From Methylobacterium platani (GTDB lineage: Bacteria > Pseudomonadota > Alphaproteobacteria > Rhizobiales > Beijerinckiaceae), in contig NZ_LWHQ01000047.1 in NCBI RefSeq assembly GCF_001653715.1, positions 62,001-126,000 on the forward strand: a stretch of DNA of 64,000 bases, in the 5' to 3' direction. A program made the position numbers and the translations under genes. Under the pieces are notes generated by a model. The model was not told the DNA's origin. It worked only from the letters and a program-made list of their open reading frames with translations, and ran no database searches. Of this stretch, positions 1 to 64,000 are shown piece after piece; within the stretch, counting starts at the first letter, position 1, and every line of letters starts with the position of its first letter.

Positions 1-252
1 TTCGAGAACCGGATGCCGCACGTGCTCGACGGCGACTACGCCCCGCGCAGCGCCGTCGACATCTTCGTCAAGGATCTCGGCATCGTGCAGGACATGGCGC
101 GCGGCCAGAAGTTCCCGGTCCCGGTGGCGGCGGCCGCGCTCCAGATGTTCCTGATGGCCGCCGGCGCCGGCATGGGCCGCGACGACGACGCCTCGGTGGC
201 GCGGATCTACGCCCAGGTGACCGGTACCGCCCTGCCGGGCGGGGCGGGCTGA
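1..252 (+). CDS. ltnD: L-threonate-type dehydrogenase, C-terminal fragment
   Basis: The 5' end lies outside the window; frame 1 is open from base 1 to the TGA at 250-252, leaving 83 residues. The remaining sequence, with the helical motif VKDLGIVQDMARG near residue 24, looks like the C-terminal all-alpha domain of the beta-hydroxyacid dehydrogenase family. In that family LtnD oxidises L-threonate to 2-oxotetronate. The assignment leans strongly on the next two genes, otnI and otnK, which in characterised clusters act directly downstream of LtnD. The Rossmann domain and catalytic lysine are not visible, so a sibling 3-hydroxyacid dehydrogenase cannot be excluded. Confidence 0.75.
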   Translation, partial: FENRMPHVLDGDYAPRSAVDIFVKDLGIVQDMARGQKFPVPVAAAALQMFLMAAGAGMGRDDDASVARIYAQVTGTALPGGAG

Positions 253-344
253 GCCCGGTCGGGCGGAGCGAAGCCGGGAACCATAAGCGATTCAGGATCC
301 GTCGCGCCCTCAAAGGGTGCCGCGCCGATCAAGGGAGGACCCTC

Positions 345-1127
345 ATGCCGCGCTTTGCCGCGAACCTGACCCTGATGTTCACCGAGGTCCCGTTCCTCGA
401 CCGCTTCGCCCAGGCGGCGGAGGCCGGGTTCGAGGCGGTCGAGTTCCTGTTTCCCTACGAGCACCCGCCGGAGGCGATCGGCGAGCGGCTGAAGGCGCAC
501 GGCCTGACCCAGGCCCTGTTCAACCTGCCCCCCGGCGACTGGGCCGCGGGCGAGCGCGGCCTGGCGGCGCTGCCCGACCGGTTCGAAGAGCTGAAGGGTG
601 GCGTCGAGACGGCGCTGGCCTACGCGCGCGCCACCGGCGTCGCGCGCCTGCACCTGATGGCCGGCATGGCCGACCGGAGCGACCGACAAGCGCAGGATTC
701 CTATCGCCGCGCCGTCGCCTGGACGGCGGAGCGGCTCGAGCGCGAGGGGCTCGACCTCGTGCTGGAGCCGATCAACGCCCGCAACATGCCGGGCTACTTC
801 CTCGACGATTTCGGCTACGCCGCCGCGCTGATCCGCGAATTGGCGCGCCCGAACCTGAAGCTGCAGTTCGACCTCTACCACTGCCAGATCCTGCACGGCG
901 ACGTAACGATGCGGCTGCGCGCCCTGATGCCGATGATCGGCCACGTCCAGACCGCGAGCGTGCCCGAGCGGCACGAGCCCGGCAGCGGCGAGATGAACGA
1001 CGCCGTCCTGTTCGCCGAGCTCGACCGCCTCGGCTACGACGGCTTCATCGGCTGCGAGTACAACCCGCGGTCCGGCACGCGCGAGGGCCTGGGCTGGTTC
1101 ACCCCCTACAAGGGAGCACGGGCATGA
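345..1127 (+). CDS. otnI: 2-oxo-tetronate isomerase (hydroxypyruvate isomerase family)
   Basis: A 260-residue TIM-barrel protein of the xylose-isomerase-like/Hyi family. Residues matching the metal and acid-base set of this family are visible: Glu141 (EPIN), Asp176 (QFDLYH), Gln202 and Glu238. OtnI interconverts 2-oxo-tetronate and 3-oxo-tetronate in the cytoplasm, feeding the kinase encoded next. The start is supported by an AGGGAGGA ribosome-binding site about 6 bases upstream of the ATG. The stop overlaps the start of otnK in an ATGA, indicating translational coupling. A plain hydroxypyruvate isomerase is the alternative, but the kinase partner favours the tetronate pathway. Confidence 0.88.
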   Translation: MPRFAANLTLMFTEVPFLDRFAQAAEAGFEAVEFLFPYEHPPEAIGERLKAHGLTQALFNLPPGDWAAGERGLAALPDRFEELKGGVETALAYARATGVARLHLMAGMADRSDRQAQDSYRRAVAWTAERLEREGLDLVLEPINARNMPGYFLDDFGYAAALIRELARPNLKLQFDLYHCQILHGDVTMRLRALMPMIGHVQTASVPERHEPGSGEMNDAVLFAELDRLGYDGFIGCEYNPRSGTREGLGWFTPYKGARA

Positions 1128-2392
1128 CCCTGGCGCTGGGCTGCATCGCCGACGACTATACCGGCGCCTCCGACCTCGCCAACACCCTGACCAAGGCGGG
1201 CCTGCGCACGGTCCAGACCATCGGGGTGCCGGCGGACGACCTCGCCCTGCCCGAGGTCGACGCCGTCGTGGTCTCGCTCAAGAGCCGGTCGATCCCCGCC
1301 GACGAGGCGGTGGCGCGCTCGCGCGAGGCCGCCGCGTGGCTGAACGCCAGGGGCGCCGGCCACCTGCTGTTCAAGGTCTGCTCGACCTTCGATTCGACCG
1401 ACGCGGGCAATATCGGCCCGGTCACCGACGCGCTGCGCGCGGATGCCGGCGATGCGATCGCGCTCGTCACCCCGGCCTTCCCGGAGACGGCGCGCACCGT
1501 CTATCTCGGCCACCTCTTCGTCGGCGCGGTGCCGCTCGCCGAGAGCCCGCTGAAGGACCATCCGCTCAACCCGATGCGGGATTCGAACCTGGTGCGGGTG
1601 CTGGCGCGCCAGAGCCGGGCGGAGGTCGGGCTGATCGACCTCGCGACGGTGGCGCAAGGCGCCGACGCGGTGAGCGCGCGGCTCGATGCCCTGGCGACGG
1701 ACGGCAAGGGGGCGGCGATCGCCGACGCGGTGCTCGACCGCGACCTCGCGGTGCTGGGCGCGGCGGCGCTGACCCGCAGGATCTCGACTGGCGCCTCGGG
1801 CCTCGGCCTCGGCCTCGCCCGCGCGCTGGTGGCGGCGGGCCGCGTCGCCCCGGCGGCCGCCGAATCCGATCTCGGCCCCGCGATCGGCGGCCCGGCGGCC
1901 TGCCTTGCCGGCAGCTGCTCGCAGGCGACCCTCGGGCAGATCGCCCGGGCCGAGGCCGTCATGCCGGTGCGCCGCCTCGATCCCGCGCGGCTGCTCGCCG
2001 GCGAGGACGAGGCCGGCGCGGCGCTCGCCTGGGCGAAGGAGCGGATCGGCGACGGCCCGGTGCTGATCGCCAGCAGCGCCGGCCCGGAGGAGGTCGCCGC
2101 GGTCCAGGCGCGTCACGGCCGCGACGCCGCCGGCCACGCCATCGAGGCCGCGATGGCGCGGATCGCCGAGGGGCTGGTCGCCCTGGGGGTGCGCCGCCTG
2201 GTGGTGGCGGGCGGCGAGACCTCCGGCGCCGTGGTCGACCGCCTCAGGCTTCCGGCCTTCCGGGTCGGCCCCGAGATCGCCGCCGGCGTGCCGGTCCTGC
2301 GCACCACCGACCGCGACATGTGGCTGGCGCTCAAGTCCGGCAATTTCGGCGGGCCGGACTTCTTCGCCGATGCGCTCGCGTTGATGCCGTAG
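1124..2392 (+). CDS. otnK: 3-oxo-tetronate kinase (DUF1537 family)
   Basis: 422 residues, two-domain four-carbon acid sugar kinase. The N-terminal signature ADDYTGA (residues 9-15) and the C-terminal nucleotide-binding GGETSGAVV are both present. OtnK phosphorylates 3-oxo-tetronate to the 4-phosphate, which is then decarboxylated to a triose phosphate. The ATG at 1124 is embedded in the stop of otnI; the frame stays open upstream but that stretch overlaps otnI and is not used. The aldolase/decarboxylase (OtnC) that normally completes the route is not in this window downstream; it may lie upstream of base 1 or elsewhere. Confidence 0.9.
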   Translation: MTLALGCIADDYTGASDLANTLTKAGLRTVQTIGVPADDLALPEVDAVVVSLKSRSIPADEAVARSREAAAWLNARGAGHLLFKVCSTFDSTDAGNIGPVTDALRADAGDAIALVTPAFPETARTVYLGHLFVGAVPLAESPLKDHPLNPMRDSNLVRVLARQSRAEVGLIDLATVAQGADAVSARLDALATDGKGAAIADAVLDRDLAVLGAAALTRRISTGASGLGLGLARALVAAGRVAPAAAESDLGPAIGGPAACLAGSCSQATLGQIARAEAVMPVRRLDPARLLAGEDEAGAALAWAKERIGDGPVLIASSAGPEEVAAVQARHGRDAAGHAIEAAMARIAEGLVALGVRRLVVAGGETSGAVVDRLRLPAFRVGPEIAAGVPVLRTTDRDMWLALKSGNFGGPDFFADALALMP

Positions 2393-2421
2393 GGTCGGTC
2401 GACCTGGCCGGCATGGTCCGG

Positions 2422-2739
2422 TCAGGTCGCGCAGGCCTCGGCGCGGCGTGGCTGGACCACGAGCCGCACCTCCAGGTCGCCGTCGCGTTTTTCCAGGATG
2501 GTCATCAGGCGGTCGAGGGTGAAGCGCCGCAGTCGCGGGTTGCGGATGCGCGAGAACTCGCTGTGGGCCACCCCGGTCGCCGCCTCGCCATCGCGGATGG
2601 TGAGGCCCCGCGCGTCGAGCGTCCTGACGATCTGGGCAGCCATGAGGGCACGGGCCTGTTCGAGGTCCGGATGCGGACGCTTCAGGTCGCGATCGACGTT
2701 GCCGCTCCCGTGAACGAGCTCGAGACCGTCGTCGCGCAT
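2422..2739 (-). CDS. XRE-type HTH antitoxin-like protein, no partner toxin
   Basis: 105 residues resembling HigA2/MqsA-like XRE antitoxins. The pattern LTIRDGEAATGVAHSEFSRI followed by RFTLDRLMTIL is a typical helix-turn-helix of chromosomal HigBA-type modules. I chose the ATG at 2739 because GAGAGG sits 6 bases upstream; a longer reading to 2823 exists but has no such site. These antitoxins are normally preceded by a RelE/HigB toxin on the same strand. The 2740-2960 stretch upstream holds no toxin-like frame, so this looks like an orphan left after toxin loss, or a stand-alone regulator. Confidence 0.72.
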   Translation of the reverse strand: MRDDGLELVHGSGNVDRDLKRPHPDLEQARALMAAQIVRTLDARGLTIRDGEAATGVAHSEFSRIRNPRLRRFTLDRLMTILEKRDGDLEVRLVVQPRRAEACAT

Positions 2740-2969
2740 CGCGAGGCCTCTCGTGATTCGTTCCGATTCGTGAAGCCCCTCGTCTCGCCTATCAATCCGG
2801 ATCCCTGCAACCCTCACACTCACTCCGGGGCTGCGCAGCGGAGCCCGGACTGACGCGGGGGATCTGATTGCCGTCGAGCTTCGGGTTGAACCCAGTCACC
2901 TCGACCGTGTGAGCGTCAGCTATCGACCCGTTGCAGACGAGCGGCCCCTTTGCCGGTAGAATGTCCTGC

Positions 2970-3443
2970 ATGACGGAACACACGAGCATCCATGTGCAGC
3001 GCGCCGATCATATCGGCTTCGCGGTTGGCTCCCTCGACGAGGCACTTCGGTTCTGGGTCGATGGACTCGGCGCACGCCTCGTGCGGACGGGCGAGATGGG
3101 GGGCGAGTTCCTCGGTCAGGTCACCGGAGCGCATGGGGCGAAGGTGCGCCTGGCGATCGTTTCGCTGGCGGATCAGACGATCGAACTCCTGCAGTATCAG
3201 GGTCTGGACCGGCCGAGCGTGCCAGCCAAGCCGTTCGACCCGGGCTTCGCGCATCTGGCCCTCGTGGTCGATGACATCGACGCGCTCCTGGTGCGGATCG
3301 CCGCCTACGGCTGGAAGGCGCAAGGCACGCCGCAACCGATCGCGAGCGGTGCGCGGGCTGGAACGCGGGTGATCTACGCCGTTGGCCCTGACGGCGCGAC
3401 GATCGAGTTCATGCAGCCGCCAGCTACCGCCAAGGATCACTGA
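2970..3443 (+). CDS. VOC-superfamily protein (glyoxalase/dioxygenase fold)
   Basis: 157 residues containing the paired beta-alpha-beta-beta-beta modules of the vicinal oxygen chelate fold: the first begins at RADHIGFAVGSLDEAL, the second at PGFAHLALVVDDIDAL, ending with DGATIEFMQPP whose Glu is a usual metal ligand. The His in ADHIGFAV and the His in FAHLALVV are further candidate ligands. It could be a glyoxalase, a methylmalonyl-CoA-epimerase-like enzyme or a resistance-type lyase; nothing nearby decides. ATG codons also occur at 2961 in frame. It is a single gene, flanked by the HTH gene on the opposite strand. Confidence 0.75.
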   Translation: MTEHTSIHVQRADHIGFAVGSLDEALRFWVDGLGARLVRTGEMGGEFLGQVTGAHGAKVRLAIVSLADQTIELLQYQGLDRPSVPAKPFDPGFAHLALVVDDIDALLVRIAAYGWKAQGTPQPIASGARAGTRVIYAVGPDGATIEFMQPPATAKDH

Positions 3444-3560
3444 TCCCGCCGGGCGGGTGTCCGCTTCCCACCCTCGGCAGTCCTTCGCAGGGTCAAGCTG
3501 ATTGAGTTTTTGCCCCTGACCCGATCCCCCAATCGGCGCCGCTCGACGCGATGAGGCCGC

Positions 3561-5834
3561 TCAAGGCTCGACCTGACCCTCCGCCTCCTCGTCCGGCGGC
3601 ACGGCCGGTGCCGCCGGCCCGGGGGTCGCGTTCGGCGCGGGCGCGACCGGCTTCGGCGGAGCCGGCACCGTCACGGCCGGCGCCGGCCGCCACGGCCGCG
3701 CCTCGCCCGGGCGCTTGGCCGTCTCGACCACGACGCCGTCCGCCGTGACGCGCAGGGTCGTCGAGCCGTGCGCCGCCAGGAATTTACGGTCGAGGACATA
3801 CGTCGCGGCGCAGCCCGGCGGCGCCTCGAGCCGGGTGACCACCACGGTCGCGCGGGCGCAATCCTCCGGGAAGGCGCGCTTGTCGCGCACCAGGGCCACG
3901 CTCATCCCCTGCGGGCCGCGGCCGACGCAGCCGAGCTTGTCGCAAGCTGCGCCGGCCGTCAGCCCGGGATCGTCGCGGGAGCGGCCGTCGCCGTCGGCCT
4001 TCAGCCATTGCTCGAGCACGAAGGCGGGGGGCTTGCCCAGCACCACGAGGCGCCCGTCGGCCCCGCGCAGGGCCGCACCGCCGCCCTCGCGGTCGACGTA
4101 GAGGTCGGGCCGCACCGGGCTCGCGGCGAGCGCCAGGCCGACGAGGCCGGGGGCGAGGCCGAGCCAGCGCAGGCCCGACACCGGCAGCACCAGGAGCAGC
4201 AGCGCCACCGTCATCAGCCCGAGCGCGCCCGCGCCGAAGGCCGGCAGCACGACGGTCGCGCGGTCGAAGCTCTCGATCCAGGCCGAGATGTCGATCATGC
4301 CGCGCACGGCGAGCCCCATCGTCCACCAGACCGGCCGGTCGAGGGCGAAGGGATGGGCGAGGATGCCGAGCACCGCCGCCGGCATCACCACGAGCGAGAC
4401 GAGCGGCAGGGTGAGCGCGTTGCCGACGAGGCCGAAGGGCTGCACGGTCTGGAAGTGGTAGGTGGCGAAGGGGGCGGTGGCGACCTGCGCCACCAGCGTG
4501 GTGGCGAGCGTGCCGACGACCGTGGCCAGCAGCCAGGCGAGCCCGCGGGCGATCGGCCCGGCCCCTTCCGGGTTCCACAGCCGCCCGTCGATCAGCCTGG
4601 CGCAGGCGATGAGCCCGGCCACCGCCCCGAACGACATCTGGAAGCTCGGGCCGAGCAGCCCCTCCGGCTCGCGGGCGAGCGAGATGAGCGCCGCGAGGGC
4701 GAGGTTGCGCAGGCTGAGCGCCGGCCGGTCGACCAGGATCGCCCCGAGCATCACCAGGGTCATCACCAGCGAGCGCTCGGCGGCGAGGTCCCAGCCGGAG
4801 AAGGCGCAGTAGCCGGTGACCCCGATCATCGCGAAGGCGGCGGCGATCTTCTTGATTGGCCAGGCGAGCGCCATTCCCGGCACCAGGGCGAGGAGCGCCC
4901 GGGCGAGCCAGAACACCACGCCGGCGGCGAGCACCATGTGGAGACCGGAGATCGACACGACGTGGTAGATGCCGGCCGCCCGCAGGGCGTCGTTGGTGTC
5001 CTGGTCGATCAGGCCGCGCTTGCCGGTGACGAGGGCCGCCGTCACCGCCCCGGCCTGGCCGCCATTCGCTTCGGCGATGCGGCGGGTGAGGGCGTTGCGG
5101 GCCTCGTCGAGGCCGGCGGCCAGCCGCAGGGACCAGGGCGCCGGCTCGGGCGGCGGCTTGACCGCGGCGGCGCCGAGAAGCGAGCCGACCGCGCCGATGC
5201 CGCGGAAGTAGGCGTCGCGGGAGAAATCGTAGCCGCCCGGCCGCGCCGGCTCCGGCGGGGGCAACAGGCGCGCCTTGGCCTCGATGTAGTCGCCGGGCTT
5301 GAGGCCGTCGGCGCGCCGGTACGAGACCCGGACCCGGGCCGGGCGCTCGGCCGCCGGCATCGCGCCGAGGCGCACCACCCGCACGACGAGGCGCGCGCCC
5401 TCCTCGCGCTCCTCCAGCGCCTCGACGAAGCCGTGCAGCGGCGCGATCACGGTGCGGGCGAGAACAGGGGCGGCGACGCTCGCCGTACGGTAGGCGGCGG
5501 CGGCAAAGCCGAGGAAGACGAACGCCGCCGCCAGCAGCAGGGCCGGCGCCACCGCCCGGGCCCGGAGCGCGACGGCGCCGCCGGCGAGCGCGAGGCCGGT
5601 GCCGAGGGGCGCGGGCAGGAACACGGCCCCGTCGGCCAGCGTGAGAAACAGCAGCGCGCCGGCCCCGAAGGCGACGGCGAGCCACGGGAACAGCCGGCGT
5701 TGCGCGGCCTCCGCGGCGAGGCTGCCCGAGACCCAGCCACTGAACGCCGGCAGCAGCAGCACGGGGGCGGGCAGCGCGCGCAGGCCGCGCGCCAGGACTC
5801 CCGTTCCTGCTGTTCCTGCTCCCGGCCCCGCCAT
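3561..5834 (-). CDS. comEC: ComEC/Rec2-family DNA-uptake channel protein
   Basis: 757 residues with many hydrophobic segments. An N-terminal hydrophobic block leads into a DUF4131-like soluble region, then the Competence domain with the characteristic YHVVSISGLHMVLAAG motif and a long multi-helix channel. The C-terminal part is soluble, has four cysteines, ends in a Pro/Ala-rich tail, and lacks the HxHxDH metal motif of the beta-lactamase domain found in Bacillus ComEC. ComEC forms the inner-membrane channel for single-stranded DNA during transformation. It is divergent from gltX, an arrangement common in Rhizobiales. Whether this organism is competent cannot be told from one gene. Confidence 0.92.
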   Translation of the reverse strand: MAGPGAGTAGTGVLARGLRALPAPVLLLPAFSGWVSGSLAAEAAQRRLFPWLAVAFGAGALLFLTLADGAVFLPAPLGTGLALAGGAVALRARAVAPALLLAAAFVFLGFAAAAYRTASVAAPVLARTVIAPLHGFVEALEEREEGARLVVRVVRLGAMPAAERPARVRVSYRRADGLKPGDYIEAKARLLPPPEPARPGGYDFSRDAYFRGIGAVGSLLGAAAVKPPPEPAPWSLRLAAGLDEARNALTRRIAEANGGQAGAVTAALVTGKRGLIDQDTNDALRAAGIYHVVSISGLHMVLAAGVVFWLARALLALVPGMALAWPIKKIAAAFAMIGVTGYCAFSGWDLAAERSLVMTLVMLGAILVDRPALSLRNLALAALISLAREPEGLLGPSFQMSFGAVAGLIACARLIDGRLWNPEGAGPIARGLAWLLATVVGTLATTLVAQVATAPFATYHFQTVQPFGLVGNALTLPLVSLVVMPAAVLGILAHPFALDRPVWWTMGLAVRGMIDISAWIESFDRATVVLPAFGAGALGLMTVALLLLVLPVSGLRWLGLAPGLVGLALAASPVRPDLYVDREGGGAALRGADGRLVVLGKPPAFVLEQWLKADGDGRSRDDPGLTAGAACDKLGCVGRGPQGMSVALVRDKRAFPEDCARATVVVTRLEAPPGCAATYVLDRKFLAAHGSTTLRVTADGVVVETAKRPGEARPWRPAPAVTVPAPPKPVAPAPNATPGPAAPAVPPDEEAEGQVEP

Positions 5835-6030
5835 CGCCCGCCCTGCGACGAGGCTGCGCGCAACCGCTGCTCCCCGGGGCTGCCGGCGAACGGCCGGGCC
5901 CGGAGACGGTTTCTTAACGGCTCGTCTCGCGCATGCTACAGGACCCGGCGCCGGCGGGTCGACTCGGTCGACCCTGCCCTAACGGCCCCGGCCACACCGT
6001 TTTTTCGCTCTCACCCGGTTCTCGAAGCGC

Positions 6031-7458
6031 ATGTCCTCCGTCGTCACCCGCTTTGCCCCGTCGCCCACGGGCTTCCTCCACATCGGCGGGGGTCGCACGG
6101 CGTTGTTCAACTGGCTCTATGCCCGCCGGCACGGCGGGCGGATGCTCCTGCGCATCGAGGACACCGACCGCGAGCGCTCGACGCAAGGAGCCATCGACGC
6201 GATCCTCGACGGGCTCAACTGGCTCGGCCTCGATTGGGACGGCGACGTGGTCTACCAGTTCGCCCGCGCGGACCGTCACCGCGAGGTGGCCGAGGGGCTT
6301 CTCGCAACTGGTCGGGCCTATCACTGCTACGCCACGCCGGAGGAGCTGACCGAGATGCGCGAGGCCGCCCGGCGCGAGGGCCGGCCGATCCGCTACGACG
6401 GCCGCTGGCGCGACCGCGACCCGGCGCAAGCGCCCGCCGGCGTCAAGCCGGTGATCCGCCTGCGCGCGCCCACCGACGGCGAGACCGTGGTCGAGGACGC
6501 GGTCCAGGGCCGCGTCGTGTGGCAGAACAAGGACCTCGACGACCTCGTCCTGCTGCGCTCGGACGGCACGCCGACCTACATGCTGGCGGTGGTGGTCGAC
6601 GACCACGACATGGGCGTGACCCACATCATCCGCGGCGACGACCACCTGACCAACGGCGCGCGCCAGACCCAGATCTACCAGGCCCTGGGCTGGGACGTGC
6701 CGAACATGTCGCACATCCCGCTGATCCACGGGCCGGACGGGGCGAAGCTCTCGAAGCGCCACGGGGCGCTCGGGGTCGATGCCTATCGCGACCTCGGCTA
6801 CCTGCCGGCGGCGCTCCGCAACTACCTCGTGCGCCTCGGCTGGAGCCACGGCGACCAGGAGATCTTCTCGACCGAGGAGATGATCGCCGCCTTCGACCTC
6901 GCCCAGGTCGGGCGCTCGCCGGCCCGGTTCGACTTCGCCAAGCTCGAGAACCTCAACGGCCACTACATCCGCTCCTCCTCCGATGAGGCGCTGGTCGCGG
7001 CGATCGAGGCGATCCTGCCGACGCAGGGCGCGCGCTGGGGCCTCTCCGCCCCCCTGGCGCCGGAAACCCGCGACAGGTTCATCGCCGCGATGCCGGGGCT
7101 GAAGGAGCGGGCCAAGACCCTGATCGAGCTCGTCGACAGCGCCTACTACCTCTACGCGCCGCAGCCTCTCGCCCTCGACGAGAAGGCGGCCGGCCTCCTC
7201 GGCAATGGCGGGCGCGAGCGGCTGGCGGGGGCGCTCACCCATCTCGAGGCCCTGACCGAGTGGTCCGCCGCCTCGACCGAGGGTGCGGTGCGTCACTTCG
7301 CCGAGACCGCCGGGGTCAAGCTCGGCCAGGTGGCCCAGCCCCTGCGGGCGGCGCTGACCGGCCGGGCGACCTCGCCGCCGCTCTTCGACGTGATGGCGGT
7401 GCTCGGCCGCCAGGAGAGCCTGGAGCGGCTGCGGGCGCAGGCCGCCGCCGCAGCCTGA
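6031..7458 (+). CDS. gltX: Glutamyl-tRNA synthetase
   Basis: 475 residues, class I aminoacyl-tRNA synthetase that charges tRNA-Glu in the cytoplasm. The HIGH-type motif is at FLHIGGGRT (His17) and the KMSKS-type motif is KLSKRHG (Lys239 to Lys242). The anticodon-binding helical domain follows. Length is normal for bacterial GltX. The gene starts about 200 bases from the divergent comEC start and is followed by a perfect 11-bp hairpin before the citrate synthase gene. Many Alphaproteobacteria carry two GltX paralogues, one serving tRNA-Gln misacylation; from this window I cannot tell which this is. Confidence 0.96.
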
Positions 7459-7492
7459 GGACGCTCGCCGCCGGAAGCACAACTTTTCCGCG

Positions 7493-7522
7493 CACCCCCG
7501 CGAATCCGTCGTCGCGGGGGTG
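7493..7522 (+). terminator. Hairpin after gltX
   Basis: Perfect 11-bp inverted repeat, CACCCCCGCGA at 7493-7503 and TCGCGGGGGTG at 7512-7522, with an 8-base loop, 35 bases after the gltX stop. There is no T-tract, so it is either a weak or factor-assisted terminator or an mRNA-stabilising structure between gltX and gltA. Confidence 0.5.
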
Positions 7523-7538
7523 ATCGGACGACCCCTGA

Positions 7539-7556
7539 ACAGAATCTGAATTCTGT
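7539..7556. promoter_or_regulatory. Inverted repeat upstream of citrate synthase gene
   Basis: ACAGAAT (7539-7545), CTGA, ATTCTGT (7550-7556): a perfect 7-bp inverted repeat in an otherwise GC-rich spacer, about 155 bases before the gltA start. The AT content and symmetry suit a regulator-binding site in the gltA leader. No regulator in the window can be matched to it. Confidence 0.35.
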
Positions 7557-7709
7557 CATCCGGGCGGGGAGGCGCGGTTGATGCCGGTGCGTCGATCCGC
7601 TAACCCGGTCGGCGAGTGAGCACCCGCAGCAAAGTTCGCCGCCCTGCCCCGGGGGCCGCGGTCGAGGCGCCGACGCTCAGTCTCGTTGATGGAAAGGGTC
7701 CGCAACCCC

Positions 7710-9002
<1,293 letters not shown>

Positions 9003-9025
9003 GGCTTCCTTCACCGGGAATGGAG

Positions 9026-9060
9026 AACGGGCGGCACGCGGGTGCCGCCCGTTTCTTTTT
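9026..9060 (+). terminator. Rho-independent terminator of gltA
   Basis: A perfect 12-bp stem, AACGGGCGGCAC (9026-9037) with GTGCCGCCCGTT (9042-9053), a 4-base loop, followed directly by TTCTTTTT. It begins 24 bases after the gltA stop. This is the clearest intrinsic terminator in the window. Confidence 0.9.
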
Positions 9061-9095
9061 GTGCGCCAACTTTGGCGTTGCTGGCCGGGTCTTCT

Positions 9096-9289
9096 CCTCT
9101 CCCCGCAGGCGGGGAGAGGGCCGTGCGCCTGTTCAGGGTGCACGGCAAGCGAAGGCGCAGCCGGAGCGAGGGTGAGGGGGTTATCTCCGGATGAGGCTCC
9201 TCCGGAAACACCCCCTCACCCTCGCCCTGCGGGCTCACTGCGCTCCCTGAACGGGAGCACAGTCCTCTCCCCGCCCGCGGGGAGAGGAG
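9096..9289. repeat. Composite palindromic intergenic element, copy 1
   Basis: Nested inverted repeats: an outer hairpin on each side (CCTCTCCCC / GGGGAGAGG at 9096-9119 and again at 9264-9289), an inner pair GGTGAGGGGG (9171-9180) and CCCCCTCACC (9211-9220), and a core around CCGGATGAGGCTC. The element occupies the gap between gltA and the convergent denD. The same architecture recurs at 13277, 22846, 26272 and 28039. No protein frame is convincing within it. Confidence 0.75.
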
Positions 9290-9319
9290 AAACCCGCGTT
9301 TTGACGACGAAGACGGACC

Positions 9320-10303
9320 TTACGCCGGCACCTTCCCGCCCAGCTCGTCCTCGATATGCGCCCGCACGATGGCGTCGAAGTCGGGCTCGGCCTTGAAGCC
9401 GAGGTCCAGCGCGCGCCGCGCGTCGAAGGTGCGGGGCCAGCCGGCGACGATGCGCTCGATGGTGGGATCGGGCTCGCGGCGGATGCGGGCGACGGCGGAC
9501 TCACCGGCGGCGCGGCGCAGGGCCTCGATCTGCTCGGCGACCGTCGCTCCGACGCCCGGCATGGTCAGGTTGCGGCGGTCGCCGAGGCGCTTGGTGTCGA
9601 GCGTCGCGGCGTGGATCAGGAAGCCGACCGCCGAGCGCGGCGAGGCGTGCCAGTGGCGGACCTGGTCGGAGACCGGCAGCACCGCCTCCTGGCCGGCCAG
9701 CGGCTCGCGGATGATGCCGGAGAAGAAGCCCGACGCCGCCTTGTTGGGCTTGCCCGGCCGCACGCAGATGGTCGGCAGGCGGATGCCGACGCCGTCGAAG
9801 ATGCCGCGGCGGGAGTAGTCGGAGAGCAGCAATTCGCCGATCGCCTTCTGGGTGCCGTAGCTGGTGAGCGGCGCCGTCAGGTACTCGTCGGGGATCGGCT
9901 CGGGCATCGGCGCGCCGAACACCGCCACCGACGAGGTGAAGACGAAGCGAGGCTTGTAGCCCTCGCCGATCGCCCGCACCGCGTCGTAGAGGCGGCGGGT
10001 GCCGTCGAGGTTGATCCGGTAGCCCTTGTCGAAATCGGCCTCGGCCTCGCCCGACACGATGGCGGCGAGGTGGAAGATCACGTCCGGCCGGCCGGCGACG
10101 AGACGCTCGGCCTCGCCGGGCTCGGAGAAGTCGGAGGCCGAGAGCGAGACCGGGATCGCGGTGCCGGCGGGGGCTTCCGGCGGCACCACGTCGTGCAGGG
10201 TCAGGCGCGAGATCGTCTCGCCGCCGAGCGAGCCGTCCTTGACCAGCCGGTCGAGGAGCTTGCGGCCGACCATGCCGGCGGCGCCGAGGATGAGGATATG
10301 CAT
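9320..10303 (-). CDS. denD: D-erythronate dehydrogenase
   Basis: 327 residues of the extended short-chain dehydrogenase/epimerase superfamily. The NAD-binding loop is GAAGMVG (residues 7-13); the catalytic Ser lies in FTSSVAVFGAP and the Tyr-Lys pair in SYGTQKAIGE. The sequence resembles DenD, which oxidises D-erythronate to 2-oxo-tetronate, the substrate of OtnI encoded near the start of the window. In many genomes denD and otnIK are adjacent; here gltX, gltA and comEC lie between. It is the last gene of a minus-strand run, 16 bases after the SDR gene. Confidence 0.82.
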   Translation of the reverse strand: MHILILGAAGMVGRKLLDRLVKDGSLGGETISRLTLHDVVPPEAPAGTAIPVSLSASDFSEPGEAERLVAGRPDVIFHLAAIVSGEAEADFDKGYRINLDGTRRLYDAVRAIGEGYKPRFVFTSSVAVFGAPMPEPIPDEYLTAPLTSYGTQKAIGELLLSDYSRRGIFDGVGIRLPTICVRPGKPNKAASGFFSGIIREPLAGQEAVLPVSDQVRHWHASPRSAVGFLIHAATLDTKRLGDRRNLTMPGVGATVAEQIEALRRAAGESAVARIRREPDPTIERIVAGWPRTFDARRALDLGFKAEPDFDAIVRAHIEDELGGKVPA

Positions 10304-10319
10304 CGTCGTGTCTCCGTCC

Positions 10320-11072
10320 TCAGAGCGTGAAGCCGCCGTCGGCGACGTGGGTCTGGCCGGTGGTGAAGCGGGATTCGTCCGAGGCGAGGTAGACGGCGAG
10401 GGCGGCCATCTCCTCCGGGGTGCCGAGGCGGCCCATCGGCTGGCGGTCGATGAAGGCCTGGCGGGCGGCCTCGACCGAGGTCTTGTTCATTTCCGCGAGC
10501 GCCGCGATGCGGTCGTCGAGGGAGGGCGACTGGATCGTGCCGGGGCAGATCGCGTTCGCCCGCACGCCGCTGCGGATGAAGTCCCGCGCCACCGCCTTGG
10601 TGAGACCGACCACCGCCGCCTTCGAGGCACCGTAGACGTAGCGGTTCGGCGCGGTGGCGTCCGCCCCGACCGCCGAGGCGATGTTGACGATCGAGCCGTT
10701 GCCGCGCTCCAGCATGCCGGGCAGGAAGGCCCGGATCGTGCGGTGCATCGAGCGCACGTTGAGGTCGAAGGCCAGCTCCCACTCGGCGTCGGTGCAGTCG
10801 AGGATGGTGCCGTGGTGGACGAAGCCGGCGGCGTTCGCCAGCACGTCGACCGGCCCGGCCTGCCTGGCGAAGTCCGCGATCGCCGTCTCCGAGCGTACGT
10901 CGAGGGAGAAGGCCCTGGCGCCGTTCAGCCCGTCGAGCTTGCCCGCGTCGAGATCGGTCGCCAGCACCTCGGCGCCCTCGGCGAGGAACGCCGCCGCGAT
11001 GGCGCGGCCGATCCCCTGCCCCGCCGCCGTCACGACCGCGCGCTTGCCCGTCAGCCGTCCCGCCATGTCCAT
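10320..11072 (-). CDS. SDR-family NAD-dependent sugar-acid/hydroxyacid dehydrogenase
   Basis: 250 residues, classical short-chain dehydrogenase: cofactor loop TAAGQGIGRAIA near residue 15, NAAG, catalytic Ser in NIASAVG, and YGASK with the catalytic Tyr and Lys. An acidic residue after the second strand (ATDLDAG) suggests NAD preference. It resembles the BDH2/DHRS6-like group, which in bacteria includes 2-keto-3-deoxy-L-fuconate dehydrogenases. Next to an IlvD/Edd dehydratase and DenD, oxidation of a 2-keto-3-deoxy sugar acid is a reasonable inference. Start: ATG at 11072, with an alternative ATG two codons later. Confidence 0.8.
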   Translation of the reverse strand: MDMAGRLTGKRAVVTAAGQGIGRAIAAAFLAEGAEVLATDLDAGKLDGLNGARAFSLDVRSETAIADFARQAGPVDVLANAAGFVHHGTILDCTDAEWELAFDLNVRSMHRTIRAFLPGMLERGNGSIVNIASAVGADATAPNRYVYGASKAAVVGLTKAVARDFIRSGVRANAICPGTIQSPSLDDRIAALAEMNKTSVEAARQAFIDRQPMGRLGTPEEMAALAVYLASDESRFTTGQTHVADGGFTL

Positions 11073-11126
11073 TCCTCCCGTGATGTCCCGCCCTGCTCGT
11101 TGGCGGGCTTGTCGTGTGTCGCCGCT

Positions 11127-12287
11127 TCAGGCGAGGCGCTTGTGCATATGCACCAGGCGCCGGTCCGGCAGATCCTCGACCCGCGCGGTGGCGTAGCCCC
11201 GCCGCGCGTACCAGTCGATGTTCCGCACGAGCTTGTCCCCGGTGTAGAGCCGTAGCTCTGACAGGTCGAGGTCCCGCGCCCGCGCTTCGGCCGCCGCCAG
11301 CAGGGTGTTGCCGAGGCCGGATCCCTGGTGCGCCGGATCGACCGCGACGCTCCAGATCGTCAGGTGGTCGGGCGCAGGATCGAGCACCAGGGCGCCAACG
11401 GGCGCGCCGTCGGTCTCCGCCAGCCAGACCTCGTAGCGCCCCAGCACCTCGGCGGCGGGCGTGAGGAGCGGCACCGGCTCGACGCCGAGCAACGGCCGGT
11501 TCGGCGCGTAGGCGGCTTCCTGCAACGCCGCGAGAGCGGATTCGTCGGCGGTGGTCGCCCGGTGCAAGCCGCTCCCTGAGATCGTCGCCCGGTTGAGCGC
11601 GCCGAGGCGGAAGCTCTGGCCGCCGTCGAGATTGGCCGGATCGAGCCAGCGGTCGAAGCCCTGCCGGATCTGCGGCCACTCGCCGTCGAGCATCGAGAAC
11701 CAGGCCGTGTCGCGGTTGCGGCCCTTCACGATCATGCCCTGGCGGAACAGCCCCTCGTAGGAGAAGCCGAGCCGCTCGGCCGCCCGGCGCGAGGGCGCGT
11801 TGAGGGCGTTGCACTTCCACTCGTAGCGGCGATAGCCGAGGCCGAAGACGTAACCGGCCATGAGCCGCATCGCCTCGGTGGCGCCGGGGGTGCGCTGCAA
11901 GGCGGGGGTGTAGAGGATGTTGCCGACCTCGATCACCCGATTCGCCCGGTCGATCCGCATCAGGGCGGCGTGGCCGATCGCCTTTCCCGTCCGGGCGTCC
12001 AGGATGGCGTAGAACAGCGGATCGGCGGAGGCCGCGCAGGCTTCGAGAGTGGCCTGGAAGCTCTCGCGATCGTCGAACGGGCCGGCCGCCATGTACTGCC
12101 ACAGGGCTTCGCTGCCGGGGCCGACCGCGCCCTCGGCGAGATCGGCGCCGTGCGCCGCCGCGTCGAGGGGCACGATCCTGACGTGGCGCCCGTCGAGGCG
12201 CACCCGCTCCGGCGCCGGCGCCGGGCCGGCCTGCGCGACAGGCCGGCCGATCGGCAGGCCGGTGACGGGATCGCGATCGGAGTTCAT
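11127..12287 (-). CDS. Tandem GNAT acetyltransferase fusion
   Basis: 386 residues with two acetyltransferase domains. The N-terminal half (about 25-210) is RimJ/RimL-like, with IGHAALMRID and AAERLGFSYEGLFRQG. The C-terminal half (about 230-386) is a second GNAT domain with the acetyl-CoA loop VDPAHQGSGLGNTLL and YARRGYATARVE. The ATG at 12287 overlaps the stop of the upstream lyase gene (ATGA), so the two are translationally coupled; the frame continues upstream but overlaps that gene and is rejected. The acceptor substrate is unknown. Coupling to a lyase in a sugar-acid operon is unusual for a ribosomal-protein-type acetyltransferase. Confidence 0.85.
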   Translation of the reverse strand: MNSDRDPVTGLPIGRPVAQAGPAPAPERVRLDGRHVRIVPLDAAAHGADLAEGAVGPGSEALWQYMAAGPFDDRESFQATLEACAASADPLFYAILDARTGKAIGHAALMRIDRANRVIEVGNILYTPALQRTPGATEAMRLMAGYVFGLGYRRYEWKCNALNAPSRRAAERLGFSYEGLFRQGMIVKGRNRDTAWFSMLDGEWPQIRQGFDRWLDPANLDGGQSFRLGALNRATISGSGLHRATTADESALAALQEAAYAPNRPLLGVEPVPLLTPAAEVLGRYEVWLAETDGAPVGALVLDPAPDHLTIWSVAVDPAHQGSGLGNTLLAAAEARARDLDLSELRLYTGDKLVRNIDWYARRGYATARVEDLPDRRLVHMHKRLA

Positions 12288-13135
12288 GCGCCGCCCCGCT
12301 CCTTCAGGTCCTTGCGGAAGAACCCGTTGATCTCGGAAAAACCGACCGAGCCGTCGAAGCCGCCGAAGCTGCCCTCGTCGTGGATGCGCTTGGCGGCGCG
12401 GATGAAGCCGGTCCAGGCCGCCCGCGCCAGCGACGAGCCGACGCTGATCCGGCGCACGCCCAAGCCTTCGAGGTCGGCGACCTTGAGGCCCGGATTGGTG
12501 CTCATCAGGATGTTGACCGGCACCGGCGCCAGCGCCTCGACGAGCGTCCGGATCTCCTCGCGCCGCTTCGGCCCGGGGGCGTAGACGACGTCGGCGCCGG
12601 CCTCGGCATAGGCCTGGAGCCGGCGGATCGCCTCCGGCAGCGGCTCGGGATGGCCGGTGAGGTAGCATTCGGCCCGGCCGGTCAGCATCACGTCGGCGCC
12701 GGACGCATCGATCGCGGCCTTCGCGGCGCGGATGCGCGCGGCGCCCTCCCGGATGTCGTAGAGCGGCCGGGCGGGATCGCCGGTGGCGTCCTCGATCGAC
12801 AGGCCGGCGACGCCGGTGGCGATGCAGGCCGTCACGTTGCGGGCGACGCCCTCGGGATCGTGGGCGTAGCCCGATTCGAAATCGGCGTTCACCGGCAGGT
12901 CGGTGGCGGCGACGATCTCGGCGATGTGGGCGAGCATCGCGTCGAGCGGCACCGCCCAGTCGGTGTCCGGCAGGGCGCGGGTGAAGGCGAAGCCGGAGCT
13001 GGTGGTGGCGAGCGCCGGGAACCCCATCGCCGCGAGGTAGCGGCTGGTGCCGATATCCCAGGGATTCGGCATCACGAAGCAGCCGGATTCGTGCAGCCGC
13101 CGGAAGGCGGCGCGGCGTGCGGCGAGATCGGTCAT
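12284..13135 (-). CDS. Isocitrate lyase/PEP mutase-family carbon-carbon lyase
   Basis: 283-residue TIM-barrel of the ICL/PEP mutase superfamily. Metal-binding and core motifs are visible: NADFESGYAHDPEGV, LSIEDATGD and MLTGRAECYLTG. The KKCGH-type catalytic loop of true isocitrate and methylisocitrate lyases is not seen, so it is one of the uncharacterised members whose known relatives include 2-methylisocitrate lyase, oxaloacetate decarboxylase and petal-death-type lyases. The ATG at 13135 has GGGGGAG 6 bases upstream, better than a start 10 codons earlier. It leads the coupled lyase-GNAT pair. Confidence 0.84.
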   Translation of the reverse strand: MTDLAARRAAFRRLHESGCFVMPNPWDIGTSRYLAAMGFPALATTSSGFAFTRALPDTDWAVPLDAMLAHIAEIVAATDLPVNADFESGYAHDPEGVARNVTACIATGVAGLSIEDATGDPARPLYDIREGAARIRAAKAAIDASGADVMLTGRAECYLTGHPEPLPEAIRRLQAYAEAGADVVYAPGPKRREEIRTLVEALAPVPVNILMSTNPGLKVADLEGLGVRRISVGSSLARAAWTGFIRAAKRIHDEGSFGGFDGSVGFSEINGFFRKDLKERGGA

Positions 13136-13276
13136 CGGGGCTCCCCCACCCTTCGGTCCGGACACTTCCTCACACGGCGCGAGCGCGGCTGTAAATCGGC
13201 CGGGCGGGCGAAATCTTTCCTGTCGGCCTGCGGGCTGGGCGGCGAGCCGTGCTGCCCGGATGAGGCGCGGAAAAAT

Positions 13277-13462
13277 CCCCTCTCCCCGCCGGGCGGGGAG
13301 AGGCCTTCACCCCCTCGTCGGGGGTGAAGGTAGCCCGAAGGGCGAGGGTGAGGGGGTATTGCCGGAAGAGGCTCATCCGGAGCCGCCCCCTCACCCTCGG
13401 CTGCCGCCTCGCTTTGGTGACGACAAGGTCACCAAAGCCCTCTCCCCGCCCGCGGGGAGAGG
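13277..13462. repeat. Composite palindromic intergenic element, copy 2
   Basis: Outer hairpins CCTCTCCCCGC/GCGGGGAGAGG at both ends, inner GGTGAGGGGG paired with CCCCCTCACC, and the core CCGGAAGAGGCTCATCCGG. An additional inverted repeat CTTTGGTGAC / GTCACCAAAG lies at 13413-13438. The element fills the 368-base gap between the IlvD/Edd gene and the lyase gene; no gene is seen there. Confidence 0.78.
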
Positions 13463-13503
13463 GGGGAGATGCGCACCGTTCGGCGCGATCCGGGGAGGCC
13501 CCG

Positions 13504-15315
13504 TCAGTGGTTGTCGCGCGGCACGCCGTGGACCTGCGCGATGCGCTGGAACGCCTCGGAGCCCTTGAGGATCATGCCCTCGGAGAGCTGGTCGACCATC
13601 GCGCGCTGGATCGCCTGCCAGGGGGTCTGGCTCGCCGGGTAGGGGTAGCCGCCCCGGGCATTCAGGTCGTCGCGGCGGCGCCAGATCTCCTCCTCGGGGA
13701 GGAGGATGTCGGCGGTGCGCTTGTTGAGGTCGATCCGGACCCGGTCGCCGTTCTGGAGCAGCGCCAGGCCGCCGCCGGCCGCCGCCTCCGGCGAGGCGTT
13801 GAGGATCGAGGGCGTGCCGGAGGTGCCGGACTGGCGCCCGTCGCCGATGCAGGGCAGCGACAGCACGCCCTTGCGGATCAGCTCGCCCGGGGGCTGCATG
13901 TTCACGACTTCCGCCGCGCCCGGATAGCCGATCGGGCCGGCGCCGCGCATGATCAGTACGGTGTGCTCGTCAATCTCGAGCGCCGGGTCGTCGATGCGGT
14001 GGTGGTAATCCTCCGGCCCGTCGAACACCACGACCCGGCCCTCGAAGGCGTAGGGGTCGTCCGGGTTGGCGAGGTAGCGGTCGTAGAACTCGCGGCTGAT
14101 CACGCTGGTCTTCATGATCGCGGAATCGAACAGCGAGCCCTTGAGGTTGAGGAAGCCGGCGCGCTCGCGCATCGGCTCGCCGTAGGGCTTGATGACGTCG
14201 CGGTCCCAGGTGTGGGCGTTCGTGCAATTCTCGGCAATCGTCTTGCCGTTGCAGGTCAGCGCCTCGCCGTGGAGCTTGCCGGCCTCGAGCAGTTCCGACA
14301 TCACCGCCGGCAGGCCGCCGGCGCGATAGTATTCCTCGCCGAGATACTGGCCGGCGGGCTGCATGTTGACGAGGAGCGGGATGTCGTAACCGACGCGCTC
14401 CCAGTCGTCGCAGGAGAGCGGCACGCCGATCAGCTTGGCGATGGCGTTGATGTGGATCGGCGCGTTGGTCGAGCCGCCGATGGCGGTGTTGGCAACGATC
14501 GCGTTCTCGAACGCCTCGCGGGTGAGGATGTCGGAGGGCTTCAGATCCTCCCACACCATGTCGACGATGCGCTGGCCGGTGGCGTAGGCCGCCTGGCCCC
14601 GCTCGCGGTAGGGCGCGGGGATCGCCGCCGAGCCCGGCAGCGCCATGCCGAGCGCTTCGGCCAGCGCGTTCATGGTCGAGGCGGTGCCCATCGTGTTGCA
14701 ATGCCCGGTCGAGGGCGCCGAGGAGGCCACGATGTCGAGGAACTGCTGGTAGTCGATGTCGCCGGCGGCGTGGCGCTCGCGGGCCTTCCATACCACGGTG
14801 CCTGAGCCCGTGCGCTCGCCGCGGCTCCAGCCGTTCAGCATCGGGCCGACATTCAGCGAGATCGTCGGGATGTTCACGGTGGCGGCCGCCATCAAGCAGG
14901 CCGGCATGGTCTTGTCGCAGCCGGTGAGCAGCACGACGCCGTCGAGGGGATAGCCGTACAGCACCTCGACCAGCGAGAGGTAGGCGAGGTTGCGGTCGAG
15001 CGAGGCGGTCGGCCGCTTGCCGGTCTCCTGGATCGGGTGGCACGGGAACTCGAAGGCCACGCCGCCGGCCGCCGTGATGCCCTCGCGCACGCGCTTGGCG
15101 AGCTCGAGGTGGTGGCGGTTGCACGGCGACAGGTCCGAACCCGTCTGGGCGATGCCGATCAACGGCTTGCCGCCGCGCAGCTCGCCGACGGTCAGGCCGA
15201 AATTGAGGTAGCGCTCGAGGTAGAGCGCGGTCATGCCCGGGTTGTCCGGGTTGTCGAACCAGAGGCGCGAACGCAGGCGGCTGGCGTCGATGCGGGGGCG
15301 CGGCGTCTGGGCCAT
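13504..15315 (-). CDS. IlvD/Edd-family sugar-acid dehydratase
   Basis: 603 residues. The iron-sulfur ligands of this family are in place: Cys65 (TGSDLSPCN), Cys133 ([10 protein letters not shown]) and Cys206 (STGHCNTMG). Length and motifs match the branch that dehydrates pentonates and hexonates such as L-arabinonate, D-xylonate or galactonate to 2-keto-3-deoxy acids, rather than dihydroxyacid dehydratase IlvD, whose usual sequence is about 560 residues. The ATG at 15315 is preceded by a spacer carrying a perfect 7-bp inverted repeat. Downstream genes on the strand (lyase, SDR, DenD) fit a sugar-acid route. The exact substrate cannot be read from sequence. Confidence 0.9.
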
Positions 15316-15347
15316 GGCGGGGTCGTCCTTCCCGAGATCGTTCTTGT

Positions 15348-15362
15348 CGAGAACCGTTCTCG
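15348..15362. promoter_or_regulatory. Candidate operator upstream of the dehydratase gene
   Basis: CGAGAAC-C-GTTCTCG, a perfect 7+1+7 palindrome, 33-47 bases upstream of the dehydratase start. Size and symmetry suit a LacI- or GntR-type repressor. No such regulator gene is adjacent. Confidence 0.5.
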
Positions 15363-15540
15363 GGAACCTATGGACCCGGCCGGTGCAGGAAGGCAACACC
15401 GCGTCGCGCATGCCCGGGCCCTCGCGGCCTGCGACCCTGCCGGCCCATAAGTTTATCATCCGGACGCTGTCGCAAGGCCGGGGAGCGGTGCTATGAGGCC
15501 GGCTGAACCATACCGCTCGATCGTTCGGGGGAGCCGCCCA

Positions 15541-15753
15541 ATGAGCCAAGAGAAGACGTCCAACCCGCTGGTGCCGATCGCCGCCGTGGTGTCGATCCCG
15601 GTCATCGTCTGCCTGGTCCTGATGCTCACCGACGAGGGCATCGAGCGCTCGCTGCTCTGGGCGGCGATCAAGACCGGCATCATCCTGATCGTCATCGGCG
15701 GCGCGCTCTCGTTCGGCGTCAGCCGGCTGGCCGAGCGCAACACGCAGCGCTGA
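15541..15753 (+). CDS. Small two-helix membrane protein
   Basis: 70 residues with two hydrophobic segments, about residues 11-29 ([20 protein letters not shown]) and 39-58. The ATG at 15541 is preceded by GGGGGAG about 9 bases upstream. I do not recognise the family. It may be co-transcribed with the aminotransferase gene 92 bases downstream, though nothing links them functionally. Confidence 0.6.
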
Positions 15754-15845
15754 TCGACGGATCCCGACGGCACCGGAAGGCCGCGGGATCGAAGGCGGGG
15801 CCGCGACGCCCCGCCTCGGACTGTCCGAGGAAACGAGAGACCGCC

Positions 15846-17024
15846 ATGCCCGTGATCGTCCCCGCCTTCTCGCGCATCGGGGAGGAGAACGCCTTCGCGG
15901 TCCTCGCCCGCGCCACGGCTCTCGCCCAGGCCGGCCGCGACGTGATCAACCTCGGCATCGGCCAGCCCGACATGCCGACCCCGCCCCACGTCGTCGAGGC
16001 GGCGGTGAAGGCCCTGCACGACGGCCACCACGGCTACACCCCGGCGACCGGCATCCTCCCCTTGCGCGAGGCGGTGTCCCGCGACCTCGACCGGCGCCTC
16101 GGCGTCCAGGTCTCGCCCGACAGCGTGATGATCGTGCCGGGCGGCAAGGTCACCATGTTCATGGCGATCCTGATGTTCGGCGAGCCGGGGGCCGAGATCC
16201 TGTACCCGGATCCGGGCTTCCCGATCTACCGCTCGATGATCGAGTTCACCGGCGCGACGCCGGTGCCGGTGCCGATCCGCGAGGCGAACGGCTTCGCCTT
16301 CTCGGCCGAGGAGACGCTCTCGCTCATCACGCCGCGCACCCGCCTCTTGATCCTCAATTCTCCCGCCAATCCCACGGGGGGCGTGACCCCGAAGGCCGAG
16401 ATCGACAAGCTGGTGGCGGGACTGGCCGCTCATCCCGACGTAACGATCATGTCGGACGAGATCTACGGCACGATGACCTACGACGGCGAGCGCCATCACA
16501 CGCTGCTCGCCTATCCGGAGATCCGCGACCGGCTGATCTACCTCGACGGCGCCTCGAAGACCTACGCGATGACCGGCTGGCGCCTCGGCTGGTCGGTCTG
16601 GCCGGCGCCGCTCTACGACGCCGCCCGCAAGCTCGCGGTGAACTCGTTCTCCTGCGTCAACGCCGCGACGCAATGGGCCGGGATCGCGGCGCTGGACGGG
16701 CCGCAGGACTGCGTCGCCGCGATGATGGCCGAGTTCGACCGCCGCCGCCTGCTGGTGGTCGAGGGGCTGAACCGCCTGCCCGGCGTGTCCTGCATCACCC
16801 CGAAGGGCGCCTTCTACGCTTTCCCGAACATCGGCGGCACCGGCTGGAAGGCCAAGGCGCTCGCCTCGGCGCTCCTGGAGGAGGCCGGCGTCGCGACGAT
16901 CGGCGGGCCGGATTTCGGCATCCACGGCGAGGGCTACCTGCGCCTGTCCTACGCCAACTCGGCGGAGAACATCGCGCGGGCGCTGGAGCGGATCGGCGCC
17001 TTCCTGGAGACGAACCGGCGCTGA
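15846..17024 (+). CDS. PLP-dependent class I/II aminotransferase
   Basis: 392 residues, fold-type I aminotransferase of the aspartate/aromatic transaminase group. The Schiff-base lysine is Lys238 in [26 protein letters not shown] and the C-terminal YLRLSYAN arginine that binds the substrate carboxylate are also visible. It transfers an amino group between an amino acid and a 2-oxoacid in the cytoplasm. Substrate range cannot be fixed from sequence. AACGAGAG upstream is a modest ribosome-binding site. A long hairpin follows the stop. Confidence 0.9.
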
Positions 17025-17056
17025 GCGCCCGCTCCCCTCGACGCGCGGACCGCCTC

Positions 17057-17092
17057 CCGCGCCGTCCGGGACCTCGGTCCCGGACGGCGCGG
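17057..17092. terminator. 17-bp perfect hairpin between convergent genes
   Basis: CCGCGCCGTCCGGGACC (17057-17073) pairs perfectly with 17076-17092, leaving a 2-base turn. It lies between the aminotransferase stop (17024) and the convergent stop at 17117, so it can act on transcripts from both sides. There is no T-tract on either strand. Confidence 0.65.
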
Positions 17093-17116
17093 AGCAAGCC
17101 CTGAGACCACCCGGCC

Positions 17117-17800
17117 TCAGAACACCCGCTTCTCCCGGATCTGCCCGTCGAAGCCGACATGGAGCAGGCGCTCCTTGCCGTCCTGGCCCTTCGCCGCGAC
17201 CTCGAGGTGGCGCGGCCCGCGCCCGGCGACGCGAACATCCGTATAGCCGGCATCCGTGACCGCCTTGGTGAGGGCCGGGACGTCGACGCTCGGCCCGAGG
17301 CCGACCCGGTCCTTGGCCCAGTCGAGGCCGCCGGGGGGCGGGCCGACCGGGCGGAGCGCCTCGGTCTTGCCGTCGGCCCGGGTCAGGGCGCTGGCGTGCA
17401 GGAAGCCGTTCTCGAACCGGCCCTGCACCGTCACGCTCTCGCCCTTGGCGACGAGGGTGCCGCCCTCCCCGGCCCGGCCGGTCTCGACCAGCGCCCGGCC
17501 GGTGCCGTCCTGGAGGATGAACTTGTTGCCGTAGATCTCGGCGACCTCGCCCTTGGCGGCGGTGGCGCCGGAGGGCTGGAGCGCGCTCACCGCGACCGGG
17601 GCGACGGGCGTGAGCGGCGTCTGGGCCGGCTGGGCGAGGGAGAGCCCGACGGCGCCGAGCGCCAGCGGCACCGCGACGGCGCCGACGAGGAGGCCGCGGC
17701 GGGGCCGGGCGCGCGGGGCGGCCGTCGCGGTCGCGCCGGTTGCGGTCTCGGCGGTCTTCACTTCGGTCGCCTGGCCCTCGATGGTGGTGTGGTCGGTCAT
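17117..17800 (-). CDS. Membrane-anchored OB-fold / PepSY-like protein
   Basis: 227 residues. A cytoplasmic N-terminus with Arg-rich RARPRRG is followed by one hydrophobic segment (about 36-58), so the rest is probably periplasmic and anchored. Residues about 80-135 (GEVAEIYGNKFILQDGTGR to VTVQGRF) look like a bacterial OB-fold of the BOF/YgiW type. The C-terminus (about 160-227) resembles a PepSY-type repeat. It is divergent from the OmpR-type two-component genes and shares their control region, so it is likely a target or modulator of that system. Function is otherwise unknown. Confidence 0.7.
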   Translation of the reverse strand: MTDHTTIEGQATEVKTAETATGATATAAPRARPRRGLLVGAVAVPLALGAVGLSLAQPAQTPLTPVAPVAVSALQPSGATAAKGEVAEIYGNKFILQDGTGRALVETGRAGEGGTLVAKGESVTVQGRFENGFLHASALTRADGKTEALRPVGPPPGGLDWAKDRVGLGPSVDVPALTKAVTDAGYTDVRVAGRGPRHLEVAAKGQDGKERLLHVGFDGQIREKRVF

Positions 17801-17869
17801 CGGTGTGTTCCTTCGTGTGCTGGGCCCTTCCGGGTTGGCGCTCTTCTACGTCAGGCGCCGGGAACCGGG

Positions 17870-17900
17870 CCTGAACCCGGCCGTTCAGGTTCGGTTAAAC
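17870..17900. promoter_or_regulatory. PhoP-like direct repeat and inverted repeat before the two-component genes
   Basis: GTTCAG at 17883 and GTTAAA at 17894 form a direct repeat with an 11-base period, the spacing of PhoP/PmrA-type boxes. The left half is also the right arm of a perfect inverted repeat CCTGAAC-CCGGCC-GTTCAGG (17870-17889). The site lies 50-80 bases upstream of the response regulator and 70-100 bases upstream of the divergent exported-protein gene, so it could serve both. Confidence 0.55.
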
Positions 17901-17949
17901 CGCCGGGACTACGGCGGAATCCGCTCCAGCCACCTGGTATCGGCCGCTC

Positions 17950-18618
17950 ATGAAACTCCTGCTCGTCGAGGACGATGCGGCCCTCGCCGCCGAGATCCTG
18001 CGGGTCCTGCGCGCCGAGAACTGCGCCGTCGACCATGCCGGCAACGGCGAGGACGGCGCCCATCTCGGCGAGACCGAGACCTACGACGCCGCGGTGCTCG
18101 ATCTCGGCCTGCCCAAGCGCGACGGGTTGTCGGTGCTGCAGGGCTGGCGCGCCGCCGGCCGCACCCTTCCGGTGCTGATCCTGACCGCGCGCGACGCCTG
18201 GAGCGACAAGGTGGCGGGCTTCAAGGCGGGGGCCGACGACTACCTGGTGAAGCCGTTCCGGGTCGAGGAGCTGGTGATCCGCCTGCGGGCGCTCGTGCGC
18301 CGCGCCGCCGCCCACGGGGCGACCACCGTCGCCTGCGGCCCGGTCAGCTTCGATCCCGGTCTCGGCGCCTTCACGCGCGACGGGCTGCCCTTGAAGCTCA
18401 CGGGGCTCGAATGGCGGGTCCTGTCCTGCCTGATCCTGCGGCGCGACGGCGTGGTGCCCCGGGGCGAGTTGCTGGAGCGGGTCTACGAGGGCGACGCCGA
18501 GGTCGATTCGAACTCGATCGAGGTCATCATCACGCGCCTGCGCCGCAAGATCGCGCCGGCCCGGATCGAGACCGTGCGCGGCCACGGCTACCGGCTCACC
18601 GCCGGGGACGCCGCGTGA
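17950..18618 (+). CDS. OmpR/PhoP-type response regulator
   Basis: 222 residues. Receiver domain with acidic pocket Asp8-Asp9, phosphoacceptor Asp51 (AVLDLGLPKRDG), Thr79 and Lys101 (YLVKPF); a winged-helix DNA-binding domain occupies about 125-220, with SNSIEVIITRLRRKI and VRGHGYRL. The closest look-alikes are PhoP/QseB-type regulators. It is translationally coupled to the sensor kinase gene by a GTGA overlap. Autoregulation through the 11-base-period repeat just upstream is likely. Confidence 0.92.
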   Translation: MKLLLVEDDAALAAEILRVLRAENCAVDHAGNGEDGAHLGETETYDAAVLDLGLPKRDGLSVLQGWRAAGRTLPVLILTARDAWSDKVAGFKAGADDYLVKPFRVEELVIRLRALVRRAAAHGATTVACGPVSFDPGLGAFTRDGLPLKLTGLEWRVLSCLILRRDGVVPRGELLERVYEGDAEVDSNSIEVIITRLRRKIAPARIETVRGHGYRLTAGDAA

Positions 18619-19934
18619 CCGGCCCGATCGGCTCCCTGCGCCGGCGCCTGCTCCTCGGGGCGCTGGCTCTGATCGCCACCGCGCTCGTGGTGGCGGGCCT
18701 CGCCATCGGGCTGATCCTCGCCCGCTTCGTGCGCGGACAGATCGACTCCCGGCTCGACGCGCAGATCGTGTCCCTGGTCTCCGGGCTGGAACCGGGCGAC
18801 CCCTTGCGCCTCTCCCGCGATCTCGACGCGCCGCCCTTCGACCGGCCGGGCTCGGGCTGGACCTGGCAGGTGCGGCGGGGCTCGGCTCTCCTCGGCTCGG
18901 CCTCCCTCGCCGGCCGTCCCTTCCCCCTGCCTGAGGTGGCGGAGGCGGGCGACGACCGGCCGCGCCCGGCGGAGGCCGCCGGCCCGCGCGGCGAGGCGCT
19001 GCTTCTGCGCGTCCTCGCCCTGCCCGACGGCACCGTGGTGGCGGCGAGCGCGCCGCGCGCCGCCCTCTACGGTCCCTTGCGCGAGGCCGGCCTGGCGCTC
19101 GCCGCGAGCCTCGGGGTGCTGGGCCTGTGCCTCGCCGCCGGCGCGGTGGCGCAGGTGCGCCTGGGGTTGCAGCCCCTCGACCGGCTGCGCCGCGATCTCG
19201 AGACGGTGCGGGCGGGGCAGCGCGAGCGGGTTCCGGAGGCCCAGCCCGCCGAGGTCCGGCCGCTCGCCGCCGCGATCAACGCCCTCCTCGACCAGAACGC
19301 CGCACAGCTCGCCCAGGCCCGCACCCACGTGGCGAACCTCGCCCACGGCCTGAAGACGCCCCTCGCCACGCTGTCGCTCGCCCTGTCGGAGCCCGGCCGC
19401 GACCCCGACGGGCGCTTGGGCCACCTCGTCGGCAGCCTCGACCGCGGCGTGCGCCATCACCTGCGCCGGGCTCGCAGCGCGGCGCTGACCGGGGCGACGC
19501 GGCTGCGCACCGGGCTTTCCGGGCCGGTCTCCGACCTCGCGGCCACGCTCGAACGGCTCCATGCCGGGAAGGGCGTGCGGATCGCCCACGCGGTTCCGCC
19601 CGGCCTCGCCGCGGCCTGCGACCCGCAGGACCTCGACGAGATGCTGGGCAACCTGATCGACAATGCCTGCACGTGGTGCGCGGGTGCGGTGCGGGTGTCG
19701 GCCGAGGGCGTCGGCGGCGACGTGGTGGTGACGATCGAGGATGACGGCCCGGGCCTCGGGCCGGAGGCGCTGGCGGCGGTGGCGCAGCGCGGCCGGCGCC
19801 TCGACGAGACCGTGCCGGGCCACGGCTTCGGCCTCGCCATCACGACGGAGCTCGCCGAGCTCTACGGCGGCGGGCTGGACCTCGACCGGTCGGCGATGGG
19901 GGGCTTGCGGGCGCGGCTGCGGTTGCCGGGCTGA
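18615..19934 (+). CDS. Two-component sensor histidine kinase
   Basis: 439 residues, starting at a GTG inside the response regulator stop. One membrane segment near residues 12-34 and a second near 147-167 bracket a periplasmic sensor loop of about 110 residues. A HAMP-like linker follows, then the HisKA box with His244 (NLAHGLKTPLATL), the N box NLIDNAC (from 346), and the G boxes DDGPGLG and GHGFGLAI. This matches PhoQ-like kinases that phosphorylate PhoP-type regulators. The sensed signal is unknown; such systems often detect divalent cations or envelope stress. Confidence 0.9.
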   Translation: MTGPIGSLRRRLLLGALALIATALVVAGLAIGLILARFVRGQIDSRLDAQIVSLVSGLEPGDPLRLSRDLDAPPFDRPGSGWTWQVRRGSALLGSASLAGRPFPLPEVAEAGDDRPRPAEAAGPRGEALLLRVLALPDGTVVAASAPRAALYGPLREAGLALAASLGVLGLCLAAGAVAQVRLGLQPLDRLRRDLETVRAGQRERVPEAQPAEVRPLAAAINALLDQNAAQLAQARTHVANLAHGLKTPLATLSLALSEPGRDPDGRLGHLVGSLDRGVRHHLRRARSAALTGATRLRTGLSGPVSDLAATLERLHAGKGVRIAHAVPPGLAAACDPQDLDEMLGNLIDNACTWCAGAVRVSAEGVGGDVVVTIEDDGPGLGPEALAAVAQRGRRLDETVPGHGFGLAITTELAELYGGGLDLDRSAMGGLRARLRLPG

Positions 19935-20134
19935 GCGGGGGCCGGCGCGGCCCGGAACCCGTTCCCCCCTGAAGGATCGACACCCGCCGGGTCATTCCAC
20001 GGCGCTGTCAGAGACAGGAATGGCGCGGGATCACCCCTCTCCCCGCGCCGCTCGTAATCCCGTTCTCTCGACTGCCCCGAGCCCTGCATGACAGGGTACA
20101 TCCAGCTCGTTCGCAGTCGCGGGCGACCGGGAGG

Positions 20135-20881
20135 TTAGCCCTGCATCTTCGCCATCATGGCGTCCGAGACCGCGAAGTTGACGAAGACGTTCTGCACGTC
20201 GTCCTGGTCCTCGATGGTCTCGACGAGGCGGATCAGCTTCTCGGCGGTCTCGTCGTCGACGTCGACGGTGTTCTGGGCGCGCCAGATCAGGGCGGTGCGG
20301 CGCGGCTCGCCGAAGCGGGCCTCCAGGGTCTTCGAGACCTCGCCCATCGCCCCCTGCTCGCAAATGACCTCGTGGCCGCCCTCGTCGGACTTCACGTCGT
20401 CGGCGCCGGCCTCGATGGCGGCCTCCAGCATCGTGTCGGCGTCGGCCACCTTGGCGTCGAAGGCGACGAGGCCGACATGGTCGAACATGAACGAGACCGC
20501 GCCGGTCTCGGCGAGGCTGCCGCCGGACTTGGTGAAGGCCGAGCGCACGTCGCTAGCCGTGCGGTTGCGGTTGTCGGTCTGCGCCTCGACGATGAGCGCC
20601 GCGCCGCCGGGGCCGTAGCCCTCGTAGCGGACCTCCTCGTAGTTCTCCGCGTCGCCGCCGGCCGCCTTCTTGATGGCGCGCTCGATGTTGTCCTTGGGCA
20701 TGTTCTCGGCCCGGGCCGCCAGGATGGCGGCGCGCAGGCGCGGGTTCATCGACGGGTCGGGCGTGCCGAGCTTGGCCGCGACGGTGATCTCCCGGGCGAG
20801 CTTGGAGAAGACCTTCGAGCGGACCGCGTCGACGCGGCCCTTGCGGTGCATGATGTTCTTGAACTGTGAATGCCCGGCCAT
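20135..20881 (-). CDS. yebC: YebC/PmpR-family (TACO1) protein
   Basis: 248 residues with the hallmark opening [18 protein letters not shown] and the acidic central domain typical of YebC. The family was first annotated as DNA-binding regulators; recent work on YebC and mitochondrial TACO1 indicates a ribosome-associated role easing translation of proline stretches. Length is normal. In many proteobacteria yebC lies next to ruvC; that gene is not beside it here. The neighbouring phosphonate operon ends about 200 bases upstream. Confidence 0.93.
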
Positions 20882-21021
20882 GCTGCTCCCCGGCGGCTGG
20901 TGAACCTTGCGCGCGGAGAGCGCCCGGCGGGGCTCTCGACGCCGCGAGGTGCGTTGAGACAGCCGGCTTATAGGCGCCCGCCCAGGGGGAAGACAATGAG
21001 GAAGACAAGCGCGCCGCGCGC

Positions 21022-21053
21022 GGTTTTCGCACCCCGTCGTGCTCGCGAAAACC
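21022..21053 (-). terminator. Hairpin after phosphonate operon
   Basis: GGTTTTCGC (21022-21030) and GCGAAAACC (21045-21053) form a perfect 9-bp stem 31 bases beyond the last phn gene on the minus strand. No T-tract follows. It separates the phn transcript from yebC. Confidence 0.5.
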
Positions 21054-21083
21054 CGCTGGAATCAGGCCCCTACGCGGCCGGGC

Positions 21084-21953
21084 TCAGGGCGGGGCAGCCC
21101 CGATGATCGCCCGGCGCAGGCGGCCCGAGACGAGGTCGATCAGCGCCACCGTGACGAGGATCATCAGCACCAGGAAGGCGACCTGCTGCATCTCGAGCAC
21201 CCGGATCAGCTCGGTCAGGTACTGGCCGATGCCGCCGGCCCCGACGATGCCGATGATGGTGGCCGAGCGGGTGTTCGATTCGAAGAAGTAGAGCACCTGG
21301 CTCGCCAGCACCGGGAGCACCGCCGGCACCAGGCCGAAGCGGACCCGGTGCAGCCGCCCGCCGCCCGAGGCGGTCACGCCCTCCTGCGCCTTGCGGTCGG
21401 CGGTCTCGATCGCCTCGGAGAACAGCTTGCCGAGCGCCCCGAAATCCGAGCACGCGATGGCGAGCGCACCTGCGAAGGGACCGAGGCCGACGACGTTGAT
21501 CCAGATCAGCGCCCAGATCAGCACGTCGACCGAGCGGATCACGTCGAAGCTGCGGCGCACCCCGAAGCGCAGGAAGGGGTTTCGCACCACGTTGCGGGCG
21601 GCCAGGAACGCCACCGGAAAGGCGAGGCAGGCCGCCGTCAGCGTGCCGAGGAACGCGATCGCCAGGGTCTCCCCGAGGGCGGTCGCGAACAGGCCGAGGC
21701 GTCCGCCGGCCGAGGGCGGCAGCATCATGCCGGCGAACTCGCCCAGGCGGTGCAGGCCGTGGAGGATGCGCAGGAGCGAGAAATCGAGCCGCACCATCGC
21801 GACCACCGCCAGGGCGACGATCACCGCGAGGGTGCCCAGGACGGCCGCGCGGCGCGACCACGCCGGCCGGAAGACCCGGGGGTGTCGCTGCCGCAGGCCG
21901 TCGAGATCGGCGAGCGCCGCCTGACGCAGGGGAGAGGACGGGCGGCGGTTCAT
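21084..21953 (-). CDS. phnE: Phosphonate ABC transporter permease, second copy
   Basis: 289 residues, inner-membrane permease with about six hydrophobic segments and the PhnE-type coupling region ESNTRSATIIGIVGAGGIGQ. It pairs with the other PhnE to form the channel served by PhnC and PhnD. The ATG at 21953 overlaps the stop of the first permease gene (ATGA), which shows tight co-translation. The reading frame continues far upstream but overlaps the other phn genes and is not used. Two unequal permeases are usual in rhizobial and Methylobacterium-like phn operons. Confidence 0.92.
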   Translation of the reverse strand: MNRRPSSPLRQAALADLDGLRQRHPRVFRPAWSRRAAVLGTLAVIVALAVVAMVRLDFSLLRILHGLHRLGEFAGMMLPPSAGGRLGLFATALGETLAIAFLGTLTAACLAFPVAFLAARNVVRNPFLRFGVRRSFDVIRSVDVLIWALIWINVVGLGPFAGALAIACSDFGALGKLFSEAIETADRKAQEGVTASGGGRLHRVRFGLVPAVLPVLASQVLYFFESNTRSATIIGIVGAGGIGQYLTELIRVLEMQQVAFLVLMILVTVALIDLVSGRLRRAIIGAAPP

Positions 21954-22834
21954 GCGTGGGCCTCCCGGCCGAGGAGGTGGTGGCGCAGGCGCTCGGTGGC
22001 GAGGTCGATCGTCACCACGGTGAGGATGACGAGGAGCAGGATCGCGCTCACGTCCGAGTAGTAGAAGTTGCGGATCGCCACCAGGAACTCCTGGCCGATG
22101 CCGCCGGCCCCGACGAAGCCCATCACGCCGGCGCCCCGCACGTTGATCTCGAAGCGCAGCAGCGCGTAGGACGCGAAGTTCGACAGGACCTGCGGCACCA
22201 CCGCGAAGCGCACGGTCGCGACGAGGCCGGCCCCGGTTCCGGTCAGGCCCTCGACCGGCTTCATGTCGATGTTCTCGACGACCTCCGAGAACAGCTTGCC
22301 GAGCGCGCCGGCCGTGTGGATGGCGATGGCGAGCACGCCGACCATCGGCCCGAGCCCGAAGGCGATGACGAAGATCAGCGCGAACACCACCTCGGGCACC
22401 GTGCGGCACACTTCCAGGAAGCGCCGGGCCACGAACCGGATCGTCCGTGAGCGCACCAGGTTGGCCGAGGCGAGGAAGCACAGGAGGAAGGCCGCGATGC
22501 CGCCGAGCAGCGTGCCGAGATAGGCCATCAGGATGGTCTCGGCGAGGAGCCCGAGCCATTTCGGCAGGCCCCAGTACCAGGCCGCCACATCCGCCGGCAG
22601 GTTCGCCAGGGTCAGGACCGGCATGATCTGGTCGAGATAGGCGGTGAAGTTCTGGATGTTGTCGAGGAAGGTGAGCGGCCGCACCTCGGCCATCCAGCCG
22701 GCGAGGAGGTAGAGCGCCGCAATCGCGACGACGATCGCCAGGGTGCGGCGGTGCGAGGCGGCGACGGCGCCGGAATACGCGGCGAGCAGGGTGCTCTCGC
22801 GGTCGGGCGGGAGTTTCTCGATGTGGACGGTCAC
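21950..22834 (-). CDS. phnE: Phosphonate ABC transporter permease, first copy
   Basis: 294 residues with about six membrane segments. The conserved cytoplasmic loop reads FEINVRGAGVMGFVGAGGIG, which contacts the ATPase. It forms the transmembrane part of the phosphonate importer with the next gene. About 200 bases separate it from phnD; that space carries a composite palindromic element, which may lower permease expression relative to the binding protein. Confidence 0.93.
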   Translation of the reverse strand: MTVHIEKLPPDRESTLLAAYSGAVAASHRRTLAIVVAIAALYLLAGWMAEVRPLTFLDNIQNFTAYLDQIMPVLTLANLPADVAAWYWGLPKWLGLLAETILMAYLGTLLGGIAAFLLCFLASANLVRSRTIRFVARRFLEVCRTVPEVVFALIFVIAFGLGPMVGVLAIAIHTAGALGKLFSEVVENIDMKPVEGLTGTGAGLVATVRFAVVPQVLSNFASYALLRFEINVRGAGVMGFVGAGGIGQEFLVAIRNFYYSDVSAILLLVILTVVTIDLATERLRHHLLGREAHA

Positions 22835-22845
22835 GGAAAAGGCTC

Positions 22846-23010
22846 CTCCCCTCCCCCTTGTGGGGAGGGGTCAGGGGGATCGAAGATCCCGCGTGGGGGT
22901 GGTGCCGGATGAGGCTCAGCGGTGCCTCCTGCACCACCCCCACCCCTAGCCCCTCCCCACAACTTGCAGCGATACCGGGCAAGCCCGGGATCGCCTGGGG
23001 GAGGGGAGGC
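22846..23010. repeat. Composite palindromic intergenic element, copy 3 (diverged)
   Basis: CCTCCCC...GGGGAGG hairpins at both ends around a core GCCGGATGAGGCTCAGC and an inner GGGGGTGGTGC / GCACCACCCCC pair. The layout matches the other copies but the outer arms have drifted. It lies inside the phn operon between phnD and phnE. Confidence 0.65.
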
Positions 23011-23032
23011 GCCATACCTGCAAGACGTCGTT

Positions 23033-23959
23033 CTACGACCGCTTGCGCTGCTCGTCGTTGTGGCGGAGCATCTCGATGATCGGCTGGTAGTCCTTCAGCG
23101 TCACCGGGGTGAGGTCGAGGTCCTTGCCGTCCGAGAGCTTGTCGAAGGCGGCCTTGTCCTTGGTCGGGAGATCGATGAAGGCCTGGCGGATCGTCTGCTT
23201 CAGGTCGTCGGGCAGGCTGGCGAGGACCGCGAAGGGCCCCTCGGGCAGGAACTCGGACTTGAAGACGACGCGGAAGTCCGACTGCTTCATCGGCGTGCCG
23301 TCGGCGTTCTTCACCATGCCCTTGGCCAGCATCCGGGTCAGGTTGCTGTCGGTGTCGGAGTTCCAGAAATTGGCGGCGGCGTCCGCGGTGCCCTGGGCGA
23401 GCGCCAGGACGGCGTTCTCGTGGCTGCCGGCATAGAAGGTCTTGCCGAAGAACTTGTCGACGTCGTGGCCGGCCTTGTGCAGGAAGAAGCGCGGGGCCTG
23501 GTTGCCGGAGGTCGAGTTCGGATCGACGAGGGCGAGGCTCTTGCCCTTCAGGTCCTCGATCGACTTGTAGGGGCTGTCGGCCCGGACGTAGATCACCGAG
23601 TAGTAGCCCGACACCCCGGTCTCGTGCTTCTGGTTGACCACCGGCTCGATCTTCACGCCGGTGATGACGGCGCGGGCGAAGGAGGCCGGACCGTAGAAGG
23701 CGATCTGGATGTTGCCGGCGCGCTGGCCCTCGATCACCGCCGCGTAGTCGTTGGCGACCCGCAGCTTCACCGGCACGCCGAGCTGCTTGGTGAGGTAGGC
23801 GGTGAGCGGGGTCCAGCGGTCGACGGTGCCCGAGGCGTTCTCGGCCGGGATGACGCCGAGCGTCAGCTCGGGATATTTCGCCTTCCAGTCCTGAGCCAGG
23901 GCGGGGCCGGCGGCGAGCATCAGGGCGGCGGCGCCCACGAGGGTGCGACGGTTCAGCAT
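23033..23959 (-). CDS. phnD: Phosphonate ABC transporter substrate-binding protein
   Basis: 308 residues. A signal peptide covers residues 1-22 (LVGAAALMLAAGPALAQ, cleavage after AQ). The mature part is a type II periplasmic binding protein of the PhnD group with the RVANDYAAVIEGQ and GKSLALVDPNSTSGN regions seen in phosphonate binders. It captures phosphonates in the periplasm and delivers them to the PhnE pair. 29 bases separate it from phnC upstream. Confidence 0.93.
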   Translation of the reverse strand: MLNRRTLVGAAALMLAAGPALAQDWKAKYPELTLGVIPAENASGTVDRWTPLTAYLTKQLGVPVKLRVANDYAAVIEGQRAGNIQIAFYGPASFARAVITGVKIEPVVNQKHETGVSGYYSVIYVRADSPYKSIEDLKGKSLALVDPNSTSGNQAPRFFLHKAGHDVDKFFGKTFYAGSHENAVLALAQGTADAAANFWNSDTDSNLTRMLAKGMVKNADGTPMKQSDFRVVFKSEFLPEGPFAVLASLPDDLKQTIRQAFIDLPTKDKAAFDKLSDGKDLDLTPVTLKDYQPIIEMLRHNDEQRKRS

Positions 23960-23988
23960 CGATCAAGTCCTTCTCGGAACGGGAAAAT

Positions 23989-24810
23989 TCAGGCGCTCAG
24001 CGCCTCGGCGTGGCGGATCGGGGCCCGCATCGGCCGCGGCCGCGTCTCGGGCTCGCCGCGGTCCATCACCTCGCCGGCCTCGAGGCCGTAGAGGGTGCGG
24101 GCGACGTCCTCGGTGAGGTCGAAGCCGCGGCCGTCGAACACCACCCGGCCCTCCGAGAGGCCGATCAGCCGGTCGCAATAGGCGCGGGCGAGGTCGAGGG
24201 AGTGCAGGTTGCACAGCACCGTGATGCCGTAGCGCCTGTTGGCGTCGGCGAGCGCATCCATCACCAGGCGGGTGTTGCGGGGATCGAGGGAGGCCACCGG
24301 CTCGTCGGCCAGGATGATCTCCGGCTCCTGCACCAGGGCGCGGGCGATGGCGACGCGCTGCTGCTGGCCGCCCGACAGCTGGTCGGCCCGGTTGGCGGCA
24401 AAGCCCCCCATGTCGAAATTCTCGAGCGCGGCGAGCGCCAGCGCCCGGTCCTCCTCGCTCCACAGCTTGAGCAGCGAGCGGTGGGCCGGCACCTGGTCGA
24501 GCCGGCCCATCAGCACGTTCGTCATCACGTCGAGCCGGCCGACGAGGTTGAACTGCTGGAAGATCATCGCGCAGCGGGCACGCCAGGCGCGGAGCGCCCG
24601 GCCGCGCAAGCGCGTCACGTCGGTGCCGTCGTAGAGGATGCGCCCGCCCGTCGGGTCGGCGAGGCGGTTGAGCATCCGCAGCAGGGTCGACTTGCCGGCG
24701 CCCGAGCGCCCGATCACGCCGACGAAGCTGCCGCGCTCGATGGAGAGGCTGACGCCGTCCACGGCGCGGCGCGCCCCGTACTGACGGGTGAGATTCTCGA
24801 CAACCAGCAT
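23989..24810 (-). CDS. phnC: Phosphonate ABC transporter ATP-binding protein
   Basis: 273 residues, cytoplasmic ATPase: Walker [10 protein letters not shown] (34-42), signature LSGGQQQR, Walker [13 protein letters not shown]. The PhnC group imports phosphonates or phosphate esters with PhnD and PhnE. I use the ATG at 24810 ([12 protein letters not shown]); a GTG at 24828 in frame would add six residues but lacks a visible ribosome-binding site. It follows the hexapeptide transferase gene by 75 bases. Confidence 0.92.
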
Positions 24811-24885
24811 CCGTTCGCCTGTTTCCACTGTTCGGGCGAACGTAAACGCCGGTTGAACGACAACACGATGACGGTCCGTCAGTGC

Positions 24886-25503
24886 TTAGCCGGCGTATTT
24901 ATTCAGGAAATCCTCGATCGGGAGGGCGCGAAAGTCGGGGAGCGCCTGCCGCAGGCGGTCGTGGTCCCAGTCCCACCAGGCGAGCGCCAGCAAGCGCGCG
25001 GCGGTCGCTTCGTCGAAGCGGCGGCGGACGGGGCGAGCCGGATTGCCGACCACGATGGCGTAGGGCTCGACGTCCCGGGTGACGATGGCGCCGGCCCCGA
25101 CGACCGCGCCGGTGCCGATGCTGCGCCCGGGCAGCACCACGACCCCGTGGCCGATCCAGACGTCGTGGCCGATGGTGACGGGGCTCGCCCGGCGCCGGTC
25201 GAAGAAGGCCGGCTCGTTCGATTCGTCAGGCCAGTACGAGGCGGCGCGGTAGGTGAAGTGGCTCTGCGAGGCCCGCTCCATCGGGTGGTTGCCCGGGTTG
25301 ATCCGCACCATCGCGGCGATCGAGCAGAACTTGCCGATGGTGGTGTAGATCACCTCGCCGTCGTTGCCGATGTAGGAGTAGTCGTCGAGCGAGGTCTCGG
25401 TGAGCTGCGTGCGCGGGCCGATCTCGGTGTAGCGGCCGAGGCGGCATTCCCGGACCCGGGCGGTCGGGTCGATGACGGGCTCCAGGCCCAGTTGTCCGGC
25501 CAT
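24886..25503 (-). CDS. Phosphonate-locus hexapeptide-repeat acetyltransferase
   Basis: 205 residues with left-handed beta-helix hexapeptide repeats, including [16 protein letters not shown] and [16 protein letters not shown], and the C-terminal [13 protein letters not shown] seen in CatB/LacA-type transferases. This subgroup is characteristically found inside C-P lyase (phn) operons and probably acetylates an aminophosphonate, analogous to PhnO; that role is inferred. The ATG at 25503 lies 4 bases after the stop of the DUF1045 gene, so the two are translated together. Confidence 0.87.
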
Positions 25504-25507
25504 GTCG

Positions 25508-26185
25508 TCAGCCTCCGAGAGCGATGCGCCGCAAGACCCGGAACGGGCCGGCACCGTCCTGGCGCAGCACCGACAGGGCATCGAGGGTCAGCGGCGCGCC
25601 GGCGCCGTAGGCGGCGGCCAGGCGCTCGCGCCAGGGGGCGCGGTCGGCTTCCGGCAGGGCGTCGGTGAGGGTCATGTGGAAGCGGAACGCCTCGAAGACG
25701 TGCGGGTAGCCCCAGGCCGCCAGCAGCGCCCGGCCGCGGGGGCTCAGGCGCTCGGGCTTGCGGCGGGCGGTCTCGGATTCGGTCAGGGGCGCGCGGAACG
25801 GCTCGAAGGCGGCGACGCATTCGGCGGCGAACAGGCCGAGGTCCGGCGGCGCGGCCTGCGGGATCAGCGCCGTGAAGGCGCCCAGCGTCGCGACCTTGAG
25901 GGGACCGACCGGGATCGGCGGATGATCGGCGGCCAGCGCCTCCGCCGCCGCCAGCAGGCCGGCCTCGGTGGTGCCGGGAGCAAGCCGCATCGGCGCCTTC
26001 AGGGTGGCGTGGAAGCCGTAGACCCGTGGGGAGTCCGTCACGCCCGCAAGATCGGCCAGCCCGTCGGGACGGGGGATCTCCGTGCCGGTGTGGTTGTCGT
26101 AGCCCAGGATCGCATTGCCGAACCGGGCGAGGTCCGAGCCGGGCTTCGGCGTGAAGTAGAGGGCGTAGCGCGTCGTGCCGGTCAC
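25508..26185 (-). CDS. DUF1045 phosphonate-metabolism protein (2H phosphoesterase-like)
   Basis: 225 residues. Two short His-containing motifs, [10 protein letters not shown] and FRFHMTLTD, fit the HxT/S signature pair of the 2H phosphoesterase superfamily to which DUF1045 is assigned. The family is confined largely to C-P lyase operons and may act on cyclic phosphoribosyl intermediates in place of PhnP; this is inference. GTG at 26185 is chosen because AAGGAGAA lies 6 bases upstream. It is the first gene of the minus-strand phn run. Confidence 0.87.
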
Positions 26186-26271
26186 GCGGTTCTCCTTGTG
26201 CCGCCTGTTCAGCACGCGGGCATGACTGAACGGTGACGGTGGCAGGAAGGCGCGACAGCGGTGAGCATGAA

Positions 26272-26438
26272 CCCTCCCCTCTCTGCGGGGGAGGGTGCCC
26301 GGCGGAGCCGGGCGGGAGAGGGGCAGCGCGACGCCGATCCAGGGGTCGCTCGTCATGACGTGCGCGACCTTTCCGGAAGCGGGCTCCCCTCTCCCGCCTC
26401 GCTTCGCTCGCCACCCTCCCCCGCAGAGGGGGGAGGGA
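26272..26438. repeat. Composite palindromic intergenic element, copy 4
   Basis: Starts and ends with near-mirror hairpins, ACCCTCCCCTCTCTGCGGGG at the left and its counterpart at 26412-26437. It fills the space between the fumarase stop and the start region of the phn operon. The core differs from copies 1-3. Confidence 0.65.
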
Positions 26439-26465
26439 GAAACCCGCACTCGACCGATCCCGACG

Positions 26466-27977
26466 TTACGCCGGCGCCATCTCCCGCACCGGCCGCCTCC
26501 ACCGCGCCGGGCCGTCGCGGTGGACCGAGGTGCCGGCGGCGTCGACCGCGACCGTGACCGGCATGTCCTCGACGACGAATTCGTGGATCGCCTCCATGCC
26601 GAGATCGGCGAAGGCGAGCACCCGGGCCGCCTTGATCGCCTTCGAGACGAGGTAGGCCGCGCCGCCGACCGCGATCAGGTAGGCCGCGCCGTGGCGCGCG
26701 ATGGTCTCGACGGCGGCGGGACCGCGCTCGGCCTTGCCGACCATGACGAGAAGGCCGGTCCGCGACAGGATCGGCTCCAGGAACTTGTCCATCCGGGTCG
26801 CCGTGGTGGGACCGGCCGGGCCCACCGCCTCGTCGCCGACCGCGTCGACCGGGCCGACATAGTAGATCGCCCGGTCGCGCAGATCGACCGGCAGGGGCTC
26901 GCCCGCCTCCAGCATCCGGGTCAGGCGAAGATGCGCCGCGTCGCGCCCGGTGAGCAGGCGGCCCGACAGCAGCAGCGTCTCGCCGGCGCGCCAGGTCGCC
27001 ACCTCCTCGCGGGTCAGCCGGTCGAGGTCGACCCGGCGCCCGGCGGCGGTCGCGACGCTGATGTCCTGCGGCCAGAGGTCGAGGGAGGGCGGGGTGAAGA
27101 CGGCGGGACCGCTGCCGTCGAGGGTGAAGTGGGCGTGCCGGTCGGCGGCGCATTGCGGAATCAGGCCGACGGGGAGCGAGGCGGCGTGGACCGGGAAGGT
27201 CTTGAGCTTCACATCCAGCACGGTGGTCAGCCCGCCGAGGCCCTGCGCGCCGATGCCGAGCGCGTTGACCCGCTCGAAGATCTCGAGCCGCAATTCCTCC
27301 TCCTTGGACGAGGGGCCGCGGGCGCGGATCTGCGGCAGGTCGATCGGGTCGAGGAGCGAGAGCTTGGCCAGCGTCATCGCCTTCTCGGGCGAGCCGCCGA
27401 CGCCGATCCCGAGCATGCCGGGCGGGCACCATCCGGCCCCCAGGGTCTCGACGGTGCGCACCACCCAGTCGGCGACCGAATCGCTCGGGTTGAGGGCGGC
27501 GAACTTCGCCTTGTTCTCCGAGCCGCCGCCCTTCGCGGCGACGTGGACCTCGATCGCGTCGCCGGCCACCAGCTCGACGTGGAGCATGGCCGGCGCGTTG
27601 TCGCCGGTGTTGCGGCGGCCGAAGAGCGGCTCGGAGACCACGGAGGCGCGCAGCGGGTTGCGCTCCTCGCGCCACGCCCGGCGCACGCCCTCGTCGACGA
27701 TCTCCTGGAGCGAGCGGTTCGAGACGATGCGGGCGTTGAGCCCGACCTTCATGAACACCTGCGCAGTGCCGGTATCCTGGCAGATCGGCCGCCGGCCGAA
27801 GGCGGCCATGCGGGAATTGACCAGGATCTGCGCCATCGCGTCCCGGGCCGCCGGGCTCTCCTCGCGCCGCCAGGCGTCGGCGAGGTTCTCGATGTAGTCC
27901 GCCGGGTGGTAGTACGAGATGAATTGCAGGGCGTCGGCGATGGAGGCGACCAGGTCGTCTTCGCGGATGGTGGCCAT
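26466..27977 (-). CDS. Class I fumarate hydratase
   Basis: 503 residues, [4Fe-4S] class I fumarase family. Cysteines expected to hold the cluster are in PICQDTGTAQVF, GWCPPGMLGIGVGG and IPQCAADRHAHF; the C-terminal beta domain ends with VEDMPVTVAVDAAGTSVH. It interconverts fumarate and malate; some members also hydrate mesaconate to citramalate. GGAGGACAACC precedes the ATG. A perfect 14-base palindrome lies 40 bases upstream. A CoA-transferase and an aldehyde dehydrogenase are encoded upstream on the same strand, so a role beyond the TCA cycle is possible. Confidence 0.92.
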   Translation of the reverse strand: MATIREDDLVASIADALQFISYYHPADYIENLADAWRREESPAARDAMAQILVNSRMAAFGRRPICQDTGTAQVFMKVGLNARIVSNRSLQEIVDEGVRRAWREERNPLRASVVSEPLFGRRNTGDNAPAMLHVELVAGDAIEVHVAAKGGGSENKAKFAALNPSDSVADWVVRTVETLGAGWCPPGMLGIGVGGSPEKAMTLAKLSLLDPIDLPQIRARGPSSKEEELRLEIFERVNALGIGAQGLGGLTTVLDVKLKTFPVHAASLPVGLIPQCAADRHAHFTLDGSGPAVFTPPSLDLWPQDISVATAAGRRVDLDRLTREEVATWRAGETLLLSGRLLTGRDAAHLRLTRMLEAGEPLPVDLRDRAIYYVGPVDAVGDEAVGPAGPTTATRMDKFLEPILSRTGLLVMVGKAERGPAAVETIARHGAAYLIAVGGAAYLVSKAIKAARVLAFADLGMEAIHEFVVEDMPVTVAVDAAGTSVHRDGPARWRRPVREMAPA

Positions 27978-28016
27978 GGTTGTCCTCCAAAGACAATGAT
28001 CTGAGATCGCCGCAGC

Positions 28017-28030
28017 CTTGATTGATCAAG
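28017..28030. promoter_or_regulatory. Palindrome upstream of fumarase gene
   Basis: CTTGAT-TG-ATCAAG, a perfect 6-bp inverted repeat with a 2-base centre, 40-53 bases before the fumarase ATG. It is AT-rich against the surrounding sequence and could be an operator. No cognate regulator is adjacent. Confidence 0.4.
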
Positions 28031-28038
28031 CGCGGGAT

Positions 28039-28189
28039 CCCCTCTCCCGTGTGGGAGAGGGGTAGGGGTGAGGGTGCTACGGTTCTGATTGAAGCACTGA
28101 ACGTCGTGCTGGCAGCTCAACGGTCAGAGCTTGGTTCTGAACCGTCTCCACCCTCACCCCCGGCCCCTCTCCCAAACGGGAGAGGGGAG
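28039..28189. repeat. Composite palindromic intergenic element, copy 5
   Basis: CCCCTCTCCC / GGGAGAGGGG hairpins at both ends (28039-28062 and 28163-28189), with GGGGTGAGGGTG paired to CACCCTCACCCC inside. The centre holds a lower-GC inverted stretch (GGTTCTGATTG near 28080 and a related copy near 28130). It occupies the gap between the CoA-transferase and fumarase genes. Confidence 0.72.
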
Positions 28190-28219
28190 TGTGCTGGACT
28201 TATCGGGGTTGCGGAAGGT

Positions 28220-29359
28220 CTACGCCGCAAACTCCCGCCGGATCGCCTCGCTGTGCTCGCCGATTCCCGGCACGCGGCCCATCACCGGCGCCTGGCCGTT
28301 GCGGAGCGCCGGCGGCGCGACGATCGAGGCCGGGCCGGCCGGGGTCTCGACGGTCACCCGCCGGAGCGCGGGGTGCGAGACGAGGTCGGACAGGCCGTTG
28401 ACGAAGCCGTAGGCGGTGCCGGCTTCGCGCAGCCGCGCGGCCGCCTCGTCGCGGCTGAGATCCGCGAAGACCTGCGCCACCACCGCGTCGACCTCGGGCC
28501 GGTTCGCCACCCGGGCGTTGTTGCTCTCGAAGCCCGCCCGCGCGGGAAGATCGGGCTGGCGCAGGAACTCGGAGCAGAACTTGCGCCATTCGCGCTCGTT
28601 CTGGATCGAGATCAGCACCAGGGCCCCGTCCCGGGTCGGGAAGGCGCCGTAGGGGCAGATCGACGGGTGGGCGAGGCCGACCCGCTGCGGCGCCCGGCCG
28701 GTACCCTCGAAGTAGAGGAGCGGCACGTTCATCCAGTCGGCCATGCCGTCGAACAGGCTGACTTCGAGCTTCGCGCCCTCCCCGGTGATGCCCCGGGCGA
28801 TCAGCGCCTCCAGCACCGCCGCGTGGGCCGCCATGCCGCAGGCGATGTCGCAGACCGACACCCCGACCCGGCCGGGACCGGCCGGGTGGCCGGTGATCTC
28901 GGCCAGGCCGCTCTCGGCCTGGACCAGGAGGTCGTAGGCCTTCATGTCGGAGTAGGAATGCCCGGTGCCGTAGCCGGTCACGTCGACCGTGATGAGCCGC
29001 GGATAGCGGGCCCGCAACTCCTCCGAGCCGAAGCCCGCCCGGGCGGCGGCGCCCGGCGCGAGGTTCTGGATGAACACGTCGGCCGTCGCCAGCACCGCGT
29101 GCAGGAGCCGGGCATCGCCCGGATCCTTGATGTCGGCGACCAGGCTCTCCTTGCCGCGGTTGAGCCAGACGAAGTAGCTCGCCAGCCCGTTCACCGCCGC
29201 GTCGTAGCCGCGGGCGAAATCGCCCTCCGGCCGCTCGATCTTGATGACGCGGGCGCCCGCGTCGGCCAGGCGCGAGGAGCAGTAGGGGGCTGCCACCGCC
29301 TGCTCGAGCGCCACCACGGTCAGGCCCTTGAGCGGCCTCACCCCACTCCCCGCCGCCAT
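28220..29359 (-). CDS. CaiB/BaiF-family (family III) CoA-transferase
   Basis: 379 residues. The catalytic Asp is probably Asp143 in MKAYDLLVQAESGL, and VFIQNLAPGAAARAGF with the preceding region is typical of the interlocked family III fold. These enzymes move CoA between carboxylic acids (formyl/oxalate, succinyl/citramalate, itaconate, mesaconate). The ATG at 29359 lies 5 bases after the aldehyde dehydrogenase stop, so the two are a transcriptional pair. With a class I fumarase next, a C5 branched diacid such as mesaconate or itaconate is a possible substrate; this is inference only. Confidence 0.88.
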   Translation of the reverse strand: MAAGSGVRPLKGLTVVALEQAVAAPYCSSRLADAGARVIKIERPEGDFARGYDAAVNGLASYFVWLNRGKESLVADIKDPGDARLLHAVLATADVFIQNLAPGAAARAGFGSEELRARYPRLITVDVTGYGTGHSYSDMKAYDLLVQAESGLAEITGHPAGPGRVGVSVCDIACGMAAHAAVLEALIARGITGEGAKLEVSLFDGMADWMNVPLLYFEGTGRAPQRVGLAHPSICPYGAFPTRDGALVLISIQNEREWRKFCSEFLRQPDLPARAGFESNNARVANRPEVDAVVAQVFADLSRDEAAARLREAGTAYGFVNGLSDLVSHPALRRVTVETPAGPASIVAPPALRNGQAPVMGRVPGIGEHSEAIRREFAA

Positions 29360-29364
29360 GACCC

Positions 29365-30801
29365 TCAGACCCCGTGCTTGATCGCGATCATCTTCATGGC
29401 GCCGAAGCCGTAAAGCGCCTCGAAGCCCTTCTCGCGGCCGTGGCCCGAGCCCTTCACGCCGCCGAAGGGCAGCTCGACGCCGCCGCCCGCGCCGTAATTG
29501 TTGACGAAGACCTGGCCCGACTTGATGCCCTTCGACAGGCGCAGCGCCTTGCCGAGATCCTGGGTCCAGATGCCGGCGGCGAGCCCGTACTCGGTGCCGT
29601 TCGCGACCTTCAAGGCCTCGGCCTCGTCGCGCACCCGGATCGCCACCAGGACCGGCCCGAAGATCTCTTCCTGCGCCAGGCGGTGGTCCGGCGGCACGTC
29701 GCCGATCAGGGTCGGGCGGACGTAGTAGCCGTCGCCCGGCACGTTGGTGCCGAGCTCGCCCTCGGCCAGGATGGTCAGGCCGTCGCGGCGGGCGAGATCG
29801 ATGTAGCCCTGCACCCGCTCGCACTGCTTGGCGTTGACCACGGGGCCGAGGTCGAGGTCCTGCTCGCCCGAGCCGACGCGCAGGTCCTTGAAGCGCTTGG
29901 CGAGATCGGCAGTGAAGCTATCGTAGATCTTGTCCTCGATCACCACGCGGGACCCGGCCGAGCAGGTCTGGCCGGCATTCTGGGTGATCGCCTTGACGAT
30001 GACGGTGCCGGCCTCCGACAAGTCGGCGTCGGCGAAGACGACCTGGGGCGACTTGCCGCCGAGCTCGAGCGTGACGGGAATGGTGTTCTTGGCCGCCGCC
30101 GTCTGGATCAGGATTCCGACCTCCCGCGAGCCGGTGAAGCTGATGTGGTGGATGCCCTTGTGCGAGGCCAGTGCCGCGCCCGCCTCCTCGCCCAAGCCCG
30201 TCACCACGTTGAGGCTGCCGGCCGGGAAGCCGGCCTCGGCCGCGAGCTTGGCGAGGTGGAGCGCCGAGAGCGAGGTGTCCTCGGCGGGCTTGAGCACGAC
30301 CGCGTTGCCCATGGCGAGCGCCGGGGCGACCGAGCGGCCGGTCATCTGGAGGGGGTAGTTCCACGGCACGATCACGCCGACGACGCCGTGCGGCTCGTAG
30401 ACGGTCATGACGGTGAAGCCGTTCTGGAACGGGATCGTGTCGCCGTGCACTTTGTCGGCGGCGCCGCCGTAATACTCGAAGTAGCGGGCGCAGACCTGGG
30501 CATCGTTGCGGGCGAGCGTCATCGGCTTGCCGACGTCCTCGCTCTCCATCTTGGCCAGGATCTCGGCGTCGCGGCGGATCAACTCGGCGAGCTTCAGCAT
30601 CAGCCGGCCGCGGGAGGCGGCGTCGAGCCGGCCCCACTCGCCGTCCATGGCGGCGTGGCCGGCCTTGACGGCGTCGTCGATCTCCTTGGCACCGCCGCGG
30701 GCGATGCGGGCCATCTCCTGGCCGTGCGACGGGTTGAGGACCGGCAGGGTCGCCTCGCCGCCGACCCAGGTGCCGCCGATGAAGTGCTGATGGGCGTTCA
30801 T
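29365..30801 (-). CDS. NAD(P)-dependent aldehyde dehydrogenase
   Basis: 478 residues. Standard ALDH motifs: PWNYPLQM cofactor pocket, SFTGSREVG Rossmann loop, LELGGKSPQ with the general base Glu, and the nucleophile Cys280 in GQTCSAGSR. Length and motifs fit the betaine/gamma-aminobutyraldehyde/semialdehyde dehydrogenase group. The ATG at 30801 follows GGAGGTAGACGC. It is first in the ALDH-CoA-transferase pair, so it may supply the acid that the transferase activates. Confidence 0.92.
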   Translation of the reverse strand: MNAHQHFIGGTWVGGEATLPVLNPSHGQEMARIARGGAKEIDDAVKAGHAAMDGEWGRLDAASRGRLMLKLAELIRRDAEILAKMESEDVGKPMTLARNDAQVCARYFEYYGGAADKVHGDTIPFQNGFTVMTVYEPHGVVGVIVPWNYPLQMTGRSVAPALAMGNAVVLKPAEDTSLSALHLAKLAAEAGFPAGSLNVVTGLGEEAGAALASHKGIHHISFTGSREVGILIQTAAAKNTIPVTLELGGKSPQVVFADADLSEAGTVIVKAITQNAGQTCSAGSRVVIEDKIYDSFTADLAKRFKDLRVGSGEQDLDLGPVVNAKQCERVQGYIDLARRDGLTILAEGELGTNVPGDGYYVRPTLIGDVPPDHRLAQEEIFGPVLVAIRVRDEAEALKVANGTEYGLAAGIWTQDLGKALRLSKGIKSGQVFVNNYGAGGGVELPFGGVKGSGHGREKGFEALYGFGAMKMIAIKHGV

Positions 30802-30943
30802 GCGTCTACCTCCCGTGACGGCCGGCCGCCATTCCCGAGGCGGCCGGCCGGCTGTTGGGCGCGGTGTTACCGCGCCGGGAGGCCCGATTCCAATACGATC
30901 GACGGGCGCGCGCGATAGAATCGCGATATGGCGCCGGCCGCCG

Positions 30944-31228
30944 TCAGCGGCTGCCGCTGCCGCTGCTGCCCTGCGGCACCGCGCGGGACGGCTGGCCGGC
31001 ATTGCCGCCCGCCGCCGAGTTGCCGGTCACCGTCGAGGCGCCGGTCGAGCCGGGCGCCACGACGCCGCCGGCACCGCCGCCGGTGTTGTTCGGCACCGGC
31101 GCGACGGTACCGGTGGCGGCAGGGCCCGTCCGCATGGTGCCGGGGGCGGTGGACGGGGCGGCGGTCTGGGCTGAGGCCGCACCCGCGACGAGAAGGCCGG
31201 CGGCGAGTCCTGCGAGAATCGAACGCAT
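30944..31228 (-). CDS. Small exported Ala/Gly/Thr-rich protein
   Basis: 94 residues. A clear signal peptide (residues 1-20, SILAGLAAGLLVAGAASAQ, cleavage after AQ) is followed by a low-complexity, probably disordered tail rich in Thr, Gly, Ser and Ala. I do not recognise a family. Low-complexity composition means the frame could be fortuitous, but the signal peptide and GGAG-containing leader (AGGAGAGCAGC before ATG) make it a likely gene. Confidence 0.62.
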   Translation of the reverse strand: MRSILAGLAAGLLVAGAASAQTAAPSTAPGTMRTGPAATGTVAPVPNNTGGGAGGVVAPGSTGASTVTGNSAAGGNAGQPSRAVPQGSSGSGSR

Positions 31229-31306
31229 GCTGCTCTCCTGTCGGATCCGAGGTTCGTTAGATCCTGGACCCGACAACGCGGCCGAACTGGTCCGGTTCGG
31301 TTGCGC

Positions 31307-32449
31307 TCAACTTTGATCCGCGATCACCCGGCGCAGCATCGCGCAGCATTCGTCGAGGTCGGAAAGCCCGATCGATTCGTCGGGCCGGTGCGCTTCGGCG
31401 ATGCGGCCCGGGCCGCAGATGATCGACGGGATGCCGGCGGCCTGGAACAGCCCGGCCTCGGTGCCGTAGCTCACCGCCCCGAGGGCCTCATGGCCGGACC
31501 AGGCCTCGGCGAGGCGGCGCAAGGGTGCGTCGTCGGGAAGGTCGAGGGCGGGATAGAGCGACAGGATCTCGCTCTCGACCGCGACCTCCCGCCCGGCCGC
31601 CCGCAACGGCGCCACGAGGCCGGCGATGCCGGCCTGGAGCGCGTCGTGGATCGTCATCGGGTCGGTGCCCGGCACGGCGCGGGCCTCCCACTCGACCCGG
31701 CAGGTATCGGGCACGACGTTGACCCCGGTGCCGCCGGCGATCACCCCGACCTGCAGCGTCGAGGAGGCGGGCGCGAACAGCGGGTGGAACGGCCCCTCGC
31801 GGGAGAAGCGCTCGTGCGTCGCCCGCACCAGCCCGACGATGTCGGCGGCGAGATGCACGGCGTTGTCGGCGAGGTCGGGCCGCGAGGAATGGCCGGCCCG
31901 GCCGCGCACCGTCAGGCGACCCGCCACCTTGCCCTTGTGGCGCAGGACCGGCCGCATCTCGGAGGGCTCGCCGACGAGGCATCCGACCGGGGCGGCGCAC
32001 AGCTCGGGCAGCCGCGCGATCATGTGGCGCACGCCGACGCAGCCGACCTCCTCGTCGTAGGACAGGGCGAGGTGGATCGGCCGGGCGAGGTTCGCCGCCA
32101 CCATCTCGGGCACCAGGGCGAGCAGGCAGGCGACGAAGCCCTTCATGTCGACGGCGCCGCGCCCGACCAGGCGGTCGCCGCTCCGGCGCAGGGTGAAGGG
32201 ATCGCCGCTCCAGCCCTGCCCGGCCGGCACCACGTCGAGATGGCCCGACAGCACGATCCCCGGCACGTCGCGCGGGCCGATGGTGGCGAACAGGTTGGCG
32301 CGGTCGCCCTCCGGCCCCGGCAGCACCCGAGCCTCGACGCCGTGGCGGGCGAGGTGGTCGCGCACCAGGTCCACGATCGTCCCGTTCGGCGTGCGGCACA
32401 CCGACGGAATCGCGACGAGATCGGACAGGAGGGCGGCGGCGTCTTGCAT
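31307..32449 (-). CDS. argE: ArgE-like M20 family deacylase (acetylornithine deacetylase)
   Basis: 380 residues. Metal and catalytic residues of M20 hydrolases are visible: His and Asp in SGHLDVVPAG, Asp in GRGAVDMKG, the Glu pair in SYDEEVGCVG, and the late His in AEAHRPDE. The dimerisation lid sits in the middle (about 175-285). The sequence most resembles ArgE, which removes the acetyl group of N-acetylornithine. Divergence from a peptide-type ABC importer suggests instead, or additionally, deacylation of an imported N-acyl amino acid or dipeptide. ATG at 32449; longer readings lack support. Confidence 0.85.
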   Translation of the reverse strand: MQDAAALLSDLVAIPSVCRTPNGTIVDLVRDHLARHGVEARVLPGPEGDRANLFATIGPRDVPGIVLSGHLDVVPAGQGWSGDPFTLRRSGDRLVGRGAVDMKGFVACLLALVPEMVAANLARPIHLALSYDEEVGCVGVRHMIARLPELCAAPVGCLVGEPSEMRPVLRHKGKVAGRLTVRGRAGHSSRPDLADNAVHLAADIVGLVRATHERFSREGPFHPLFAPASSTLQVGVIAGGTGVNVVPDTCRVEWEARAVPGTDPMTIHDALQAGIAGLVAPLRAAGREVAVESEILSLYPALDLPDDAPLRRLAEAWSGHEALGAVSYGTEAGLFQAAGIPSIICGPGRIAEAHRPDESIGLSDLDECCAMLRRVIADQS

Positions 32450-32631
32450 CGGGGCGTCTCGCGGTGGCGCGGGCTTTCGCGAATCATAGCCCGGACCGGC
32501 GGCCGCGCCCCGGCCGATGCCGGGCCCCCGCACGGCAGAACCTGCCGCAAACGGTGCCCCGGACGGCACGCGCCGGCGGCCGGCGGCCGGGGCCTCGCCA
32601 AGTTCACGCCAAGTCGCCGCCGCTCCGTTCT

Positions 32632-32645
32632 GATTGTTGACAATC
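32632..32645. promoter_or_regulatory. Palindromic operator over a -35 element, ABC importer promoter
   Basis: GATTGT-TG-ACAATC is a perfect 14-base palindrome containing TTGACA (32637-32642), a consensus -35. A weak -10-like GATGAT follows about 16 bases on. It lies in the 317-base gap between the divergent argE-like gene and the importer operon, where the surrounding sequence is unusually AT-rich. The form resembles GntR-type sites. Apart from this I see no gene in 32450-32766. Confidence 0.55.
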
Positions 32646-32766
32646 CTACGAAGATGGTGATGATTGTTTGGGCCGGACGGAACATGCCCAAAAATTTGGC
32701 GGTGCAGCATCGGACGATCGCACCGCACCAGCAACGGCGCCGCGAGGCCTGCCGGAGGGGAAGACG

Positions 32767-34389
32767 ATGTCGCAGCGGGACGCAGACGCTTTTGAGACCA
32801 TGAGCCCGATGGAGCGCGGCCGCGTCCTCGACGGCCTGCGCCGGGGCGCGTCGCGGCGCGACATCCTCGGCCTGCTCGGCACGGCCGGCATGGGCCTGAT
32901 GGCCGGCGGCGCGGTGTTCGGCAGCGCCACCCAGGCGCTGGCCCAGACGCCGAAGCGCGGCGGCAACATCCGCGTCTGCACCTATACCAGCTCGACCTCC
33001 GACACGCTCGACCCGGCCAAGCAGTCGAACGCGAGCGACTACGTCCGCTGCAACTTCTTCTACAACAAGCTCGTCCGCATCGACGAGGCCGGCGCCCCGG
33101 CCCCGGAACTGGCCGAGAGCTTCGACAGCCAGGACGCCAAGACCTGGGTGTTCAAGCTGCGCAAGGGCGTGACCTTCCACGACGGCAAGGCGCTGACGAC
33201 CGAGGACGTGATCTACTCGCTCAAGCGCCACCTCGACCCGGCGGTGGGCTCCAAGGCCAACACGCTGGCCAAGCAAATGACGTCGATCGAGGCCTCGAGC
33301 CCGAACGAGGTCACCATCGTGCTGTCCGGCGCCAATGCCGACTGGCCGACCATCCTCGGCACCGCGCATTTCCACATCGTCCAGGCCGGCACGACGGACT
33401 TCTCGAAGGGCATCGGCACCGGGCCGTTCACCTGCAAGGAGTTCATCCCGGGCGTGCGCACCATCGCGCTGCGCAACGCGAATTACTGGCGCCAGCCCGG
33501 CCCGTTCGTCGACAGCATCGAGTTCTTCGGCCTGCCCGACGAGCAGGCGCGGCTGAACGCCCTCATGTCGGGCGACGTGCAGATCGCCGCGGTGATCAAC
33601 CCGCGCTCGCTGCGGGTGATCGAGAGCGCCGGCGGCTTCGGCGTGCTCGAGACCAAGGCCGGCCTCTACACCGACCTGATCGCCCGCCTCGACGAGGGCC
33701 CGGGCACCAACCCGGACTTCGTGCTCGGCATGAAGTACCTGCTCAACCGCGCCCAGATGCGGACCGCGATCTTCCGCGGCTACGCCGAGATCGCCAACGA
33801 CCACCCGATCCCGTCCTCGAACCGCTACTACGCCGCCGACATCCCGCAGCGGGCCTTCGACCCCGAGAAGGCGAAGTTCCACTTCAACAAGGCCGGGGTG
33901 CTCGGCTCGACCATCCCGCTCGTCGCCTCGCCGGCGGCCGACGCCTCGGTCGAGATGGCGGTGCTGCTGCAGCAGGAGGCCAAGAAGCTCGGCCTTAACC
34001 TCGACGTTCAGCGCGTGCCGTCCGACGGCTACTGGTCGAACTACTGGATGAAGAGCCCGTTCTGCTTCGGCAACGTCAACCCGCGGCCGACCGCCGACCT
34101 GCTGTTCAGCCTGTTCTTCAAGTCGGACGCGAACTGGAACGAGTCGCGCTGGAAGAACGAGACGTTCGACCAGCTGATCGTCGCCGCCCGGGCCGAGCGC
34201 GACGAGGCCAAGCGCAAGCAGATGTACCACGACGCGCAGGTGCTGGTGCATGACGGCGCCGGCATCGGCATCCCGGCCTTCATCAGCAACCTCGATTGCT
34301 ACTCCACCAAGATCAAGGGCCTGCGCCCGATGCCGACCGGCGGCCTGATGGGCTACACCTTCGGCGAGTACGTCTGGCTCGACGCATAA
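32767..34389 (+). CDS. Peptide-type ABC transporter substrate-binding protein
   Basis: 540 residues, SBP family 5 (DppA/OppA-like). It begins with a twin-arginine signal, GASRRDILGLLGTAGMG, with cleavage expected after ATQALAQ near residue 58, so it is exported folded. The mature body carries the family's GVTFHDGKALTTEDVIYSLKR. Ligands are oligopeptides, nickel or other small compounds. CGGAGGGG lies 8 bases before the ATG. It opens an operon with two permeases and a double ATPase, and is followed by two stem-loops that probably uncouple its level from the rest. Confidence 0.92.
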   Translation: MSQRDADAFETMSPMERGRVLDGLRRGASRRDILGLLGTAGMGLMAGGAVFGSATQALAQTPKRGGNIRVCTYTSSTSDTLDPAKQSNASDYVRCNFFYNKLVRIDEAGAPAPELAESFDSQDAKTWVFKLRKGVTFHDGKALTTEDVIYSLKRHLDPAVGSKANTLAKQMTSIEASSPNEVTIVLSGANADWPTILGTAHFHIVQAGTTDFSKGIGTGPFTCKEFIPGVRTIALRNANYWRQPGPFVDSIEFFGLPDEQARLNALMSGDVQIAAVINPRSLRVIESAGGFGVLETKAGLYTDLIARLDEGPGTNPDFVLGMKYLLNRAQMRTAIFRGYAEIANDHPIPSSNRYYAADIPQRAFDPEKAKFHFNKAGVLGSTIPLVASPAADASVEMAVLLQQEAKKLGLNLDVQRVPSDGYWSNYWMKSPFCFGNVNPRPTADLLFSLFFKSDANWNESRWKNETFDQLIVAARAERDEAKRKQMYHDAQVLVHDGAGIGIPAFISNLDCYSTKIKGLRPMPTGGLMGYTFGEYVWLDA

Positions 34390-34396
34390 GGTTCGT

Positions 34397-34417
34397 CGAT
34401 CCCGACGTTCGGGATCG
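34397..34417 (+). terminator. Stem-loop directly after the binding-protein gene
   Basis: CGATCCCGA (34397-34405), CGT, TCGGGATCG (34409-34417): a perfect 9-bp stem beginning 7 bases after the stop. No T-tract follows, so it looks like an mRNA 3'-protecting or partial attenuation structure rather than a full stop. Confidence 0.6.
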
Positions 34418-34445
34418 TGTGGGCTCGACGCTCACGCCGCGCTGC

Positions 34446-34485
34446 GTCATCCCGGGGCTCGACGACGTCGAGAACCCGGGATGAC
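34446..34485. repeat. GTCATCCCGGG palindromic unit, copy A
   Basis: GTCATCCCGGG (34446-34456) and CCCGGGATGAC (34475-34485) flank a second perfect pair CTCGACG-A-CGTCGAG (34458-34472). Together they form a 40-base near-perfect hairpin between the binding-protein and permease genes. Related units occur near 38102 and 46336. Confidence 0.7.
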
Positions 34486-34620
34486 CCGGTGGATGTCCGG
34501 TCCGTCGCGGTCACCGCCGTATCGACCGGCCCCGCCCGGAGGCACCGTGCCTACGCCGACACGACCCACACCACCACGCCCGCCCGTGAGGGCCGGCCGA
34601 CCAAGGACCAGGGAGGGCGC

Positions 34621-35577
34621 ATGAGCCGCCGCATGGTGAAGCTGATCGCGGGCCGGATGCTCGTCGCCCTCGCGACGCTGCTCTTCGTCTCGGCGGTGGT
34701 GTTCGGGGCGACCCAGCTCCTGCCGGGCGACGTCGCCCAGGCGATCCTCGGCCAGAGCGCGACGCCGGAGGCGGTGGCGGGCCTGCGCCACGCCCTCGGC
34801 CTCGACGTGCCGGCGCTCCAGCGCTTCGTGTCCTGGCTCGGCGGCCTGCTCACGGGCGACGCCGGCGTCTCGCTCGTCAGCCGCCAGCCGGTCGGCGGGC
34901 TGATCTGGGCCCGGCTGTCGAGCTCGCTCGTCCTCGCGGGCATCGTGGCGGCGATCTCGGTGCCGCTGGCGCTGACGCTCGGCATCACCGCGGCGGTCTG
35001 GCGCGGCTCGCTCTACGACCGGGCGGTCGGCGTGGTGACGATCTCGGCGGTGTCGATCCCCGAATTCCTCGTCGCCACCCTGGCGGTGCTGATCTTCGCC
35101 GTGCACCTGCAATGGCTGCCGGCCCTCTCCTTCATGCCGCGCTCGGCGACGCCGCTGCAATTCCTGCGCGCGGTCGCGATGCCGGTGATGAGCCTGTCCT
35201 TCGTCGTCGTCACCCAGATGGTGCGGATGACCCGCGCCGCGGTGATCGAGGCGCTGAAGTCTCCCTACGTCGAGATGGCGGCGCTGAAAGGCGCGAGCCC
35301 GGCCCGGATCGTGCTGCGCCACGTCCTGCCGAACACCGTCGGGGCCATCGCCAACGCGGTCGCGCTCAGCCTGTCGTACCTGCTCGGCGGCGTCATCATC
35401 GTCGAGACGATCTTCAACTACCCGGGCATCGCCAAGCTGATGGTCGACAGCGTGTCGATGCGCGACATGCCGGTGGTGCAGGCCTGCGCCATCGTGTTCT
35501 GCGCCGTCTACCTGCTCCTGGTGACCACCGCCGACATCGTCGCGATCCTCTCCAACCCGAGGCTGCGCCACTCATGA
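34621..35577 (+). CDS. Peptide-type ABC transporter permease (DppB-like)
   Basis: 318 residues, six hydrophobic segments and the cytoplasmic coupling motif EMAALKGASPARIVLRHVLP of DppB/OppB-type permeases. ATG at 34621 has GGAGGGCGC just upstream. It sits about 230 bases after the binding-protein gene, the gap holding two stem-loops, and ends in an ATGA overlap with the second permease. It forms half of the inner-membrane channel. Confidence 0.92.
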   Translation: MSRRMVKLIAGRMLVALATLLFVSAVVFGATQLLPGDVAQAILGQSATPEAVAGLRHALGLDVPALQRFVSWLGGLLTGDAGVSLVSRQPVGGLIWARLSSSLVLAGIVAAISVPLALTLGITAAVWRGSLYDRAVGVVTISAVSIPEFLVATLAVLIFAVHLQWLPALSFMPRSATPLQFLRAVAMPVMSLSFVVVTQMVRMTRAAVIEALKSPYVEMAALKGASPARIVLRHVLPNTVGAIANAVALSLSYLLGGVIIVETIFNYPGIAKLMVDSVSMRDMPVVQACAIVFCAVYLLLVTTADIVAILSNPRLRHS

Positions 35578-36428
35578 GCGAGACCGTGACCGACATCGCC
35601 CCGGCCGCCTCGCGCCTGCGCCTGCGCGTCAGCCCCGCCGCCGCCATCGGCGCCGCCATCGTGCTCACCGGCATCGTGCTGGCGGTGTTCGGCCAGGCGC
35701 TCAGCCCCTACGACGCCGGCGCGATCGTCGACGTCGACGTGTTCGGGCCGATCAGCAAGGCCTATCCCCTCGGCACCGACTATCTCGGCCGCGACATGCT
35801 GAGCCGCATCCTGCTCGGCGCCCGCTACACGGTCGGCATCGCGGCGCTCGCCACCGCGCTCGCCTGCACCGCCGGCATCGGTCTCGGGCTGTTCGCGGCG
35901 GTCGTCGGCGGCTGGACCGACAGCATCCTCAGCCGCCTCCTCGACGCGCTGACCTCGATCCCCTCGAAGATGCTGGCGCTGGTGCTGATCGCCGGCCTCG
36001 GCTCGTCGCTGCCGATCCTGGTGCTCACCATGGCGTTCATCTACGTGCCGGGCTGCTACCGGATCACCCGGGCGCTCGCGGTCAACATCGCGGCGGAGGA
36101 TTTCGTGCTCGCCGCGAAGGCCCGCGGCGAGGGCCGCGGCTACATCATGCTGCGCGAGGTGATGCCCAACATGGTCGGGCCGCTCGCCACCGATTTCGGC
36201 CTGCGCTTCGTCTTCGTGGTGCTGCTGCTCTCGAGCCTGTCGTTCCTCGGGCTGGGCGTGCAGCCGCCTTACGCCGACTGGGGCTCGCTGGTGCGCGAGA
36301 ACATCGCGGGCCTGAGCTACGGCGCCCCGGCGGTGGTGATGCCGGCGGTCGCCATCGCGTTCCTGACCATCGGTGTGAATCTCCTGGTCGACAACCTGCC
36401 CGGCCGGGCGAGAGCGGGAGGGCGCTGA
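35574..36428 (+). CDS. Peptide-type ABC transporter permease (DppC-like)
   Basis: 284 residues with an N-terminal OppC-type segment, the LGTDYLGRDMLSRILLGAR motif that marks DppC/OppC proteins, and the coupling helix AAKARGEGRGYIMLREVMPN. It pairs with the preceding permease. The start overlaps the preceding stop and the ATPase gene follows after 2 bases, so all three are co-translated. Confidence 0.92.
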   Translation: MSETVTDIAPAASRLRLRVSPAAAIGAAIVLTGIVLAVFGQALSPYDAGAIVDVDVFGPISKAYPLGTDYLGRDMLSRILLGARYTVGIAALATALACTAGIGLGLFAAVVGGWTDSILSRLLDALTSIPSKMLALVLIAGLGSSLPILVLTMAFIYVPGCYRITRALAVNIAAEDFVLAAKARGEGRGYIMLREVMPNMVGPLATDFGLRFVFVVLLLSSLSFLGLGVQPPYADWGSLVRENIAGLSYGAPAVVMPAVAIAFLTIGVNLLVDNLPGRARAGGR

Positions 36429-36430
36429 GC

Positions 36431-38092
36431 ATGGCGCACGCGCACAAGAGCGGCAGCGTCCGCGTCGAGGCCCTCAAGGTCGTCGCGAAGGCCGAGGACG
36501 GGCCTGAGACGACGATCGTCCACGAGGTCGGCTTCGAGATCGCCCGCGGCGAGGTGCTGGCGCTGATCGGCGAATCGGGCTCCGGCAAGACCACGATCGC
36601 GCTCGCCATGATGGGCTACGCCCGCAAGGGCTGCGCGATCCGCGGCGGCGCGATCGACGTGTTCGGCACGCAGGTCCTGGCTTGCTCCCCCGCCGGGCTG
36701 CGGGGACTGCGCGGCAACCGCATCGCCTACATCGCGCAGAGTGCGGCGGCCTCGTTCAACCCCGCCCGCACCATCATGGCGCAGGTGATCGAGAGCGCGC
36801 TGATCCACGGCTCGCTCTCGGCCGAGGCCGCGACCGCCAAGGCGAAGGCGCTGTTCGCCGAGCTCGCCCTGCCGAACCCCGACACGATCGGCGACCGCTA
36901 CCCCCACCAGGTCTCGGGCGGCCAGCTCCAGCGGCTGCTCGCCGCCATGGCGCTCCTCAACGATCCCGACCTCGTGATCTTCGACGAGCCGACCACGGCG
37001 CTCGACGTCACGACCCAGATCGAGGTGCTGATCTCGTTCAAGGCGGCGATCCGCGAGCGCGGCATCACCGGCATCTACGTCAGCCACGACCTCGCGGTGG
37101 TGGCCCAGATCGCCGACCGCATCGCGGTCCTGCGCCACGGGCGGCTCGCCGAGATCGGCGCCGTCGAGCAGATGGTGAGCGCTCCCACCCACCCCTATAC
37201 CCGCCAGCTCCTCGCGGCGGCCGCCCCGGTCAAGCGCAAGGGCCCGGAGGCCGCCCACGATACCGGCGAGGCGCCGGTGCTCGCGGCGACCGGCATCACC
37301 GCCGGCTACGGCCCGGCCGGGCCCGACGGCCTGCCGCGGATCAAGATCCTGCACGATGTCGGCTTCTCGCTGCGACGGGCCGAGACCCTCGGGATCATCG
37401 GCGAATCGGGCTCGGGCAAGAGCACGCTCGCCCGCGTCGTCGCCGGCATCGTGCCGGCCGCCCGCGGCGAGGTGCGGCTCGACGGCAAGCCGCTGCCGAC
37501 GGCGCTCGACCGGCGCGACCGCGAGACGCTGCGGCGGATCCAGATCGTGTTCCAGAACGCCGACACGGTGCTGAACCCGGCCCAGAGCATCGCCCAGATC
37601 CTGGAGCGGCCGCTCGCCTTCTACCACCGCCTCGGCGCGAGCGCCCGCCGCCAGCGGCTGATGCAGCTCCTCGACCAGGTCCGCCTGCCGCGCAGCGTCG
37701 CCGACAGGCGCCCGGGCGAATTGTCCGGCGGCCAGAAGCAGCGCATCAACCTCGCCCGCGCCTTGGCCGCCGAGCCCGACGTGATCCTGTGCGACGAGGT
37801 CACCTCGGCGCTGGATACGGTGGTGGGCGAGGCGGTGCTCGACCTCCTGGTCGAGATCCAGCGCGAGCTGAACGTCGCCTACGTCTTCATCAGCCACGAC
37901 CTCGGGGTGATCCGCTCGATCAGCGACGCCGTGATGGTGCTCCAGCACGGCCGCGTCGTCGAGGCCGGCCCGACCGAGGCGCTGCTGGCCGACCCGCAGG
38001 AGCCGTACACGCGGCTGCTGCTGTCCTCGGTGCCGGAATTGCGGACGGGGTGGCTGGAGGACGTGCGCGCGGGCCGCGGGGTGGCGGCGTAA
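36431..38092 (+). CDS. Fused DppD-DppF-type ABC transporter ATPase
   Basis: 553 residues carrying two complete ABC domains. Domain 1 has Walker A GESGSGKTT, signature VSGGQLQR and Walker B VIFDEPTTALDV; domain 2 has GESGSGKST, LSGGQKQR and VILCDEVTSALD. DppD and DppF are usually separate proteins, though fusions are common in Alphaproteobacteria. The polypeptide energises the importer formed by the upstream permeases. Both catalytic glutamates appear intact, so both sites may hydrolyse ATP. Confidence 0.93.
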   Translation: MAHAHKSGSVRVEALKVVAKAEDGPETTIVHEVGFEIARGEVLALIGESGSGKTTIALAMMGYARKGCAIRGGAIDVFGTQVLACSPAGLRGLRGNRIAYIAQSAAASFNPARTIMAQVIESALIHGSLSAEAATAKAKALFAELALPNPDTIGDRYPHQVSGGQLQRLLAAMALLNDPDLVIFDEPTTALDVTTQIEVLISFKAAIRERGITGIYVSHDLAVVAQIADRIAVLRHGRLAEIGAVEQMVSAPTHPYTRQLLAAAAPVKRKGPEAAHDTGEAPVLAATGITAGYGPAGPDGLPRIKILHDVGFSLRRAETLGIIGESGSGKSTLARVVAGIVPAARGEVRLDGKPLPTALDRRDRETLRRIQIVFQNADTVLNPAQSIAQILERPLAFYHRLGASARRQRLMQLLDQVRLPRSVADRRPGELSGGQKQRINLARALAAEPDVILCDEVTSALDTVVGEAVLDLLVEIQRELNVAYVFISHDLGVIRSISDAVMVLQHGRVVEAGPTEALLADPQEPYTRLLLSSVPELRTGWLEDVRAGRGVAA

Positions 38093-38100
38093 CCGCCGCA

Positions 38101-38170
38101 CGTCATCCCGGGGCGGCAGAGCCTGCGGGAGAACGAGGGCCCGCGACCGCGGCTGCGGGACCCGGAATGC
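38101..38170. repeat. GTCATCCCGGG-type unit, copy B (partial)
   Basis: Begins CGTCATCCCGGGGC and ends GGGACCCGGAATGC; an intervening CCTGCGGGA / TGCGGGA pairing is imperfect. It lies between the importer operon and the convergent MarR gene. It shares the outer arms with the 34446 unit but is longer and degenerate. Confidence 0.45.
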
Positions 38171-38216
38171 AGGCCGCCGGCGCTTCCGGACGACGCGGCC
38201 GGGGGACCGGGAAACG

Positions 38217-38699
38217 TCAGCCCGTAGGGTGGTCCGGGGTGTCCCGGCCGCCCGCCGGCGCATCGAACGCCGCCCGGAAATCCGGCAGCGCCAGTTCGTG
38301 CAGCAGGTCGCGCAGCAGACCCGCCCTCTCGGCCCCGAACGCCGCCTCGAAGCTCGCCTGCGCGGCCCGCCACAGCGGCGTTGCCTGTTTCAGCTTGGCG
38401 TTCCCCGCTTCCGTCACCGCGATGCGCCGCGCCCGGCGGTCCTGCGGGTCGGGCACCACGCTGACATAGCCGTCGCGGGTCAGCGGCTTGAGGGTGTGGG
38501 CGAGCCCCGAGAGGTCCATCACCATCGCGTCGGCGAGTTCGCCCATGGTCGGGTGGCCAAGGGCGCGGATCGTCGCGAGCAGGCCGTACTGCGTGGTGCG
38601 CAGGCCGCTCGGCGCCAGCGCCTCGTCGTAGAGCTGCCCGACGCTGCGCGTCGCCCGGCGCAGGGCGGCGTTGCTGCAACGGGTCGGTGAGATCGGCAC
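38217..38699 (-). CDS. MarR-family transcriptional regulator
   Basis: 160 residues. Winged-helix MarR fold: LRTTQYGLLATIRALGHPTM, MGELADAMVMDLSGLAHTLK recognition region and the wing DPQDRRARRIAVTEAG. I start it at GTG 38699 because GGAGG lies 6 bases upstream; the frame is open far upstream but that region belongs to the divergent kinase gene. MarR proteins are usually ligand-released repressors of nearby genes, here either the kinase gene or the ABC importer with which it converges. Confidence 0.85.
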   Translation of the reverse strand: MPISPTRCSNAALRRATRSVGQLYDEALAPSGLRTTQYGLLATIRALGHPTMGELADAMVMDLSGLAHTLKPLTRDGYVSVVPDPQDRRARRIAVTEAGNAKLKQATPLWRAAQASFEAAFGAERAGLLRDLLHELALPDFRAAFDAPAGGRDTPDHPTG

Positions 38700-38888
38700 G
38701 GCACGCCTCCGCGCCCCGCCGCGGCGGGGCTGCCACCCAGGATATGCGGCCTTCCCGGGCCCGCCGCAATGGCGCCGCCCCGGCGCCGCCCTGGCCGTTG
38801 GTCGCGGGCCGGAGGGTGGAGACGCCGCGCCCGCCTCCGCTATATGGCGGCGGGACGCGGGTGCAGCGCCTGGACGGATGCGAGAGGA

Positions 38889-41363
38889 ATGACGGATCAC
38901 GGGCCAGCCCCGGACCTTGCCGCGGAGAACGACCGGCTGCGCGCCGCGCTGGCGGCGGCGGAGCGCGCACGGGCGGCGGCCGAGGCCGAGGCGCAGGCGG
39001 CGCGGGCCGCCCTCGCCGAGGCCGCGGGACGGCCCGCCTTCGGCGGCCTCCTCGTCGATCCGCGCCTGCGCACCGCGCTCAGCATCGAGACCGTCGGGGC
39101 GATCGTCTTCGACATGGCGGGCCGGGTCCGCGAGGCCAACGACGCCTTCCTGGCGATGAGCGGCTACGACCGCGACGACCTGGATCGCGGCCTCCTCACC
39201 GGCGACAGCCTGGTGCCGCCGGAATGGCAGGCGGTCTCCCGGGGCGTCATCGCCGAGCTGCAGGCGCACGGCCGCTCCGACCCGACCGAGCGGGAATACC
39301 TGCGCAAGGACGGCTCGCGGTTCTGGGGCCTGTGCGCGGCGACCCGCCTCGACGACGGCACCGGCTTCGAGTTCATCGTCGACATCACCGCCCGGCGGCA
39401 GGCCGAGGAGGCCCTGCGGCGCAGCGAGGCGCGCTACCGCACCCTGTTCGAGGCGATCGATGCCGGCTTCTGCGTCATCGCCCTGCGCGTCTCCGACGAC
39501 GGCGTTCCCGAGGATTACCGATTCCTCGAGGTGAACCCCGCCTTCGCCCGCCAGACCGGCCTCGAGGCCGCGGCAGGGCGCTGGATGCGCGATCTCGCGC
39601 CCGGCCACGAGCAGCACTGGTTCGACCTCTACGGCCGGGTCGCGCTGACCGGCGAGCCGGTGCGCTTCGTCCAGCCGGCCCGGTCGCTGGGCGAGCGCTG
39701 GTACGAGGTCCACGCCTTCCGGGTCGACCCGCCGGAGGCCCGGCACGTCGCGGTCCTGTTCAACGACATCACCGCGCAGCGCCGGCTCGAGGAGGCCCTG
39801 CGCGGCCTCAACGAGACCCTGGAGCGTCAGGTCGCCGCCCGCACCGCCGAGCGCGACCGGATCTGGCAGGTGAGCCGCGACATGCTCGGGGTCGCCGATT
39901 CCGACGGCGTCTGGCGCAGCGTCAACCCGGCCTGGACCGCGACGCTGGGCTGGCAGCCGGACGAGGTGGTCGGGCACACCTCGGCCTGGCTCGAGCACCC
40001 GGACGACCAGGACCGGACCCGGGACGAGATCCGGCACCTCGCCGCCGGCGAGCCGACCCTGTCGTTCGAGAACCGCTTCCGCACCCGGGACGGCGGCTAC
40101 CGCACCCTGTCGTGGCGGGCGGTGCCGTTCGAGGGCAACCTGTACTGCGTCGCCCGCGACGTGACCGAGCAGCGCGAGCGGGCGCAGCGCCTGGTCCAGG
40201 CCGAGGAGGCCCTGCGCCAGTCGCAGAAGATGGAGGCGGTGGGCCAGCTCACCGGCGGGGTCGCGCACGACTTCAACAACCTGCTCACCATCATTCGCTC
40301 GTCGGTGGATTTCCTGCGCCGGCCCGAGCTGCCCGAGGCGCGCAAACGCCGCTACCTCGACGCGGTCTCCGACACGGTGGACCGGGCCGCCAAGCTCACC
40401 GGCCAGCTCCTCGCCTTCGCCCGCCGCCAGGCGCTGGCACCGGAGGTGTTCGACGTCGTCGCCCGCCTGCAGGGCGTGGCCGACATGCTCGACACGGTGA
40501 CGGGCGCGCGCATCCGCGTGGTGACCGAAGGACCCGACCGTCCGTGCTTCGTGCGCGCCGACCTCAGCCAGTTCGAGACCGCGCTGATCAACATGGCGGT
40601 GAACGCCCGCGACGCGATGGAGGGCGAGGGCACGCTGACGCTCAGCGTCGCCTGCGGGGCGGCAAAGCCGGAGATCCGCGGCCATGCCGCCGCCCGCGGG
40701 CCCTTCGCGGCGATCTCGCTGACGGATACCGGCACCGGAATGGGCCCGGCGGTGATCGACAAGATCTTCGAGCCGTTCTTCACCACCAAGGAGGTCGGCA
40801 AGGGCACGGGCCTGGGGCTCAGCCAGGTCTTCGGCTTCGCCAAGCAGTCGGGCGGCGACGTCGACGTGACGAGCCGGCCGGGGGAAGGGTCGACCTTCAT
40901 CCTCTACCTGCCCGAGGTGGCCGCCCCCGTGGAGCCGGACCGGACGCTGCCGGCGGACGAGGGCATGGCCCCGGCCCGGGCCGGCCAGCGGGTCCTGCTC
41001 GTCGAGGACAATGTCGGCGTCGGCCGCTTCGCGGCGCAGATCCTCAACGATCTCGGCTACGTCGCCACCTGGGTCACCAACGCCGAGGCCGCCCTGGAGG
41101 TGCTGGGGGGAGATCCCGGCTTCGACGCGGTGTTCTCCGACGTGGTGATGCCCGGCATGGGCGGCATCGAGCTCGCCAAGGCGCTGCGCCAGCGCCATCC
41201 CGGCCTGCCGGTGCTGCTCACCTCCGGCTACAGCCACGTCCTGGCCCAGGAGGGCTCGCACGGCGTGCCCCTGCTGCACAAGCCGTACTCGGCCGAGCAG
41301 CTCTCCAGGATGCTGGCGAGCGCGATCGGGCAGCGGCGGACGGGGCCTGCACCGGCCGGCTGA
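38889..41363 (+). CDS. PAS-domain hybrid histidine kinase
   Basis: 824 residues, soluble. A short coiled coil (about 10-45) is followed by three PAS domains (about 55-170, 180-300, 325-440), HisKA with His460 ([15 protein letters not shown]), HATPase ([28 protein letters not shown]) and a C-terminal receiver with Asp751 ([11 protein letters not shown]). No transmembrane segment is visible, so it senses a cytoplasmic signal through PAS. The HxFNNLL kinase type is common in Rhizobiales. Its output partner is not adjacent. ATG at 38889 has GAGAGGA immediately upstream, an unusually short spacing. Confidence 0.88.
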
Positions 41364-41366
41364 GGC

Positions 41367-42359
41367 TCAGGCGCGACCGGCGAAGCTGCGCCGGTAGGCT
41401 GCCGGACTGGTGCCGAGCCGCGCCCGGAAATGGTGGCGCAGGCCGGCCGGGCTGCGAAAGCCGCTCGCCTCGGCGATCTCCGCGAGCGACACGGCTCCCG
41501 GCCGCTCCAGCATCTCCCGGGCGAGGCGCAGCCGCTCGGCGATGATCCACTCGCCCGGCGGCAGGCCGGTCGCGGCGGTGAAGCGGCGCTGGAAGGTGCG
41601 CAGACTCATCCCGGCCCGGTCGGCCATGGCGGCCAGCGGCTGGTCCTCGGCGAGGCCTGCCCGCATCGCGTCGATCACCGGGCCGAGGCGGGCCGCCTCG
41701 TGCGTGCGCAGGACCGGTGCCTCGATGAACTGGGCCTGGCCGCCCTCGCGGTGCGGCGGCACGACGAGGCGGCGCGCCACCGCGTTGGCGAGGTCCGGCC
41801 CGAAATCGCCCCGCATGACGTGGAGGCAGAGATCGATGCCGGTGGCGCTGCCGGCAGCGGTCAGGATCCGGCCCTCGTCGACGTAGAGCACGCCCGGATC
41901 GAGGGCGATGGCGGGGTGGCGCGCGGCGATGTCTTGTGCGTAGCGCCAGTGGGTCGTGGCCTTCCGCCCGTCGAGGAGCCCGGTCGCCGCCAGGACCGCG
42001 AGCCCGGAGCACAGCGACATCAGCCGGGCGCCCCGCGCATGGGCCTGCGTGAGCGCCCGGACGAGATCCGGCGGCACGGCGGCGTCGATCGCCCGCCAGC
42101 CCGGCACCACCACGAGGTCGGCCTCGTCGAGGATGTCGAGCCCGCCTTCCACCGCCACCGTGAGGCCGCCGGCGGCCCGCAACGGCCCGGGCTCGGCCGC
42201 GCAGACCGCGTAGCGGTACCAGCCCGGGCCCGCCTCGGGCCGCGGCAGCCCGAATACCTCGGCGGCAACGCCGAACTCGAAGGTGCACAGTCCGTCATAG
42301 GCCAGCACCGCGACGCGCGGGCCGGAGGTAAGGTTCGGGAAGGCGGGGGGGGTTGGCAC
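41367..42359 (-). CDS. GlxA/FtrA-type AraC-family regulator
   Basis: About 330 residues. The N-terminal DJ-1/PfpI-like domain (GPRVAVLAYDGLCTFEF to LMSLCSGLAVLAA) is followed by an AraC helix-turn-helix pair (about 225-325) including FRSPAGLRHHFRARLGTSPAAYR. The sequence closely resembles FtrA regulators. I place the start at GTG 42359; an ATG at 42449 in frame would extend it 30 residues into the start of the divergent rhodanese gene. Such FtrA genes are often divergent from a rhodanese gene, as here, suggesting that gene is its target. It converges with the kinase gene with only 3 bases between stops. Confidence 0.85.
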   Translation of the reverse strand: MPTPPAFPNLTSGPRVAVLAYDGLCTFEFGVAAEVFGLPRPEAGPGWYRYAVCAAEPGPLRAAGGLTVAVEGGLDILDEADLVVVPGWRAIDAAVPPDLVRALTQAHARGARLMSLCSGLAVLAATGLLDGRKATTHWRYAQDIAARHPAIALDPGVLYVDEGRILTAAGSATGIDLCLHVMRGDFGPDLANAVARRLVVPPHREGGQAQFIEAPVLRTHEAARLGPVIDAMRAGLAEDQPLAAMADRAGMSLRTFQRRFTAATGLPPGEWIIAERLRLAREMLERPGAVSLAEIAEASGFRSPAGLRHHFRARLGTSPAAYRRSFAGRA

Positions 42360-42447
42360 GATCTCGACGCAGAACGGCAGGAGGCCCGGTCTCGGGCCGA
42401 TGAGGGCGGCGGCAGGATAGAGCGGTCGAGAGGAAAGCGAAGCCGTC

Positions 42448-42864
42448 ATGTCGAACCCCGTCACCGCCATCCCGCCCGCCCCCGCCGCCGAGGTCGCCGC
42501 GCACTACGCGAGCCGCCTCAGCCGAGAGACCGATTGCGCCGACGTCCACGCCGCCTTCGCGCAAGCGGGTTCGGCGACGGGAGGGCCCGGCTTCGTGCTC
42601 CTCGACGTGCGCGGGCCGTCCCTCTACGCGAAGGGCCACGTCCCCGGTGCCCTCAACCTGCCGCGGGGCAAGATGACGCCGCGGCGCATGGCCGAGTGGC
42701 CCGCCGGCACGCTGTTCGTGGTCTATTGCGCCGGTCCCCATTGCAACGGCGCCGACAAGGCCGCGCTGCACCTTGCCGAACTCGGACTGCCGGTGAAGGT
42801 GATGATCGGTGGGGTCACCGGGTGGGTGGATGAGGGATATCGTCTCTCGCAGACCGCAGATTGA
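42448..42864 (+). CDS. Rhodanese-domain protein
   Basis: 138 residues, single rhodanese domain: FVLLDVRGPSLYAKGHVPGA leads to the active loop with Cys94 in VVYCAGPHCNG. Rhodaneses carry persulfide on that cysteine and move sulfur between thiols. The second cysteine in the loop (Cys99) is typical of this subgroup and may form a disulfide. GAGAGGAAAG about 9 bases upstream of the ATG confirms the start. Divergent from the FtrA-like regulator. Confidence 0.88.
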   Translation: MSNPVTAIPPAPAAEVAAHYASRLSRETDCADVHAAFAQAGSATGGPGFVLLDVRGPSLYAKGHVPGALNLPRGKMTPRRMAEWPAGTLFVVYCAGPHCNGADKAALHLAELGLPVKVMIGGVTGWVDEGYRLSQTAD

Positions 42865-43004
42865 TCAGGCTTGGTCAAGGACAGGGTCGGTGACGACAGG
42901 AAACGCGGGCGTCTCCTGTCGTTCTGCCGAGAGGCAGCCTTTGCTGGAGCGGTTCGCACCGATTCCGTCGCGGCCGGAGACTGCATTCTCAATGAGGGAC
43001 TCGC

Positions 43005-43309
43005 TCAATGAGGGATTTGGCCGGACCGGAAGTCGCGGCCGGCACAGAGGACGCGCAGAATCTCCACCTGCCCTTCCTGTAAACGGTAGACGATCAGTAC
43101 CCTACGCTCAATCGCCCAGGTTCGCACGCCAGTCGCAATGTCATGGCGTGGCGTTCCCTTCTCGGGAAAGTCCTTGGGGCGTTGCAGGCCTCCTCGATGC
43201 GGCCGAGATAGTCGCCCGCACGCGCACGGCCGCTCTGCCGCGCGATGTAATCGTAGATGTCGAACAGGTCGGCGCGGGCGATCCGATGGAAGACGGTCTC
43301 ATGCGTCAC
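43005..43309 (-). pseudogene. parE: ParE/RelE-family toxin, frameshifted
   Basis: The first 42 residues (from MTHETVFHRIARADLFDIYDY) are a ParE-type N-terminus, but that frame ends early at 43094 in an unrelated tail. A different frame of the same strand continues from about 43182 with FPEKGTPRHDIATGVRTW and runs through VLIVYRLQEGQVEILRVL to a TGA at 43005, exactly the ParE C-terminus. One lost base near 43180-43190 would explain it. The start overlaps the antitoxin gene by 11 bases. The toxin is probably inactive, unless the shift is a sequencing error or is bypassed. Confidence 0.8.
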
Positions 43310-43574
43310 GTCCGGCGGCTCTCAGGCGGTCCGCATGATACGCGCGCAACTCCTCGAACACACGGTCGGCGGGAATGGGAGGGCTTGGATCGTTCAGAGC
43401 CTCTTGCACCTTCTGGCGGAGCACGGCGTCGAGCGCCGCTTCTTCCCGATCGAGGGCGCGTAAACCCGCCCGCACGACCTCGCTGACCGATGTGTAAGCC
43501 CCCGATCGGACGCGCGCCTCTACCCTCTCCCGCATCTCGCCCAGAGTGACGGTGACTGGCTTGCTGCTTCTCAC
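43299..43574 (-). CDS. parD: ParD-family antitoxin
   Basis: 91 residues. The N-terminal ribbon-helix-helix half (residues 1-45, with SGAYTSVSEVVRAGLRAL) matches ParD/CopG DNA-binding antitoxins; the acidic C-terminal half would wrap the ParE toxin encoded next. GTG start at 43574, with GGAGG 7 bases upstream. It appears intact while its toxin is broken. An inverted repeat 40-53 bases upstream is the expected autoregulatory operator. Confidence 0.87.
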   Translation of the reverse strand: MRSSKPVTVTLGEMRERVEARVRSGAYTSVSEVVRAGLRALDREEAALDAVLRQKVQEALNDPSPPIPADRVFEELRAYHADRLRAAGRDA

Positions 43575-43612
43575 CGAGGCGCCTCCGTTCCACGCCTCGT
43601 CGTACCACGCTA

Positions 43613-43627
43613 TATGACGATGTCATA
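43613..43627. promoter_or_regulatory. Candidate ParD operator
   Basis: TATGAC-GAT-GTCATA, perfect 6-bp arms, 39-53 bases upstream of the antitoxin start. Ribbon-helix-helix antitoxins bind short palindromes of this type over their own promoter. The local sequence is AT-rich, as expected for a promoter. Confidence 0.55.
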
Positions 43628-43681
43628 CAGGCTCACGAGCGAGGTGGGCCGCACGCCAGCGCCTCCGGCCCACCACATTCG

Positions 43682-44767
43682 TCACACCGCCGCGAAAGCC
43701 CGCAGCACCGCGTCCGCCGCCTCGCGGGTGGTCGCCGTGCCCTTGAGGTCGCGGGTGCGCGAGGCCGGATCGCGTAAGCCCGTCTCGATCGCCGCCACGA
43801 TGGCGTTGGCCGCGTCGACCTCGCCGAGATGCTCCAGCATCATCGCGGCGGTCCAGATCTGGCCGACCGGGTTGGCGATGCCCTGGCCCGCGATGTCCGG
43901 CGCCGAGCCGTGGACCGGCTCGAACAGCGAGGGGAAGCGTCCCTCCGGGTTGATGTTGGCCGAGGGCGCGATGCCGATCGTGCCGGTGCAGGCCGGGCCG
44001 AGATCCGACAGGATGTCGCCGAACAGGTTCGAGGCCACCACCACGTCGAACCAGTCCGGGTGCAGCACGAAGTGGGCGGTCAGGATGTCGATGTGGTACT
44101 TGTCGCAGGCCACCTCGGGGTAGCGCTCGCCCATCGCCTCGACCCGCTGGTCCCAGTACGGCATCGTGATGGCGATGCCGTTCGACTTGGTGGCCGAGGT
44201 CAGGTGCTTCTTCGGCCGGGACTGCGCGAGGTCGAAGGCGAATTTCAGGATCCGGTCGACGCCGTGACGGCTCATCACCGTTTCCTGGATCACGATCTCC
44301 CGCTCGGTGCCCGGATACATCGTGCCGCCGACCGAGGAATACTCGCCCTCGGTGTTCTCGCGCACGACGTAGAAGTCGATGTCGCCGGGCTCGCGGCCGG
44401 CGAGCGGGCAGGGGACGCCCGGCATCAGCCGGACCGGGCGCAGGTTGACGTACTGGTCGAACTCGCGCCGGAATTGCAGCAGCGAGCCCCAGAGCGAGAC
44501 GTGGTCCGGCACGGTGGCCGGCCAGCCGACGGCACCGAAGAAGATCGCGTCGGTCGGGGTCAGGAGCTCCTTCCAATTCGCCGGCAGCATCGTGCCGTGC
44601 TCGGCGTAGTAGTCGCAGGAGCCGAAGGCGTGGTGCTCCAGGTCGAGACGGAAGCCGAACTTCTCCGCGGCGGCTTCGAGGATGCGGACGCCTTCCGGCA
44701 CCACTTCCTTGCCGATGCCGTCGCCGGGGATGACCGCGATGCGGTAGTGGCGGTTCTTGGTCGTCAT
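43682..44767 (-). CDS. Tartrate dehydrogenase/decarboxylase-type beta-decarboxylating dehydrogenase
   Basis: 361 residues of the isocitrate/isopropylmalate dehydrogenase superfamily. Motifs: IAVIPGDGIGKEVVPEG at the start, YVVRENTEGEYSSVGG, the metal-binding ASNLFGDILSDL and the NAD loop FEPVHGSAPDIAG. The sequence matches the TtuC group, which oxidises tartrate and D-malate and can decarboxylate. ATG at 44767 follows the aminotransferase gene by 14 bases. In this neighbourhood it may act on a C4 hydroxyacid. Confidence 0.88.
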   Translation of the reverse strand: MTTKNRHYRIAVIPGDGIGKEVVPEGVRILEAAAEKFGFRLDLEHHAFGSCDYYAEHGTMLPANWKELLTPTDAIFFGAVGWPATVPDHVSLWGSLLQFRREFDQYVNLRPVRLMPGVPCPLAGREPGDIDFYVVRENTEGEYSSVGGTMYPGTEREIVIQETVMSRHGVDRILKFAFDLAQSRPKKHLTSATKSNGIAITMPYWDQRVEAMGERYPEVACDKYHIDILTAHFVLHPDWFDVVVASNLFGDILSDLGPACTGTIGIAPSANINPEGRFPSLFEPVHGSAPDIAGQGIANPVGQIWTAAMMLEHLGEVDAANAIVAAIETGLRDPASRTRDLKGTATTREAADAVLRAFAAV

Positions 44768-44781
44768 GTCTGAGTGCCTTC

Positions 44782-46161
44782 TCACGCCAGCGCGGCGCGC
44801 ACGTCGGCGACGTCGAGAACGTCGTTCAGCGTCTGCTCGAAGCGGGCGAGCAGGGTATCGATGTCCTCGTCCGTGCAGCAGAGCGGCGGGGCGAAGCCGA
44901 CGATGTCGTCGGCGAAGGCGCGGAAGATCACGCCGTTCCTGTAGCCGAAGCGGGCGAGGTGGCCGGAGATGCCGAGATCAGGCGAGGGCTTCGTGCGCTT
45001 CGCCTTGTCGGTGACGAGTTCGACGCCCGCGAGCAGCCCGCGCACCCGCACGTCGCCGACGAGGGGATGGTCGGAGAGCCGCTTGAGGCCCGCGGTGAAT
45101 CGCTCGCCGGCGCGCCGCCCGTTCTCCAGGATGCCGCCCTCGGTGTAGAGCCGCAGCACCTCGAGGCCGACCGCGGCGCTGACCGGATGGGCCGAGTAGG
45201 TGAAGCCGTGGCCGATCGGCTTGCCCGCCGGCGCGTGATCCGCGATGGCGCGGTAGATCCGGTCCGACATCAGCACCGCGCCCATCGGGCTGTAGCCCGA
45301 GGTCAGGCCCTTGGCGGTGGTCATCAGGTCCGGCACCACGCCGTCATGCTCGCAGCCGAAGAGCGGGCCGGTGCGGCCGAAGCCGGTGATGACCTCGTCG
45401 GCGACGAACAGGATGTCGAGCTCGCGCGCGGCCTCCCGCATCGCCTTCAGCCAGCCGTCCGGCGGCACGATCACGCCGCCCGAGCCCTGGATCGGCTCGG
45501 CGAAGAACGCCGCGACGTTGTCCTGACCCAGTTCCTCGACCTTGGCCTTCAGCGCCGCCACCGAGGCGGCGATCACCGCCTCGGCGCCGTCGCCGGCCGG
45601 GTTGCGGTAGGGATAGGGCGAGGGGATGTGGTGCTGGAGCTGGGTCGGCGCGTCGAAGCCGTCGTGGAAGGCGGGAATCGCGGTCAGCCCGGCGCCGATG
45701 GTCGAGGAGCCGTGATAGCCCCGCTCCAGGGCGATCATGTGCTTCTTCGTCGGCCGGCCGGTGACGTTGTAGTAGTAGCGGATGAACCGCACCGCCGAAT
45801 CGACCGCGTCCGAGCCGCCCAGCGTGAAGTAGACGTGGTTGAGGTCGCCTGGCGCCAGCTCGGCGAGGCGGGCGGCGAGCCGGATCGCCGGCTCGCTCGA
45901 GAAGTGGAAGTAGCCGGTGGCGTAGGGCAGCCGCCGCATCTGCTCGGCCGCGACTTCCACGATCGACTCGTGGCCGTAGCCGACGTTGACGCACCACAGG
46001 CCCGAGAACCCGTCGAGCAGGGTGTGGCCCTCGGCGTCGGTGAGCGTCGCGCCCTTGGCCGATTGCAGCACCGTGGCGCCGCGCGCCTCGTGCCCCTTCC
46101 ACGAGATCACCGGGTGGATGAGGTGGTCGCGGTCGAGCTCGATCAGGGAATTGGGGCGCAT
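44782..46161 (-). CDS. Class III (omega) PLP aminotransferase
   Basis: 459 residues. The PLP lysine is Lys284 in MTTAKGLTSGYSPMG; LFVADEVITGFGRTG holds the cofactor-binding Asp. Sequence and length fit omega-amino acid:pyruvate transaminases that act on beta-alanine, GABA, putrescine or similar amines. It produces a semialdehyde or keto acid. Paired in an operon with the tartrate-dehydrogenase-type gene. Which amine it uses is not readable from sequence. Confidence 0.9.
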   Translation of the reverse strand: MRPNSLIELDRDHLIHPVISWKGHEARGATVLQSAKGATLTDAEGHTLLDGFSGLWCVNVGYGHESIVEVAAEQMRRLPYATGYFHFSSEPAIRLAARLAELAPGDLNHVYFTLGGSDAVDSAVRFIRYYYNVTGRPTKKHMIALERGYHGSSTIGAGLTAIPAFHDGFDAPTQLQHHIPSPYPYRNPAGDGAEAVIAASVAALKAKVEELGQDNVAAFFAEPIQGSGGVIVPPDGWLKAMREAARELDILFVADEVITGFGRTGPLFGCEHDGVVPDLMTTAKGLTSGYSPMGAVLMSDRIYRAIADHAPAGKPIGHGFTYSAHPVSAAVGLEVLRLYTEGGILENGRRAGERFTAGLKRLSDHPLVGDVRVRGLLAGVELVTDKAKRTKPSPDLGISGHLARFGYRNGVIFRAFADDIVGFAPPLCCTDEDIDTLLARFEQTLNDVLDVADVRAALA

Positions 46162-46463
46162 GGCTCAAGGGCTCCGGGCGGCGGGGTTGCAGGATGCCGG
46201 GGACTAGGCGGGATTTTTTGCCGAGATGGGCGGGCGTGACCGCGCGGGGTGCGGTTTGGAGGGGGCGGGGCGGCAGAATCGGTCGGGCGGGGCGGCCGGC
46301 CGATGAAACCCCGCGTCGTCCTGCGCGGTCGTCGGACCCGGATTCCGGGCGCCGCGGCGCGGCGCGGGGATGACGAAGGGGATTGGCCGGCATCGTCGCG
46401 GAAGAGCGCTGCCCGGAGCGCAACCGCGTCGCCGACCGGGGCCGAAGCGCCCGCGCCGCGATC
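46162..46463. other. Intergenic gap with a degenerate GTCATCCCGGG-type unit
   Basis: This 302-base gap separates the aminotransferase start from the LysR stop. It holds a partial unit at 46336-46374 (ACCCGGATTCCGGG...GGGGATGAC) related to the 34446 palindrome. I see no gene, clear promoter or RNA in the remainder; the aminotransferase promoter must lie in its left end. Confidence 0.4.
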
Positions 46464-47387
46464 TCACCCCGCCCGCCCCCGCCCCTCCCCCGCCATGCCC
46501 CGCGCCAGATGCTGCAGCAGCTTGGCCGCCGCCGGCGAGAGCTGGCGGCCGAGGCGCGTGACGATCCGGGCCTCGACGCCGTCGAGGCCCGGATCGGCGA
46601 GCGGCAGGGCCACCAGGCTCCCCTCCGCCACCTCCTGCGCGGCGCAGAAGGCCGGCAGCAGCGTGACGCCGGTGCCGGAGGCGACGAACTGCTTGAGCAC
46701 GCCGATCGAGCCGGTGATGAGCGAGGGATCGAGCCGCACGCCCTCGGCCCGCTCCGCCGCCGCGATGATCTGCCGGATGCCGAAGGCCGGATGCATCGTG
46801 CCGAGGCGGTGGCCGGCGAGGTCGGCGAGGCGGACCGGGACGGGATGGGCGGCGAGCGGGTGGTCGACCCGCACCAGGAGCCGGATCGGGTGCGGCATCG
46901 CCAGGTGGGTGCGCAGCCGCGGCTCCGGCGGCGGGTTGTAGACGAGGCCGAGATGCGCCTCGTCCTCGACGACCCGGCGCACCACGTCGTTGGTCGCCGC
47001 GAGGTCGAGGGTCATGGTCAGGTCGGGGTGGCGGGCCCAGAACCCCTGGAGCAGGCCCGACATCAGGTCGCCGACGAAGCCCTCGCCGAGCACCACGTCG
47101 ATATGGCCGCGGCGCAGGCCCTTCAGGTCGGTGAGCTTGGCCAGGATGTCCTCGCGGTCGGAGGTCTGGCGCCGGTAATAGTCGAGGAGGAGCGAGCCGG
47201 CCGGGGTCGCCCGCACGCCGCGGCGGTGGCGCTCGATCAGGGGCGTGGCGAGCTGCACCTCCATCTGGGCGAGCTGGCGGCTCACCACCGAGGCGTTGAC
47301 GTTGAGCTTGTCGGCCGCCGCGCGGACCGAGCCGCAGCCGACCGCCTCCGCCAGGTAGCGCAGGCAGCGCTCGTCGAGGCTGTGCAT
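46464..47387 (-). CDS. LysR-family transcriptional regulator
   Basis: 307 residues. N-terminal helix-turn-helix (about 18-60: VRAAADKLNVNASVVSRQLA) and a C-terminal periplasmic-binding-like effector domain (about 95-295). ATG at 47387, divergent from the dehydrogenase operon with a 177-base shared control region containing a perfect T-N11-A inverted repeat. By analogy with other LysR proteins it should activate that operon in response to its substrate and repress itself. Confidence 0.92.
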   Translation of the reverse strand: MHSLDERCLRYLAEAVGCGSVRAAADKLNVNASVVSRQLAQMEVQLATPLIERHRRGVRATPAGSLLLDYYRRQTSDREDILAKLTDLKGLRRGHIDVVLGEGFVGDLMSGLLQGFWARHPDLTMTLDLAATNDVVRRVVEDEAHLGLVYNPPPEPRLRTHLAMPHPIRLLVRVDHPLAAHPVPVRLADLAGHRLGTMHPAFGIRQIIAAAERAEGVRLDPSLITGSIGVLKQFVASGTGVTLLPAFCAAQEVAEGSLVALPLADPGLDGVEARIVTRLGRQLSPAAAKLLQHLARGMAGEGRGRAG

Positions 47388-47438
47388 CGGGTCGTCCCTC
47401 TCCCCGGCCGAAAATCCGCCCACCGGAATCCCGCCGGG

Positions 47439-47461
47439 TGCGTTGCCGGCAAGGCAACGCA
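47439..47461. promoter_or_regulatory. LysR-type operator (T-N11-A)
   Basis: TGCGTTGCC (47439-47447) and GGCAACGCA (47453-47461) form a perfect 9-bp inverted repeat around GGCAA. The inner part TGCCGGCAAGGCA is a T-N11-A box, the canonical LysR site. It lies 52 bases upstream of lysR and 104 bases upstream of the divergent operon. Confidence 0.75.
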
Positions 47462-47564
47462 AAATACCGGCCAGTGTCGTTCCGCTCAACGGCGGAGTGA
47501 CCCACTCTCCCGATCCCAGAAGGCGCCGCGGCCACGATCGCGGCGCCGTCGGGAGACACCAGAC

Positions 47565-48431
47565 ATGCGCACGATCGGCGTCATCGGCCTCGGCAACATG
47601 GGCCGGGGCATGGCCCTGTCCCTGCACCGGCGCGGCTTTGCCGTGATGGGCTACGACCCTGCCCCCGCCGCCCGCGAGGCCTCGGCGGCGGACGGCATCG
47701 CGGTCGCGGAGGGCCCGCGCGCCCTGTGGCGGGATTGCGAGGCCGTCGTGCTCTCCCTGCCCAACCCCGACGTGGTCGAGGCGGTGCTGCTGGGAGCCGA
47801 CGGCCCGCTCCACGGCGCCAAGGCGGGCCTTCTCGTCATCGACACCTCGACCTCCGACCCTGAGGTCACCCGGCGCATCGCCGCGGAGCTGGCGCCGGCC
47901 GGCATCGACCTCGTCGATGCGCCGGTGAGCGGCGGGCCGAAGGGCGCGCATGCCGCGACCCTGACCATGGTGATCGGCGGCAGCGACGCGGCCGTCGCCC
48001 GGGCCGAGCCGGTGCTGGCGGCGATGAGCGCGACGCGGGTCCATGTCGGCGGCGTCGGCGCCGGCCACGTCACCAAGCTCGCCAACAACCTGCTCTGCGC
48101 CGCCCACCTGATCACCGCGGCGGAAGCGGTGCGGATGGCCCGCGACGCCGGGGTCGATCCCGAGCGCCTGCTCGCCGGGATCAACGCGGGCTCCGGCCGC
48201 AGCGGCGTCACCCAGGTCAACTTCCCGACCTGGGTGCTCAACGGCGCCTTCGATTCCGGCTTCACCATGAAGCTGATGCGCAAGGACGTGCGCCTCGCCG
48301 AAGCGCTCATCGGCTCCCTCGACCTCGACCTGCCGCTCTCGGCGCAAGTCGGCCGGCTGTGGCGCGACAGCGCCGGGACCGCCCCGGACGACGCCGACTT
48401 CAACGCCATCGTCAAGCTCCAGCTCGCCTGA
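47565..48431 (+). CDS. 3-hydroxyisobutyrate/tartronate-semialdehyde-reductase-family dehydrogenase
   Basis: 288 residues, beta-hydroxyacid dehydrogenase family: nucleotide loop GVIGLGNMGRGMA (4-16), substrate loop DAPVSGGPKGA, and catalytic Lys in GAGHVTKLANN. Members reversibly oxidise a beta-hydroxyacid to a semialdehyde with NAD(P). GGGAGACACC precedes the ATG. It heads the operon with an aldehyde dehydrogenase 16 bases downstream, so its product semialdehyde is probably the substrate of that enzyme. The specific acid is unknown. Confidence 0.88.
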   Translation: MRTIGVIGLGNMGRGMALSLHRRGFAVMGYDPAPAAREASAADGIAVAEGPRALWRDCEAVVLSLPNPDVVEAVLLGADGPLHGAKAGLLVIDTSTSDPEVTRRIAAELAPAGIDLVDAPVSGGPKGAHAATLTMVIGGSDAAVARAEPVLAAMSATRVHVGGVGAGHVTKLANNLLCAAHLITAAEAVRMARDAGVDPERLLAGINAGSGRSGVTQVNFPTWVLNGAFDSGFTMKLMRKDVRLAEALIGSLDLDLPLSAQVGRLWRDSAGTAPDDADFNAIVKLQLA

Positions 48432-48447
48432 CCGGGAGACACGCACC

Positions 48448-49989
48448 ATGACCGAGACCCGACCCCAGGCGCTCGCCGCCGCCTTGCGCCCGTTCTTCCC
48501 CGAGATGGCCGACCCCGGATCCTGCATCGGCTCCTGGGTCGACGGCCGCATCGTCCCCGGCACCGGCGAGCCGGTGCGCCTCGTCGATCCCTCGACCGGC
48601 CTTGCCCTCGCCGAGTACCCGGATGCCGGACCGGAGGTGGCGGCCTTCGCCGCGCGGGCGGCAACCGCCGGCCAGGCCCGCTGGGCGGCGCTGACGGGGG
48701 CGGCCCGCGGCCGGGTGATGCAGGAGATCGCCCGCGCCATCCGGGCCGAGATCGAGCCGCTCGCCCGCCTCGAGGCGCTGAATGCCGGCAAGCCGATCCG
48801 CGATTGCCGCGTCGAGGCGACCAAGGTCGCGGAGATGTTCGAGTACTACGCCGGCTGGGCCGACAAGCTGCACGGCGAGGTGATCCCGGTCCCGACCAGC
48901 CACCTCAACTACACCCGCCGCGAACCCCTCGGCGTGGTCCTGCAGATCACGCCATGGAACGCCCCGGTCTTCACCTGCGGCTGGCAGCTCGCCCCGGCGC
49001 TGGCCGCCGGCAACGCCGTGCTGCTCAAGCCGTCGGAGCTCACCCCCCTGACCTCGCTCGCGGTCGCGGCGCTCGCCGAGCGGGCCGGGCTGCCGGCGGG
49101 CGTCGTCAACGTGCTCGCCGGCTACGGCCACACCACCGGCCAGGCGGCGCTCGCCGAGAGAGCGGTCGCGAAGGTGGTCTTCGTCGGCTCGCCGGCCACC
49201 GGCGCGCGCATCGCGGAAGCCGCGGCGCGCCACCTCAAGCCCTGCGTGCTCGAGCTCGGCGGCAAGTCGGCCAACATCGTCTTCGCCGATGCGGATCTCG
49301 AGCGGGCGTGCCTCGGCGCGCAAGCCGCGATCTTCGCCGGGGCCGGCCAGTCCTGCGTCGCCGGCTCGCGGCTCCTCGTCGAGCGCCCGGTCCACGACCG
49401 CCTCATTGCCATGCTGGCGGCGGGCGCCGAGCGCCTCCGCGTCGGGGATCCCCTCGACCCGCAGACCGAGGTCGGGCCGATCAACAACGCCGCCCAGTAC
49501 CGCCACGTCCTGGCGATGATCCGCGGCGGCCTCGACCAGGGCGCGCGGCTCGCCGCCGGCAGCGACGGCACCCCGGAGGCGGGCGGCTACTACGTGCGCC
49601 CGACGATCCTGGCGCAGGCGACCAACGCGATGGATTGCGCGCAGACCGAGATCTTCGGGCCGGTGGTGACGGTGATCCCGTTCGACACCGAGGAGGAGGC
49701 GGTCGCCATCGCCAACGACTCGGCGTTCGGCCTCGCCGGCGCGGTCTGGACCCGCGACGTCGGCCGCGCCCACCGGGTCGCGGCGGCGGTCAGGGCCGGC
49801 ACGTTCTGGATCAACGCCTACAAGACGATCCACGTCGCCTCGCCCTTCGGCGGCTCGGGGAGGAGCGGCTACGGCCGCTCCAGCGGCCTCGAGGCCCTGC
49901 ACGAGTACACGCAGGTCAAGAGCGTCTGGGTCGAGACCGCCGCCGCTCCCGCCGCCTCCTTCGGCTACGCCCCGGGCGTCGGCGCCTGA
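48448..49989 (+). CDS. NAD(P)-dependent aldehyde dehydrogenase
   Basis: 513 residues. ALDH motifs: TPWNAPVFT, FVGSPATGARI, LELGGKSANI and the catalytic Cys303 in GQSCVAGSR. N-terminal extension of about 40 residues compared with the ALDH at 29365. It likely oxidises the semialdehyde made by the preceding dehydrogenase to a dicarboxylate or carboxylate. CGGGAGACAC lies before the ATG. Next gene begins 59 bases downstream. Confidence 0.92.
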   Translation: MTETRPQALAAALRPFFPEMADPGSCIGSWVDGRIVPGTGEPVRLVDPSTGLALAEYPDAGPEVAAFAARAATAGQARWAALTGAARGRVMQEIARAIRAEIEPLARLEALNAGKPIRDCRVEATKVAEMFEYYAGWADKLHGEVIPVPTSHLNYTRREPLGVVLQITPWNAPVFTCGWQLAPALAAGNAVLLKPSELTPLTSLAVAALAERAGLPAGVVNVLAGYGHTTGQAALAERAVAKVVFVGSPATGARIAEAAARHLKPCVLELGGKSANIVFADADLERACLGAQAAIFAGAGQSCVAGSRLLVERPVHDRLIAMLAAGAERLRVGDPLDPQTEVGPINNAAQYRHVLAMIRGGLDQGARLAAGSDGTPEAGGYYVRPTILAQATNAMDCAQTEIFGPVVTVIPFDTEEEAVAIANDSAFGLAGAVWTRDVGRAHRVAAAVRAGTFWINAYKTIHVASPFGGSGRSGYGRSSGLEALHEYTQVKSVWVETAAAPAASFGYAPGVGA

Positions 49990-49998
49990 CACCCCTCC

Positions 49999-50025
49999 CG
50001 GTCCGGGGGCGGCCCCTCCGGACCG
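49999..50025. other. Hairpin between aldehyde dehydrogenase and DUF3100 genes
   Basis: CGGTCCGG (49999-50006) and CCGGACCG (50018-50025) can pair across an 11-base loop. Short and without a T-tract; it may modulate read-through to the membrane-protein gene rather than terminate. Confidence 0.35.
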
Positions 50026-50048
50026 TCCCCCGCACCGGAGATTTCGCC

Positions 50049-51410
50049 ATGACGAGCGCCACCCTCGCGACCGGCAGCCCCGCCGTCGCGCCACCCTCCG
50101 CCGCCGGCCGCACCGGCATCCTGGTCCTGTTCCTCCTCGCCCTCGTGGTGGTGACGATCGCGGAGGCGATCGGCAACGTCGCCATCCCGCTCGGCCACGG
50201 CAAGATCATCCTCCTGCCGCTGCTCTGGGCGCTGCTGATGGGCGGCGGCCTCGGGCTCGCCGCGCCGCGCCTGCCGCGCGCCTTGCGGCTGCCGGTGTCG
50301 CTGCAGGTCGCCGCCGGGGCGATCCTGCAGCCGGCCCTTCTGCTCTTCGTCGCCAAGCTCGGCCTTCTCGTCGGCGGCTCGCTGCCGAAGATCCTGGGCG
50401 CCGGCTGGGCCCTCGCGTTCCAGGAATTCGGCCACTTCTTCGGCACGATGGTGTTCGGCCTGCCCGTGGCGCTCCTGCTCGGCCTCAAGCGCGAGGCGAT
50501 CGGCGCCACCTTCTCGGTCGGGCGCGAGCCCAGCCTCGCGATCATCGGCGAGCGCTACGGCATGGATTCTCCGGAAGGCCGCGGCGTGCTCGCCGAGTAC
50601 CTGACCGGCACGGTGTTCGGCGCGGTGTTCATCGCGGTGCTCGCCGGGCTGATCGCGAGCCTCGGCATCTTCAACCCGCTCGCACTCGCCATGGGGGCCG
50701 GCGTCGGCTCGGGCAGCATGATGGCGGCGGCCGCCGGCGCGATCGCGGCGCAGCAGACTCCCGAGATGGCCAAGGAGGTCGCCACCTTCGCGGCGGCGAG
50801 CAACCTCATCACCACCACCATCGGCACCTACTTCACCCTGTTCCTGTCGCTGCCCTTCACGATCTGGGCCTACGGCGTGCTGGAGCCGGTCCTCGGCCGC
50901 GGCCGCGGCCGGGCGCAGGCCGCCCCCGAGCCGGCGGCCACCGCGGCGGCGCATGCCGCCCCGGCCTTCGGCCTGCCCGCCCTGGTGCTGATCTGGCTCG
51001 CGACGGCGGCGTTCGGGCTCGTCGGCAACTGGCTCACCTACGGCACGCGGCCGGACGGGCAGGTGCTGGTCGGGGCCGCGATCATCGTCGGCGCGGTGGT
51101 GGTCGGCGAGGGGCTGTACCGGCTGGCCGGGCGCCGGCTGCCGGCCGTGGTCTGGGTGTCCCTGATCGGCATGGCGCTCACCTATCCGGGCACGCCGTTT
51201 TCCGCCGAGATCGCGGCGGCGACGGGCCGGATCAACTTCCTGGCCCTCGCCACCCCGATCCTCGCCTTCGCGGGCCTGTCCCTCGCCAAGGACTTCCCGG
51301 CCTTCCGCCGCCTCGGCTGGCGCATCGTCGTGGTGTCGTTCATGGCCAATGCCGGGACGTTCCTCGGCGCGGCGCTGATCGCCCAGTTCTGGATGCACCC
51401 GCCGGTGTGA
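50049..51410 (+). CDS. DUF3100 multi-pass membrane protein, probable transporter
   Basis: 453 residues with about 11-12 hydrophobic segments. The motif FGHFFGTMVFGLPVALLLGL followed by EAIGATFSVGREPSLAIIGE is characteristic of the DUF3100 family, and GAGVGSGSMMAAAAGAIAAQ has the small-residue packing of transport helices. A cytoplasmic-looking linker (about 280-305, Ala/Pro-rich) splits the protein into two halves. Function is undescribed. As the last gene of the LysR-controlled hydroxyacid operon it is best viewed as the importer or exporter of that substrate; this is inference. GAGATTT precedes the ATG. Confidence 0.82.
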   Translation: MTSATLATGSPAVAPPSAAGRTGILVLFLLALVVVTIAEAIGNVAIPLGHGKIILLPLLWALLMGGGLGLAAPRLPRALRLPVSLQVAAGAILQPALLLFVAKLGLLVGGSLPKILGAGWALAFQEFGHFFGTMVFGLPVALLLGLKREAIGATFSVGREPSLAIIGERYGMDSPEGRGVLAEYLTGTVFGAVFIAVLAGLIASLGIFNPLALAMGAGVGSGSMMAAAAGAIAAQQTPEMAKEVATFAAASNLITTTIGTYFTLFLSLPFTIWAYGVLEPVLGRGRGRAQAAPEPAATAAAHAAPAFGLPALVLIWLATAAFGLVGNWLTYGTRPDGQVLVGAAIIVGAVVVGEGLYRLAGRRLPAVVWVSLIGMALTYPGTPFSAEIAAATGRINFLALATPILAFAGLSLAKDFPAFRRLGWRIVVVSFMANAGTFLGAALIAQFWMHPPV

Positions 51411-51425
51411 GGTGGGGCACCGGCC

Positions 51426-51470
51426 GAACCCTCCCCCCTTCTGCGCAGGGCTGTCCCGGGGGGAGGGTTC
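51426..51470. terminator. 13-bp perfect inverted repeat between convergent genes
   Basis: GAACCCTCCCCCC (51426-51438) and its exact complement (51458-51470) with a 19-base loop. It lies between the DUF3100 stop and the convergent transpeptidase stop, so can end both transcripts. Its arms resemble those of the composite palindromic elements and may be a solo remnant. Confidence 0.5.
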
Positions 51471-51501
51471 GGGCGCGAGCCCTTGGCCCGTCGGTTTCCC
51501 C

Positions 51502-52146
51502 CTACACCCGGTACTTGCCGTTCCGCTTCACCATCACGGTCGTGCCCACCGGCACGCGGTTGTAGAGATCGACCACGTCCTCGTTGAGCATCCGCACGCA
51601 GCCCGACGACATCTGCTCGCCGATGCTCCAGGGCTCGTTGGTGCCGTGGATGCGGAACAGGATGTCGCGGCCGCCCTGGTAGAGGTAGAGGGCGCGGGCG
51701 CCGAGCGGGTTGTCGACGCCGCCCTTGCGGGTGCGCGGCAGGTCGGGGTTGAGGCTGACCATCTTGGCGGTCGGCCCCCAATCGGGCCACACGCCCTTGC
51801 GGCCGACCGTGGCGGTGCCCTTCCACGAGAAGCCGAGCTTGCCGACGCCGACGCCGTAGCGCAGCGCCTGGCCGCCGTCCTGCACGAGGTAGAGCATGCG
51901 CTCGTCGATATCGACCACGACGGTGCCGGGCTTCTCCAGGCCCGTATAGGCGACGGTCTGGCGCCGGTATTTCGGGTCCATCCGGCTGCGGTCGACCAGC
52001 GGCACGTCGTAGGGCTGGTCGGGCATGCTGCCGATGTACCAGGCCGCATCCGGATCGACCGCCGCGACGGTCGCGGGCCCGCGGGTGTTGCAGGCCGCGA
52101 GCGGCAGCCCGGCGAGGAGGGCGAGGACGAGGCGGCGCGGGAGCAT
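51502..52146 (-). CDS. L,D-transpeptidase lipoprotein (YkuD domain)
   Basis: 214 residues. A lipoprotein signal ends in LAAC with Cys19 as the lipidation site. The YkuD catalytic centre is FRIHGTNEPWSIG with MSSGCVRM, giving nucleophile Cys183. It forms meso-diaminopimelate cross-links in peptidoglycan or attaches proteins to the wall, acting in the periplasm. Start at ATG 52146; longer readings overlap the upstream signalling gene region. Length is usual for alphaproteobacterial LdtA-like enzymes. Confidence 0.92.
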   Translation of the reverse strand: MLPRRLVLALLAGLPLAACNTRGPATVAAVDPDAAWYIGSMPDQPYDVPLVDRSRMDPKYRRQTVAYTGLEKPGTVVVDIDERMLYLVQDGGQALRYGVGVGKLGFSWKGTATVGRKGVWPDWGPTAKMVSLNPDLPRTRKGGVDNPLGARALYLYQGGRDILFRIHGTNEPWSIGEQMSSGCVRMLNEDVVDLYNRVPVGTTVMVKRNGKYRV

Positions 52147-52274
52147 GCGGGAGACCCTTTCGGCACGAGGCGGCCTTTCGGCACGAGGTGCCCCATGCCT
52201 AGCCGCTCCCGCCGCCGCAGGTTGTGTCCTCCCGGACGCAAGGTCCCGGGAAAGTCGGGCCCCGGGGACGGTCG

Positions 52275-54749
52275 TCAGGCCGCCGCCATCCGGGGCGCCG
52301 TCATCCAGGGCGCCGCCCCGGCCGCGAGCAGGCCGCGCAGCGCGTCCGCCGGAACCGGGCGGCTGAACAGGAATCCCTGCACCTCGGCGCAGCCGCTGCG
52401 CCGGAGCGAGGCGAGCTGCGCCTCGGTCTCGACGCCCTCCGCCAGCGTGGTGATGCCGAGGCTGGCGCCGAGCCCGATCACCGCCTGGACGATCGCCACC
52501 GCCGTGGCCTCGCGCCCGAGCGCCGCGGTGAAGGAGCGGTCGATCTTGATCTTGTCGAACGGGAACGCCTGCAGGTAGCTCAGCGAGGCGTAGCCGGTGC
52601 CGAAATCGTCGATGGCGATGCGCACCCCGAGGCCGCGCAGCCGGCGCAGCACCGCGACGTTGGCGACCGTCTCCTCCAGCATCACCTGCTCGGTGATCTC
52701 GAGCTCGAGCCGCGCCGGATCGAGGCCCGATTCGGCGAGCGCCCGCGCCACGGTGCCGGCGAGGTCGGGGGTGCGGAACTGCGCCGGCGAGAGGTTGACG
52801 GCGACCCGCACGCCCCCCGGCCAGCCGGCGGCCTCGCGGCAGGCCTCTCGCAGCACCCACTCGCCCAGGGCCGCGATCATCCCGGTCTCCTCGGCAACCG
52901 GGATGAACTCCGCCGGAGAGACGAAGCCGCGCTCGGGGTGGCGCCAGCGCAGCAGCGCCTCGCAGCCGGTGACCGCGAGGTCGCCCGTGGCGACGAGGGG
53001 CTGGTAATGCACCTCGAGCGCGTCCGCGGCGATGGCCGCCCGCAGGTCGCGCTCGAGGGCGCGGCGGCGCTGGAGCGCGGCGTCCATGGCGGGCTCGAAC
53101 ACCCGCCGGGTGCGCCGCCCGTCGGCCTTGGCGGCGTAGAGCGCGGTGTCGGCCTTGCGCAGGAGCCCGTCGGGATCGTCGCCGTGCTCGGGCGCCAGGG
53201 CGATGCCGATGCTCGTCCCCACGGTCACGTCCTGGAACTCGGGCAGCGCGAAGGGGCGCCCGAGGGCGGCGATGATCCGGTCGGCGAGGCCGAGGAGCGC
53301 GTCCCGCCCGGCCGGGCCGAGGACCGCGAACTCGTCGCCGCCGAGCCGCGCCACCAGCCCGGCGGCCGGCAGGCAGGCGCGCAGCCGCTCGGCGACCTGG
53401 CGCAGCAGCGCGTCGCCGGCCGGGTGGCCGAGGGTGTCGTTGACGAGCTTGAAATGGTCGAGGTCGAGGCAGAGCAGCCCGACCGGCGCGCCCGCCGCCA
53501 CCGCCTCGGCGAGGCGCCGGTGGAACAGGACGCGGTTCGGCAGCCCGGTCAGGGCGTCGTGGAGCGCCATGTGGGCGATGCGCCGCTCGGCCCGGCGCTG
53601 CTCGGTGACGTCGACGCAGGCGGTCAGGGTGGCGCTCCTCCCCGCGAACGGGATCGGCCCGGAGAAGACCTCGACGTCGATCACGCTGCCGTCGCGGCGG
53701 CGGTGGCGCTGGGACGGGCCGGGCTCGCCCGGCGCCACGAGGTCGCCGGCCGACAGGCCCAGGAAGTCGTCGCGCGAGAAGCCGTAATGGCCGGCGGCGG
53801 CGTCGTTGACCGCCAGCACCGCGCCGTCCTCGCCCGAGAGCCACATCGGCACCGGGTTGTGCTCGAACAGCAGGCGGGCCGAGGCCTCCCGCGCCATCAG
53901 GTCGCCGATATCGGTCAGGGTGACGCCGATGAGGTCGCCCATCGCGGCGACCTCGACGCGCACGTGCAGCGGGCTCCCGTCGGCCCGGGCATAGGCGGTC
54001 TCGTAGCTGCGCCGGCCCCCGTCGAGGGCTCCGGTCAGGCGCGCCAGCATCGGCGCGACCTTCTCGGGCGCGAGGAGCGCGGTCAGGCGACGCCACTGGG
54101 CCTGCTCGACGCCGGTGCGCAGCATCGCGGCGGCGGCTTCGTTGAGGGCGAGGATCCGGAAATCCTGCACCATGCCGGCCTCGTCGCGCACCGCCGCGAG
54201 GGCCGCCATGCCCTGCCGGGTCGAGCGGAACAGCGTCTTGAGAAGGTTCGTCCGCGTGGTCTCGGTCGAAAGGGCGAGCAGCACCAGGCGCCCGCCGCCC
54301 GGCGCGGCGAGCGGCAGGCCGACCAGGCCGGTGGTGTAGGCGACGCCGCCCGCGACCCGGGTGCAGGGCGCCCGCACCGGGACGCCGCCGGCGACAGCAT
54401 CGCCGACGATCTCGCGCAGGGCCTGGGCGAGGCCGCCCGGCAGGTCGTCGAGGACGAGCGTGTCGAGGGCCGGGGCTTCGCGGGCCGGGGTTTCATGAGC
54501 CGGGGTTTCGTGGGCCGGGTCCGCGAGGGCGGGGCCGGACCGGCCGAGCCAGGCCTCGAAGGCCTCGCCGGTCCAGAGCAGCCGGGGGCTGCCCGGGAGG
54601 CCGCCGACCAGGGCGGCGTGGCCCGCCATGCGGCCGAGATTGCCCAGGACCACGTCCTCGTAGGGAGGCAGCCCGCGGGCGGCGGCCCGGGCGGCGTGCC
54701 AGCGGTGCAGCAGCCTCTCGGTGCCGTCGCGCGTCGCGTTCCCGCTCAT
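52275..54749 (-). CDS. PAS-GGDEF-EAL cyclic-di-GMP signalling protein
   Basis: 824 residues, soluble. The N-terminal region (about 1-140, [20 protein letters not shown]) resembles a PAS_5 domain, then two PAS domains (about 165-385), GGDEF with the intact RLGGDEF (470-474), and EAL with CEALLRW (Glu597). EAL residues for metal binding and catalysis appear retained ([33 protein letters not shown]), so it may both make and break cyclic-di-GMP. The signal sensed by PAS is unknown. No membrane segment is visible. Confidence 0.9.
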
Positions 54750-54868
54750 TCCGTCCGATCCGAACCCGAAACGTCGTTCTGGTAGGGCTTCGGACGCTTC
54801 CGGAACGTTAAAGTCAGCCGGCTACACGACGAATCGGCGCGGCGCGCGACGGGACCGCGGCGCTGCCG

Positions 54869-56419
54869 CTACGGCAGCGCCACCTCGATCAGGAACGGCC
54901 CGCGCCGCGCCAGCGCCCCCGTCAGGGTGTCGACGAACTGCGCCAGGGTCTCGACCCGGCGCGCCTCGACGCCGTAGCCCCGCGACAGGCTCACCCAGTC
55001 GATCGCCGGATCGTCGAGGGTGAGCATGTCGATCGCCTTGCGGCCCGGATTGGCGCCGACATTGGTCAGTTCGTGGCGCAGGATCGCGTAGGAGCGGTTC
55101 GACCAGATCAGCGTCACCACGTCGAGGCGCTCGCGCGCCTGGGTCCAGAGCGCCTGGGCGGTGTAGAGGGCGCTGCCGTCGGCCTGGAGCGAGATCACCT
55201 TGCGGTCGGGGCAGGCGACCGCGGCGCCGGTCGCCATCGGGATGCCGAGCCCGATCGCGCCGCCGTTGAGCTGGAGCCAGCTGTGGGGCGCGGCCGCATG
55301 CGTCGCCGGGAAGAAGTTGCGCCCGGTCGTGACCGACTCGTCGCAGACGATCGCGCCCTCGGGGATCAGCGCGCCGAGCACCCGGGCGATCGAATCCTGG
55401 TCGAGGCGCCCTTCCCCCGGCAGCTCGGGGCGGGAGAGCGGCGGCAGCGGCGCCTCGGCCGGCGCGCCGACCGCCTCGGCGAGGCGCGAGAGCGCGTCGA
55501 TCTGGTCCTGCTCCGGCGTCGCGAGGGCGAAGACGTCGCAGGTGGGCGGGGCGAGCGCGCTCGGCTTGCCCGGATAGGCGAAGAACGCCACCGGCAGGGT
55601 CGCGCCGACGAGGATCACGTGCTTGTAGGGCGCCAGCACCTCGCGGGCCGGATCGACCGGGTAGGGCAGGCGCTCGATCGGCACCGTGCCGGCGCCGCGG
55701 TCGATGCGGGCGTTCGAGGTCATGGCGAGGAGCTTCGCCCCGGTCTTCTCCGCGATGCGGGCGGCGATGCGCCGTCCCTCGCCCTGCACGGCCCGGTCGC
55801 CGAGATGCAGGAGCACCGGCTCGCCGCTGCGCAAGGCCGCGACGGCGTGGGCGATCGCCTCGTCGCTCGCCAGCGGGCGCTCAGGGATCGCCGGCAGCGG
55901 CGCGATGCCGGAGCCCTCCTCCCAGGCGGTGTCGGCGGGCAGGATCAGGGTGGCGACGCCGCCCGGCGCCGTGCGGGCGGCGACGACCGCGTCGGCCCCG
56001 TCCGCCGCCACCGCCTTGGCGCTCATGCCGGTGCGGACCCAGGCCGAGACGGGACCTGCCAGCCCCTCGATGTCGGAGGTCAGCGGCGCGTCGAAGGCGC
56101 GGTGATAGGTGGCGTGCTCGCCCACGATGTTGACGATCGGCGAGCGGGCGCGGCGCGCGTTGTGCAGGTTGGCGATGCCGTTGCCGAGGCCGGGCCCGAG
56201 ATGCAGCAGCGTCGAGGCCGGCTTGCCGGCCATGCGGGCATAGCCGTCGGCGGCGCCCGTGGCCCCGCCCTCGAACAGGCACAGCACCGCCCGCATCCCC
56301 TCGACCCGGTCGAGGGCGGCGACGAAGTGCATCTCCGAGGTGCCCGGATTGGTGAAGCACACCTCCACGCCCCCCGCCACCAGGGTGCGCACCAGGCTCT
56401 CGGCCCCGTTCATCGCCAT
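54869..56419 (-). CDS. ThDP-dependent acetolactate-synthase-like enzyme
   Basis: 516 residues. The pyrimidine domain carries the catalytic Glu near FEGGATGAADGYARM, and the pyrophosphate motif is ADGSALYTAQALWTQARERL with the ending NRSY. It belongs to the acetolactate synthase / benzoylformate decarboxylase / IlvB-like superfamily. It is shorter than biosynthetic IlvB, has no regulatory subunit gene next to it, and the opening FTNPGTSEMHFVAALD occurs in a poorly characterised IlvG-like clade. Substrate cannot be assigned. GGAGACGCC precedes the ATG. Confidence 0.85.
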   Translation of the reverse strand: MAMNGAESLVRTLVAGGVEVCFTNPGTSEMHFVAALDRVEGMRAVLCLFEGGATGAADGYARMAGKPASTLLHLGPGLGNGIANLHNARRARSPIVNIVGEHATYHRAFDAPLTSDIEGLAGPVSAWVRTGMSAKAVAADGADAVVAARTAPGGVATLILPADTAWEEGSGIAPLPAIPERPLASDEAIAHAVAALRSGEPVLLHLGDRAVQGEGRRIAARIAEKTGAKLLAMTSNARIDRGAGTVPIERLPYPVDPAREVLAPYKHVILVGATLPVAFFAYPGKPSALAPPTCDVFALATPEQDQIDALSRLAEAVGAPAEAPLPPLSRPELPGEGRLDQDSIARVLGALIPEGAIVCDESVTTGRNFFPATHAAAPHSWLQLNGGAIGLGIPMATGAAVACPDRKVISLQADGSALYTAQALWTQARERLDVVTLIWSNRSYAILRHELTNVGANPGRKAIDMLTLDDPAIDWVSLSRGYGVEARRVETLAQFVDTLTGALARRGPFLIEVALP

Positions 56420-56661
56420 CGGCGTCTCCTCGTCTCGCGGGCATCTGGCGGCCCGGTTCGGGTTGTGATCTCGGTGATAGGGGATTTCGCCGGGGTGTGT
56501 GAGGGCCTCGGGGGCATGGGTGGGTAGGCGCCGGTCTCACGCAGCCGTGCCGCAGCGGCACGATCGATGCTGACCCCGAACGTTCCGGGGCGCCGCAACC
56601 CCCGCCCCGCTAGCACGTTCGTTGCACCGTGCGGCGGGTGGTGCACCCGGTGGAGACCCCG

Positions 56662-57723
56662 ATGAAGCTGTTCCAGTGCCAATCCTGCGGCAACATCCTG
56701 TATTTCGAGAACCGGACCTGCCAGCGCTGCGGCCACCGCCTCGCCTACCTGCCGGAGACCCGCACGCTCTCGGCGCTCGTGCCCGCCGGCGGAGAGGACT
56801 GGTCGCCGCTCGCGGTGCCCGACCGGCCGAGCCGGTTCTGCGCCAACGCCGTGCACGATGCCTGCAACTGGCTGGTGCCGCCGGGCTCGGGCGACGCCTT
56901 CTGCCTCGCCTGCCGCCACAACGGAACGATCCCCGACGTCTCGAACCCGGATTACCTCGCCAAGTGGCGCGAGATGGAATTCGCCAAGCACCGGCTGTTC
57001 TACAGCCTCCTGCGCTGGAACCTGCCGCTGAAGACCCGGGCCGAGGATCCAGAGCACGGGCTGATCTTCCACTTCCTGGCCGATCCGCCGGAGAACCAGG
57101 GCCCGAAGGTGATGACCGGGCACGACAACGGCGTGATCACCATCGCGCTCGTCGAGGCCGACGACGCCGAGCGCGAGAAGCGCCGGCGCGAGATGGGCGA
57201 GCCCTACCGCACGCTGCTCGGGCATTTCCGCCACGAGGTCGGGCACCATTACTGGGACATCCTGGTGCGCGACGCCGGCCGGCTGGACGCCTGCCGGGCG
57301 GTGTTCGGCGACGATTCGCAGGATTACGACGCGGCGCTGCAGCGCCACTACGAGCAGGGCACGCCGGCCAACTGGCAGGAGACCCACGTCTCGGCCTACG
57401 CCACCACCCATCCGTGGGAGGACTTCGCCGAGACCTGGGCGCATTACCTGCACATCGTCGACACGCTGGAGATGGCGAGCGCCTTCGGCATGCAGGTCCA
57501 TCCGCTGCTCGACGCGGGCGGCGAGCTCGCGGCACGCATCGACTTCGACCCCTACGAGGCGCAGGGCATCGAGCAGATCGTGGCGGCCTGGCTGCCCTTC
57601 GTCTTCGCCCTCAACAGCGTCAACCGGGCGATGGGCCAGGGCGACCTCTACCCCTTCGTGCTGGCCCCGCCGGTGATCGCCAAGCTCGGCTTCATCCACG
57701 GCCTCGTCCACGGGACGATCTGA
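56662..57723 (+). CDS. Putative zinc-dependent metallopeptidase (Peptidase_Mx-type)
   Basis: 353 residues. The N-terminus is a zinc ribbon (CQSCGN and CQRCGH, residues 5-26), and a second Cys cluster lies near FCLACRHNG. The catalytic zinc motif is HEVGHH (191-196, FRHEVGHHYWD) and EDFAETWAHYLHI offers the third ligand. This family of uncharacterised bacterial proteins is predicted to be cytoplasmic peptidases. ATG at 56662 follows GGTGGAGACC; a frame from 56629 exists upstream. Substrate unknown. Confidence 0.85.
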   Translation: MKLFQCQSCGNILYFENRTCQRCGHRLAYLPETRTLSALVPAGGEDWSPLAVPDRPSRFCANAVHDACNWLVPPGSGDAFCLACRHNGTIPDVSNPDYLAKWREMEFAKHRLFYSLLRWNLPLKTRAEDPEHGLIFHFLADPPENQGPKVMTGHDNGVITIALVEADDAEREKRRREMGEPYRTLLGHFRHEVGHHYWDILVRDAGRLDACRAVFGDDSQDYDAALQRHYEQGTPANWQETHVSAYATTHPWEDFAETWAHYLHIVDTLEMASAFGMQVHPLLDAGGELAARIDFDPYEAQGIEQIVAAWLPFVFALNSVNRAMGQGDLYPFVLAPPVIAKLGFIHGLVHGTI

Positions 57724-57865
57724 TGGGCATGCCCTGACCCGGAGGAAGCAATCCGTCTCGCCACGGCCGTAGCCTCCGCGGCCGGGGCGGTCCATGATGG
57801 GCCGACGCGCCCGAAGAATCGGGCCGCCCCGCCCGCGCGAGCGGGCCGATGGAGGGACACGCCGA

Positions 57866-58864
57866 ATGAAGCTCGCCAGCCTGAAGCACGGCCGCGACGG
57901 CCGCCTCGTCGTGGTCTCGCGCGACCTCACCCGCGCCACCGACGCCTTCATCGTGGTGCCGACGCTGCAGCGCGCCCTCGACGAGTGGGAGCGCTACGCC
58001 CCGGCGCTCGAGGCCCTGGCCGAGCAGCTCGAGCACGGCTCGGTGCCCTCGTTCCGCTTCCACGAGCACGATTGCGCCGCCCCCCTCCCCCGCGCCTATG
58101 CCCGCCGCCACGCCGCCGCCTGGCCGGCCTACCCGGCCCTGCTGCGCCAGGCCGCGGGCGCCGAGGCGCCGGCGGGCGAGGCGGCCCCCTTGCGCCACGC
58201 CGCCTCCGACGCCTTCCTGGGGCCCCGCGATCCCCTCGCGCACGACGATCCGGCCGCCTCCCTCGACCTCTCGGCGGGCCTCGCGGTCGTCACCGGCGAC
58301 GTGCCCCGGGGCGCCGACGCGGCCGCGGCGGCGGGCGCCGTCCGGCTGGTGGCGCTGGTGGCCGAGGTGATCCGCCACGACCGGCTGCGGCCGGACGGGC
58401 TCGACCTCGACGGGGCCGAGGCGCCGGCGCTCGCCGCGAGCCTGTCCCCCGTCGCGGTCACACCCGACGAGCTCGGCGAGGCCTGGCGCGACGGCGCTCT
58501 GCACCGCAAGCTCCTGGTCAGCCGCAACGGCAAGACGCTCGGCTGCCCCGAGTCCGGCGCGGATCTCGGGCACAGCCTCGTCGCCCTGGTGGCCGAGGCG
58601 GCGCGCCATCGCGCCCTCGGCGCCGGCACGATCGTCAGCGCCGGCCCGGTCTCGAACCGCGGCATCGACGGCGGACCCGGCCGCGCAGCCGCCGAGGGCG
58701 GCGCGGGCCATGCCTGCCTCGCCGAAGCCCGGGCGGCCGAGGCCCTGACCTCCGGCTGGGCCCGCACGCCCTATCTCGCGGCCGGCGACCGCTTCCGGAT
58801 CGAGATGAAGGATGCCGGCGGGCACTCGATCTTCGGGGCGATCGAGCACGACGTCGCCGGCTGA
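57866..58864 (+). CDS. Fumarylacetoacetate-hydrolase-family protein
   Basis: 332 residues. FAH fold with the C-terminal metal-binding region EMKDAGGHSIFGAIEH typical of the family, and a preceding cap domain with SLSPVAVTPDELG. Members cleave carbon-carbon bonds in 2-keto acids or act as acylpyruvases, hydratases or decarboxylases in aromatic breakdown. The neighbours do not point to one pathway. GGAGGGA lies 11 bases before the ATG. Confidence 0.86.
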   Translation: MKLASLKHGRDGRLVVVSRDLTRATDAFIVVPTLQRALDEWERYAPALEALAEQLEHGSVPSFRFHEHDCAAPLPRAYARRHAAAWPAYPALLRQAAGAEAPAGEAAPLRHAASDAFLGPRDPLAHDDPAASLDLSAGLAVVTGDVPRGADAAAAAGAVRLVALVAEVIRHDRLRPDGLDLDGAEAPALAASLSPVAVTPDELGEAWRDGALHRKLLVSRNGKTLGCPESGADLGHSLVALVAEAARHRALGAGTIVSAGPVSNRGIDGGPGRAAAEGGAGHACLAEARAAEALTSGWARTPYLAAGDRFRIEMKDAGGHSIFGAIEHDVAG

Positions 58865-59092
58865 CGCAGAGGCGGCCCGGCGCGGGACCTCGTCCTGCGC
58901 CGGATCCGGCGGAACGATGCAACCGCCTTGCGGCACTGTTGCAACTGAATGCAAGATCAACGCGGCCATCGAGTTAGGGCTTCGTTCGGAATTGGGTGAC
59001 AGGAACAGGTCACGCTGGCGTCGTCGGCATCGGGATACAACCGATGGTCGCTTTTGATCCAGCCACAACCTGGATTGCCCTCCATCCCGACG

Positions 59093-60343
59093 ATGCGCCT
59101 TCGATCGGACCTCGCCCTCGCGCTCGCCCGTTTCCGGCACGACCGGCGCGGCACGATCGTCATGCTGTTCGGCGTGCTGCTGCCGATCGTGGCGATGGGC
59201 ATGGTCGGCGCGGCCGAGATCGCCGAGGTGATGCTCGCGCGGTCGAAGCTCCAGGGCGACGTCGATGCGGCGGCGCTCCAGGGCGCCGGGGAGTTCGGCG
59301 TCGACCAGTCCGCCGCCACGGCGGAGCGCACGCGCCTCTACGCCGACGACATGGCCGCCCCGTTGCGCCGGCGCTGGACGATCGCCTCGACCGTCGCGAT
59401 CGATGCCGCGTCCCGCGCCGTCACGGTGCGCCAGACCGCGCATCGGGCCTCGTTCTTCGGCAGCCTGCTGCCGCCGGGCGGCTGGACCCTGCAGGCCTCC
59501 GCCACGGCGGTCCGCACCGCGCGCAAGCCGCTCTGCGTCCTCGGCCTCCAGGGCGGCGGCCCCTTGGGCAACCCGGACAGCATCGCGCTTCAGGGCAATT
59601 CCGCGGTCGCCGCGAGCGACTGCCTCGTCCAGAGCAACGCCAGCCTGACCGCGGCCGGGGCCTCCTCGGTCCGGGCCGGCGAGGCCCGCGCGGCCGGCAG
59701 CGCCTCGGGTGCGATCTCGCCGGCGGCGGTGACCGACGCGCCGGCGCTGCCGGACCCGTTCGCCGGCCTGCGGATCGACGCGCCGGTCCTGTGCCAGTCG
59801 ATCGTGCTCGGTCTCGGCAGCAACACGGTCTATCTCAAGCCCGGCGTGCATTGCAGCACCATCACGGTGCTGGGGGACCTGCACCTCATCCTCGAGCCGG
59901 GCGAGCACTACTTCGTCGGCCCGACCCTGAACGTCGGCGGCCGGTCCACGATCAGCGGCAGCGACGTCGTCGTCATCCTCGCCGGGGTGCCGGCGCTGCA
60001 GGTCACCGGCAACGCCGTGCTCGACCTCGAGGGCCGCAGGAGCGGGCCCTTTGCCGGCTTCGTGCTGGTCTCCGCCCGCAGCTTCGTCGGCGATGTCGCG
60101 ATTTCGACCAACAACGCCCGCAGGCTGATCGGCACGGTCTACCTGCCGAATGCGAGCCTCACCGTGAGCGGCAACAACAACCGGGTCGCCGACCAGTCGC
60201 CCTGGACCGTCGTGGTGGCGCGGACGATCCGGACGCAGGGCAGCGCCACCCTCACCATCAACGCGAACTACGCGCTCTCGCCGGTGCCGACACCGCCCGG
60301 GGTCGGGCCGCCGAAGGACCAGCCGGCACGCCTGACCCAGTAG
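59093..60343 (+). CDS. TadG-like N-terminus joined to a beta-helix-like exported region
   Basis: 416 residues. Residues about 14-70 (HDRRGTIVMLFGVLLPIVAM then SKLQGDVDAAALQGAG) match the pseudopilin-like N-terminus of TadE/TadG proteins, with a membrane anchor at about 20-42. The rest lacks a von Willebrand domain; residues about 165-400 are short Gly/Asn/Val repeats such as VYLPNASLTVSGNNN that look like a beta-solenoid. It is probably exported and membrane-attached. ATG at 59093; the preceding 228 bases hold GTGAC-N8-GTCAC at 58996-59013 and no gene. Confidence 0.78.
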   Translation: MRLRSDLALALARFRHDRRGTIVMLFGVLLPIVAMGMVGAAEIAEVMLARSKLQGDVDAAALQGAGEFGVDQSAATAERTRLYADDMAAPLRRRWTIASTVAIDAASRAVTVRQTAHRASFFGSLLPPGGWTLQASATAVRTARKPLCVLGLQGGGPLGNPDSIALQGNSAVAASDCLVQSNASLTAAGASSVRAGEARAAGSASGAISPAAVTDAPALPDPFAGLRIDAPVLCQSIVLGLGSNTVYLKPGVHCSTITVLGDLHLILEPGEHYFVGPTLNVGGRSTISGSDVVVILAGVPALQVTGNAVLDLEGRRSGPFAGFVLVSARSFVGDVAISTNNARRLIGTVYLPNASLTVSGNNNRVADQSPWTVVVARTIRTQGSATLTINANYALSPVPTPPGVGPPKDQPARLTQ

Positions 60344-60359
60344 TGGAAAGATCCGGCGC

Positions 60360-61697
60360 CTATTCGACGACCGGGTCGTCGTCTCCCGCCAGGGCAAGGC
60401 GGTGCAGGGTCGCGAGCGCCCGCGCCAAGTCGTCGCGGGCCGGCGTCGCGAGGGCGAGCCGGACGGCGTTGGGGGCGTGGCCGGGGCTCACCGCGAAGGA
60501 GGCGGCGGGGATGAGGGCGATGCCGCGGCGCAGGGCGGCGGCCGCATAGGCCTCGGCGCGCCAGGTCTCGGGCAGTTCGAGCCAGAGGTGATAGGCCGCC
60601 TCGTCCCCCGCCACCGTCAGGCCGGCGAGGCAGGCCCGCGCGAGCGCCTGGCGCTCGGCGGCGTCGCGCCGCTTGGCCAGGGCGAGGCGGGCGGCGGAGC
60701 CGTCGCCCATCCAGCACGTGCCGGCGGCGAGCGCCAGCCCCTGCGCGCTCCAGCCGCCCTGGCGCACCGAGGCGGCGAGGCGGCCGACCAGGGCGGGCGG
60801 GCTGACGATCATCCCGACGGTCAGGCCCGGCATCACCCGCTTCGACAGGCTGTCGACCAGGATCGCGTGCTCCGGCGCCCGCGCGGCGATCGGGTCGGCG
60901 TCGCGCAGGAAGCCGTAGACCGCGTCCTCGACCGCGACGAGCCCGGTCTGCGCCAGCACGGCGGCGATCTCCGCCCGGCGCTCCGGCCCCATGGTCAGGC
61001 CGAGGGGATTCTGCAGGGTCGGCTGCAGGTAGAGGCCGCGGAGCGGCGTGGCGCGGTGCGCCTGGAGGATGGAATCGGGCCGCACGCCCTCGCCGTCGAC
61101 GGAAAGCGGCACCAGGGCGATGCCGAGCCGCGCCGCGATGCCCTTGATCACCGGGTAGGTCAGCGGCTCGCAGCCGACGCGCTCCCCCGGCGGGGCGAGC
61201 GCCGCGAGCGCCGCGGCCAGCCCCTGGCGGCCGTTGCCGGCGAACAGGATCCCGGCCGGATCGGGCGAGAAGTCGCCACGGGCGAGGAAGCGGGCGGCGA
61301 CGGCCCGGGCCTGCGGCGTGCCGGCCGGACCGTGGAGGGTCAGCGCCGCCTCGACGGCGCCGCGCCCGAGCCCCGCCAGGGTCTCGGCGAGCAGGTCCTC
61401 CTGCTCCGGCAGGCGCGACATGGTGCGCTGGAGGTCGAGGGCGGTCGGCGGCGGCTCGGCCTGGATCGGCTCCGGCGCACCGAGATCGGAGCGGATGTAG
61501 GTCCCGCGCCCGACCTCGCCGAGGACGAGGCCGCGGCGCGCAAGCTCGGCGTAGACCCGGCTCGCCGTCGAGACCGCGATGCCGCGGGCATAGGCGAAGT
61601 CGCGCTGGGGCGGCAGCCGGTCGCCCGGGCGCAGGGTGCCGGCGGCGATCTCCGCCGCGACCGCGTCGGCGATGCCGCGGTAATCGGTACCGGCCAT
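60360..61697 (-). CDS. MocR-type GntR/aminotransferase regulator
   Basis: 445 residues. A GntR winged helix (1-70, with LPPQRDFAYARGIAVSTASR) is joined to a fold-type I aminotransferase domain with the PLP lysine Lys286 (VDSLSKRVMPGLTVG). MocR proteins bind PLP or its adduct and control amino-compound or vitamin B6 genes. It is divergent from the DUF1127 gene, and a 10-bp inverted repeat in the shared spacer is a likely binding site. Convergent with the Tad-like gene, 16 bases apart. Confidence 0.9.
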   Translation of the reverse strand: MAGTDYRGIADAVAAEIAAGTLRPGDRLPPQRDFAYARGIAVSTASRVYAELARRGLVLGEVGRGTYIRSDLGAPEPIQAEPPPTALDLQRTMSRLPEQEDLLAETLAGLGRGAVEAALTLHGPAGTPQARAVAARFLARGDFSPDPAGILFAGNGRQGLAAALAALAPPGERVGCEPLTYPVIKGIAARLGIALVPLSVDGEGVRPDSILQAHRATPLRGLYLQPTLQNPLGLTMGPERRAEIAAVLAQTGLVAVEDAVYGFLRDADPIAARAPEHAILVDSLSKRVMPGLTVGMIVSPPALVGRLAASVRQGGWSAQGLALAAGTCWMGDGSAARLALAKRRDAAERQALARACLAGLTVAGDEAAYHLWLELPETWRAEAYAAAALRRGIALIPAASFAVSPGHAPNAVRLALATPARDDLARALATLHRLALAGDDDPVVE

Positions 61698-61720
61698 GAT
61701 TGCTCCGAGCGCAATGTTCC

Positions 61721-61750
61721 GATTGCACCGAGAACTTTATCGGTACAATC
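61721..61750. promoter_or_regulatory. MocR candidate operator / divergent promoter
   Basis: GATTGCACCG (61721-61730) and CGGTACAATC (61741-61750) are near-exact inverted copies (one mismatch) with a 10-base spacer. TACAAT (61744) and TTGCAC (61723) could serve as -10 and -35 for the DUF1127 gene. It lies 24-53 bases upstream of the MocR start. Confidence 0.55.
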
Positions 61751-61801
61751 CTGACGGCGCAATCCCGGCCGGACTGCCCCTCCCCGCTCGGATCGACCAT
61801 C

Positions 61802-61999
61802 ATGCCCGTCGTCTCGCTGCCCCTTCCCGGCTCCGCCCGCCTTCCCGCCCCGTCCCGTCCGGCGCTCCCGCGCCTGTGGTGGCGGCGCCTCCGGGACCGC
61901 CGGGTCCTCGCCGACCTCTCCCCCGCCCAGATGCGCGACGCCGGCCTCGATCCGGACGCGGTGCGGCGGGAGAGCCGCAAGCCGTTCTGGCGTGCCTGA
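61802..61999 (+). CDS. DUF1127 small protein
   Basis: 65 residues. The C-terminal arginine-rich motif LWWRRLRDRRVLADLSPAQM followed by RDAGLD is diagnostic of DUF1127. In Agrobacterium and Rhodobacter small DUF1127 proteins influence phosphate and carbon metabolism and RNA turnover. The N-terminal 25 residues are Pro/Ala-rich and probably disordered. Divergent from the MocR gene. Confidence 0.82.
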   Translation: MPVVSLPLPGSARLPAPSRPALPRLWWRRLRDRRVLADLSPAQMRDAGLDPDAVRRESRKPFWRA

Positions 62000-62079
62000 C
62001 CGCTGCGCCCGCACGCAAGGACGGTTCACCGGAGCCGGCTCCCGCCTTACCTTGAGGCGAGCAATCCCGGAGGCCGTCG

Positions 62080-62523
62080 ATGCCGGACACTGAAACCCTC
62101 GCCGAACTCGTGCCGGAGGCGCCGGTGACCGCCGTGCGCCCGGCGATCCACCTCGACCATTGCGTCATCCACGTCTCGGACTGGGAGCGCTCGACCGCGT
62201 TCTACCGCGACGTCCTCGACGCGGAGGTCATCCCGGTCGGGCGCGGCTACGCCTACCGCTTCGGCGGCGTGCAGCTGAACTGCCACGGCCCCGGCCAGAT
62301 CGGCGAGCCGCGGGCCCGGATCCCGGTGGCGCCCGGCAACAGCGACCTGTGCTTCCGCTGGCACGGCCCGATCGAGGAGGCGGTGGCCCATCTGGAGCGC
62401 CACGGCGTCCCGGTCGAGCTGGGGCCGGTGCCGCGCCACGGGGCGGTGGGCGAGGGGATCAGCGTCTATTTCCGCGATCCGGACGGGTCGCTGATGGAGT
62501 TCATCACCTATCCGACGGGATGA
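62080..62523 (+). CDS. VOC-family protein
   Basis: 147 residues. Two VOC modules: HLDHCVIHVSDWERSTAFY with a candidate His ligand, and a second with RFGGVQLNCHG, ending SLMEFITYP with the usual Glu ligand. Length fits single-domain extradiol-like or glyoxalase-like members often annotated as virulence-associated VOC proteins. Substrate unknown. CCGGAGG precedes the ATG by 5-6 bases. Followed by a 30-base perfect palindrome. Confidence 0.82.
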   Translation: MPDTETLAELVPEAPVTAVRPAIHLDHCVIHVSDWERSTAFYRDVLDAEVIPVGRGYAYRFGGVQLNCHGPGQIGEPRARIPVAPGNSDLCFRWHGPIEEAVAHLERHGVPVELGPVPRHGAVGEGISVYFRDPDGSLMEFITYPTG

Positions 62524-62530
62524 TACCGCA

Positions 62531-62596
62531 GCGCCCTCGAACGGATCCGTTCGAGGGCGCAAGAGTTCGAGGGCGCGAGAGTTCGAGGGCGCAAAG
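62531..62596. repeat. 30-base palindrome plus three 16-base tandem repeats
   Basis: 62531-62560 reads the same on both strands (GCGCCCTCGAACGGA then its complement, centred on GGATCC). Its right arm GTTCGAGGGCGC then repeats at 62565 and 62581, giving three 16-base units from 62549 to 62596 (fillers AAGA, GAGA, AAAG). It starts 8 bases after the VOC stop. The palindrome can act as terminator; the extra arms allow alternative pairings. Confidence 0.85.
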
Positions 62597-62672
62597 AGCA
62601 CGAGCCGCGACACGGATCGACCGCCGGGCGACGACCGGCGCCGGTTTACGGGGGAGAAATGGCCGGGATGCG

Positions 62673-64000
62673 ATGAGGGAGGCCCTGCCCCGCCACACCC
62701 TCCTGCCGACCCGCATGCCGCCTCACCCTCCGTCCCCTCTCTCGCGCCGCCCGACGACGACGATCCCGGCCTTCGGGCGCGACCGTCGCGGCGGCGTCGC
62801 GATCCTGACGGCCCTGACGGGCCTCGTGCTCCTGATGCTCGCGGGCGCGGGCCTCGACTACGCCCGGGCGCGCAAGGACGAGGCGCGCCTGAACGCCGCC
62901 CTCGACGCCGCGGTGCTGGCGGGGGCGCAGGCGGTCAGGGCGGCGGATGCCAAGGGCCAGACCGACGCGGCGATCCGCGCCGCCGGCGCTGCCGCCGCCG
63001 CGACGGTGTTCGACAGCCTGGCGGCCTCCGCGGTCGCCGCCAACGCGCCGCAGCCGCAGTTCGACGTCGCCCTCAACGGCCGCAGCGTCGTCGTCTCGGG
63101 CCGCTACACGGCCTCGACCCGGACGAGCCTGATGGGCATCGCAGGCTTCAGGACGATGGCGTATTCCGGCGTCGCCAAGTCCGGCGTCGACCTGTCGCCG
63201 CTCATCGACGTCACCCTGCTGATCGACGTCTCGGGCTCGATGGCGCTGGGGGCGACGAGCGCCGACATCACCGCGCTCCAGGCCAAGCTGGGCTGCGCCT
63301 TCGCCTGCCACGACGGGCAGCCGGTCAGGAACACCGACAAGGACAGCTACCTCTGGGCCAAGGCGAACGGCATCACGCTGCGCCTCGACGAGATGAACCA
63401 GGGCATCCTCGACTTCGTCGCCTGGCTGCGCAGGCAGGAGGCCGTCAGCCGGCGGATGCGAATCTCGATCTATGCGTTCAGCACCACGCTCACCAAGGTG
63501 CTCGACCTGACCAGCGACCTGTCGCAGGTGGCCGGCAACCTGCCGAAGGCGCCGAGCGCCTCGGGCGAGAGCGACGGCGCGACCCTGTTCAACGCCGTCA
63601 TGCCGGACTTCACCAAGGCGATCGGCACGAGCGGCGACGGCGTCACCGCGCCGAAGAAGCTCGTGATCCTGGCCACCGACGGCGTCGCCGATCCAGGCCG
63701 GTCCTGGACCTGGGACGAGCCGAAGCGCGCCCTCGTCGCCCCCTTCGACCCGGCGCAGTGCGCGGCCCTCAAGGCTCCGGGCGGGGCGGCGAAGCAGCCG
63801 GTCTGGGTCGGGGTGATCTACACGCCCTACCTGGCGATGCCCTGGGACTGGGGCTACGCCGCGACGCTCGGCCAGCCGAGCCAGGTCGGCGGCAGGGGCA
63901 CGCGGCGCGACGACATCCCGTCCCGCCTGACCGCCTGCGCCTCCGGCCCGGACTTCTTCATGACCGCCGGCAGCACGACCTCGATCGGCGATGCGATGGC
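62673..64000 (+). CDS. TadG-like protein with von Willebrand A domain, 3' end cut off
   Basis: At least 442 residues; the frame is still open at the window end. The Pro-rich N-terminus leads to a pilin-like segment, RRGGVAILTALTGLVLLML (about 39-60) then DYARARKDEARLNAALDAAV, as in TadE/TadG proteins. A von Willebrand A domain begins near 175 with the MIDAS motif DVSGSM (Asp185, Ser187, Ser189); LVILATDGVADPG continues it. It probably sits in the envelope as part of a tight-adherence-type pilus or adhesin. ATG at 62673; a second ATG at 62715 is possible. Confidence 0.85.
   Translation, partial: MREALPRHTLLPTRMPPHPPSPLSRRPTTTIPAFGRDRRGGVAILTALTGLVLLMLAGAGLDYARARKDEARLNAALDAAVLAGAQAVRAADAKGQTDAAIRAAGAAAAATVFDSLAASAVAANAPQPQFDVALNGRSVVVSGRYTASTRTSLMGIAGFRTMAYSGVAKSGVDLSPLIDVTLLIDVSGSMALGATSADITALQAKLGCAFACHDGQPVRNTDKDSYLWAKANGITLRLDEMNQGILDFVAWLRRQEAVSRRMRISIYAFSTTLTKVLDLTSDLSQVAGNLPKAPSASGESDGATLFNAVMPDFTKAIGTSGDGVTAPKKLVILATDGVADPGRSWTWDEPKRALVAPFDPAQCAALKAPGGAAKQPVWVGVIYTPYLAMPWDWGYAATLGQPSQVGGRGTRRDDIPSRLTACASGPDFFMTAGSTTSIGDAM

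Follow-up and report, generated by a model that had tools for sequence, protein, structure and literature searches.

A probable Route III sugar-acid locus with an accessory lyase-acetyltransferase pair in Methylobacterium platani

The locus described here raised the question of whether a dehydratase, an ICL-family lyase, an SDR and DenD, which an earlier note had assembled into a single sugar-acid route, form such a route or represent separate modules standing side by side. The locus lies in Methylobacterium platani (GCF_001653715.1, contig NZ_LWHQ01000047.1, positions 62,001-126,000 of the forward strand), and this whole stretch of 64,000 nucleotides is called the window. All four genes were confirmed in their places, and a tandem GNAT gene between the SDR and lyase genes, overlooked before, was added (Table 1). 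Our analysis indicates that this is probably a sugar-acid catabolic locus composed of known modules, namely Route III and DenD, with an accessory lyase-GNAT pair.

Table 1. Features of the locus, in window coordinates
Feature	Position	Strand	Remarks
OtnI, 2-oxo-tetronate isomerase	345..1127	+	downstream partner of DenD; NF043033 367 bits, cut-off 325
OtnK, 3-oxo-tetronate kinase	1124..2392	+	downstream partner of DenD; NF043035 548 bits, cut-off 350
DenD (P0001), D-erythronate dehydrogenase	9320..10303	-	327 aa
SDR (P0002), predicted 2-keto-3-deoxy-sugar-acid 4-dehydrogenase type 1	10320..11072	-	250 aa
Tandem GNAT acetyltransferase (P0003)	11127..12287	-	386 aa
ICL/PEP-mutase superfamily protein without KKCGH loop (P0004)	12284..13135	-	283 aa
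Terminator-like hairpin between dehydratase and lyase genes	13279..13303	-	in REP-like repeats
IlvD/Edd sugar-acid dehydratase (P0005)	13504..15315	-	603 aa
Perfect palindrome GTTCTtgtcgAGAAC	15340..15354	.	25-39 bases before dehydratase start
PLP aminotransferase	15846..17024	+	divergent neighbour of dehydratase

For comparison, 76 dehydratase loci from one GTDB family were sampled, one per genome, representing 76 of 78 dehydratase matches and 76 of 77 genomes; genome G118 and the second G052 copy were excluded. Downstream on the same strand and within 9 kb of the dehydratase, GNAT was found in 47 loci, SDR in 43, DenD in 35 and the lyase in 23; these counts are lower bounds, because the downstream stretch was shorter than 8.3 kb in 13 of the 76 loci (and shorter than 5 kb in 7). 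This gene neighbourhood exceeds chance adjacency. The PLP aminotransferase had a match in 40 of the 76 loci. Among the papers listed by a literature search on Methylobacterium sugar acids (10 of 152), none dealt with this locus by title. In a plasmid record of M. aquaticum the region carries no gene annotation.

Among the noncoding elements, the palindrome GTTCTtgtcgAGAAC is a possible, putative operator; allowing at most one mismatch it matched once in the window against 0.32 expected, with at least one match in 27 of 100 shuffles, and among 163 dehydratase upstreams it recurred in 3, each from a close Methylobacterium relative. Terminator-like sites numbered 5 in 7 kb compared with a mean of 1.9 in shuffles, and a promoter scan found no sigma-70-like site.

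The dehydratase and the SDR

The dehydratase P0005 scored 1036 bits against NF009560 (cut-off 684) and 524 bits, below the curated cut-off of 882, against the L-arabinonate dehydratase model NF009559, and its PDB matches were 7m3k (988.6 bits), 5oyn (820.3 bits) and the L-arabinonate dehydratase 9evv (490.8 bits). It carries SPCN at 63, TGCDKT at 131, GHCN at 204 and SGTSG at 496, and all sugar-acid dehydratase features tested were present; we take the cysteine motifs to be the [2Fe-2S] ligands and SGTSG to be the active-site motif. Its final residue is His603, and a histidine directly before the stop was seen in 75 of the 76 family loci, the remaining one being cut off; PMC11316719 reports a C-terminal histidine as fully conserved across the sugar-acid subfamily of IlvD/Edd. 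Family models, PDB matches and motifs thus back the suggestion that this IlvD/Edd enzyme would dehydrate a C5/C6 aldonate to a 2-keto-3-deoxy acid. As judged from sequence, the substrate is most likely D-xylonate or D-gluconate, in favour of which we counted the higher score with Caulobacter XylD (5oyn, 820 bits) than with 9evv (491 bits), and also one Bradyrhizobium cluster that additionally holds KdgK, Eda and a GntR-type LacI regulator. Counted against our best explanation was a dehydratase relative from Azospirillum (74% identical), which sits within an arabinose-type cluster.

The SDR P0002 matched PDB 8y11/8xwk at 265 bits, with 134 of 245 aligned residues identical. Using the residues of the type-1 4-dehydrogenase given in PMC11199699, we found 13 of 14 checked positions to be the same in P0002 as in the characterised 2-keto-3-deoxy-sugar-acid 4-dehydrogenase, and because of this the dehydratase and the SDR fit Route III. 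The R-T-R-R type-1 signature (R144/T179/R188/R210), S133-Y147-K151 and the NAD Asp40 are all present, preserving the equivalents of Arg148/Thr183/Arg192/Arg214, the Ser-Tyr-Lys set and the NAD Asp of the L-2-keto-3-deoxyfuconate 4-dehydrogenase 8XWK/8Y11. P0002 is accordingly predicted to be an NAD-dependent type-1 4-dehydrogenase of the 2-keto-3-deoxyfuconate/pentonate kind, which would act on a 4S 2-keto-3-deoxy acid, and the original proposal that the SDR oxidises the dehydratase product gains backing for C4 from these active-site residues: with NAD+, it would convert the 2-keto-3-deoxy acid to a 2,4-diketo-3-deoxy acid. The single difference is Phe248 in place of Trp252, and in the same source the W252F mutant of the 8XWK/8Y11 enzyme shows a kcat/Km for L-KDF lowered by about an order of magnitude; P0002 may therefore favour a substrate that lacks the C6 methyl. 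With P0002 the locus also provides a type-1 SDR open to experimental test, in which Phe occupies the pocket position contacting the L-KDF C6 methyl.

Proposed hydrolysis of the diketo acid

The combination had been described before as none of the standard routes. However, dehydratase, 4-dehydrogenase and hydrolase together make up the non-phosphorylative Route III of pentose and deoxyhexose catabolism, as set out for Herbaspirillum huttiense in PMC6336799. There, Route III likewise has a sugar-acid dehydratase, a type-1 SDR 4-dehydrogenase and an FAH hydrolase, the gene of which, going by locus tags, is remote from the dehydrogenase gene, as in M. platani. Two differences stand out: cluster 1 of H. 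huttiense has a UxaA/GarD-type D-arabinonate dehydratase whereas the platani locus has an IlvD/Edd enzyme, and in the platani locus the SDR gene is additionally accompanied by genes for the lyase, GNAT and DenD.

In the third step, an FAH-family hydrolase encoded elsewhere would split the 2,4-diketo-3-deoxy acid into pyruvate and glycolate or glycerate. FAH-family genes of a fitting type are present elsewhere in the genome, among them a 2,4-diketo-3-deoxy-acid hydrolase (the C41 copy; NF053535 514.6 bits, cut-off 500; PDB 8gsr 383 bits), whose use within Route III we infer. The rhamnonate-type FAH occurs in three copies in this genome, two with their own adjacent SDR, and was found in all 70 SDR genomes (matches of at least 62% identity; ten weaker rows of 54-58% were dropped, removing G086 and G103); its presence tells us little, since 107 of 119 genomes of the family have it. 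For the FAH1 set, 99 of the 107 matches at E 1e-40 were selected by hand, namely long ones above 50% identity. None of the 76 family loci showed an FAH1/2/3-like gene in the stretch covered, which reached at most about 9 kb on each side of the dehydratase, so the hydrolase assignment rests on genome presence and not on linkage.

The genome also encodes a long FAH protein (about 395 aa), which we take to be COG3970. In co-occurrence tests, which ignore kinship save in the version with one genome per genus, the long FAH was present in 53 of 70 genomes with the SDR versus 1 of 49 without it, and in 23 of 29 versus 0 of 14 when one genome per genus was taken; its absence from 17 of the 70 SDR genomes was counted against our best explanation. 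It may be a 2-keto-3-deoxy-acid dehydratase of Route II, like the COG3970 protein of PMC6336799, and some 2-keto-3-deoxy acid may pass through it or through the KdgK/Eda pair, which the genome also holds.

Could that pair, rather than Route III, be the main outlet? The 2-keto-3-deoxy acid would then be mainly phosphorylated by KdgK and split by Eda, as in the semi-phosphorylative Entner-Doudoroff pathway, leaving the SDR as a side branch. The genes for KdgK (54% against its Bradyrhizobium counterpart) and Eda (51%) adjoin each other on the contig of the locus, Eda stands near dehydratase and SDR in four loci (L196, L202, L205 and L207), KdgK too is found in L207, the one annotated among them, and Eda matches appeared in 21 of the 76 family loci. 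However, the platani pair lies about 140 kb from the locus, the KdgK protein scores below its equivalog cut-off (322 versus 400), and the intact type-1 signature of the SDR argues against a mere side branch; we consider this reading unlikely and retain Route III.

DenD and the D-erythronate pathway

Although DenD had been drawn into the sugar-acid route, it most likely serves the D-erythronate pathway, the other genes of which are 7-12 kb away. P0001 exceeded the DenD equivalog cut-off (NF043036, 385 bits versus 325) and matched PDB 2hrz at 513 bits, OtnI and OtnK are encoded in the window, and LtnD and OtnC lie just left of it (L343), OtnC with 333 bits, above its cut-off. All four protein models of the DenD-OtnI-OtnK-OtnC pathway in NCBIfam are thus represented, and LtnD too. 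DenD would oxidise D-erythronate and hand the product over to OtnI, OtnK and OtnC. Consistent with this, OtnK was found in 60 of 77 genomes with DenD versus 2 of 42 without. A literature search on DenD turned up papers on DEND syndrome and other off-topic work. The arrangement differs from the pathway in that DenD is apart from the otn genes and beside the SDR, which it adjoins in 42 of the 67 genomes having both; this adjacency is tighter than two separate pathways need, and we counted it against our best explanation.

The lyase and its GNAT partner

P0004 matched PF13714 (PEP_mutase) at 260 bits (cut-off 31.5) and, in the PDB, 4lsb (200 bits) and 2ze3 (170 bits). The claim that this lyase lacks the KKCGH loop held, since P0004 reads IEDATGDPARPLYD there; four of the five PF13714 paralogs in the genome (L247, L249, L250 and L251, not L248) have KRCGH or KKCGH. 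D57, D85, E87 and E115 were invariant across 36 aligned rows and presumably form the acidic metal site of the ICL/PEP-mutase superfamily, while the near-invariant R154 was lost in rows L138, L277 and L279. P0004 shares a D-x-E in the metal-site strand and the missing KKCGH loop with the subfamily of 4lsb and DFA0005 (2ze3), and differs from these in the coupling of its gene to GNAT; a literature search for DFA0005 found no paper holding that word. P0004 fell below all NCBIfam cut-offs. With curated cut-offs of 320-420 bits for the four activities, we rejected methylisocitrate lyase (prpB, the best match, 65 bits versus 354; KKCGH/KRCGH loop absent), PEP mutase (52 versus 320), phosphonopyruvate hydrolase (36 versus 374) and CPEP phosphonomutase (36 bits, below cut-off). 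A role in phosphonate metabolism was raised by the name of PF13714 and by the phosphonate import genes about 9-12 kb away, the window holding PhnD, PhnC and a phosphonate-linked hexapeptide transferase. Given the failure against the PEP mutase and phosphonopyruvate hydrolase models, and since the PhnD, PhnE-like and hexapeptide proteins of the window had no match in the other 75 family loci, we give this role almost no credence.

P0003 has PF13302 in its N-terminal and PF00583 in its C-terminal part, with a PDB profile match to 3tcv (384 bits) over the N-terminal half, and the first 4 bases of its gene overlap the end of the lyase gene. The lyase is optional at dehydratase loci (23 of 76), and at each of these 23 loci GNAT accompanied it. 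In a wider set of 38 loci with both genes read, which includes near relatives, L295 (gap of -397, a mis-called start) and L201 (a short lyase call), the 4-base overlap recurred in 22, and the order was lyase-GNAT in 35 and GNAT-lyase in 3. The in-cluster lyases are not a single clade: on the lyase tree, in-cluster status requires 8 changes, of which supported branches force at least 4, versus 18.2 in shuffles; whether a change is a gain, a loss or a move away from the cluster is indistinguishable. Because of this and of the two gene orders, the linkage either arose more than once or was reshaped. Such a repeated link hints at a role in sugar-acid clusters, which was counted against our best explanation.

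The earlier note suggested that the lyase could make the final cleavage instead of an FAH or DHDPS-type enzyme; its substrate would then be the 2,4-diketo-3-deoxy acid or else the 2-keto-3-deoxy acid. Within the superfamily, oxaloacetate acetylhydrolase sets a precedent for this kind of reaction, and its PDB entry 3lye was among the P0004 matches. The absence of FAH1/2/3-like genes from the stretches covered at the dehydratase loci, the position of the lyase between dehydratase and SDR together with its coupling to GNAT, its recurrent linkage in two orders and the retained metal site all speak for it. However, 53 of the 76 loci, 24 of them with GNAT, have no lyase; members of the subfamily up to 62% identical stand elsewhere, their inspected flanks of 1.5 kb or 5-6 kb containing neither GNAT nor dehydratase; and R154 is lost in three rows while the lyase-GNAT pair stays. 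Moreover, the rhamnonate-type FAH was present in every one of the 25 genomes with the lyase in the cluster (including G037 and G041, where a lyase-GNAT-SDR-DenD cluster is away from the dehydratase), and the long FAH in 24 of them. A complementary distribution of lyase and FAH was rejected, as the long FAH leans the opposite way, 24 of 25 versus 18 of the 24 GNAT-only genomes, a set that includes partial clusters (Fisher p 0.049, relatives not being independent). Cleavage by the lyase is thus unsupported, since the gene is optional, FAH proteins occur in the same genomes and relatives stand alone, and we regard it as distinctly improbable. Less probable still, and put forward as a speculation only, is that lyase and tandem GNAT form a two-protein unit which joined Route III clusters on more than one occasion and converts the 2,4-diketo-3-deoxy acid in a novel reaction. 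One example would be retro-Claisen cleavage by the KKCGH-less ICL-fold enzyme, with GNAT passing the acyl group to or from CoA.

We thus favour Route III with the ICL/PEP-mutase protein and the tandem GNAT as a linked accessory pair beside it, and our guess is that the pair would process some small by-product, an oxo- or hydroxy-acid, by metal-dependent lyase or hydrolase action and not make the required cut. Resolving what was suspected to be a new pathway into known modules guards against a wrong annotation and leaves one narrower question, namely why genes for KKCGH-less ICL-fold proteins occur so often coupled to GNAT in sugar-acid clusters. This coupling was seen in the GTDB family of Methylobacterium and in some related Hyphomicrobiales, and a literature search for a link between lyase, GNAT and sugar acids found nothing relevant. 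Should the pair act on the Route III intermediate, this would provide a further means of cleaving that compound, and the two-protein unit, if true, would bring C-C bond cleavage of a new class to the catabolism of sugar acids; if the pair does not act on it, it may mark an undescribed by-product.

Gene order of the locus

As listed in the table, five genes on the minus strand make up the locus; the window (G000:C47:62001-126000) comes from a 7.02-Mb genome. The earlier note had correctly named the dehydratase (P0005), the ICL/PEP-mutase family lyase (P0004), the SDR (P0002) and DenD (P0001), and had overlooked the tandem GNAT. Since the gaps from the lyase to DenD are small, the stretch 9320-13135 looks like a single unit; co-transcription of the dehydratase with it is not assured in M. 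platani. In several other genera a short gap follows the dehydratase, for example about 40 bases in locus L130 and about 20 in L147. Among the nearest named relatives, M. tarhaniae has a dehydratase 97% identical to P0005, and M. aquaticum carries the cluster on a 1.57-Mb plasmid with a dehydratase 98% identical. A narrow search restricted to open-access papers found no report of the order dehydratase-lyase-GNAT-SDR-DenD.

Features of the locus and its surroundings (window coordinates unless stated)
Feature	Position	Strand	Remark
Five-gene locus: dehydratase, ICL/PEP-mutase family protein, tandem GNAT, SDR, DenD	9320-15315	-
Dehydratase-lyase gap		-	368 bases; REP-like repeats and a terminator-like hairpin
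Lyase-GNAT junction		-	4-base overlap
GNAT-SDR gap		-	54 bases
SDR-DenD gap		-	16 bases
REP-like G+C-rich inverted repeats flanking the locus	13279-13470 and 9090-9290		intergenic gaps
OtnI, OtnK	345-2392		models above cut-off
OtnC, LacI-type regulator, LtnD	L343:13429-16226		just left of window; OtnC, LtnD above cut-off, regulator below
Phosphonate import genes, PhnD- and PhnC-type	21950-25581		models above cut-off; also a PhnE-like permease (assigned from gene context alone) and phosphonate-linked hexapeptide transferase TIGR03308
Weak FAH-domain match	58127-58819		52 bits; no match by rhamnonate-type or long FAH queries

Dehydratase and dehydrogenase

P0005 scores above the cut-off of the subfamily model NF009560, falls below the L-arabinonate dehydratase equivalog cut-off in a profile search, and gives 988.6 bits against PDB 7m3k (a galactonate dehydratase according to its deposition), 820.3 bits against Caulobacter XylD (5oyn) and 490.8 bits against L-arabinonate dehydratase (9evv). 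It has the cysteine and active-site motifs typical of sugar-acid dehydratases and ends in the histidine that PMC11316719 describes as a rule for this subfamily. Its substrate assignment remains putative, because a 74% identical Azospirillum relative, which speaks against it, lies in an arabinose-type cluster with chvE-gguAB, a Gfo/Idh/MocA oxidoreductase, a lactonase, a DHDPS-family gene and an aldehyde dehydrogenase gene.

The oxidation step proposed for the SDR, at C4, gained residue-level support. P0002 is identical to L-2-keto-3-deoxyfuconate 4-dehydrogenase (8y11/8xwk) at 134 of 245 positions in a nearly full-length alignment, and 13 of the 14 residues checked agree, among them the Arg148/Thr183/Arg192/Arg214 set; Trp252 is replaced by Phe. 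PMC11199699 describes this set as type 1, and reports that the enzyme prefers a 4S hydroxyl, acts on D-KDP and weakly on D-KDG, and uses L-KDP (4R) poorly. Since D-KDP and D-KDG are the expected products of D-xylonate and D-gluconate dehydration, the activities of P0005 and P0002 would fit each other.

Exits from the pathway and tetronate genes

The M. platani genome encodes nine PF01557 matches and a KdgK-Eda pair, so the sugar-acid pathway would have known exits without the lyase; none of these is positionally linked to the dehydratase-SDR locus. Three of the PF01557 proteins share 61-64% identity with the FAH encoded in a Nitratireductor dehydratase-DenD-SDR-FAH cluster, and the copy on contig C41 scores above the cut-off for 2,4-didehydro-3-deoxy-L-rhamnonate hydrolase and also hits PDB 8gsr. 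One long FAH (about 395 aa) on contig C8, probably of COG3970, is 56% identical to a Sinorhizobium protein adjoining DenD. Among 119 family genomes, long FAH is present in 53 of 70 with the SDR versus 1 of 49 without (23/29 versus 0/14 with one genome per genus), and in ten long-FAH neighbourhoods it did not adjoin an SDR or DenD of this type. In Herbaspirillum huttiense, PMC6336799 describes Route III for pentoses through the 4-dehydrogenase C785_RS13675 and the hydrolase C785_RS20550, whose locus tags are far apart in one genome; the products are pyruvate and glycolate. The gene adjoining that of the dehydrogenase, C785_RS13680, codes for a COG3970 protein that acts as a D-KDP dehydratase (Route II). 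The long FAH may be either a hydrolase or a dehydratase. A variant cluster in Bradyrhizobium macuxiense (L207) holds Eda, KdgK, DenD, an ABC importer, a GntR-type LacI regulator, the dehydratase and two SDR matches, with neither a lyase nor a GNAT match.

DenD scores above the cut-off of the D-erythronate dehydrogenase model. Of the 67 genomes that hold both DenD and the SDR, 42 have the two no more than 2 kb apart and on one strand. OtnK occurs in 60/77 DenD genomes versus 2/42 without DenD, and in 37 of the 42 where SDR and DenD are neighbours; an Otn gene shares the locus in only 4 of 66 DenD loci. The two pathways thus share a neighbourhood, perhaps owing to one importer for several aldonates: a match to the solute-binding protein of a UgpC-type sugar importer (15/76 dehydratase loci) and a GhrB-like 2-hydroxyacid dehydrogenase (32/76) recur, though neither was found in the window. 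Loci L136, L299 and L189 carry a tandem DenD pair behind the SDR, with copies 62% and 72% identical to P0001.

The lyase-GNAT pair

On sequence grounds P0004 belongs to the ICL/PEP-mutase superfamily; it lacks the KKCGH loop and scores below every functional model. The lyase is found in 23 of 76 dehydratase loci and the GNAT in 47, the lyase never without the GNAT. Where both were read (38 loci), they overlap by exactly 4 bases in 22 and lie at most 60 bases apart in 31, with the lyase first in 35 and the GNAT first in 3. Five of 30 family lyase loci, outside the cluster, showed no GNAT or dehydratase match in their 1.5-kb flanks; eight class-search lyase loci and six plasmid stretches likewise gave none, with the exception of L319, where the C-terminal half of the GNAT had a 31% match; L313 and L325 gave 32% SDR matches. 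Neighbours of five annotated plasmid copies varied. In a 60-row tree the in-cluster lyases do not form one group (the label changes 8 times, and supported branches force 4 or more of these changes), and the label is still clustered (shuffled mean 18.2). From these counts, the out-of-cluster loci and the tree, we conclude that the lyase tends to join the sugar-acid cluster, stays near the GNAT and is dispensable. In-cluster lyases of L138, L277 and L279 (genomes G015, G112 and G055) have lost the near-invariant R154 and kept the GNAT pairing, possibly reflecting loss of the original activity. In L143, GNAT and DenD stay together without SDR, lyase or dehydratase; the dehydratase is on another contig (L142; same genus, G108).

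Long FAH is present in 24 of 25 genomes with the lyase cluster versus 18 of 24 with the GNAT only; lyase presence does not track FAH absence. The suggestion of an undescribed route ending in ICL-type cleavage finds support neither in the distribution nor in the rest of the genome, which has FAH and KdgK-Eda, and is an improbable but still conceivable reading. The region is a conserved sugar-acid locus composed of known modules and one optional, unexplained pair, the lyase and the GNAT.
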